Shown: piece by piece, positions 1-31,553 of the stretch
Layout of the letters: each line of letters begins with the position of its first letter
Position numbering within the stretch: position 1 is the stretch's first letter
Virus record (IMG/VR): IMGVR_UViG_3300003690_000039
Location: 1,087 to 32,639 of that record
Length of the DNA stretch: 31,553 bases
Reading direction: 5' to 3' (one strand)
DNA from: a virus
Translations under genes and position numbers: made by a program
Notes under the pieces: model-generated
Told to the model about the DNA's origin: nothing
The model's input: the letters and a program-made list of their open reading frames with translations, nothing else
Databases searched by the model: none

Positions 1-658
1 TGGTGGCGCAATCAAGGTTGACCGCACCCGTAGACTCAATCGCCTTGTGATCCATGTGCTAGTGGGCGCTGCAGAGCGTCACGTTCCGATCCCGGGTGAC
101 CGTCAACCCTCGACGATGGGACGGTCACGGGTGGGCGCCCGCCTCGACGGGTTGCGAGCCCTACTTGACGCGGTAGGGTAGACCATCGCCGTTGCTAAGG
201 GCTTGACGCATGTAATGCAAGGGCCGTGCCAGGTTTACGGTACGGGCTGTCCACCGGGTCGGTTTCGGGTCCGATCCGGGGCTGTCGTGGTGCCGATTCC
301 GCGGCACGTAGAAGGGTTCACGGGGCACCCTTTCGGCGCGCATTTGCGCCCGGATCCGCGGGCGTGGCCAGTCGCCCCGTCACCCCCCCTCACGTGCTAG
401 ATCACAAGCCTCAGATCGCTCGCAGTTTTCAGGATTGTGCCCTAAGGGATTGAGAAATCCCTTTAGATACGGCCACTTGGCTCCGTAAAGGCTGCCCCTC
501 GCTAGCAGTCCGCCCGATGGAAGCGAGCTTCCAAGGCGGCCTTGCCGACGCGAGGGTAGCATTGCGGTGCAGATACGTCAAGTTCAGCAGTTCTCTCTCT
601 ATATTAGAAGTAGTAGTAGACAGCCGTTTCAGTACCGTGGTACAGGACGAGCCAAGAC
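1..658. other. Non-coding leader rich in inverted repeats
   Basis: No convincing gene is seen here. The short open frames lack ribosome sites and recognisable protein character. Perfect or near-perfect inverted repeats are frequent: 96-104/120-128 (9 bp), 159-164/173-178 (6 bp), 254-262/271-279 (9 bp with one G-U), 290-295/302-307 (6 bp), 335-339/346-350 (5 bp), and a cluster at 442-556 listed separately. CTTGACGC occurs at 164-171 and 202-209, and its 7-bp core is inverted at 576-582. A possible -10 element (TATATT, 600-605) lies before the gene at 659, without a good -35. The stretch could hold an origin, a control region or a structured RNA; the sequence alone does not decide. High GC content makes some of the short stems likely by chance. 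Confidence 0.5.
442..556 (+). ncRNA. Candidate structured RNA with possible pseudoknot
   Basis: Consecutive helices with almost no spacer can be drawn. They are 442-451 with 456-466 (one bulged T, GAGA tetraloop); 468-472 with 483-487; 490-495 with 505-510 (one G-U); 510-514 with 535-539 enclosing a perfect 6-bp hairpin at 518-523/528-533. CCCTCGC at 496-502, in the loop of the third hairpin, is complementary over 7 bp to GCGAGGG at 550-556, which would make an H-type pseudoknot. GCGAG at 523-527 could compete for the same loop. I recognise no known RNA family. The strand is assumed from the downstream gene. It could equally be DNA-level structure at an origin. Confidence 0.25.
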
Positions 659-1468
659 GTGCAGAAGTTGCACGACGCTGTGCTGTTGATGGGCGATGCT
701 GCGTTGGAGATCGCTACAGCACTCTCTGCGTTCACCAAGGAAGAGTTGAGTGATGGTGAGTTCAAGCGGCCTGGCGACCCGAAGCCTGTGGTGGTTGAGC
801 CGACCATCGCTGGTACGGGTACGGGGTTGGTTGAGCCCGCTCCCAGGCGCATGAACATCAAGGCTGCAGAGCCTCTCACGGCAGAGCGTTTCCACGGCCT
901 GGTGACGCCCAGCTCGATTGAGATGTGGGTGCTGGCCTGTTGTGACGAGTGGGACGCGCACCACATGGGTGGATACAACAGCCCGAAGAAGAAGAAGCCG
1001 ACGCCCAAGGCGGCAGAGCTGTACGCGAGCTTCGAGGGTTGGTGTCGCGCTACTGACACGCCATGTCAGACGCAGAAGTCGTTCAGCCGTGCGTTCAACA
1101 AGACGGTGTGGAAGGACCGCGTGACGGTGCATGGTCGCGGCCCTGGGCACCCGGTGGAGGAGAAGAGCTACGTCACCGGGAAGGTGTTGAGCTCGGGCAG
1201 TACGGAGCGCCGTCGGGCGTCTCGGAAGAACGCGAAGCGCCGTGGCTTCGACCTGGAGCACTGGAGCAAGATGGTTCGCTCGGTGCGTATGGAGAAGCTC
1301 AAGATCGGTCGCCCTGAGCTGGCGAGGATGCTCCAGGTGTCGACGGACTCGGTGAACCAGTGGGAGGCTGGTGTCTGCTTTGCCACCTCGGACCACCGGC
1401 AGATGCTCGAGGTGATCGCCAACTCCATGTCGGGCGTCGAGGCGCGTGCCTGGAAGAAGCCCGCGTGA
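659..1468 (+). CDS. Protein with two putative DNA-binding domains (winged helix + XRE-like HTH)
   Basis: This is a 269-residue protein with no full-length relative I recognise. Residues about 115-175 have the pattern of the winged-helix domain found at the C-terminus of D5/P4-type phage primase-helicases, with a YxxFxxWC motif near 122-129, then a basic wing and tyrosine. No primase or helicase motifs are present. Residues about 203-255 look like an XRE-type helix-turn-helix (LARMLQVSTDSVNQWEAG). A Lys/Arg-rich linker (about 183-195) joins the two. The start is GTG 659 with AGGA about 11 bases upstream; ATG 689 is an in-frame alternative. A replication-initiation or transcription-control role near the structured leader is inference. 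It ends 2 bp from the convergent gene. Confidence 0.65.
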   Translation: MQKLHDAVLLMGDAALEIATALSAFTKEELSDGEFKRPGDPKPVVVEPTIAGTGTGLVEPAPRRMNIKAAEPLTAERFHGLVTPSSIEMWVLACCDEWDAHHMGGYNSPKKKKPTPKAAELYASFEGWCRATDTPCQTQKSFSRAFNKTVWKDRVTVHGRGPGHPVEEKSYVTGKVLSSGSTERRRASRKNAKRRGFDLEHWSKMVRSVRMEKLKIGRPELARMLQVSTDSVNQWEAGVCFATSDHRQMLEVIANSMSGVEARAWKKPA

Positions 1469-1470
1469 GT

Positions 1471-2283
1471 CTAGTATTCGTAGTCGTCAGGCTCTTTCGC
1501 GCTGGGGGAGTAGGCCGCTGCCTGCATCCCGACGAAGCCAGGCGTGTCGCTGTAGGGTACGGCGCCTGGCTTCGTCGCGGGCGTTTGCCCTGGCCTCGCA
1601 CCTCCCCCGCCCTCGTGGGCTGCGAAGAGGTCTTGCAGTTGCGCGTATTGGCCGCTCGACTGCAGCGTGGGCATCGCGCCCCTTTGCTGCCCCGCCGCTT
1701 GCTTGGCCTGTGCGGCAGACCTGCGGTGTTCGGCCATGCCCTCGCGGTAGGCCTTCCATTCGGGGTTGTCTTCCCACCCCGTCCACTGGAATGTGCCCGG
1801 TCGGACCTCGGTGAGCCTGGCGTTCTTTGGCGCCTTTCTGCCCAGCATGTCGCGCCCTTCAGAGTACATATCGTCGAGCGACTTCTGCAGCGCATGGATA
1901 GACCCGTCACCCGACTCCACCCCTTTGATGATGGCGTCAATGCGCGCTTTCGGGGCCGAGAGCGTGAGTTGGATGTTGTCGTCGAGCTTCCCTGGGAGAT
2001 TCCCTCTGTAGGGGGTGCCGAACGCACCGTATGCCGACGACTTGATCTTATTGAGGAGGATGACGACTTGCCTCGCGTTGCCCTGGTTCACGGCGTTGTG
2101 CAGTTGTTGGAGCGTGTTGAACTCAGCGATGATGCCGAAGGCTCGTCGGTAGCCCATAGAATCGTCAGCCGCCGCGCCCTGCCGCGACCACTCGATAACC
2201 TGAGAGCCCCATCCGCCAGGACCAGGACTGGTGACGTCCAGGTAGTGCTTCGCGTGCTCGAGTGTGTAGTCGCCGTGCGCCAT
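1471..2283 (-). CDS. Hypothetical protein (270 aa), leftward island
   Basis: I do not recognise this protein. It is 270 residues, soluble in appearance, without signal peptide or membrane segment. The N-terminal two thirds are mixed helical. From about residue 180 it becomes rich in Ala, Gln and Gly and probably disordered, ending in an acidic YEY tail. The ATG at 2283 directly abuts the stop of the 57-residue gene and is preceded by the strong site AAGGGGG, which supports leftward coding over the long rightward frame on the other strand. It is the last gene of a three-gene leftward operon. Ala/Gln-rich low-complexity composition resembles minor phage structural proteins, but this is not evidence enough for a function. 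Confidence 0.7.
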   Translation of the reverse strand: MAHGDYTLEHAKHYLDVTSPGPGGWGSQVIEWSRQGAAADDSMGYRRAFGIIAEFNTLQQLHNAVNQGNARQVVILLNKIKSSAYGAFGTPYRGNLPGKLDDNIQLTLSAPKARIDAIIKGVESGDGSIHALQKSLDDMYSEGRDMLGRKAPKNARLTEVRPGTFQWTGWEDNPEWKAYREGMAEHRRSAAQAKQAAGQQRGAMPTLQSSGQYAQLQDLFAAHEGGGGARPGQTPATKPGAVPYSDTPGFVGMQAAAYSPSAKEPDDYEY

Positions 2284-2457
2284 CTAGTCCCCCTTATTCT
2301 TGGGCTCCTCTGTCTCCTCTGGTTCGTCCTTGAGCTTCTTCTTGGCGATGCCCTTTCGCGCCGAAGCCTCTTCGCCCTTCTTCCTTCCCCTCTTGCCACT
2401 CGGTGGTGGCAGGTGGATGGAGATGGTGATTATGGGTGCGTCGTGCGTTTCCTTCAT
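2284..2457 (-). CDS. Small lysine-rich hypothetical protein (57 aa)
   Basis: This 57-residue gene lies between the two other leftward genes with no spare bases on either side. Its ATG (2457) immediately follows the stop of the upstream gene, and its stop directly precedes the ATG at 2283. The site CTGGAGG lies about 8 bases before the start. The protein begins MKETHDAPIITISIHLPPP and continues as a highly charged Lys/Glu-rich tail that should be disordered. No family is recognised. Tight packing and a good ribosome site are the evidence that it is a real gene. Confidence 0.65.
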   Translation of the reverse strand: MKETHDAPIITISIHLPPPSGKRGRKKGEEASARKGIAKKKLKDEPEETEEPKNKGD

Positions 2458-2697
2458 CTAGATGCCTCCAGGCTGCTTGAAGCGTTTGGCGAGTCTGAGC
2501 GCGGCGAGAAGCGACGGATCCTTGTCCCTGCGTCCCTCGAGGTCTTTGATAGCGGCCTGCAGCTCGGTCATGGGGATCGTCTCACCCTTGCCCACGCCGA
2601 GGTACTTCCGCACCCGGCCCTCGCGCTTGACGGCGTCTCCGATCCAGTTCTTCGCGGCCTGCTGTCTCTCTGCGGGGGGTGCGACGCCGATAGCCAT
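2458..2697 (-). CDS. Small basic hypothetical phage protein (79 aa)
   Basis: This 79-residue basic protein is the first gene of the leftward operon. The segment YLGVGKGETIPMTELQAAI (about 32-50) followed by a Leu/Ala/Arg helix resembles, from memory, small phage proteins of unknown function with a 'GVxxGExIPxxxL' core. No catalytic motif is seen. The start ATG 2697 has a near-perfect site (GAGGAGG) that lies inside the 14-bp gap to the divergent methyltransferase gene. Its promoter must therefore lie within that gene; a candidate is at 2732-2761. Confidence 0.7.
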   Translation of the reverse strand: MAIGVAPPAERQQAAKNWIGDAVKREGRVRKYLGVGKGETIPMTELQAAIKDLEGRRDKDPSLLAALRLAKRFKQPGGI

Positions 2698-2711
2698 CAG
2701 GAGTCCTCCTC
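2698..2711. promoter_or_regulatory. Back-to-back Shine-Dalgarno sites of two divergent genes
   Basis: The 14 bases between the divergent starts (ATG 2697 on minus, GTG 2712 on plus) contain AGGAG read rightward (2699-2703) and AGGAGGA read leftward (reverse complement of 2704-2710). Each has suitable spacing to its own start, so both initiation regions are packed into one near-palindromic segment. No promoter can fit between the coding regions. Confidence 0.75.
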
Positions 2712-3374
2712 GTGATCGGCGGAATCAATCAATACTACCCGACTCCCCCAGAGGCTGTCTTGCCTCTCTTGCACTGGTTCTACCGGCGGCGGGTAGACGC
2801 TCTGGGCGATGTCGTCGATCCAGCAGCAGGCATGGGCGCCCTGCCACTGTGGCTCAGTCCCCTGGGAGCACACTGGCACGTCTACGATATCGACGAACGC
2901 TTCCGCGAGCCTCTCGAGCAGGTCCCTGGCGTAAAGTCGGTGAGCATTCAGGACAGCATCTCGAGGCTCTGGCCACCAGACAGCCACGTCGTCGCCAACC
3001 CACCCTACGGGCGTGAGCTCCTCAGGTTCGTCCACCGCATCGAGGAACACTGCCGGTACTACCATAGCTTCGGGGCCGTGCTCACGAGAGTCACCTGGTG
3101 GGGTGAGGGTGACCGTGGCGCCGTCTACAGTCCAGACGTCTTGCTCTGGCTCGAGGGCAGGCTTTCGTTTACTGGGGACGGACACTCGGATACCTCTTCT
3201 CACTGCTGGGCCATCTGGCTACCACAACCCAGTGATAGCACACTCATCGAGTGGGTGCCCAAGGGTAAGCCAACAGTCGAGCAGCAGAAGGAGCACCGGG
3301 CGATGCTCGGTATCCCAGACCGCCAGATAGAGCTTTTCGAGGAGGATAGCGATGAACATGCGACAGATCTTTGA
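2712..3374 (+). CDS. DNA N6-adenine methyltransferase
   Basis: This 220-residue protein is predicted to transfer a methyl group from S-adenosylmethionine to adenine N6 in DNA. It carries YYPTPPEAV (8-16), the cofactor loop DPAAGMGAL (36-44), YDID (58-61) and the catalytic motif IV NPPYG (96-100). An aromatic HCWAIWLP segment near 164 is typical of small phage methyltransferases. The length fits solitary phage enzymes without a restriction partner. GTG 2712 is the only plausible start: a TAG lies in frame at 2691, and the next Met (residue 41) is inside the cofactor loop. It overlaps the next gene by 23 bases. A likely role is protecting phage DNA from restriction or marking it for regulation; the target sequence is unknown. 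Confidence 0.87.
   Translation: MIGGINQYYPTPPEAVLPLLHWFYRRRVDALGDVVDPAAGMGALPLWLSPLGAHWHVYDIDERFREPLEQVPGVKSVSIQDSISRLWPPDSHVVANPPYGRELLRFVHRIEEHCRYYHSFGAVLTRVTWWGEGDRGAVYSPDVLLWLEGRLSFTGDGHSDTSSHCWAIWLPQPSDSTLIEWVPKGKPTVEQQKEHRAMLGIPDRQIELFEEDSDEHATDL
2732..2761 (-). promoter_or_regulatory. Candidate sigma70-type promoter for the leftward operon
   Basis: Read on the minus strand, AAGACA (reverse complement of 2756-2761) and TAGTAT (reverse complement of 2732-2737) are separated by 18 bases and match the sigma70 consensus at four positions each. Transcription would begin near 2724 and give a leader of about 27 bases before ATG 2697. The match is moderate and lies inside the methyltransferase coding region. 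Confidence 0.3.
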
Positions 3375-4278
3375 GCGTGCGTCCAGGGGCCATGATACTA
3401 TCGAGGTTGGCGCCTCGCGCTGGCCAGTGCCTGTGTCGGTGGCCCACCTGTGTACACCTGCTGCAACCCTGTCGACGCTTCACGGTCTCGAGCTAGGAGG
3501 TGATCAGTGCCCATGTGGACACCCGATAGAGGCATCCTCCCTATGTCCAGCGTGTAGGCGACCATACCAGACCCCTTGCTGCGCTGAGGACTGCACCGAA
3601 TGGGTGCAGCCCGAGGACCGTGGGCGTGGCGGCTGGTACATACCGCCGAGCCAGTGCTCCACATGTAGGGCCAAGGAAGAGAGGTCGCTCCGAGAGAGCC
3701 GCCTATGCTACGTCCCGAGGAGGCTAAAGGAGGCTGCGGCCGACTACGAGCGTCGCGATGGCCGTGAAGCAGCCGACCAGGCGCTCTATGATTGGCTCAA
3801 CGGCAACCCCGAGGACTCGATATGGCTCTCAGGCCCCCGAAAGAGCGGTAAATCCACCGCCGCAGCCCGTGCAGTCATCAAGATGGTCATGGGAGAGCGC
3901 TCCAAGAGCCTCATGTGGCTGGAATATGAGGACTTTGTAACCGCCTGCAAGCGGTGCTACCTCGATGACGGCGCCAAACAGTGGAAAATCCTCGATAAGG
4001 CCATGCAATGTGAGCTTTTGGTCTTCGATGACGTCTTTCCGCTCGTCAGGACGACCCCAGACGGCAGGATCTTGGGTGTAGAGCGCCTGAGCGCCCACGG
4101 GGCGCAGACATTGAGCGACATGCTGCGGAAAAGGCTGCATAACGGCCGCCCAACGGTGTTTACCTCGGTGCATACGGCCGAACGAGCGCTCGGGCACCTG
4201 GGAGAGCACGTTTTGAGTTGGTGGGAAGGGGTTGGCAGCAGTGCTGCGATTGAGGGGCCTAAGTGCGCTGGGAGGTGA
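3352..4278 (+). CDS. DnaC/IstB-like AAA+ ATPase with N-terminal zinc-binding cysteines
   Basis: This 308-residue protein combines an N-terminal cysteine-rich part with an AAA+ ATPase. Cysteine pairs at CPCG (53-56), CPAC (65-68), CCAEDC (76-81) and CSTC (102-105) can bind two zinc ions. The ATPase has Walker A GPRKSGKST (161-169), Walker B LLVFDDV (222-228) and a sensor-like TVFTSVHT strand (268-275). This layout is that of phage DnaC-type helicase loaders, though a transposition-type IstB ATPase is structurally similar. No helicase is in the window, so a host or out-of-window helicase would be the partner. The start ATG 3352 follows a strong GAGGAGG site and lies inside the methyltransferase gene. 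The final codons overlap the next gene by 16 bases. Confidence 0.8.
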   Translation: MNMRQIFERASRGHDTIEVGASRWPVPVSVAHLCTPAATLSTLHGLELGGDQCPCGHPIEASSLCPACRRPYQTPCCAEDCTEWVQPEDRGRGGWYIPPSQCSTCRAKEERSLRESRLCYVPRRLKEAAADYERRDGREAADQALYDWLNGNPEDSIWLSGPRKSGKSTAAARAVIKMVMGERSKSLMWLEYEDFVTACKRCYLDDGAKQWKILDKAMQCELLVFDDVFPLVRTTPDGRILGVERLSAHGAQTLSDMLRKRLHNGRPTVFTSVHTAERALGHLGEHVLSWWEGVGSSAAIEGPKCAGR

Positions 4279-4768
4279 GGGGTAGGAATGACCCGCAGTG
4301 TCGCGAGCTGGCCGATCGGCACTATAATCGGCAGAAGATCGGTGCGCCGGGCTTCGTTCCGCCGGGCAGGTGCTGCGTTCTGTACGCGGAAACGCTCACG
4401 GGCCGCGCCTTCTGGGTCACCTCGTGGCCGTATGCCGAGTATGTTAAGCACGAGTGGGGGGGGCATGGGTGTGCTCTGCCTTCAGAAATGAGGGCGCCGG
4501 GCTGTCTTCCGAGCTCATCACCGAGGCCGTGGCGGCCACGCGCTTTGTGTTTGGCGAGCCGCCCGACCTCGGCTTCATCACATTCGTTGACCGTGGGAAG
4601 ACAAGGGCGAAGGCGAACCCTGGATACTGCTACCAGATGGCCGGATGGGTGCCATGCGGGCGCACAAAGACCAAGCGGCTTTACGCGCTGCAACTACTCC
4701 CATCTGCGATGCCGCAACCGTCACCACCAATCGGCGGACAACTTGGACTGCTGGAGACGACCGGATGA
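4263..4768 (+). pseudogene. Mom-like GNAT-fold DNA-modification protein, frameshifted at a G8 run
   Basis: Two frames together make one plausible 168-residue protein. Frame one (GTG 4263, preceded by GAGGGG) encodes residues 1-67, including ADRHYNRQKIGAPGFVPPGR. After the run of eight G (4456-4463) the sense continues in the -1 frame with WVCSAFRNEGAGLSSELI and, further on, NPGYCYQMAGW. These blocks resemble phage proteins of the Mom/GNAT-like group linked to adenine hypermodification; the family match is from memory. The rejoined frame stops at 4766-4768 in an ATGA overlap with the next gene, as intact neighbours do, whereas the unshifted frame runs 7 bases past that start. The break could be a homopolymer miscount, a true mutation or programmed -1 slippage on G GGG GGG (4457-4463). 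No clear stimulatory pseudoknot is seen downstream. Confidence 0.6.
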
Positions 4769-5043
4769 AAAGTAGAGAAGGCGCCCTCACCCTGGGCTCA
4801 TACGTCCAGACGCTCCGCATCGAGCGCGGATTCAGCCTCCGCGAGCTCTCCAGGCGTGCTCAGATCAGCCTCTCGACGCTCTGTAGGCTCGAAAACGATG
4901 TCTACGTCCCCAGCGTGCAGAAGAGCCTCGATGCGCTCGACAAGCTCTGGCTGGCGCTCGGTGGGGACATGAACCAGATGCTGCAGCTGTCGCGCAGGTG
5001 TCCGTTGTGCGGGGGCGGGGGAGTGCTCAGTGGGGGGGCGTAG
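4765..5043 (+). CDS. XRE-family helix-turn-helix regulator with C-terminal CPLC motif
   Basis: This 92-residue protein has a classic XRE fold at about 10-70. The recognition region SLRELSRRAQISLSTLCRLE occupies residues 24-43, and a helix with LDALDKLWLALGG follows. It probably binds operator DNA as a dimer. The tail contains CPLCGGGG (79-86), a single cysteine pair that could form half a zinc site in a dimer. ATG 4765 is chosen because it sits in an ATGA overlap with the preceding stop, has GGAG upstream and starts the conserved domain; an open frame extends upstream but only antisense-like sequence is gained. It overlaps the nuclease gene by 14 bases. Whether it regulates this operon or the leader region is unknown. 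Confidence 0.78.
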   Translation: MKSREGALTLGSYVQTLRIERGFSLRELSRRAQISLSTLCRLENDVYVPSVQKSLDALDKLWLALGGDMNQMLQLSRRCPLCGGGGVLSGGA

Positions 5044-5410
5044 CAGCAGGCAGAAGGGCAAGCGTGGCGAGCGCGAGGCCGTCCGCCTCTTCACCGATCG
5101 CGGCTACCAGGCCAGGCGCGGGGACAGCCAGTCTAGAGGAGCTCGTGAAGCGGATGTCGAGGACACGCAGTTCTGGGTCGAGGTCAAGCGAGGCAAACGC
5201 TGCCCAGTGCGACGCGCCATCGTGCAGGCCGCAGGCGATACGGATGGCCGTCTGCCCATCGTCTTGTGGCGTGACGATCGCTCAGACTGGCGAATCGACA
5301 TGGCTGCTGATACCTTCTTTGCAATACTGGCATCTTGCGGACCCTCCGACTGGGTCTTACCGTACGAGCCAACGCAGGAGGAACTCGATGGCGAACAAGA
5401 CGAAGAGTAA
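5030..5410 (+). CDS. PDDEXK-fold nuclease, Holliday-junction-resolvase-like
   Basis: This 126-residue protein has the layout of archaeal Hjc-like and phage VRR/PDDEXK nucleases. RQKGKRGEREAVRLF (7-21) carries the leading glutamate E15, EAD (40-42) supplies the acidic metal ligand, and WVEVKRGKR (49-57) supplies the E51-V-K53 core. A PIVLWRDDRSDW strand (76-87) follows. It is predicted to cut branched DNA, for instance before packaging. A restriction-type or repair nuclease of the same fold cannot be excluded. The start GTG 5030 is inside a G-rich stretch overlapping the regulator's end; no earlier start in frame is supported. Its own tail is acidic and overlaps the next gene by 23 bases. Confidence 0.7.
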   Translation: MGGRSSRQKGKRGEREAVRLFTDRGYQARRGDSQSRGAREADVEDTQFWVEVKRGKRCPVRRAIVQAAGDTDGRLPIVLWRDDRSDWRIDMAADTFFAILASCGPSDWVLPYEPTQEELDGEQDEE

Positions 5411-5663
5411 GCCCAACGCTGAGAAGAAGCCCGACCCGGCCCCCGCGCCCAAGAGGCAGACACTCGACCTCAGCTGCCTCGGCGCCAAGGCCGAGAAGCA
5501 GGCCGGGTACTTCCTCGAGCAGGCCAGCACCAAACGGCAGGTCGACCCCGAGAAGATCCTCGCCGCGTGCCTCAACTACTGCGCGACGCTGGCTCAGCGA
5601 CGCCACGGCATCCACTTCGTCCTGCAGTCCATCGAGCAGACGACGCGATGCAAAATCAGATAA
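5388..5663 (+). CDS. Small hypothetical protein (91 aa)
   Basis: This 91-residue protein is preceded by an excellent AGGAGGA site 5 bases before ATG 5388. The first 25 residues are Lys/Pro/Ala-rich and likely disordered. The remainder is predicted helical (KAEKQAGYFLEQASTKRQ and a cysteine-containing helix at 58-72). I recognise no family. The position between the nuclease and the packaging genes, and the overlaps on both sides (23 and 16 bases), place it in the same transcription unit. A longer open frame begins at 4998, but only this start has a ribosome site and protein-like composition. Confidence 0.7.
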   Translation: MANKTKSKPNAEKKPDPAPAPKRQTLDLSCLGAKAEKQAGYFLEQASTKRQVDPEKILAACLNYCATLAQRRHGIHFVLQSIEQTTRCKIR

Positions 5664-6094
5664 GGTACGACCCGGCCCCAGGGGCACCGTTCCAGTGGCT
5701 GCTCGACTCGCTCATGGGCGCCGTCTCGGTGTGCGTGGACCAGGACCCGTCGCTGACAGAGGTCGAGCGCGCCGTAGGGCTGCAGATCACAGCACTCCGT
5801 GACACGCAAGAGGCGCTCAAGATGCTCGGAGAGCGGCGCCTCGGTAAGCGCGAGAAGGCCGCGAAGCCCCTGTTGCTGGTGTATCTGCACAAGATCCGAG
5901 GCAATACGCTCTCGCGCACCTGGGAGAAGGGTCTGGCTACGGGCTCCAGGGTGTCTGATAAGATGGACCTGCTCGCGAAGGACACCACCCGGTTCATGGC
6001 CGCACTCAACCTTGTCACCCATCCCAATACGCCGTTCAAGGCCATCGGTATGACGGTGAGGAAGTACAAGAACAATGTCGAAGAGCTCCACTGA
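5648..6094 (+). CDS. Hypothetical protein (148 aa) upstream of terminase
   Basis: This 148-residue protein is predicted to be mostly helical and soluble. Residues about 60-105 are basic (LGERRLGKREKAAKPLLLVY and onwards), which would suit nucleic-acid or protein contact. No motif of a known family is evident. The chosen start is ATG 5648, which overlaps the preceding stop by 16 bases; the ribosome site is weak, so coupling to the upstream gene is likely. Its 3' end overlaps the small terminase gene by 20 bases. The neighbourhood suggests a role in late DNA metabolism or packaging, but nothing in the sequence proves it. Confidence 0.62.
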   Translation: MQNQIRYDPAPGAPFQWLLDSLMGAVSVCVDQDPSLTEVERAVGLQITALRDTQEALKMLGERRLGKREKAAKPLLLVYLHKIRGNTLSRTWEKGLATGSRVSDKMDLLAKDTTRFMAALNLVTHPNTPFKAIGMTVRKYKNNVEELH

Positions 6095-6614
6095 TAAGCC
6101 CAGAGATGAGATGAACCCGTCCCTCGAGGTCTGCATCAAGGTCGTGCAGCCGCACCTGGAGACCATCGTGTCGATGCTCAGGGTGGGACACACGCGCACC
6201 GCCACCGCCAAGGCGGTCGGCATCAAGCCCTGGCAACTCTTCGCGGTCACACGCCACGGCAAGGTCAATCGTGGACGCTGCCAGGACATGCTGGCCGAGA
6301 TGATGCGCGCCGAGGGGATGGCGCAAGTGCATCTCGAAGCACTGGTCATCGAGGACGCGAAGGTCAACGTCAAGACCGCGCAGTGGCTGCTCGCCCGTCG
6401 CTTCCGTCTCAAGGAGCGGCACGAGGCCGACATCGATACCCTGCGCAAGCTCGACTACAACCGCCTGGCGCAAGAAGAGATGAAGCTCAAGATGCTCGAA
6501 GAGAAGCACCGCCTGCTGACCGAGAAGAGCGGCAAAGACCTCGACGGTGAGGGCTGGCGCGATCTTATGAACGAGAGCGAAGACACGTCTGACCGCATCA
6601 AGTCGATTCATTGA
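6075..6614 (+). CDS. terS: Terminase small subunit (putative)
   Basis: This 179-residue protein is called mainly from position, as it overlaps the large terminase gene by four bases (TTGA), and from architecture. Residues about 28-70 form a helix-turn-helix-like segment (MLRVGHTRTATAKAVGIKPW with a second helix) as in DNA-recognition domains of small terminases. Residues about 95-165 form long charged helices suited to ring oligomerisation. The acidic C-terminus may contact the motor subunit. The start is ATG 6075 with GAGGAAG about 10 bases upstream; ATG 6111 is an alternative with a weaker site. Small terminases diverge strongly, so the assignment rests on context. Confidence 0.68.
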   Translation: MSKSSTDKPRDEMNPSLEVCIKVVQPHLETIVSMLRVGHTRTATAKAVGIKPWQLFAVTRHGKVNRGRCQDMLAEMMRAEGMAQVHLEALVIEDAKVNVKTAQWLLARRFRLKERHEADIDTLRKLDYNRLAQEEMKLKMLEEKHRLLTEKSGKDLDGEGWRDLMNESEDTSDRIKSIH

Positions 6615-8200
6615 ACGCGGCGCAGCTCAAGGAGCTACGCCGGTGCGCCTGGGACTTCCCGTACTTCTGCCAGAAGTACCTGAAGATACTCGACAAGCGA
6701 AAGAAGCTCGTCACACTCAGGCCCAACCCCATCCAGGCTGACTTCGCTGAAGTGATGGACGCGCAGCCGTTCACCTACGTGCTCAAGAGCAGAAAGGTGG
6801 GGATCAGCACCTTCGTCGCCGCCAAGTTCTTCTGGAAGGCGCTCTTCCGGCCCGGCTTCGAGGTCGCTGTAATCGCTCACAGCGAGAAGGCGGTGCTCGA
6901 AAACATCGCGCCCATTTACCACCGCTTCTACGAGCACCTGCCGAAGTTCATGCGCGTGCCTCTGAAGCATCAGACGGTCCATAAGCTGCACTTCATCCAC
7001 GACTCGCGCATCATCATCGGCACGGCGAACAGTGAAGGGGCGCGCGGTGGCACGCCAGTGGCGCTGCACTGCAGTGAGTTCAGCCGCTACGAGAACCCCG
7101 ACGACACCATGGCGGCGCTCTTCAACTCCCTTGGTCACGACCCCGAGGTGGTGTTGGAGACGACGGCCAACGGAATGAACTTCGCCTACTCCATGTGGAA
7201 CGACTCGGAGCTAGAGTACCACCGCGTCTTCTACCCCTGGACCGATGACCCGGAGTGCATCTCGAGCAAGGTGCCACGCAACATGCCGCCTGAGATCGAA
7301 GAGATGGTCGAGGAGTTCGAGCTGACCGAGGGGCAGAGCAACTGGTTCGTCGACACCTATCGCCTCAAGTGCAACTCGAAACTCCGCATCCTGCATCAGG
7401 AGTATCCCATCATCGCGGAGCAGAGCTTTGTCTCCACGGGTGGGCGCTTCTTCCACTGCTCCTTCCCAGGTGGAGACCCCGAGCCGGGGTACGTCGCGCA
7501 CGCCAAGCCTGAAAAGTGGCACACATACGTGATGGGCGTGGACACGGCTTCCGGCGCGGAGAAGGGGGACTTCTCGGCCTTTTGTGTAATCGATGTCACC
7601 GACCCGAAGAAAGTTGTGACCGTGGCGAGCTACTACGAGCGCGTGATGCCGCGCTCATTTGGTAAGCGCGTGCTGGCCGAGGCGCACAAGTGGAGAGCGC
7701 TGGTGGTGCCCGAGGCCAATAGCTATGGGCTGACCATCATCGAGGAGCTCAGGCTTTGTAACTACCCCTACATCTACCACAAGCTCGACCAGAGGGATGG
7801 CGAGAACACCTGGACCAAGAAGTACGGCTTCTGGACCGACCGCGCCTCGCGCCCGCTCATGCTCAGTAAGCTCTACGAGTTGCTCTACGACAATCACTTC
7901 GACGCCCGCGATCGTAGGTTCCAGTGCGAAGCCAATCACTTCGTCTACTCGCAGCGCGGAAAGCCAGAGGCGCAGAGCGGGCATCACGATGACATGGTCA
8001 TTGCCACCGCACTCGCGGTCTACGGCTCTCACCAGGCGGCTGTGGTGCGTGAAGATCGCATGAACGAGAGGCCTGAGAATATACGCGAGAGCTTGCAGTT
8101 CGAGCACAGCACAGGCAGAAACTACACTGACGAATGGGACGACTGGTACGAGTCAGACGTCAACACGTCACACCCTCTAGCGATGGAGGGGTCAAACTAG
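6611..8200 (+). CDS. terL: Terminase large subunit (packaging ATPase-nuclease)
   Basis: This 529-residue protein is the DNA-packaging motor. The ATPase domain has an alternative Walker A KSRKVGIST (59-67) and a Walker B strand ending HCSEF with E156 as likely catalytic base, then ETTANG (183-188) as coupling motif. The RNase H-like nuclease domain has GVDTASGAEKGDFSAF (309-324, metal ligand D311), VVPEANSYG (365-373, E368) and HHDDMVIATALA (458-469, D460/D461). The length is normal for the family. The start is TTG 6611 in a TTGA overlap with the small subunit, and the next Met is at residue 49, so TTG is required for a complete domain. There is no obvious ribosome site, implying translational coupling. 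Confidence 0.95.
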   Translation: MNAAQLKELRRCAWDFPYFCQKYLKILDKRKKLVTLRPNPIQADFAEVMDAQPFTYVLKSRKVGISTFVAAKFFWKALFRPGFEVAVIAHSEKAVLENIAPIYHRFYEHLPKFMRVPLKHQTVHKLHFIHDSRIIIGTANSEGARGGTPVALHCSEFSRYENPDDTMAALFNSLGHDPEVVLETTANGMNFAYSMWNDSELEYHRVFYPWTDDPECISSKVPRNMPPEIEEMVEEFELTEGQSNWFVDTYRLKCNSKLRILHQEYPIIAEQSFVSTGGRFFHCSFPGGDPEPGYVAHAKPEKWHTYVMGVDTASGAEKGDFSAFCVIDVTDPKKVVTVASYYERVMPRSFGKRVLAEAHKWRALVVPEANSYGLTIIEELRLCNYPYIYHKLDQRDGENTWTKKYGFWTDRASRPLMLSKLYELLYDNHFDARDRRFQCEANHFVYSQRGKPEAQSGHHDDMVIATALAVYGSHQAAVVREDRMNERPENIRESLQFEHSTGRNYTDEWDDWYESDVNTSHPLAMEGSN

Positions 8201-8227
8201 CCGACCGGGCGTTAAACGGAGGTTGAG

Positions 8228-9091
8228 ATGGGGCTCCTGAGCGACGAGCAATACGATGACATGGTCTCGAGGATGGAGGCAACGGCCTCTGGCGAAGAGG
8301 TGCCTGAAGTCGAGGCTCAAGCCGACGGCCCCCCACAGTCCGATGACTCCACGGACTCTAAGCAAGCGGAGGATGGTTCGTCTTCAGACGCCGAGGACGT
8401 TAAAGAAGAGGTGGAGACCAAGGGCGATGACTCGGAGTCTGAGGCTCCAAAGGTTCCCGAGTCGGTTCCCTACGGCAGGTTCAGAGAGGTAAACGAGAAG
8501 TTCCGTTCGAGAGAGCGTGACCTTCAGCAGGCGCAGCAACGCATCCACGACCTTGAGCAGATCACCCTGCAGCGGGCGCAAGCCCAGCCGCACGAGAAGT
8601 CTGCCGACCAGTGGCTCGACGAGCTTCTAGAGGCTGACGAGGCGCCAGGTGGCGCTGAGATCTCGGCGCTCAAGAGCGAACTCGAAGCCGTCAAGTCGTG
8701 GCAGCAGCAGCGCACTCACCAACTCGTCTCGAACGAACTTGAGTCTGAGATATCGGCGGCCGTGGAGAAGCACCCAGAGGTCAGTAGGCAGGAGCTTTGG
8801 CAGGCCGTCGCAGCGGACGGTGCGGTCGATGTCGCCGCCGTGGCTACTCACATCCAGAGGGGTCGTGAGGAGATGCGGGGCCGGTATACGGCCGACGCTC
8901 AGCAGGAGGTGCAGGAACTCAAGGCGAAGCTCGCAGAGGCCGAGAAGGCGGCAACGGAGGCGAGAGCCTTCCGCCGCCCCGGGGCCTCTGCGACTGCGCC
9001 GCCTCCGCCGACTGGAGGGCGAGCGCCGCAGTCGATCCATGAGGCCACGTCGGCCTTTGCCGAAGCGTTAAGGGAGCGAACGTCGCTTTAA
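8228..9091 (+). CDS. Capsid scaffolding protein (putative)
   Basis: This 287-residue protein sits directly before the capsid gene, the usual place for a scaffold. Residues 15-75 are strongly acidic and Ser/Asp/Glu-rich. VPYGRFREVNEKFR (80-93) is a signature seen in many phage scaffold-like proteins. A coiled coil follows at about 90-120, and further helices at about 140-180 and 225-255. The tail is Pro/Ala-rich and then helical, the end that usually contacts the capsid protein. No protease motif is present, so it is not evidently a fused maturation protease. ATG 8228 follows a strong GGAGG site after a 27-bp gap downstream of the terminase. Confidence 0.8.
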   Translation: MGLLSDEQYDDMVSRMEATASGEEVPEVEAQADGPPQSDDSTDSKQAEDGSSSDAEDVKEEVETKGDDSESEAPKVPESVPYGRFREVNEKFRSRERDLQQAQQRIHDLEQITLQRAQAQPHEKSADQWLDELLEADEAPGGAEISALKSELEAVKSWQQQRTHQLVSNELESEISAAVEKHPEVSRQELWQAVAADGAVDVAAVATHIQRGREEMRGRYTADAQQEVQELKAKLAEAEKAATEARAFRRPGASATAPPPPTGGRAPQSIHEATSAFAEALRERTSL

Positions 9092-9117
9092 CCATTCTCA
9101 GGCAATAGGAGGCCATC

Positions 9118-10623
9118 ATGGCCGCCACAGTAGGCATTAATGGGGTCGGCACCTTCGGGCCGATGCTCAAAGAGTTCTATCAGGGACCTGTCGCAGAGCA
9201 GATCAACAACCGCGTCTGGATCCGCGAGTACTTCCAGAAGAAGTCCAAGGGCTGGTCCGGCAAGCAGATGGTCATCCCCATCCACGTCGGGCGCAACACG
9301 GGCGTTGGCTTCCAGGGAGAGGCGCCCAGCGTGCTGCCGACCGCTGGCGAGCAGCAGTACCGCGACCTCCGCATCAACAGCCACAGCTCCTACGGCCGCT
9401 TCCAGGTCAGTGGCCTGGCGATGGACACGGCCGCGAGCTCGGGTGTCGGCGCCTTCGCGGGCGTGATGAACGAGGAGATGGACCGCCTCGTGCGCGACAT
9501 CTCCAATAACGAGAACGCCGTCAACATCTACGGTGGCCAGACCAAGGGCTTCCTGAACCAGCGCAGGGTCAGCCCTGAGCAGTGCGGTGGGGCGCAGACC
9601 AACGTGCCCGCCGAGATGTCGGATGCCGCGACGTGGGAGTACCAGGGGGACTTCAGCTACTTCGACGGCACCCGCACGGGGCTCGAAGTCGCGGCTGCGA
9701 CGCCGGCGACCTGGATCCCGATCGAGCTCGTGGACATGAACACCTACGAACTGATCCCGATCCTTGTCACCGCCACGGGCGCGGCGACAGTGAACGGCAA
9801 CTACTTCGTCACCGGCTTCGACGACAGTCGAACCAACCCGACGATCGACATCCGGTTCGGCAAGAACACCGCCGCCACGCCGTCGGTCTTCACGACGGCG
9901 GCCGTCGGAAACGAGCGCGCCATCGGCGTGCGTATCAAGAGCACGCCGAGCGTCGACTCGGCAGGCGATCCGTTCGGCCAGAACCCGCAGACCTGGGCGG
10001 GCCATGCGACGGGCTTGCAGAACATCATCACCAACCAGCCCATCGGCCTGTTCGACAACCTGGCGAGTCAGACTCACTTCGATGTCGATCGGTTCGCCAC
10101 GGGCACCACCCCTGCGGCAATCCTCCAGAGCACCGTCATCACGCATGACGTGGGCAACGGAAACAGGATCAACCCCGGTTCTGACCTGAGCCTCGACCGG
10201 CTGCAGTACATGATGGACACGCTCCAGCAGGACGCGGGTGTCGATGCGGATGTGATGGTGATGAACGCTCTCATGCGTCATCGCTACACCGTGCAGCTCA
10301 CCGGCATCATGGGCACTGAGGCCAACAACGTCGTCATCAACGGCGATAGCGGCAAGATCATGGACAACCAGCAGAACCTCGCCTACGGAGGAGTCAAGTT
10401 CCAGTACGACCGGCAGTTCCCGATCTGCACCATCGGCATGTTGCACTCGAGCGACTGGATCCTGGCCGAGTTGACGACCGGGCAGTTCGCGGACGAGGAC
10501 GGCAACGTGCTCTTCAGGGTGCAGGGAGAGGATGCATACGAGGGCTTCTGGAAGCACCGGTACAACATCTGTTGCAAGCGGCCCAACGCGCAGCTCATCC
10601 TGACCGGCATTACGCCCACGTAG
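9118..10623 (+). CDS. Major capsid protein (HK97-fold type)
   Basis: This 501-residue protein is the likely capsid subunit. Evidence is its place after terminase and scaffold, its size, its very strong ribosome site (AGGAGG, 5 bases before ATG 9118) and its layout: a helical N-arm, KQMVIPIHVGRNTG (49-62) as extended-loop region, a long spine-helix area around 100-140, and a conserved-looking C-terminal block with GGVKFQYDRQFP and RYNICCKRPNAQLIL. An insertion around 190-290 (rich in Thr, Ala, Asn) could form a surface domain. A hairpin terminator follows. No longer N-terminal propeptide is evident. The fold assignment is inferred from pattern, not proven by alignment. Confidence 0.88.
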   Translation: MAATVGINGVGTFGPMLKEFYQGPVAEQINNRVWIREYFQKKSKGWSGKQMVIPIHVGRNTGVGFQGEAPSVLPTAGEQQYRDLRINSHSSYGRFQVSGLAMDTAASSGVGAFAGVMNEEMDRLVRDISNNENAVNIYGGQTKGFLNQRRVSPEQCGGAQTNVPAEMSDAATWEYQGDFSYFDGTRTGLEVAAATPATWIPIELVDMNTYELIPILVTATGAATVNGNYFVTGFDDSRTNPTIDIRFGKNTAATPSVFTTAAVGNERAIGVRIKSTPSVDSAGDPFGQNPQTWAGHATGLQNIITNQPIGLFDNLASQTHFDVDRFATGTTPAAILQSTVITHDVGNGNRINPGSDLSLDRLQYMMDTLQQDAGVDADVMVMNALMRHRYTVQLTGIMGTEANNVVINGDSGKIMDNQQNLAYGGVKFQYDRQFPICTIGMLHSSDWILAELTTGQFADEDGNVLFRVQGEDAYEGFWKHRYNICCKRPNAQLILTGITPT

Positions 10624-10638
10624 TCCCAGAGAGGTGTA

Positions 10639-10674
10639 GAGACGTGGCGCCGCCTCCCCTTGGCGCCACGTCTC
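10639..10674 (+). terminator. Strong hairpin terminator after the capsid gene
   Basis: A perfect 13-bp inverted repeat pairs 10639-10651 (GAGACGTGGCGCC) with 10662-10674, with a 10-base loop. A pyrimidine-rich GTTCTCTATAT tail follows; it is not a clean U tract, so partial termination is plausible. The position just after the capsid gene parallels the leaky late terminator after the T7 capsid gene, which raises capsid transcripts over downstream ones. The stem covers a possible TTG 10660 start, so the next gene more likely starts at ATG 10684. Confidence 0.7.
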
Positions 10675-10683
10675 GTTCTCTAT

Positions 10684-10848
10684 ATGGAAGACTTGTTCCA
10701 CCTTGTAGCGTCGGTCGTGCTCGCGGAGTTCGGCTACTACACGTGGTTGCTCATTCAGAGGGAGCGGTCATACTTCAAAGAAGTGGAGTACGATGGCGCG
10801 ACGTTAATGGAAACCGTGCGACAGGAGTGGGACCATGGTGATGGGTAG
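10684..10848 (+). CDS. Small single-pass membrane protein (54 aa)
   Basis: This 54-residue protein has a hydrophobic helix at about 4-24 (LFHLVASVVLAEFGYYTWLL) followed by a charged, acidic C-terminal half. One membrane pass with the charged tail in the cytoplasm or periplasm is plausible. No ribosome site is visible before ATG 10684, and the gene lies directly after the capsid terminator hairpin, so expression may be low. It overlaps the next gene by 14 bases. A holin-like or virion-associated role cannot be judged from sequence; lysis genes lie 20 kb downstream, which speaks against the main holin. Confidence 0.5.
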   Translation: MEDLFHLVASVVLAEFGYYTWLLIQRERSYFKEVEYDGATLMETVRQEWDHGDG

Positions 10849-11359
10849 GCGCCCCACGGCAGACACACTGAGACGCCAGTTGGCCATGTCGAAGATGGGC
10901 GCCATCATGGGCGATCGTGGGCCGCGTGTTGAAACAAAGCGCCAGCCCGTACCACCCCCAGTTGGCCCCGTTACTCTCGAGGCGCCCAAACCATCCACTG
11001 CTGCAGTGACAGGGCAACTCGTGAGCAACATCGGCGCCACCGCCGTGGGCATCGCTGTTGCTGCAGGCATGAACCCGGTGCTCGGGATAATCCTCGGCCT
11101 CGCGGCGTCTCAGGTGGGCACCGGGGTCGCGGGCGCAATCGCTGCACCTGAGCGAGCCGAGGCCGCCGATATGCAGGTTCGGAACAGGCGGCGCTTGGCA
11201 GAGGCGGCTCTCGAGCGGCAGAGGTATGGGCGCGACCTGCAGCAGGCGCAACCCGAACTGGTGGCTGGCCCAGGTATGCGCGAGCCGATGATGCCGCAAC
11301 CGGGTGAAGAGATAGCGCCAGGCGGCGTAGACAAACTCAAAAGCTTACTGCTGGCATAG
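10835..11359 (+). CDS. Protein with Gly/Ala-rich membrane segment (174 aa)
   Basis: This 174-residue protein has a basic N-terminus, a Pro-rich linker (about 36-53), a long Gly/Ala/Val hydrophobic region (about 62-104) that could form two glycine-zipper-like membrane helices, and an Arg/Gln/Glu-rich helical tail. No family is recognised. ATG 10835 has AGGAG 7 bases upstream; ATG 10841 is an alternative. It lies between capsid and portal genes, where a virion protein is expected, so a minor head protein or one that enters the membrane at ejection is a reasonable guess. The glycine-zipper pattern occurs in membrane-inserting phage proteins, but this is inference only. Confidence 0.6.
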   Translation: MVMGRRPTADTLRRQLAMSKMGAIMGDRGPRVETKRQPVPPPVGPVTLEAPKPSTAAVTGQLVSNIGATAVGIAVAAGMNPVLGIILGLAASQVGTGVAGAIAAPERAEAADMQVRNRRRLAEAALERQRYGRDLQQAQPELVAGPGMREPMMPQPGEEIAPGGVDKLKSLLLA

Positions 11360-11361
11360 AC

Positions 11362-13338
11362 ATGGCAAAGTTCCCCACCGACATGCACTCGCACATCCTG
11401 CGCTCGAGGAGCGAGAAGACGCGCCACGAGCGTGAATGGTCTGCCGCCATGCGGATGCTATCTGGTGACCAGTGGCTCTACTGGAGCCGTCAGGTCAAAG
11501 ACTACAACGCGATCAAGCGCAACCCCGGCGAGGTGCGCGTCACCGTCAACCAGATGATGAATATCGAGCGCAATATCATCGCCAGGCTAACGATGAACGC
11601 GCCCACCCCGGTGGTCATCCCGGCGAGCGATCATGTGGACGACATCACCAAGGCCACCGCCTCCGAGATGGCGCTGCGCTACTTCTGGCTCAGCGACAAG
11701 CAGAACCGTGTATGGGCTGCCGCAATCAGGTGGATATGTCAGACAGGCAACGCGGTACTGCACACATTCTACGAGCCCGGCGTTGAGGTCAAAGAGCAGC
11801 TCGACCTGTTGCCCGGGGACTACCCGTCAGAAGATGGGGAGAAGGAGGACGAGGTCATCGGCTCGAAGAAGACGAATGGCCGAGTGCGCTGTCAGGTGGT
11901 CAGCCCGTTCGATGTCTTCTTCGAGCCGGGTGTGCATAGTCCAGACGATGCCCGGTGGACCGCCATACGAACCTACACCACCAAGGGCGAGCTCAAGGAC
12001 ACCTACCCGGACAAGGCGAAGGAGATAGACGAACTCCCCGACGACACCGAGTACAAACTGCTCGAGTACCAGCAGTACAAGCCGCAGAACCGCATCGAGG
12101 TCTACGAGGTCTACTGGCGTGACGGCCGGCACGCCATCATGGTCGGGGACACCTACTTGCAAAAAGAGGTGAGCTCCGACGTGCGCGACGTCTTCCCCGT
12201 TCGCATGATGCGTTACCACATCATCGAGGGAGACCTGTGGGGGCAGGGGCCGATGGTGCAGATCGCAGACCTGCAGCAGCTCTACAACCGCACGCGCACG
12301 CAGATCCATGCGAATGTCAGGCTCATGGGAAATCCGCCGTGGCTGATCCCCAGGACCGCCGATGTCCGCAAGGGCGCGATGATGAACAAGCCCGGCGCGG
12401 TGATCAGGTTCACCCCAGGTGGAGGCAAGCCAGAGCCGGCCAACCCGCAGCAGATGCCGTCTCATGTGCTCAGAGAGCCCTCGGTGCTCAGGGAGGAGAT
12501 GAGCGACGTGGCTGGCGCTCACGGCATCACCCTGGGGCGCAGAGAGCCCGGTGTGAAGTCTGGCGTACACGCGCGCACGCTGACGCAGCAGGATTCTACG
12601 CAGTTGCTTATGACGCAGAACGAGATCGTCTACGCGGTCGAGGACACCATGAAGACGGTGCTGCTGCTCATGCGTCGGCACTACAACGAGTCGCGGATGA
12701 TCAAGATGCTCGATGCCTCTGGCACGCCAGCGTGGAAGGCCATCTCGAGCATGGACATCGTTGATAACCCTGAGATCCATATCAACGCCGACATGCTCTT
12801 CCAGATCGACGCTGCGGCCAGAGAGGTCAAGGCGCTCGAATACGTGCAACTGGGGCTCATGGACCCGGCAGAGGCGCGGGAGATGATCTCCTTCCGCACC
12901 TACAACCAGCAGGTCGCGCAGAAGTTCCTGGCACTCAGTCACGCCAAGGAGATGCTACAGGCCGTCATCATGGGCAACAACATCCAGATCTTACCCACCG
13001 ACGACCTGGATGCCTTCCTGCGTGTCTTCAACGAGTTCACGCAATCGCCTGAATACTACGAGCTCGCGGATGAGCGGCAGGACTACATCCGTCAGATCAT
13101 TGTCGACGCTGCGTTCGTCAACGAGGACGACCAGATCCACGCGGAGCAGAGCGCGAAGACGACCGTGCATCCGAGGGTAAAGAAGGAGACGCCGCAACTG
13201 CAGTCTGTCGCGATGCCCGCGCCTCCACAGGGGCCGATTGGCGACGACCCGTTTTCCGACGTGGCGTTCCCGGCAGAGGGGCAGAACGTGCCAGGCGTGT
13301 CTAGCCCGCCCATGACGCTGCCGGGGCCAGGGCGATGA
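11362..13338 (+). CDS. Portal protein (P22-type)
   Basis: This 658-residue protein is predicted to form the dodecameric ring through which DNA enters and leaves the head. The N-terminal region has the helical start and QMMNIERNIIARL (about 57-69) typical of large podophage portals. SPFDVFFEPGV (about 181-191), GDLWGQGPMVQIADLQQLYN (about 289-308) and RTRTQIHANVRLMGNPPWLI follow, which match the wing and stem-helix region. The C-terminal 60 residues are Pro-rich and disordered. Length is close to P22-type portals. The start ATG 11362 is two bases after the preceding stop and has a weak ribosome site. The stop overlaps the connector start by four bases (ATGA). Confidence 0.85.
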   Translation: MAKFPTDMHSHILRSRSEKTRHEREWSAAMRMLSGDQWLYWSRQVKDYNAIKRNPGEVRVTVNQMMNIERNIIARLTMNAPTPVVIPASDHVDDITKATASEMALRYFWLSDKQNRVWAAAIRWICQTGNAVLHTFYEPGVEVKEQLDLLPGDYPSEDGEKEDEVIGSKKTNGRVRCQVVSPFDVFFEPGVHSPDDARWTAIRTYTTKGELKDTYPDKAKEIDELPDDTEYKLLEYQQYKPQNRIEVYEVYWRDGRHAIMVGDTYLQKEVSSDVRDVFPVRMMRYHIIEGDLWGQGPMVQIADLQQLYNRTRTQIHANVRLMGNPPWLIPRTADVRKGAMMNKPGAVIRFTPGGGKPEPANPQQMPSHVLREPSVLREEMSDVAGAHGITLGRREPGVKSGVHARTLTQQDSTQLLMTQNEIVYAVEDTMKTVLLLMRRHYNESRMIKMLDASGTPAWKAISSMDIVDNPEIHINADMLFQIDAAAREVKALEYVQLGLMDPAEAREMISFRTYNQQVAQKFLALSHAKEMLQAVIMGNNIQILPTDDLDAFLRVFNEFTQSPEYYELADERQDYIRQIIVDAAFVNEDDQIHAEQSAKTTVHPRVKKETPQLQSVAMPAPPQGPIGDDPFSDVAFPAEGQNVPGVSSPPMTLPGPGR

Positions 13339-14000
13339 CGGCCGACGACGTTGCTGCGCTCTTCCGGCGCTACATGGACGAGCCAGACCAGACGTTTGTC
13401 GATGACGCACAGGTGGTGACGTGGCTCTCGCTAGCCTATGACGACTTCAGGTCCGTTGTTATCGACATGGCGCCATACGTCTACGCACAGGAGCACGTGG
13501 TTACTCTTGCGAGCGCGCGTACCCTCGACCTGGCCGGCGTATTGTTAGGCTCCGCTGCGCCAGCCGCGACCAGGCTGTACCAACTCGTCGACATCTACAG
13601 GGTGGCGAGCGCGACGGACACCGACAACGTGGTGAGCAGGCTCGTGCCATCGCTCAACCTGAAGTCAGCCTATGACGGGCGTGCGGACTATGTGCTCAAG
13701 GGCGCCGTGGTGAGTTTCTCAGATGAGTACACGGGCGTGCTGCGGGTCGACTATGTTCCTGAGCAGAACATAAACTGGACCACTGGTATCGTGCCTGGCA
13801 GCGGCGAGTACATCGACGATCTGAACAGGTTCCACGATATCATCGCGCTCACCGCGTATCTGCAATACGCTATCGTGGACTCGGCCGAGAACCAGCAGCT
13901 GCTGGCGCTCTTCAGTCGTCGCCAGCGGCAGCTCAAGGAGTATCTAGAGAACCGCTCAGGTGGCATCGTGGAGATGGTGGTCGACCTGGAGTACATGTGA
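13335..14000 (+). CDS. Head-tail connector (adaptor) protein, putative
   Basis: This 221-residue protein directly follows and overlaps the portal gene (ATGA). The N-terminal helices (VAALFRRYM, VVTWLSLAYDDFRSVV), a central beta-rich part and a C-terminal helical bundle (FHDIIALTAYLQYAIVDSAE to the RRQRQLKEYLE helix) resemble the helical adaptor proteins that attach to the portal, such as P22 gp4-like and T7 gp11-like proteins. There is no membrane segment or signal peptide. One base separates its stop from the tail hub gene, so the portal, connector and hub order matches the physical order in a short tail. Family assignment is by architecture and context. Confidence 0.62.
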   Translation: MTADDVAALFRRYMDEPDQTFVDDAQVVTWLSLAYDDFRSVVIDMAPYVYAQEHVVTLASARTLDLAGVLLGSAAPAATRLYQLVDIYRVASATDTDNVVSRLVPSLNLKSAYDGRADYVLKGAVVSFSDEYTGVLRVDYVPEQNINWTTGIVPGSGEYIDDLNRFHDIIALTAYLQYAIVDSAENQQLLALFSRRQRQLKEYLENRSGGIVEMVVDLEYM

Positions 14001-14001
14001 A

Positions 14002-17000
14002 ATGGCAGTCAAGTATGAAGAGATCGACATCCTTGGCGAGGGCATTGAGTACACAGAGCCAACCAAGGGCAACTTCGTACTCAATATGCTGCGCCGCCAG
14101 GGCGCCTGGGAAGTACGCCAGGGGTTCGGCCAGGTAGCCGAGTTCGACACGCTCATGCCGTTCAACCTCGGCGGATACACCGCAGGGGACACGACAGAGT
14201 GGGGCTACAAGAAACATCTCGGCAGCCACATCATCAAGACCGACTTCGGGCACACCCAGATCGTCAGCATCTTCAGGGCCACCATCTATACCGACGAGGC
14301 CGGGGAGGTGACGACCCCGCCCACGCCAGTCGCTGCGCCCACGTACGGAGCGCAGATTGTCGACATCTTCCTTGTCAACATCTACGACGCCACCACCAGG
14401 GAGCGGTGGGAAGAGCCCATCTACGGGCATACGTCCGAGAACGGCATCGCTGACACAGACATCGAAGCCAGGGCTGGCAACTATGAGTCGAACCTGCAGC
14501 AAGACATGCAGTCGTGGGTCGGCGCCCAGGGCGACGACCCATTCTTCTTTGCCGAGATAGGGGACACCGTTTACTTCGGGTCGCGCTCCGTTCCCATGTA
14601 TGCCTACTCCCCCGCCACATTCCGTGGGAACAGGTATCGTCAGGTCGCCACCTTCCGTGACGGCACGCATGGTGATGGCGGCGCAGGCGGCGCGACAGCT
14701 CGGGCCGAGTGGAACAGGCCTTACTCCGAGTCGTCCCTGGTATGGCGCGTGCGCCCGTCGAAGGGGCAGTACCCAGAGACGTTTAACTACCGCACAGACT
14801 CCTCTCTGCCGCAGCCAGAGGCCATGATCGCCTTCGACGGTGCCCTCGTCATCGCCAACGAGCGGGTGCTCTACTTCTCCAACATCTTCGCGCCCACAGT
14901 ATTCATCGACCAGAACATCGTGGTGGTGCCCACAGAGAAAGAGATCACGGCGCTGGGGCGCTCTGGGCAGATCATTTACATCTTCACCGAGTCAGAAACG
15001 TGGGCCTACTCGCCTGGCAGCAGCGACCTGTTGGGCGAGGGGATGGCGCCTGTGCGTATCTCAGACTCCATCGGATGCGTCTCACAGAACGGCACCGCGA
15101 ACTTTGGTGAGGCGCTCATCTGGGTGAGCCTCTATGGTGTGCATGTGGCCTCTGGCGGCTTCGATATTAAGACGATAAGTCGGGCGATATCACCGCTCTT
15201 CACCGACTTCATCACCGACCCATGCACCACCTTCTTTACCGCTACCACCGCAGACACTGGCTCAAGCGCCATATACCCGGCCCGCAACAGCGTGGTGACG
15301 TTCGACAAGAACATGCTCAACGTCACCTACTGCGACCATCTGAGGGCGCTTCTTGTGACGCTGCCTGGGCAGCGTGCAACGCTGTGCTACACCGAAGACC
15401 AGTGGTCGCTCTGGACGTTTGAGTCCAACACAGTAGAGGTGTCGACACCCTATGGGAAAGTTCCCAGCGTAGAGCAGAACATAATGAGTCCATGGCTGCT
15501 GTCCATGGACGAGAACCTCTACTGCGTTGGCTCTGTTGGGGTGGAGTCGTACTTCGACAACGCGACAACGAAGGGCCTCGTATGGGGCGACACAACGAAA
15601 GCGAGCTCGTTTTATGTGCTCGAGTACGGACGCGGGGGTGCGCTCGACCGCAGCGTTGACGACGAGGACTACCGGCGTGTATCGGCCAAGTATCGCATCG
15701 ACTGGACCAACACTACGGGCGGCATCGGGTCGGTGACAGCCAGAAGCGTCATCATATTCGACGAATGGGTTCGCGTTGACCACGGGTACAAGTTTTGGGG
15801 CACCCCATCGTTTGGGGTCACCATCCCTGCTGGAGAGGCTGCGCCTGCGGCCCCAGAGGAGACGTACCTGATCCCGGTGAAGATCGTGCCGGCGCACGCG
15901 GACTACGATCTGATCAATGGCGCCGACCGAGGCGTCGAGCAGATCCTGATCAAGTTCTTCTTCGACAACACCCACTGGCAGCCCATCTTCATGGATGACA
16001 GCAGCAGCACGACCCTGGATCTGGTCGTTCCCCCAGAGCGCATGGCGTCCATCTCCTCCTGGGTGACCAGGACGTGCAAGGACATCGGCGCCCCCGGCAA
16101 CCCGCTCAGCCGCGACGGCAACTACATCGAGCTCGAGTGGAACGGTACAGCGGGCGGTGTCTGGCCGGGCATCGGGGACCATCAGCCCGTTGCGGCAGCC
16201 AGCGGCGGCATGAACATCGCACCCTATCGCGAGAACATCATCTGCTACATCCCGATGAAGACGCGGAGCAACATCTCGTTCCCAGCAGGCGTGTCAACGA
16301 TGGGCCTTCGCATCGCCGGCCTGTCTGGCAACGGCTGGGCCGAGGTCTTCAACAACCAGGCTGTACCAGCGAGCCACGACTTTGGCGCCTACATCTACCA
16401 ACAGTGGGCTCGGTTCCCAAGGCACCGCGAGGATGTGCAGGGCACCTCTGGCACCGACCCAATCGCGCAGCCTGTGGATTGGGCGTACATGGGGCCAGAC
16501 GTCGCTCTCAACTCAGACACCAGGATTAAGCTGCGCGGGTTGGCTGTGACGCTGCTGTCTCACGGCCAGGGCACCGATACGGTGAACTCGTGGACACAGG
16601 GGATCTTCAACACCCTGTTCGCCGCAGACCTGAAGACTTGGATGGCGCAGGTGGTCGACTACATCGGCGGCACGGCGATATTCCGGCGCCCCGTGTCGGT
16701 GAAGACGAACCTCTACCCCACCCCGAGGACAGAGCAGACAATCCGAGACCGCATCCCAGGCGCATCCCCCGGTCAGCGCGCCGAGTTCAGTGCTGGGGTC
16801 GAGTGGGCCAGTTCGTCGGTCACGTCGTATGAGACGGATACATACGTCGTTGGCGATGAGCAGGTGGATACCATCGTGACATCGGACTCGGTGAAGGGCA
16901 CATCTGTCTCGGCCATGATCTTCGGCTTCATGCGCAACCCGGCGGAAAGGCTCAAGATACAAAGCGTTAAGGCGATGTTCCGCGCCGTGGGTGCGAACCG

Positions 17001-17019
17001 CAGGAGGAAGGGGCGTTGA
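14002..17019 (+). CDS. Tail hub/nozzle-like protein (1005 aa)
   Basis: This 1005-residue protein follows the connector. Its first half carries repeating beta-blade patterns like those of short-tail nozzle proteins (T7 gp12-like, P22 gp10-like). An example is the stretch from AMIAFDGALVIANERVLYF through VVVPTEKEITALGRSGQIIY to SDSIGCVSQNGTANFGEALI (residues about 275-380). The second half (about 560-1005) has Gly-rich beta segments without a recognised domain and ends in a very basic RRRKGR tail. It is larger than the usual 600-800 residues. ATG 14002 is chosen because it lies one base after the connector stop with GGAG upstream; an earlier in-frame start at 13960 would only add connector-overlapping sequence. 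Context favours tail hub. Confidence 0.68.
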   Translation: MAVKYEEIDILGEGIEYTEPTKGNFVLNMLRRQGAWEVRQGFGQVAEFDTLMPFNLGGYTAGDTTEWGYKKHLGSHIIKTDFGHTQIVSIFRATIYTDEAGEVTTPPTPVAAPTYGAQIVDIFLVNIYDATTRERWEEPIYGHTSENGIADTDIEARAGNYESNLQQDMQSWVGAQGDDPFFFAEIGDTVYFGSRSVPMYAYSPATFRGNRYRQVATFRDGTHGDGGAGGATARAEWNRPYSESSLVWRVRPSKGQYPETFNYRTDSSLPQPEAMIAFDGALVIANERVLYFSNIFAPTVFIDQNIVVVPTEKEITALGRSGQIIYIFTESETWAYSPGSSDLLGEGMAPVRISDSIGCVSQNGTANFGEALIWVSLYGVHVASGGFDIKTISRAISPLFTDFITDPCTTFFTATTADTGSSAIYPARNSVVTFDKNMLNVTYCDHLRALLVTLPGQRATLCYTEDQWSLWTFESNTVEVSTPYGKVPSVEQNIMSPWLLSMDENLYCVGSVGVESYFDNATTKGLVWGDTTKASSFYVLEYGRGGALDRSVDDEDYRRVSAKYRIDWTNTTGGIGSVTARSVIIFDEWVRVDHGYKFWGTPSFGVTIPAGEAAPAAPEETYLIPVKIVPAHADYDLINGADRGVEQILIKFFFDNTHWQPIFMDDSSSTTLDLVVPPERMASISSWVTRTCKDIGAPGNPLSRDGNYIELEWNGTAGGVWPGIGDHQPVAAASGGMNIAPYRENIICYIPMKTRSNISFPAGVSTMGLRIAGLSGNGWAEVFNNQAVPASHDFGAYIYQQWARFPRHREDVQGTSGTDPIAQPVDWAYMGPDVALNSDTRIKLRGLAVTLLSHGQGTDTVNSWTQGIFNTLFAADLKTWMAQVVDYIGGTAIFRRPVSVKTNLYPTPRTEQTIRDRIPGASPGQRAEFSAGVEWASSSVTSYETDTYVVGDEQVDTIVTSDSVKGTSVSAMIFGFMRNPAERLKIQSVKAMFRAVGANRRRKGR

Positions 17020-17639
17020 GCGGGCTTCAGAGACAGTTCCAAGAGCTGCGCAGCCTCAACCCAGAGGAGAAGGCGCAGGAAGGGCGCATCGGTTTCTTCA
17101 ACATGCTGCTGCGCCGCCGCGTCAACCAGACGGTTGAGTCGTTTGGGGTGATATTGCCCGGCACCGCCATGGTTGAGTGGAAGGAGAAGGGCAACATATT
17201 CGCGCTCTCGCCTGGCGAGCACGGCGGCAAGATCCTCACCAAACCGGACACTGAGATACATGCGCTCGCACCCGGGGCCTTCATCACCAAACCGCTGTAC
17301 ATAAGCGCAGATGCGGTCATCGACGGGGTAACGCTCATGCCGCCCGTGGTGTCTGGTGCCCTCGTCACCGTGCGCGGAGTGACGCCTGCCCCCACCGTTG
17401 TGTTTCGCAACTGCACGTTTGAGCAGCCGGAAGATGCAACGTCGGCCCACGTCACCATAGAGAGCGGGGCCAAGGCCATCCTGATCGGTTGCGTCTTCCG
17501 TGGTAGCGGCACCACGGTCACCCCAGTTGTCGACCACCCCGTTGGCGCCGCCACCGATGTGCAGGTGTCCTTCTGCTACAACAACACGGGCAACACGCTT
17601 GGCAACCCCGCCGACGTCACCCTGACAGGGAACGTCTAA
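17016..17639 (+). CDS. Beta-helix-like virion protein (207 aa)
   Basis: This 207-residue protein has a charged helical N-terminus (about 1-40), a middle region and a right-handed beta-helix-like C-terminus (about 92-205), seen as short repeats such as AVIDGVTLMP, TVVFRNCTF and AILIGCVF. Such folds are common in tail spikes and trimeric fibre parts that bind or cut surface sugars; no catalytic residues are evident. The start is TTG 17016, in a TTGA overlap with the previous stop and 5 bases after a near-consensus AGGAGGAAG site, so the rare start is well supported. It probably belongs to the tail tip or appendages. Confidence 0.6.
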   Translation: MSGLQRQFQELRSLNPEEKAQEGRIGFFNMLLRRRVNQTVESFGVILPGTAMVEWKEKGNIFALSPGEHGGKILTKPDTEIHALAPGAFITKPLYISADAVIDGVTLMPPVVSGALVTVRGVTPAPTVVFRNCTFEQPEDATSAHVTIESGAKAILIGCVFRGSGTTVTPVVDHPVGAATDVQVSFCYNNTGNTLGNPADVTLTGNV

Positions 17640-18568
17640 TGGCGTGGCGCAGGCACAACCGCAACCTCACGCACGAGGTCTTCTACGACGGCACCACCAT
17701 CGACGGGTCGCGTCTCGAGAAGGGGATGCGGGACATCACCGATGACTTCAATGACGTGCCTCCAGGCGACATCAAGAACAGGTTTATCGCCGTGCAGTAT
17801 CATGCCGGCTTCAGCCCGCAGCCTTATGACGCAACCAACACGCACCGCTTCCCGTGGCTCGAGATTCGTAACCAGGGCTCGGTGGACGTATATGGCGAGA
17901 TACCGATCGGGGCTCCGCATAACAAGCTAAGGCTCAAGGGCACTCATGTGGCCGGCATCGCTCAGAACGCCGGGGGTGGAAACAGGGACGGCACGCAGTG
18001 GGCATGGAGCCGCACGTTTGCCTTCAAGCGGCCGGTGGTGGTCGACGCTCTCAGCGTGATGATGCATGTGGAGAGTAGTGGGCCGTACTTGGGGGAAGAC
18101 CCGCGTGTCGCCAGCGTGGATGCGTACGAGTGGGGCACGTCGCATCCGCCGGGCTTCTCTACTGGCGACTTCACGTCAGATATCTGTGTGATCTTCGATG
18201 TCTTCAATCCGACGACGCCGGAAGACGCGGTGATGACCGACGTGTCGTACATGCGCCGCAAGTGGGTGATTAACCGTGAGTTGTTCACGCTCTTTGCAAG
18301 TCCCGGTGCCAACCCAGGGCCGGCGTGGGCAGACATGTTCCCCGTCTTCGAGTCTGGTGACATTCAGGACGTGAGACCGCTGCAGGGGCGCCTTCTCGAA
18401 GACAAGGACTTGAACATACCGATCCCGGCCGGGTCGAAGGCGCGGCTGTCGATCGTCATCCCTCAGTATAGCGGCACCTTCGGGCCGGCGTCGTGGGGCA
18501 CCGTCCCGTGGTACATACAGGCGTGGAGCACCACCCTGACGGTGCTCGAGGAGGTACGGGCGAGGTAA
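17639..18568 (+). CDS. Putative tail appendage protein (309 aa)
   Basis: This 309-residue protein is not recognised by family. The N-terminal 50 residues (for instance EVFYDGTTIDGSRLEKGMRD) look helical and could be an anchoring region. The remainder is beta-rich with many aromatic and Gly residues, as expected for an appendage or fibre domain. It begins with a TAATG overlap after the beta-helix gene and ends in another TAATG overlap with the next gene, so the three proteins are translationally linked. The next protein has a comparable helical start and beta-rich body, which suggests a set of neighbouring appendage proteins. Receptor binding is inference from place and composition. Confidence 0.55.
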   Translation: MAWRRHNRNLTHEVFYDGTTIDGSRLEKGMRDITDDFNDVPPGDIKNRFIAVQYHAGFSPQPYDATNTHRFPWLEIRNQGSVDVYGEIPIGAPHNKLRLKGTHVAGIAQNAGGGNRDGTQWAWSRTFAFKRPVVVDALSVMMHVESSGPYLGEDPRVASVDAYEWGTSHPPGFSTGDFTSDICVIFDVFNPTTPEDAVMTDVSYMRRKWVINRELFTLFASPGANPGPAWADMFPVFESGDIQDVRPLQGRLLEDKDLNIPIPAGSKARLSIVIPQYSGTFGPASWGTVPWYIQAWSTTLTVLEEVRAR

Positions 18569-20385
18569 TGGCCAAGATCGACTGGTACAAGTTGGCACGC
18601 GGGGCGAAGCTCCTGGTGAGCCACATCTATGGCCCGCTTCAGGTGATGCAGAATGAGATCGCCCTGACCAGCGACGGCATCGAGTCTGAGCAGATCGAGG
18701 CTCGGTATGCGCCCTTCAGGGTCAATCTGTCGATCCCGCACCTTAGCTCGTACACCAACCACGCCGACGCACCAGACGGCTCCGGGCCGATGCACGCCAT
18801 CCCGTTCATGCTGCCCCCACTGCAAGGCGACCTGAGTTTCACCCTGAACACAGACACGGGCAACATCCCTACAGCCAACTCGGATACCCCTGAGATCATA
18901 CTGGACGAGGTGAGTGTCTCGTTCGACACGCGGTGTGAGCCCGGCGCCATCGTGTCCAACTGGGCCACAGGCAACGCGGCTGCGGGCATATCGGCGCACC
19001 AGGGGAAGATCTCCTACGAGCGTGTGGGTAACTACAACCTGCGGCTCGCGATCCTTGAGAAGAAGCCCAAGTGGGGACGGGCCGCGATAACCGACACGCA
19101 CCCCACACAGGTCATCTGGGCCGGTGAAGTGGTGGCCGATATCGAGCTGGCCTCTGGGTACATCCGCAGTGGCAACCCATACGTGGTGACAGACATTCGT
19201 CGCGCCATCGACCCGTACAAGAGTTACGTGTTCATGCTCACCGCGCCAAACCTGGGGACCAGCACCTATGTGGAGCTCGTCTCCATTGAGATCTCGCTGC
19301 GGTTCCTGTCACCACTGAGGGAGAGGGACAGCGGCGCCACCATCCAGAACATCCCCACGAGACACCTGGGGGAGCGCAACAAGCTCAACACCTACAGCGT
19401 GACGGGTGCCGGGCAGCACTCGAGCACGCCGCGCCCACTCATCACGGCGGTGCCAACGGCCGGCGACAACATAGAGGCCAATACGGCGACCGGCGTCCAG
19501 ACCTCGATGGCCGTCATCGACGAGTTCTTCCGAGCCAAACTCAGGGGCGGCTATGACATGCACAGCGAGGTGCCAGTTCTGGAGTCCCTCAAGGACACCG
19601 CCGCATACACGGTGCTCTCAGTGCCCCTGTTCAACAACACGCGGTTCGGGGGCGTCTCAACGCCCGACCCCGTCGGCATCCCGGTGGGGTTCCCCTATGT
19701 GACGTCCGCAGCCGGCAAGTTCATCGACAGGCGATACATCCCGATTGTGTCGCCCATGACCATCCATCATGTCCTGTTTTCTTGGAGTTGGATCCCGTTC
19801 ATCGTGCCAGACGGTGCCGGGGGCGTTGTGTTCGTTCGGGACATACCCGGCGGCTCGTCGGCCGGAGAAGACCTCAAGCTCGACATCGGGGTCGGCATGG
19901 GCACCGGCGCAAGGGCTGACATGTTTGGCTACGAGCAGATCGCCAGGCGCTCGTTGCGGTATATCCAGCCAACTCCGATGGGTGCCGGTAACTGGATTGA
20001 CGAGGCGATCGACCTGATCGCGCTTCAGTCGGCAAGCACCTTCCCCCTGAGCTTTGGGGCAATGAACACACACAACCTAGAACTCCACGCCATGAACCTG
20101 GAGGGCAGCGGACAGCCCGGGCTCAACGGCATGACGGCGCAGGGGTATCCGATCTTTGTGGGCCGTGGGCTCGGTGGCGTGGGAACCACCAACAACCCGC
20201 CCCGCACCAACATGCAGGCCACCACGGCACTGTCCGAGACCATCGGCGCCGAACAGTGGCTAGAGGTGCGAGCACAGGTGTACGATCACAGCGGAAACTG
20301 GGGCTCTGGCTGGCAAGCGGACCAGATGATCGTAGGAACAGGCGGTCTCTGGGTATACATAATCGGCAAGACTCACTTGGTGTAA
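18568..20385 (+). CDS. Putative tail appendage/receptor-binding protein (605 aa)
   Basis: This 605-residue protein has a helical start (about 1-45) followed by long beta-rich regions. Gly-rich and aromatic patches are frequent after residue 380 (for example ITVPIV-type strands, a GAGGVVFVRDIPGG turn at about 415-428 and a C-terminal GGLWVYIIGKTHLV strand). No enzyme motif, signal or membrane segment is seen. ATG 18568 is used because it overlaps the previous stop (TAATG) and has GAGGAGG about 14 bases upstream; the longer in-frame start at 18493 gives extra residues that only shadow the preceding gene. Size and position before the ejection proteins suggest a tail spike or fibre, not proven. 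Confidence 0.55.
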   Translation: MAKIDWYKLARGAKLLVSHIYGPLQVMQNEIALTSDGIESEQIEARYAPFRVNLSIPHLSSYTNHADAPDGSGPMHAIPFMLPPLQGDLSFTLNTDTGNIPTANSDTPEIILDEVSVSFDTRCEPGAIVSNWATGNAAAGISAHQGKISYERVGNYNLRLAILEKKPKWGRAAITDTHPTQVIWAGEVVADIELASGYIRSGNPYVVTDIRRAIDPYKSYVFMLTAPNLGTSTYVELVSIEISLRFLSPLRERDSGATIQNIPTRHLGERNKLNTYSVTGAGQHSSTPRPLITAVPTAGDNIEANTATGVQTSMAVIDEFFRAKLRGGYDMHSEVPVLESLKDTAAYTVLSVPLFNNTRFGGVSTPDPVGIPVGFPYVTSAAGKFIDRRYIPIVSPMTIHHVLFSWSWIPFIVPDGAGGVVFVRDIPGGSSAGEDLKLDIGVGMGTGARADMFGYEQIARRSLRYIQPTPMGAGNWIDEAIDLIALQSASTFPLSFGAMNTHNLELHAMNLEGSGQPGLNGMTAQGYPIFVGRGLGGVGTTNNPPRTNMQATTALSETIGAEQWLEVRAQVYDHSGNWGSGWQADQMIVGTGGLWVYIIGKTHLV

Positions 20386-20387
20386 TC

Positions 20388-21602
20388 ATGGGAACAGAGA
20401 CAAAAGTAGCGGCCCAAGATGTACAAGCGCAGACCGGGCAGCAGGCCCAGGGGCAACTGTACGGCGCCACCAAGGAGACCATCGAGAAGTCGGCACAAGC
20501 CGGCTACGATGTCGCAACGAAGGCCGGCGCCGTTCCGCAGGCGGTCAAGGACGCCGCCGCTGTACAAAAGGCCGCTGCGCAAGAGGCGAAGTTGGGGTAT
20601 GGGACGGCCTTCGAGAGCGCCAAGGGAGCCACCCAGGCCGCCTTCGCACAAGCACACGGGGCCATTGGGCAAAAGCACCGCAGCGCCCTTGTCGCCGCCC
20701 GTCAGGCGCTGGCAGAGGCTGCGACACGAGGCCTGCAGAGGGGGCGTACCACGGCGGGCAACCTTGGGGCCGCAGGCACACTCGGCAAGCAGGCCGCGAC
20801 GACCCAGAGCCAGATGGCGAGCCAGCAGGCCGCCGAAGAGGGGCAGCTCGGACTGGCGCAGGCTCAAACGATGTCCGGTTACGACATAGCGGCTGCAGAG
20901 AAGGCCGCCGCCACGGGACAGGCCATCGCTGGCTACGATGCCGCCGGCATTAAGGAGGCCGCTGCAGCCGAACTTGGGAGCGCAGAGGCCTTCCAGAACG
21001 CGGTGCTGGGAGAAGCGGAGACCGAGGGCACCCTTCACCAGATAACCCAGGACGTGCTCGACAACGCCCAGACGCAACTCGAGCAGACCCTTACTGAGAT
21101 CGCGGCAGCCGTTCAGGGTGGCGACTACCAGGACGGCATCGTGATCGCCGCAGGAACCATGGACGCATACAGCGTGCCGATGGACGCCGTGCAAAAGGTG
21201 CAGTTCATCAGCATCTTCAATCAGTCCATGCTCGGGCATCCAGATTCCGGCCCGAATACCGGATTATGGACGGCTACTCAGGCCTACGCACTGGCCGAGG
21301 CCCTCGGTGCCGGTGAGGCGCTCAGGCAGATGAGCAGGGTCAGCCAGTGGTTGACCATGTTTGCCGACGCCTCTGGCACGCCAATCAACCTGACCCCAAA
21401 CACCTTCGGGATGATCGTCAACAAGATGATCAGCGAGGGTAAGACCATCGACGAGCTCCCTGGGCTCATGGCCGTATACAACGAAGACGGGACGCCTGGC
21501 GGCATTTATTGGGAAGGTGAGGCCCCAGAGGGCGCGGTGCCGATGACTCAATCCGCCGCGTGGGCGGAAGCGCCAGCGGCGCCGAATGGGTCGGGGCAGT
21601 AG
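20388..21602 (+). CDS. Ala-rich internal virion (ejection) protein, putative
   Basis: This 404-residue protein is very rich in Ala, Gln and Gly over its first 230 residues, with long helical segments. The last third is mixed and ends in a Pro/Ala tail. It is the first of three large consecutive genes whose rising sizes and order match the ejection proteins of short-tailed phages (T7 gp14-16, P22 gp7/20/16). Ala-rich helical proteins of this kind are stored inside the head and form a conduit across the envelope. No lytic transglycosylase motif is seen. The start ATG 20388 follows the previous stop by two bases and has no clear ribosome site. Confidence 0.6.
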   Translation: MGTETKVAAQDVQAQTGQQAQGQLYGATKETIEKSAQAGYDVATKAGAVPQAVKDAAAVQKAAAQEAKLGYGTAFESAKGATQAAFAQAHGAIGQKHRSALVAARQALAEAATRGLQRGRTTAGNLGAAGTLGKQAATTQSQMASQQAAEEGQLGLAQAQTMSGYDIAAAEKAAATGQAIAGYDAAGIKEAAAAELGSAEAFQNAVLGEAETEGTLHQITQDVLDNAQTQLEQTLTEIAAAVQGGDYQDGIVIAAGTMDAYSVPMDAVQKVQFISIFNQSMLGHPDSGPNTGLWTATQAYALAEALGAGEALRQMSRVSQWLTMFADASGTPINLTPNTFGMIVNKMISEGKTIDELPGLMAVYNEDGTPGGIYWEGEAPEGAVPMTQSAAWAEAPAAPNGSGQ

Positions 21603-21604
21603 GC

Positions 21605-23644
21605 ATGGCTGTCATAAGAAGGCCGGCGATGATCGGGCAACTCTTCAAGGGTCGCCAGCGCGCACCCTACTCCGGCCGCGCAGCCTCCATCCGGCCCAGC
21701 GAAACAGGCGAGGAGACAGAGGCGCAGCGCAACGCCAGAGAGCAGCAGGACCGTCAGTTCAAGGCCGCCCAGGAGCAGCGCCTCGCCATGGACATCGCCA
21801 ACACGGTGCTGAAAGCCGGCCAGTTCGGCCTCGGCGTCTACCAGGCATCCAAAGACCCCGCCGCAATCAGGACGCAGCAAGCACAAGCAGCGATGCTGGG
21901 CGAGTTCGAGACGGGTGCCAGAGAGGGCGTCTCGCAAGACCCCCTCGCGCCACTGGCGCCCGTCGCGACAGACCCCAGCGCGGCAGCAGCCTCGGGCACC
22001 CCAGCAGGACCAACCGGCGTGCCCGAGGGGATGCAGCCCATCTCCATGAGCCAGGGAGACCTGGAGCAACTGCTGGCGAACATGCCAGCCGCACAGGCAA
22101 ACTATGGGATGCTCCCTGACGGCTCGGCGCCACCCAAGCGCAAGGCACTCATACAGCAACTCGTCACGCTGCCCAACGTGAGAGATGCGGCACACGCGGA
22201 CGAACTCATCTCGTCTGCGTTGGGGCAGGGAGCAATGATTGCAGAGAGGCACGAGGGGCTGTTCTCGTCGGGCGCCTTCAAGCGCGTGCCGGGAGATGCG
22301 ACCGGGTTCTGGGATCTGCTCGGTGGAGAGGCCACCAAGCCAGGATGGAAGCCGCAGCACCGCGCCGCTCAGGCGCTCAGGCCGGGCGGCGGCGGGCGCG
22401 TAGGGGGTGACCCGGCACCAACCGCCGACTACCTCGGCAAGCTCGCTGAAGCTCGAGGGAAGTATGGCGACGCCGTCTTCCCCAAGGTGGTCGAGCGCGT
22501 TATGGCAGACCCTGCTGCAGGCGACGCCATCATTGCAGAGATAAGCGCCGACCCGGCAGCGGCTGGCGCGGAGTGGGCTGCCATCGCAGAGGCTGCGAAG
22601 AAGGGCGACCGTGGCCCCGCCATCGACGCGGTGATCAAGTACCTCACCATGACTCCAGAGGAGTTGCGTGGCGTGAGCAAGCCGCAGGGGCTCGGCCGGG
22701 CCGAGGCGTTCTTCGGCCCCGGCGGCGAGGTGCGCATCCCACTCGACACCAGCATCGTCGACCTGCAGGGGGCAATCGCGTCACTCAGGGAGTCTGAACA
22801 GCACGGTCTGGCGAACAAGCTGCTCAGGGAAGAGGCCTGGGGGCGTACCACCGACTTCGCGTCGGTGCCCGGTGCCGCGAAGAGTGCCCGGCCGAAGGAC
22901 GCCATCGTGCAGTTCCTCAATGCGGGCAAGGCCGAGCTCGACATGGACCCGAGGAAGCGCGCCATGCAGTTCTACGAGCTCGCCAAGGGTGAGGGCGCGC
23001 TGCGTGCCAAGGAGACAACGGCAAAGGCGGCGCTGGCCAGGGCCACGCGCTCCGTGTCGCGCAGCGAACACGTAGGCCACAAGGGCCGCACCACCGGCCT
23101 CGGAGAGGACGACTGGAAGACGAGTTGGCGTGATCGCCCCGAGTACCAGCGCATACTCGAGATGGTCGGAGAGGGGGAGGCCGAGAAGGTGCTCCACCGG
23201 CAGTGGCGCAACCAGAAGCAGAACTACCTCTACAAGCGTTACGTCGAACTCGGGAAGGTGGAAAAAGAAGAGGGCGCCTCCGCAAAGGCAGCAACGGAGG
23301 CCGAGGCTGCGGCGGGCAAGCAGTCCACCAAGGACCGGCGTACGTTGCTCAGGGACAAGAGGTCGTTCGAAAAGGACGTGCGTGACCGGAAGACTGACCT
23401 CAAGGAGGCCTTGAGCAGATGGGGCGTCTCACCAGGCGGCAAGGTGTCGGTAGAGGGGTGGGTCAAGAAGAAGCTTATAGCGGAGAATGTGTCCACCGCA
23501 GGTAGGAAGGCGCGTAGGAAGGAGCTTCTTAGGGAGGCCAGGGCGGGCGTGCTGGCAGCCAACACCGAGATCGCCAACGCCTTGCAGGCGGTGACGGATG
23601 CGGAAGCGTCTAAGGCTGCGTTCCTCGAGACCTTCGAGAAGTAG
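21605..23644 (+). CDS. Internal virion (ejection) protein, putative (679 aa)
   Basis: This 679-residue protein has an Ala/Gln/Glu-rich N-terminal half with Pro-rich linkers (about 110-150) and a strongly charged, helical C-terminal third that includes probable coiled coils near 545-600 and 640-679. No enzyme motif, signal peptide or clear membrane helix is evident. It lies between the 404- and 2228-residue genes with two to three bases of separation on each side, so the three should be co-expressed and probably act together. By analogy to T7 gp15 and P22 gp20, it would be part of the head core or DNA-ejection channel; this is inference from position and composition. Confidence 0.58.
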   Translation: MAVIRRPAMIGQLFKGRQRAPYSGRAASIRPSETGEETEAQRNAREQQDRQFKAAQEQRLAMDIANTVLKAGQFGLGVYQASKDPAAIRTQQAQAAMLGEFETGAREGVSQDPLAPLAPVATDPSAAAASGTPAGPTGVPEGMQPISMSQGDLEQLLANMPAAQANYGMLPDGSAPPKRKALIQQLVTLPNVRDAAHADELISSALGQGAMIAERHEGLFSSGAFKRVPGDATGFWDLLGGEATKPGWKPQHRAAQALRPGGGGRVGGDPAPTADYLGKLAEARGKYGDAVFPKVVERVMADPAAGDAIIAEISADPAAAGAEWAAIAEAAKKGDRGPAIDAVIKYLTMTPEELRGVSKPQGLGRAEAFFGPGGEVRIPLDTSIVDLQGAIASLRESEQHGLANKLLREEAWGRTTDFASVPGAAKSARPKDAIVQFLNAGKAELDMDPRKRAMQFYELAKGEGALRAKETTAKAALARATRSVSRSEHVGHKGRTTGLGEDDWKTSWRDRPEYQRILEMVGEGEAEKVLHRQWRNQKQNYLYKRYVELGKVEKEEGASAKAATEAEAAAGKQSTKDRRTLLRDKRSFEKDVRDRKTDLKEALSRWGVSPGGKVSVEGWVKKKLIAENVSTAGRKARRKELLREARAGVLAANTEIANALQAVTDAEASKAAFLETFEK

Positions 23645-23647
23645 CCG

Positions 23648-26600
23648 ATGCCCATGACCTACATGCAGCTCGCGAAAGAGCTAGCGGGCCAGGGCTACAC
23701 CAAGGAGGAGTTCGCTGCGGTGCTCAAGGAGCTGACCGGCGAGGACTACTACGCCGCCGACCCCAGCACCTACATCGAGGGTGACTTCACCACCGGCATG
23801 GAGGAGGGCACCACCCCGTTGCAATCGGGTCCGCCCATGGAAGAGGCTGGCCAGCGCAGCGTTACCGCAGAGCGCATCGAGCCGCGCCTTCAGTCGGTGA
23901 ATCCGACCTTCGACCTTCCCGCCGTGATGCAGATGCAGCAGGAGGAGGAGCGTCGCCGGGTCGAGGAGTGGCGAGCGCGGCAGATCGCGGCAGAAGAGCC
24001 GTCGCCTACGGAGTTCACATATCCGAGCGCGAACGTGGATCCCGCCACTGGAGAGCCGCGTTCGGTGATGACCCGCAGAGAGATCGCAACGTATCCGACT
24101 CACATGCAGCCATACCTGCTCGAGAGGTTCGGCTACCAGACGGTGGACCCTGGCGTGCGCCCCATGTCTACGCAGGAGCTCGCAGCGGCATCTGGGCGCC
24201 CCCCAGAGACGCTGGACTACCCAGAAGAGTACGCGCACACGCTGGCGGCCACAGAGGCGCTAGGGCAAGACCCTGAGAGCGTCTACAGGGAAGAGACTGC
24301 GCCCGAGCCAGAGCCCGAGCCAATGACGCCTGCGATGCCCATGCGCTACAACATCCCCCATCCCGCCACGTTCGAGGGCCCAGCCAAGCCCTCGCTGGAG
24401 GGGGAGTTGCCCTCTACGCTGGCTGAATACATGGAGGGCAAGCGCCTCATCGCTGGAGAGATAAGGGACGAGCCAGAGCCGATGCCTTCAGCCGTGGCTG
24501 ACTACATGGAGGGCAAGCGCCTGGTGGCTGGCCGGCTTGAAGACATCCCGTCAGCCGACTACCGGGGCGAAGACTACGTGACTCGCCTGGATGAGCCCGC
24601 CCCCGCCAGCGTTATGGCACCTATCGCTGAGATGAAGCGCAAGGGCGAGATCCGAGAGGAGTTCTACGAGAAGGCAGAGCGGCCCCCTGTTGGCCCCAGG
24701 GATCTGCTCAAGGCAGCGTTGGACCCGTTCGACTTCGCCGGGATGGTGATGGACAACAAGTCCCTCGAGGTCTGGAGCGAGGCCATGTGGGAGCGGTTCA
24801 TCCAGCTCTTCGAGGTGCCCGTTGAGAAGGCCATTGAGGGCGACCTGAGGCTTCAGCGGCTGCTCCGCCCAGAGGAGTGGGACAGCGACGACGACTTCGG
24901 GGTGTTCCTGCCGGGAATGTACGGCGACAACAAGCTGACCGCCGGGGATAGGCGCAACCTTGAGCGCCTATGGGACATACAAGACGCCGAGGTGATGGAG
25001 GCGATCGACGAGACCATGGTCAGCACCGAGGCCAAGGCCGCGCTATATCCAATCCTCACAAACGCCCGCAAGAGCGTGGGCAACCTGGCCAATGGACTCT
25101 GGGACATGGGCCTCTCGATCGTCGGCGGCAACATCCCCGACGCGGTCTGGCGCGAGATGGACTCCTCAGAGCGCAAGAGGATGCTCGAGGAGCAGGCCCA
25201 CGAGGCCATAGACGAGATGTTCGGCAAGGGGATGGCATCGTTCGTCATCACCGTACTGGCCAACCCCGGCGCAGCGGTGGAGGTCTTCCCGGCTGAGATC
25301 TCATTCATCGCCTACCGCCCCATGAAGGCGATGGCCAGGCCAGCCGGCAGGAAGTTCGTCGAGTCGATGGACCTCTTTCTGGAGTGGCAGGGCGCCAAGG
25401 GACCCAGAAGGGCAGCGGTGGCGACCGGCATCAAGCGGGCAGCGTCAGCCACCCAGCGCGCATTTGCAGACCCTGCCGCCCACTACACAAAGGGCGGGGA
25501 GGAGTTCCTTCAGAAGGCGGGGCCAGAGGCCATACTTGCCGAAGAGGCCATCACAGAGGGCTTCGATGTGGTCGCCAGATCGGTGGCGGAGGAGACGGCA
25601 GCGGGTCGCCCACCCGAGGTTATCGAGACGCCGCTCAGGCCCAGGTACGAGGGCGGCGGCCCCGTGAGGCCAGTGGCCGATGTCCCGAGCCCAAAGCATC
25701 CCACCACGTTTACGGCCAGGGCGACGGCTGGCGAGCCGCTGGTGCGTAAGGCAGACATCGCAGCCCAGTTGAAAGAGTGGCGCGGACACGAGGCGTGGCT
25801 TCTGGAGCAGCCCGAAGGGACAACCCTTACGTCGTCAGGATATAGGGAGTTCGTAGCGCCCGGTGAGGTGCCGATGGCAAGCCGGCCCATGAAGGGGTTT
25901 GCGCCAGAAGCCAGGATTGGCCTTACGCTGGAGCAGGTGCGAGCGGAGATATGGAAGCTCGAAGCGTTGCTTGAGGAGAGGGCGCCTTTGACCGTTCTTC
26001 CAGAGGCCGAGGTGCTACCGCTCGGTGCCGCTGAGAGGACAACGATACCGGAGCCCGTGCGCGTAGCAGAGCGGAAGAGGCTCGCAGACCCCACAGCCGA
26101 AGAGGCGCTCAGTAGCGCCGAGGGGATGATCGCGGAGATTGAGGGCGTCCAGGTGTGGGAGGGGCCGATAGCCGCGTTGCGAGAGGTCAAGGAGCAGGTA
26201 AGGCTTGCCGACCTGGAGCTCGCGGAGTTGCGCCAGTCCACCACGGAGCGGTTCACAAACCGCATGATCGACGAACTCGAGACGGTGCGCGGCGCCCTGG
26301 TGGAGTACGCCGACAACATCCTCCAGGACATTGCCAGCGAGGGTGACGCCGCCCTTATGAAAGGGGCGAAAGAGGTGATGGGGTCCGAGGCGTCCCCCCA
26401 GGTGCCCTCATCGGCTTGGGCGTGGGATAGGTACGAAGGGCGCACGGCCGACGTGGCCGCAGCCAAAGCACGCACCCCGTCCAAGACAGATCCGGTTGAG
26501 GCGGTGAGGGCGGCCATTGAGGAGCTCCAGGCGCGCAGGCCCGAACCCACCCCCGAAGCCCCGACCCCACGCGACACGATCTGGGCTCATCAACGCCGCG

Positions 26601-29600
26601 CCGCCGCACTCGCGGACGGACCAACCGGGTCTGGCGGCACGGTGTCCTTCCACGTGAGCGCCAAGGGCGGCATGAGGGCGGCAGCGGGCAAGAGGAAGGT
26701 CTCGACCGAGGCTCTCGAGGCCGGTGTGCTCGACTCAGTGGCCGGGCTGTCGGAGACGAGTTGGCCGCACACACCCAAGCGGCAGCTCGGCTACGAGTTC
26801 GAGGTTCACACGGTGCCCATCTCTTCGCAGACCGGCGGTTCGCTGGGCAAGTCGAGGAAGGTGGCGACGGCGAAGAGAGACCCGAAGCCGACCATCCTAC
26901 CGGACGAGGCGATGGGCATGATCCGAGACCTCACTGAGATCTTCGGTGAGGAGGGCGCCATCCTTCGCGGCATCGTCACAGAGGAGGGCCTGGCGCAGCA
27001 GGTTATCGCCGCCGTAGACATCGAGCTCGTCAACCAGTTCTCGAGCCCCAAGGGCCGGGCGACAGTGGTCGAGACGGTTGTAGAGACCGCGAACCAGTCC
27101 TTCTGGGGCGGCAAGATGCCGCGCAAGGTCAAGAAGGATATGGCGAAGACGGTTGCCGACACGCTCGAGGACGCAGCGGGCAGGCATCGCGGCGAGGGGG
27201 GCACATCCTCTGTCTTCAACCCGCTGTTTGAGCTACAGGGACCAGACGGCAGGATCGTCACCGTCAACGGACTGCGCGCACTGGCAAAGAAGCAGAAGGC
27301 AGACCCGGTCTTCCGGGCGAAGATCCAGAAGGAGGCGCTCGACTACGTGAGCCGGCGCATTGGTGCCCAGGCAAAGGCCAGGGGAGTGCAGGACGGCGTG
27401 ATGAGCGCCATCGTGAGAGACAGCGAGATCGTCGGCAAGACCGCGTACGCCATGTCGAGCGCGGCTGACCGGGCCACGATGCGCGCCCAGGCGTTGAAGG
27501 GGTCGAAGGAGGTACAGAAGCACACGTCTCTCAAGAACGAGCTGAACAACGCGAAGGCGAAGACGGGGAAAGAGCGGGACACCGCAAAGATCGACAGCCT
27601 GACCAAGAAGCTCGACGAGATGGAGGGGACAACGACCACGCCGGGGGTCGTCGACACCTACCTGAATGGGCTCATCGACAAGTATAGGCGCACTGGTGAC
27701 ATGCCATCGACGTGGCTCTTCGGTGACGCCCTCGAGCACGCATGGAACCGATTGCAAACAAGTCGCCCCGGCGCTCCACTGTCGGGGCTCTGGATGCTCA
27801 GAGAGCACCTCAGACCGCGCAACGCAACCAAGGTGTTCGGGTCTGGATTGACCGCCGACCAGGCACTCATGTCCTCATACTTCGGGTTCACAAAGCCATC
27901 GGCACAGGCGCAGGCCGCCTTCCGTCGCGCCGCCGCAAAGCCCTTTACCGACATCACCACCGCCATGCCTGACAGGTGGATGAGCAAGCCGCTCTACAAG
28001 GTCTCCGAGCTCATGGCGCGGGACGCTGGTGTGCTCCCTGCGATGGGGTGGCTCAAGGGGATCGAGAAGTACTGGCGCGCAGTCAAGCTCGGCAAGGTGG
28101 CAGGCAACCCCGGCTCGCATGTGATGGCCCTGGGGGCCAACACGATCGTGCAGATGCAGAGGCGTGGGGATATGTTCATCGCCGCCAAGGCCGCAGGCAG
28201 CCTGGTTGACTACATGCGCTTCAAGGCGGGGCTGAAGACGCTGGTCGATCCACAGATCTACCGCAGCCTGGAGCACAGTGGGCGCATATCTGGCTCGATG
28301 GTCAAGGGTGAGATCGACGCCAACATGCGCCGCTGGCTCGAAGACCCAGAGTTCGCCACCAGGGACTGGGCTGGCGACTTTATGACCGCTGGCATCGGGC
28401 GTCGGGTCTATGACTGGTGGGACACCATGTTCAAGATCGAGGACGGGGTAAACCAGTGGCACCGGCGCATGAAGGAGTGGGATAGCCTCCCGGCTGGCAC
28501 CGCAAAGAACCCCATCGAGTACCACTTCCCGGTCGGCAGGTCGCTCGAGATAAAGGCGCAGAAGATCAACGGCAAGATGGTGGTCGACGGCCGCGTGCTG
28601 ACCGACGCGCAGTTCCGGCACATGATGGGCCGTGCAGCCATGGAGCCGGGCGCGAGGTGGGCGGTCGACTTCAAGGTCGTGCCGCTGCTGGCGATATTCA
28701 AGCGCAACTTCCCGCTGCTCGACATGATGCTGAGTGACTTCTCCACCTGGCGCATCGTGACCGACACCTTCCCCTTCTTCAAAGATGGCATCTGGGGTGA
28801 GATTATGTTGGGCGCCACCCCTCGCGGCTACGTGAGCCACCTGCCTCTGCGGCTCAAGCGTGCGGGTGAGATGGCCACCACCAACATGTTGAGGACCATG
28901 ACGACCGCTGCCCTTTCGCAGCGCGTGAGCGGCGAAGACCATCAGATGATGCGCGCCATGCTCAATAGATATGGGGCTGCGAGCCCCGTCTACTCCATCT
29001 CCGCGACCGCCGACCCGCGTGTCTTCAGCGTTATGAACGGCACCTCATTCTCCGTCCACGAGAGCGTGGAGCGGTGGCTCCGTACCGCCGAGGCGCTTGC
29101 GTATACGGCGCCCTCGAGGGGGCACTACGGGGAAACCATCCAGGAGTGGCTCGGCTTTGTGAAGCCAGACGCCACCATAGAGCTCCCAGGCGCCAAGAGG
29201 GGAGATGAGCCAGACACTGAGATGATGCTGCTGCTGTCGGATGATGAGATGGCCAAGCTGTCTCCAGCGAAGCGGCGCCACATTGAGGCATCGAAGGCCT
29301 ACTGGATAGACAACGCGAAGACCGGCGGCATGGGCAGAAAGGCGTCCATGGGGCTCTTCTACATGGAAGGCAACATCTACATAAACATGTTCCTCGACTT
29401 CCTCTTTGAGACCCGCAAGGAAGCGGAGATGGGCCCGAAGCTGGCCGTCGCTGATACCCTCATCCGTTCGTTGGCGCCCAGGTGGGCTGCGGCTGCCATG
29501 TACTACGGCCTCGAGACCAAGCGAGAGGGGGACATCGAGAAGTACCGCGATGCGATGGAGGTGCTCCAGAAGGAGGAGGACCGCATTGAGGCCATCCCAG

Positions 29601-30334
29601 AGGACGAGCGCACGCAGAAGGAGAGGGACAGCCTCAAGAGGATCCTCGACCCAGCGAGAAGGAAGGATCTCCAGACGAAGTACCTGTCCTTCGCCAAGGA
29701 TGTGGAGGCGCTCACCAGAGAGGAGTACAGAGCCGAGGCCATCTTGGGTGCGCTCGATCCGTCCCTGGCCGAAGGGCCGCTGCGGCGGGCAGCACAACGC
29801 ACCCTGCACTCGCCCGTCTTTGTGGCGGCGTGGCACCGCTTCAACACCGACCCCAAGAGCAAGAGGAAGGTGAAGGAGCGGGAGGGCATGAAGGCCGTGG
29901 GGTTCCAGTTCAAGGGCACCGCTATCAATGGGCTCATCGACCGCGCAACCCGGCAGTTCGGGCGCGGAGCGGCAGACGCCGAGGCGATCCATCGCACGGC
30001 CACCCGCGCTGGCGACAGGCCGGTCTTTGAGGGTAGTACGGCCCACGAGTACGCCTATGAGGTGGGCGAGAAGATCAAGTCCCTCACGCAGCTCTACCGT
30101 GAGATCCTGCTCGAAGAGGCAGAGGGGATGCAGGGCCGCTGGGACGAGATGTTCGGCAAGCTCGAGCTCAAGGCGCAACAGAAGGGTCAAGAGGACGCTC
30201 CGTTCGGCCTCGACGCGGCGTCAATCCCCACCGACCCGGCGAGTCCAGACAGAGAGATACCGCTGGAGGGGTGGACCAAAGAGCCCGACATCAGGAAGAG
30301 GTTCGAGAAGCCCGAGCAATACTACCCCTTCTAG
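23648..30334 (+). CDS. Giant internal virion/polyvalent protein (2228 aa)
   Basis: This gene takes up a fifth of the window. Residues 1-330 are acidic and Pro-rich, with two 25-residue-spaced copies of an EYMEGKRLIAG-like unit (from residues 259 and 284). Residues about 500-1330 are helical with Pro/Glu-rich linkers. Residues about 1400-1800 look most conserved: WRAVKLGKVAGNPGSHVMAL near 1475, YDWWDTMFKIEDGVNQW near 1588 and FKRNFPLLDMMLSDFSTW near 1683. These resemble domains of large phage 'polyvalent' ejected proteins, a comparison from memory. No transglycosylase, protease or polymerase motif was found by eye. The T7 equivalent, gp16, is about 1300 residues, so this one is unusually long. 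ATG 23648 is four bases after the previous stop. Confidence 0.65.
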   Translation: MPMTYMQLAKELAGQGYTKEEFAAVLKELTGEDYYAADPSTYIEGDFTTGMEEGTTPLQSGPPMEEAGQRSVTAERIEPRLQSVNPTFDLPAVMQMQQEEERRRVEEWRARQIAAEEPSPTEFTYPSANVDPATGEPRSVMTRREIATYPTHMQPYLLERFGYQTVDPGVRPMSTQELAAASGRPPETLDYPEEYAHTLAATEALGQDPESVYREETAPEPEPEPMTPAMPMRYNIPHPATFEGPAKPSLEGELPSTLAEYMEGKRLIAGEIRDEPEPMPSAVADYMEGKRLVAGRLEDIPSADYRGEDYVTRLDEPAPASVMAPIAEMKRKGEIREEFYEKAERPPVGPRDLLKAALDPFDFAGMVMDNKSLEVWSEAMWERFIQLFEVPVEKAIEGDLRLQRLLRPEEWDSDDDFGVFLPGMYGDNKLTAGDRRNLERLWDIQDAEVMEAIDETMVSTEAKAALYPILTNARKSVGNLANGLWDMGLSIVGGNIPDAVWREMDSSERKRMLEEQAHEAIDEMFGKGMASFVITVLANPGAAVEVFPAEISFIAYRPMKAMARPAGRKFVESMDLFLEWQGAKGPRRAAVATGIKRAASATQRAFADPAAHYTKGGEEFLQKAGPEAILAEEAITEGFDVVARSVAEETAAGRPPEVIETPLRPRYEGGGPVRPVADVPSPKHPTTFTARATAGEPLVRKADIAAQLKEWRGHEAWLLEQPEGTTLTSSGYREFVAPGEVPMASRPMKGFAPEARIGLTLEQVRAEIWKLEALLEERAPLTVLPEAEVLPLGAAERTTIPEPVRVAERKRLADPTAEEALSSAEGMIAEIEGVQVWEGPIAALREVKEQVRLADLELAELRQSTTERFTNRMIDELETVRGALVEYADNILQDIASEGDAALMKGAKEVMGSEASPQVPSSAWAWDRYEGRTADVAAAKARTPSKTDPVEAVRAAIEELQARRPEPTPEAPTPRDTIWAHQRRAAALADGPTGSGGTVSFHVSAKGGMRAAAGKRKVSTEALEAGVLDSVAGLSETSWPHTPKRQLGYEFEVHTVPISSQTGGSLGKSRKVATAKRDPKPTILPDEAMGMIRDLTEIFGEEGAILRGIVTEEGLAQQVIAAVDIELVNQFSSPKGRATVVETVVETANQSFWGGKMPRKVKKDMAKTVADTLEDAAGRHRGEGGTSSVFNPLFELQGPDGRIVTVNGLRALAKKQKADPVFRAKIQKEALDYVSRRIGAQAKARGVQDGVMSAIVRDSEIVGKTAYAMSSAADRATMRAQALKGSKEVQKHTSLKNELNNAKAKTGKERDTAKIDSLTKKLDEMEGTTTTPGVVDTYLNGLIDKYRRTGDMPSTWLFGDALEHAWNRLQTSRPGAPLSGLWMLREHLRPRNATKVFGSGLTADQALMSSYFGFTKPSAQAQAAFRRAAAKPFTDITTAMPDRWMSKPLYKVSELMARDAGVLPAMGWLKGIEKYWRAVKLGKVAGNPGSHVMALGANTIVQMQRRGDMFIAAKAAGSLVDYMRFKAGLKTLVDPQIYRSLEHSGRISGSMVKGEIDANMRRWLEDPEFATRDWAGDFMTAGIGRRVYDWWDTMFKIEDGVNQWHRRMKEWDSLPAGTAKNPIEYHFPVGRSLEIKAQKINGKMVVDGRVLTDAQFRHMMGRAAMEPGARWAVDFKVVPLLAIFKRNFPLLDMMLSDFSTWRIVTDTFPFFKDGIWGEIMLGATPRGYVSHLPLRLKRAGEMATTNMLRTMTTAALSQRVSGEDHQMMRAMLNRYGAASPVYSISATADPRVFSVMNGTSFSVHESVERWLRTAEALAYTAPSRGHYGETIQEWLGFVKPDATIELPGAKRGDEPDTEMMLLLSDDEMAKLSPAKRRHIEASKAYWIDNAKTGGMGRKASMGLFYMEGNIYINMFLDFLFETRKEAEMGPKLAVADTLIRSLAPRWAAAAMYYGLETKREGDIEKYRDAMEVLQKEEDRIEAIPEDERTQKERDSLKRILDPARRKDLQTKYLSFAKDVEALTREEYRAEAILGALDPSLAEGPLRRAAQRTLHSPVFVAAWHRFNTDPKSKRKVKEREGMKAVGFQFKGTAINGLIDRATRQFGRGAADAEAIHRTATRAGDRPVFEGSTAHEYAYEVGEKIKSLTQLYREILLEEAEGMQGRWDEMFGKLELKAQQKGQEDAPFGLDAASIPTDPASPDREIPLEGWTKEPDIRKRFEKPEQYYPF
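24422..24535 (+). repeat. Two-copy 75-bp-spaced repeat inside the giant gene
   Basis: Copies begin at 24422 and 24497 and encode AEYMEGKRLIAGE and ADYMEGKRLVAGR. Twenty bases (TACATGGAGGGCAAGCGCCT) are identical. The offset is exactly 25 codons, and both copies are followed by acidic residues and proline. This looks like an internal duplication of a short binding motif in the disordered N-terminal part of the protein. Confidence 0.8.
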
Positions 30335-30364
30335 TGGTCAACAGCAGCGCGACAAGGTAAACCC

Positions 30365-30382
30365 GTCACACCAAGGAGTGAC
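30365..30382 (+). promoter_or_regulatory. Small hairpin holding the ribosome site of the next gene
   Basis: GTCAC (30365-30369) and GTGAC (30378-30382) form a 5-bp stem whose loop and first stem base hold AAGGAG, the ribosome site of ATG 30385. It lies in one of the few longer intergenic gaps (50 bases) of the late operon. The stem is short, so regulation is possible rather than shown. Confidence 0.3.
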
Positions 30383-30384
30383 AC

Positions 30385-30711
30385 ATGAGCAGTCCACAAC
30401 AGCCCCTGTACTGGGACACCGTCAGGCAGACCCTCGCAGCCGGCACCGCCTACAAGGTCAACCTGCCCAGCGGGACGATAGACTGGACGGTCGTAAACGC
30501 CAGCGCATCCACGATCGGCATTGCCGGCACGGCGGCCACCATTGCGTCGCCACACCTCGCCGTCGTGAGCTTGGATGCCGCGTCTGGCAAGGGGCAGGAG
30601 TTGTACTTGGCTAACGCCACGGGCGGTGGGCTGACAATCGTGGTCAGTTGGATCCGCCCAGGGCGCCAGCCTACAGCCGACGCTGGCGTGACGACGTTCA
30701 CCGCGCTCTAG
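30385..30711 (+). CDS. Small beta-rich virion-type protein (108 aa)
   Basis: This 108-residue protein is composed mainly of alternating hydrophobic and small residues (for instance IDWTVVNASASTIGIAGTAA and GGGLTIVVSWI), the pattern of a beta-sandwich. It has no signal peptide, Cys or catalytic motif. Small proteins of this type in phages are often decoration proteins or tail tip parts, but the location between the ejection genes and lysis genes fits neither exactly, so no function is given. The start ATG 30385 has AAGGAG 6 bases upstream. The stop TAG overlaps the GTG start of the endolysin by one base. Confidence 0.6.
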   Translation: MSSPQQPLYWDTVRQTLAAGTAYKVNLPSGTIDWTVVNASASTIGIAGTAATIASPHLAVVSLDAASGKGQELYLANATGGGLTIVVSWIRPGRQPTADAGVTTFTAL

Positions 30712-31277
30712 TGGACGGCACCACCCCAGAGGCTCTGGCGAGCTACGCCGAGTCATGGCTTGGGGTCAAAGAGAAGACCAGCAACCGTGGCCCAGAGGTC
30801 GACTTCTTTGTGCGGGTGGCGGGTGGCAGGCCGGGTGCCAGGCCCCCATGGTGTGCGTACTTTGTCACCTTCTGCTGTGACGCGCTGCGACGGATGGGTC
30901 TGGACCTTCACGAGGTCAGGACGGGGCGAGCCGTGAACCACTGGCTCAAGGCTGACGAGTCCAGGCGCATCGCTCGAGACGACATCTGGGGCATCGAGGA
31001 TCCTCGCGGCCTCATCTACGTCCGCACCCGCACATCCAAGCCCGTCAACGACGCCAACAAGGTCCGCCGAGGCATCTCGCGCACCGGGCATGTCGGTCTG
31101 GTTCTGGAGGTAGATAGAGAGGCCGGTACCATCACAGGGATCGCCGGGAACAGTTCTTCAGCAGGCCACTCCGCAGGCGGCGGGGCGGTATGCAATGAGA
31201 CCATCACCAAGGACGGGAGAGCCTACGATCGCATCGTCGGCTTCATCTCCGTCGTCGACATACCGGAGGAGATATGA
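30711..31277 (+). CDS. Endolysin, CHAP-type cysteine peptidase/amidase
   Basis: This 188-residue protein is predicted to cleave peptidoglycan at lysis. It has the CHAP/NlpC-like layout. An N-terminal helix precedes the catalytic cysteine in PPWCAYFVTFC (C48). The catalytic histidine is in TGHVGLVLEVD (H127), and a polar third residue lies in IAGNSSS (N147). There is no signal peptide, so export would need a holin; no clear holin is in the window. No separate cell-wall-binding domain is present, as is usual for endolysins of phages of Gram-negative hosts. The start is GTG 30711, which shares a base with the preceding stop (TAGTG); TTG 30648 in frame is an alternative with no better ribosome site. 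Confidence 0.8.
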   Translation: MDGTTPEALASYAESWLGVKEKTSNRGPEVDFFVRVAGGRPGARPPWCAYFVTFCCDALRRMGLDLHEVRTGRAVNHWLKADESRRIARDDIWGIEDPRGLIYVRTRTSKPVNDANKVRRGISRTGHVGLVLEVDREAGTITGIAGNSSSAGHSAGGGAVCNETITKDGRAYDRIVGFISVVDIPEEI

Positions 31278-31553
31278 ATCGAAGAATCCTGAGCGCCGTG
31301 TGCGTGCTGCTCATGCTCGTCGCCACAGGCTGCGGCTCAACCTACACCCTGAAGAAGGGCGGCTGGGTCATCGAGAAGGATGTCGAGAAGGGCACCTGCC
31401 TGACCGTCCACGGCGACAACGACCCAGAGGTGGTGGTGGTCTGCATCATGGCGCCAGAGCCGGTGAAGCTCCCGAAGTCCGTACTCGAGGCCGCGTGCCC
31501 GAAGTGCGCCGAGTGCCCGGCCCCGGTTGAGGAGAAGACTGATGGCGCTGACT
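31274..31553 (+). CDS. Lipoprotein, possible outer-membrane spanin (cut by window end)
   Basis: The gene starts at ATG 31274 (ATGA overlap with the endolysin, GGAGGA upstream) and remains open to the end of the window, giving at least 93 residues. A basic N-terminus (MNRR), a hydrophobic stretch and ATGC with Cys20 form a lipoprotein signal, although -3 is Ala rather than the usual Leu. The mature part has four further Cys residues before or in CPKCAECPAP, and a Pro/Glu-rich end. Position after an endolysin and small lipoprotein character suit an Rz1-like spanin that fuses the membranes at lysis. A superinfection-exclusion lipoprotein would look similar. The 3' end is missing. Confidence 0.6.
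   Translation, partial: MNRRILSAVCVLLMLVATGCGSTYTLKKGGWVIEKDVEKGTCLTVHGDNDPEVVVVCIMAPEPVKLPKSVLEAACPKCAECPAPVEEKTDGAD
31542..31553 (+). CDS. Possible start of next gene, overlapping the lipoprotein
   Basis: ATG 31542 is preceded by GAGGAGAAG about 5 bases upstream, a good ribosome site, and lies in another frame than the lipoprotein. Only four codons are inside the window, so the product is unknown. If real, it gives overlapping genes of the kind seen for nested spanin pairs. Confidence 0.3.

Follow-up and report, generated by a model that had tools for sequence, protein, structure and literature searches.

A putative Mom-like gene with a frame break at a run of eight G, probably inserted beside the helicase-loader gene of a phage

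Mom enzymes transfer an acyl-type group to the N6 of adenine in DNA (PMC7824862), and the resulting modification shields phage DNA from restriction (PMC6483171). In the joined genes of phages any base is allowed at the positions of the XXXYYYZ heptamer where -1 frameshifting takes place (PMC10885494). In GeneTack, a study of frame transitions in prokaryotes, programmed frameshifts are required to have a conserved site, and singleton transitions validated by homology are put down mainly to sequencing error, and otherwise to recent indels (PMC3711429).

Both subjects meet in the stretch of DNA analyzed here (31,553 nucleotides, positions 1,087 to 32,639 of the IMG/VR record IMGVR_UViG_3300003690_000039, henceforth the window). 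A preliminary description placed in it a Mom-like DNA-modification gene split by a slippery heptamer. Like the tail assembly chaperones of phages, which use programmed -1 frameshifting, this gene has a slippery-type heptamer in phase; unlike them, its site is not conserved, it lacks a short zero-frame product, and it is not a tail gene. The frame break is very likely not programmed but an error of one base in the length of a homopolymer, in a recently acquired cargo gene, and this reading accounts for all the observations.

One gene split at a run of eight G

The gene is on the plus strand, as are the DnaC-like, HTH, and nuclease genes beside it. Its N-terminal half (4263–4463; GTG start, 67 codons) begins within the 3′ end of a DnaC-like helicase-loader gene (3352–4278; phrog_50, E = 3.2e-10). 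This half carries the conserved block DRHYNRQK...FVPPGRC, is alignable with 80 viral homologues, and matches positions 2–59 of the 157 of phrog_24928 (E = 3.9e-16). The C-terminal half (4463–4768, with the stop TGA at 4766–4768) lies in the -1 frame, begins with AWVCSAFRNEGAGLSSEL, and contains RNEGAG, which resembles the acyl-CoA loop of GNAT proteins, together with conserved S, D, and Y residues; its segment 4463–4765 matches positions 62–151 of the same family (E = 2.6e-25). The two matches adjoin and together span nearly the full length of the profile, with the switch of frame inside a run of exactly eight G (4456–4463). Hence, the halves form one protein split at the run, as had been proposed. 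The proposal that only the rejoined frame enters an ATGA overlap with its neighbor also holds, the stop at 4766–4768 overlapping the ATG at 4765 of an HTH gene (Cro/CI-type, Pfam HTH_31/HTH_3; 4765–5043). The HTH gene overlaps at 5030–5043 with a RusA-/PDDEXK-like nuclease gene (5030–5410; phrog_244, E = 6.7e-12). No second full copy of the Mom-like gene was found in the window.

With the GTG at 4263 setting the frame, the codons at the break are TGG GGG GGG CAT, which place a zero-frame X XXY YYZ heptamer, G GGG GGG, at 4457–4463, in agreement with the preliminary description. The truncated product predicted there is wrong, because the unshifted zero frame continues (4464–4775) to a TGA at 4773–4775 and yields 170 aa with a foreign C-terminus. 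As written, the frame would thus fuse the N-lobe to unrelated residues and leave the product without the acyl-CoA loop or the conserved S, D, and Y, so that a working enzyme is not expected, save by leakage at the run.

The run is the longest homopolymer of the window, and it is ordinary for the base composition: the longest run of G or C reached at least eight in 403 of 500 Markov simulations. Ten other XXXYYYZ heptamers lie in frame in genes of the window, including a second G GGG GGG in the nuclease gene (5032–5038), where the frame does not switch. Together, the simulations and this count leave no argument from the rarity of the run.

Relation to Mom and to other GNAT proteins

The family phrog_24928, which carries no functional annotation, includes proteins of Salinibacter phage M8CR30-2, Paenibacillus phage Lily, and Micromonospora phage pMLP1. 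Phage homologues are 45–57% identical to the window protein, and the members of the family, in contrast to it, are encoded by uninterrupted genes. A structure was predicted from 40 sequences for a homologue (L003) instead of the window protein itself (pLDDT 91.4, pTM 0.87). Foldseek alone returned only weak GNAT matches for this model, none below E = 0.001. VIA-align, applied as a second look at the Foldseek candidates, put Mom of phage Mu first among solved structures (8bv8; 3.0 Å over 133 residues) at Z = 11.9, a score equaled by AAC(6′)-Ib. The latter and other GNAT acetyltransferases thus appear to share the fold of the window's family, and we infer from the phage setting and the HY/S arrangement that Mom is favored over drug acetylation.

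Four residues (H20, Y21, R75, and S83) are invariant in the alignment of homologues (A4). Mu Mom has an HY motif near its N-terminus, as does the window's family, and a profile–profile alignment whose score is itself nonsignificant pairs S83 with Mu S124, the position that is mutated in the inactive protein of 8bv8. The window protein differs from Mu Mom in being about 70 residues shorter, and no overlapping com-type gene was noticed beside its gene.

Sequence searches do not place it in the Mom family. Two homologues (L003 and L006) matched neither PF25680 nor phrog_1384 at E values up to 10, in a search where Mu Mom itself matches PF25680 at 2.4e-75. Pfam searches with each half and with homologues did not match the Mom family, and a search of PDB sequences with the family profile gave no significant match. 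Given the fold match and the invariant residues, and the lack of a PF25680 or phrog_1384 match, the product is best described as a GNAT-fold protein that probably acts as Mom does, while standing outside the Mom family. The name Mom-like is therefore retained for the fold, with compatible conserved residues, and is dropped as a statement of sequence-family membership. A function in DNA modification may be expected from this modeled likeness. The analysis keeps its value in connecting phrog_24928, a phage family that is widespread but unnamed, with the Mom fold.

A probable single-gene insertion in a cargo island

Relatives of the window were retrieved via the DnaC-like and terminase genes. The close syntenic ones align with the flanks at about 71–88% nucleotide identity and have no Mom-like gene, their DnaC-like gene leading directly into the HTH gene. 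In one of them (L200), blastn places window position 4253 at 4902 and window position 4766 at 4900. Because the flanks are contiguous in the relatives, the gene is best read as an insertion in the lineage of the window, of a single gene extending approximately from 4254 to 4765 as judged from blastn and the junction sequences. Gain instead of loss would be indicated, since the gene is absent from every relative covering the junction. As judged from these sequences, its absence from close syntenic relatives is a new result, and with relatives lacking the gene no conserved role in the phage group depends on it. The insertion would thus represent recent single-gene cargo, a Mom-like GNAT-fold acyltransferase put at the boundary between the DnaC-like and HTH genes.

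A second slot lies on the other side of the HTH gene, between it and the nuclease gene; it is empty in the window, where its equivalent is the gene overlap at 5030–5043, and carries other cargo in relatives, some of it of DNA-modification type. L202 has there QueE-like and QueC-like genes and a gene for a phrog_15826 protein; in L197, L200, and L201 the cargo belongs to the PAPS-reductase family phrog_424; and further relatives also carry genes at this place. With two cargo slots flanking the HTH gene, the region is a cargo island and not one exchange point. An island that holds Mom-like, queuosine-pathway-like, or PAPS-reductase-like genes in related phages is also of value.

Two other frames of the window were observed. 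A single 2228-aa open frame occupies 23648–30334, and PHROG gave no match to it at E = 0.001. Just upstream of the DnaC-like gene, at 2712–3374, lies a DNA methyltransferase-like gene (phrog_799, E = 6.3e-14) with weak similarity to Dam-type adenine methyltransferases, which makes two DNA-modification-type genes close together in the window.

Homologues and the origin of the frame break

Homologues were sought in IMG/VR, first with the rejoined protein and next with an alignment, and also in GTDB genomes; once duplicates were removed, 113 distinct ones span the break site. Their protein identity to the window is 50–69% (about 65–69% for the best), so they are not very close. The frame is uninterrupted at the site in all 113, the residues there being W-A-G-A-W in 86, W-P-G-A-W in 18, W-G-G-A-W in four, and single variants in five. 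The peptide WGGAW of these four is that of the window's rejoined frame. The longest G run at the site is five, and neither a slippery site nor a frame switch was found there in any of the 113. Hence, the slippery site is private to the window. Close alleles were sought in IMG/VR by the DNA pattern across the run, and the phage collection was searched for near matches to the initial 8.2 kb of the window; neither search returned any.

If ribosomes were programmed to shift by -1 at G GGG GGG and gave two proteins, this would be a new use of frameshifting, with two forms of a DNA-modifying enzyme; these homologues speak against it. The preliminary description had itself set close uninterrupted homologues against it, and every one that spans the site is uninterrupted, if not very close. 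Points on its side are the in-phase heptamer, the freedom of bases in phage joined genes noted above, and a hairpin, capped by a GAAA loop, some 14 nt 3′ of the run. This RNA fold appears unremarkable and lends no clear support to a stimulator: the 81-nt downstream stretch, at -35.6 kcal/mol, has a z of -1.46, with 14 of 200 shuffles at least as stable, and the comparable stretch is at least as stable in 14 of the 113 homologues, all of them without the slippery site. The stem also lies over the codons for the conserved A-F-R-N-E-G motif, so that the protein constrains the sequence of the stem. Adding to this the zero frame without a nearby stop, which runs into unrelated sequence, and the ten other heptamers in frame, we regard programmed frameshifting as very improbable. 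Some leaky rescue is nevertheless conceivable, given a slippery run of eight G and a fairly stable downstream hairpin.

Two explanations are left for a non-programmed length error, one of them the miscount that the preliminary description had given as its alternative, with a true run of nine G. The break is confined to the single gene with the eight-base run, as none of the seven flanking genes tested against close relatives (3352–8190) has a net frameshift, a few distant, gap-poor local alignments leaving small offsets that open frames do not support. In the first, to which we give about an even chance, the run was undercounted in sequencing or assembly, and the true gene is unbroken and encodes a single protein of full length. 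This agrees with the run being the window's longest homopolymer, with both halves being conserved right up to it with no other decay, with intact neighboring genes, and with the finding that singletons validated by homology are attributed for the most part to errors of sequencing (PMC3711429). Consensus errors in runs of eight or nine bases are uncommon at good Illumina coverage, which speaks against an undercount. A weakness of the non-programmed reading as a whole is that the gene is missing from the nearest relatives, which offer no closely related allele for nucleotide comparison.

Mononucleotide runs are prone to slip, and the second explanation, with a probability somewhat short of even, is that slipped strands produced a genuine indel, either in the phage or in a subpopulation, making a null allele of a dispensable new gene that is possibly reversible (phase-variable by run length). 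The gene being a recent and dispensable insertion fits this, and inactivating changes occur in other homologues: L011 and L150 have in-frame stops, and L115, from an Oscillospiraceae MAG, loses its frame at a C7 run (within 1121–1175, at the FVPPGR motif), about 30 codons upstream of the position of the window's break. Against slippage, the rest of the gene shows no decay, and none of the relatives shows a long run at this place, so the tract is not a conserved phase-variable one. Between the two, the undercount is slightly favored. It is improbable, if a little less so than programmed frameshifting, that the run acts in the phage population as a length-variable on/off switch for a newly captured DNA-modification enzyme, set in an island where related phages would have different DNA-modification-type genes.

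One further homologue shows another arrangement of the family. In L047 (3001–5367), a Mom-like domain of the phrog_24928 type is in frame with a family A DNA polymerase and 3′-5′ exonuclease domain, in a single open frame of 789 aa, which may be a fusion that occurs naturally or else two genes whose separating stop is missing.

What the first reader, a model, noticed from the sequence alone, without database searches (positions are those of the whole stretch)
23648..30334. A 2228-residue protein in the ejection-protein position without a visible enzyme
It is far larger than T7 gp16 and shows no transglycosylase motif by eye, although ejected proteins usually need a way through peptidoglycan. 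Motifs at about 1475-1700 resemble polyvalent-protein domains. The long N-terminal half may hold several small unknown effector domains delivered into the host.
Basis: partly seen in the sequence, partly recalled or inferred. Interest (0 to 1): 0.6.

Follow-up and report, generated by a model that had tools for sequence, protein, structure and literature searches.

The report
Giant cysteine-free phage ejection protein
This is most likely the largest of three proteins that a short-tailed virus of bacteria shoots into its host to make a channel for its DNA; its sequence is unlike any named family, but it is an ordinary kind of protein and no hidden enzyme or toxin was found in it.

Summary
The 2228-aa ORF at 23648-30334 is real. 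It has relatives in nine other IMG/VR records, is under purifying selection (dN/dS about 0.26 against the closest relative), and matches nothing credible in Pfam, PHROGs, NCBIfam, the PDB or the phage collection. It is the last of three genes after adaptor-, nozzle- and fibre-type genes, the layout of T7 14-15-16 and BPP-1 bbp12-11-10. The strongest new evidence is composition: all three proteins lack cysteine (0 of 3311 residues; other virion proteins here 0.67%), as do the relatives' triads. In nine reference podophages ejection proteins carry 10 Cys in 23,185 aa against 220 in 29,934 aa for other virion proteins; SU10, checked afterwards, gave 0 in 2956. 'No visible enzyme' holds but is not anomalous: P22 and Sf6 gp16 lack a hydrolase, and BPP-1 carries it in the neighbouring protein. 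The size has precedents (Bbp10 2052 aa, N4 gp50 3500 aa). 'Polyvalent domains' and 'several N-terminal effector domains' are not supported: no such family matches, and much of the N-terminal half is indel-rich. AlphaFold models were too poor to use. Virion location is inferred, not shown. Verdict: a divergent new member of a known kind.

The parts
23648..30334 (+). 2228-aa giant protein; ejection (internal virion) protein in the gp16 position
   Evidence: 0 Cys
23648..23827 (+). aa 1-60: short N-terminal helical segment conserved in relatives
   Evidence: alignment A1; model helices 5-14 and 19-30 at low confidence
23828..24727 (+). aa 61-360: Pro/Glu-rich, indel-rich stretch (30-88% gaps in distant relatives)
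24728..25807 (+). aa 361-720: conserved helical region with the SGGNIPK-FW type motif
25808..26887 (+). aa 721-1080: variable stretch with coiled-coil helices; about 200 aa of it missing in close relative L002
26888..27427 (+). aa 1081-1260: conserved segment, helices plus a beta hairpin (local pLDDT 70-80)
27938..29617 (+). aa 1431-1990: conserved C-terminal core, peak of identity at 1681-1740 (KRN-P--D---SPFSGW---T--P---GI-GE)
   Evidence: alignments A2, A7
21605..23644 (+). 679-aa Cys-free protein, second ejection protein by position (gp15-like place)
   Evidence: no profile match to T7 gp15
20388..21602 (+). 404-aa Ala-rich Cys-free protein, first ejection protein by position
   Evidence: no profile match to T7 gp14
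14002..17019 (+). 1005-aa tail nozzle candidate (T7 gp12 position)
   Evidence: PHROG 511 hit 4.5e-8 on the longer ORF, a family labelled internal virion protein; nozzle assignment is by position and is an inference
13335..14000 (+). 221-aa adaptor candidate (T7 gp11 position)
   Evidence: size and position only
30711..31277 (+). CHAP-type peptidoglycan hydrolase, probable lysis endolysin; GTG start set by comparison with L002
   Evidence: PF05257 E 1.8e-4, below the curated cut-off; L002 and G001 copies

Best explanation
The protein is the third and largest internal (ejection) protein of a divergent podovirus. It would be packaged in the head with the 404-aa and 679-aa proteins encoded just before it, leave unfolded through portal, adaptor and nozzle, and refold in the envelope as the inner-membrane or cytoplasmic part of the DNA-translocation channel, as T7 gp16 does. 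The conserved C-terminal core (about aa 1431-1990) and the aa 361-720 region would be the working structural parts, and the indel-rich stretches flexible tethers. Shown here: the ORF, its conservation, gene order, complete absence of cysteine, no enzyme family. Inferred: packaging, ejection, refolding and membrane role.
For: Gene order portal - adaptor - nozzle - fibre-type proteins - 404 aa - 679 aa - giant - lysis genes is kept in relatives G001-G005 and parallels T7 11-12-14-15-16 and BPP-1 bbp14-13-12-11-10. The triad has 0 Cys in 3311 aa against 27 in 4035 aa for the window's other virion/packaging proteins (Fisher 9e-8). About 23 Cys codons are expected in the giant gene from its base composition, and the two shifted frames hold 83 and 34. 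The triads of L065, L068, L069 and L070, both pieces of the G002 giant and its two smaller partners are also Cys-free. In nine reference podophages ejection proteins have 10/23,185 Cys against 220/29,934 in other virion/packaging proteins. SU10 gp20-24, absent from particles after genome release (PMC9509320), have 0/2956 against 35/5798; SU10 was taken after the rule was noticed. At 400 aa or more, 19 of 26 ejection proteins (the window's three included) but 4 of 70 others have no Cys, and none of those four exceeds 593 aa. Published rationale for the Cys-free N4-like virion RNA polymerase: passage through tail and oxidising periplasm (PMC3715699, PMC2784036, PMC3915230).
Against: No profile match to T7 gp16, Bbp10, BcepC6B gp17, HMO-2011 gp22 or N4 gp50; the alignment is shallow (Neff 2.8). 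Structure models were of low confidence (mean pLDDT 43 and 39). No clear transmembrane helix (max 19-residue hydropathy 1.54), though T7 gp16 scores no higher (1.44). The L071 fragment has 2 Cys. No virion proteomics exist.
Confidence: 0.78

Rival explanations
1. A polyvalent protein: an injected multidomain carrier of effectors or enzymes (nucleases, proteases, host modifiers) that act after delivery, with channel building only part of its role.
For: BPP-1 Bbp10, 2052 aa in the same gene slot, does carry LPD22 and PBECR1; the protein is 900 aa longer than T7 gp16; lineage-specific segments exist.
Against: No Pfam family, polyvalent-associated models included, gives a credible match in any of 8 members; the LPD38 model yields no candidate; no HExxH metallopeptidase motif; the variable stretches are Pro/Glu-rich or coiled-coil and partly deleted in relatives.
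Confidence: 0.13
2. An external tail or adhesion protein of unusual length rather than an internal protein.
For: Fibre-type genes lie in the same module, just upstream; large variable virion proteins are often adhesins.
Against: The sequence is predicted helical rather than beta-rich; the fibre-type proteins of the window carry Cys whereas the giant does not; it lies in the ejection slot next to two further Cys-free proteins.
Confidence: 0.06
3. A virion RNA polymerase of the N4 type, ejected to transcribe early genes.
For: Giant, Cys-free and probably ejected, like N4 gp50.
Against: No RNAP family match, no hhalign match to gp50, and the only DxxGR-like strings (TAAGR 650, DAAGR about 1175) are not conserved in the distant relatives.
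Confidence: 0.01

Closest known systems
T7 gp16 (internal virion protein D, 1318 aa)
   Same: Last and largest of three ejection genes after adaptor and nozzle; Cys-free
   Different: No N-terminal transglycosylase domain; 900 aa longer; no detectable sequence or profile similarity
BPP-1 Bbp10 (2052 aa) with Bbp11 (SLT) and Bbp12
   Same: Same slot, similar length, triad nearly Cys-free
   Different: Bbp10 carries LPD22 and PBECR1 and Bbp11 an SLT domain; none of these is found in the window's triad; no profile similarity
P22 gp7/gp20/gp16 and Sf6 gp11/gp12/gp13
   Same: Ejection triad in which the gp16-type protein lacks a peptidoglycan-hydrolase domain (PMC8954989); P22 triad Cys-free
   Different: The P22 and Sf6 gp16-type proteins are only 609 and 665 aa (PMC8954989); sequence relation not tested against these
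N4 gp50 virion RNA polymerase (3500 aa)
   Same: Giant, Cys-free, ejected protein
   Different: No RNA polymerase motifs or similarity here

Membership tests
podophage ejection (internal virion) protein, gp16 position | last and largest gene of a cluster of three following adaptor and nozzle genes | tested here: met
   adaptor and nozzle are themselves assigned by position
podophage ejection (internal virion) protein, gp16 position | near-absence of cysteine (criterion derived here from nine phages, checked on SU10) | tested here: met
   0 Cys in 2228 aa and in the relatives' complete copies
podophage ejection (internal virion) protein, gp16 position | presence in the virion and release with the genome | not testable with these tools
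   needs proteomics of a cultivated relative
T7 gp16 sequence family | profile similarity to T7 gp16 | tested here: inconclusive
   no match, but the query profile is shallow (Neff 2.8) and T7 gp16 was a single sequence
T7 gp16 sequence family | N-terminal lytic transglycosylase domain | tested here: not met
   no SLT match in any member of the giant family; the domain is not universal in gp16-like proteins (PMC8954989)
T7 gp16 sequence family | similar fold | tested here: inconclusive
   model pLDDT 43; no significant match
polyvalent proteins (Iyer et al. 2017, PMC5512222) | several recognisable polyvalent-associated or effector domains in one chain | tested here: not met
   no credible Pfam match in 8 members; LPD38 gives no candidate
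N4-like virion RNA polymerase | T7-like RNAP domain and motifs | tested here: not met

The most novel reading that the evidence does not exclude
The giant, or the variable aa 721-1080 stretch within it, carries a delivered activity (peptidoglycan hydrolase or host-directed effector) of a fold not yet in any family library, so that this lineage breaches the wall or takes over the host with an enzyme of undescribed type.
Probability: 0.1. Interest if true: 0.65.

Novelty: new member of a known kind. Interest (0 to 1): 0.35.

Why it matters
It adds a very divergent ejection apparatus, invisible to present family libraries, to the podophage repertoire. The wider use is the cysteine rule: ejection proteins of ten reference podophages are nearly Cys-free, so ejected proteins can be nominated from sequence alone when homology fails.

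Tried and rejected
Pfam, PHROGs, NCBIfam and PDB sequence searches of the giant and its relatives: nothing credible. tblastn in the phage collection: only low-scoring tail-protein matches at E 0.2-0.5. Genome-contig scan: none. LPD38, SLT and CHAP models against the own record: none; the CHAP gene is found only as a protein, at E 1.8e-4. hhalign with T7 gp16, Bbp10, BcepC6B gp17, HMO-2011 gp22 and N4 gp50: none. AlphaFold of aa 1095-2228 and 1-1094: too poor to interpret. Foldseek PDB: no match at E 0.001; a T7 core protein ranks second at E 0.53, which is not evidence. VIA-align: best Z 6.4, within the background for helical bundles. Foldseek BFVD: three large unnamed viral proteins at E 6e-13 to 8e-6, possibly uncharacterised relatives. 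A DsbA-like hit for aa 1-60 (E 0.002) lies outside the CXXC site and is treated as probable chance. The idea that the separate SLT protein of relatives is the missing virion enzyme was set aside: it has an N-terminal hydrophobic segment, several Cys and lies on the opposite strand.

Full report
Observation. The ORF at 23648-30334 is real: 2228 codons from an ATG four bases after the preceding gene's stop, while the other frames of the stretch are closed many times. The window is most of a linear 32.6-kb IMG/VR record. One close relative, L002, is 81-89% identical over aa 296-2228, with dN 0.10 and dS 0.38. More distant ones (19-26% identity over the C-terminal half) occur in G001-G005, L071, L073 and L075, about 1770-2005 aa where complete. 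No relative was found in the genome-contig scan or the phage collection.

Genomic place. Terminase, major capsid protein and portal are recognised. Then come a 221-aa protein in the adaptor position, a 1005-aa protein in the nozzle position, three fibre-type proteins, and the 404-, 679- and 2228-aa proteins, followed by a 108-aa protein, a CHAP hydrolase and a lipoprotein-like ORF. Five relatives keep the order of this module. T7 and BPP-1 have the same arrangement of adaptor, nozzle and three ejection proteins of rising size. Assignments by position are inferences: the 404- and 679-aa proteins show no profile match to T7 gp14 and gp15.

Cysteine. The giant contains no cysteine, although about 23 Cys codons are expected from its position-specific base composition and 39 TGG (Trp) codons are present. 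The 404- and 679-aa proteins contain none either, while the other eight virion/packaging proteins of the window have 0.67% (Fisher 9e-8). Relatives' triads show the same; the one exception seen is the L071 fragment with two Cys. To test whether this marks ejection I counted Cys in the ejection proteins of T7, SP6, P-SSP7, phiKMV, P22, epsilon15, BPP-1, BcepC6B and N4: 10 in 23,185 aa against 220 in 29,934 aa for other virion/packaging proteins, with a Fisher p below 0.001 in every phage. The pattern was noticed first in the window and T7, so the nine phages are a test made after the fact. For several of them (P-SSP7, BcepC6B, BPP-1, epsilon15) the ejection label rests on annotation or synteny and is softer than for T7, P22 and N4. 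SU10, fetched after the rule was fixed and with gp20-24 lost from particles on genome release (PMC9509320), gave 0 in 2956 aa against 35 in 5798. Published papers note the Cys-free N4-like virion RNA polymerase and explain it by passage through the tail and the oxidising periplasm (PMC3715699, PMC2784036, PMC3915230). The signature is not perfectly specific: 4 of 70 other proteins of 400 aa or more are Cys-free, but none of these exceeds 593 aa.

Anatomy. Conservation across distant relatives divides the protein into a short N-terminal helical segment, an indel-rich Pro/Glu-rich stretch (aa 61-360), a conserved region (361-720), a variable coiled-coil stretch (721-1080, partly missing in L002), a conserved segment (1081-1260), a second variable stretch, and the conserved core (1431-1990), which peaks at 1681-1740. 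AlphaFold models had mean pLDDT 42.9 and 38.7, too low for fold assignment, so the limits rest on conservation only.

Enzymes. No peptidoglycan hydrolase is recognised in the giant or the 679-aa protein of any member or in the 404-aa protein of the window. This is not unusual: P22 and Sf6 gp16 lack one (PMC8954989), and BPP-1 and BcepC6B carry SLT in the neighbouring ejection protein. Downstream of the giant, relatives carry either a CHAP protein (window, L002, G001; the start of one can be read in G005) or an M15 peptidase (G002-G004) in the lysis position. G001, G002 and G004 also encode a small SLT protein with an N-terminal hydrophobic segment on the opposite strand. In G002 it lies about 1.3-1.9 kb past the giant's stop, at or beyond the end of this window, so its absence here says nothing.

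Polyvalent reading. Bbp10 shows that a giant in this slot can be polyvalent (LPD22, PBECR1). Here the same library finds nothing credible in eight members, and the LPD38 model gives no candidate. The claim is not supported, though a novel fold cannot be excluded with such shallow alignments.

Conclusion. Best reading: a divergent ejection protein in the gp16 position, Cys-free as ejected podophage proteins generally are, and mostly structural. Packaging, ejection and channel formation are inferred, not shown.

Noticed in passing
10835-11359: 174-aa protein between capsid and portal genes with a Gly/Ala-rich hydrophobic segment; similar proteins (125-182 aa) precede the portal in relatives and are Cys-free except in L070 (3 Cys). 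Candidate membrane-inserting ejection protein.
   Followed up: partly
30711-31277; L066:3897-4280; L068:188-571: The gene in the lysis position after the giant is a CHAP hydrolase in some members and an unrelated M15 peptidase in others: a non-homologous swap at one locus.
   Followed up: partly
L066:5188-5763 (-); L069:2-544 (+); L064:17355-17927 (+): Small Cys-bearing SLT-domain protein with an N-terminal hydrophobic segment, on the strand opposite to the late genes, conserved in three relatives; role unclear.
   Followed up: partly
L071:2-2257: The only family member seen with cysteines: two, nine residues apart (CELDGANVPC), in the C-terminal part of a partial sequence.
   Followed up: no
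23648-23827: The N-terminal 60 aa of the family profile match a helical stretch of Pseudomonas DsbA at E 0.002; probably chance.
   Followed up: partly
25808-26887: Close relative L002 lacks roughly 200 aa of this stretch while the flanks are 80-90% identical: a recent insertion or deletion.
   Followed up: partly
3352-4278: DnaC-like helicase loader (PHROG 50) with 15 Cys in 308 aa, perhaps a zinc-binding N-terminal part.
   Followed up: no
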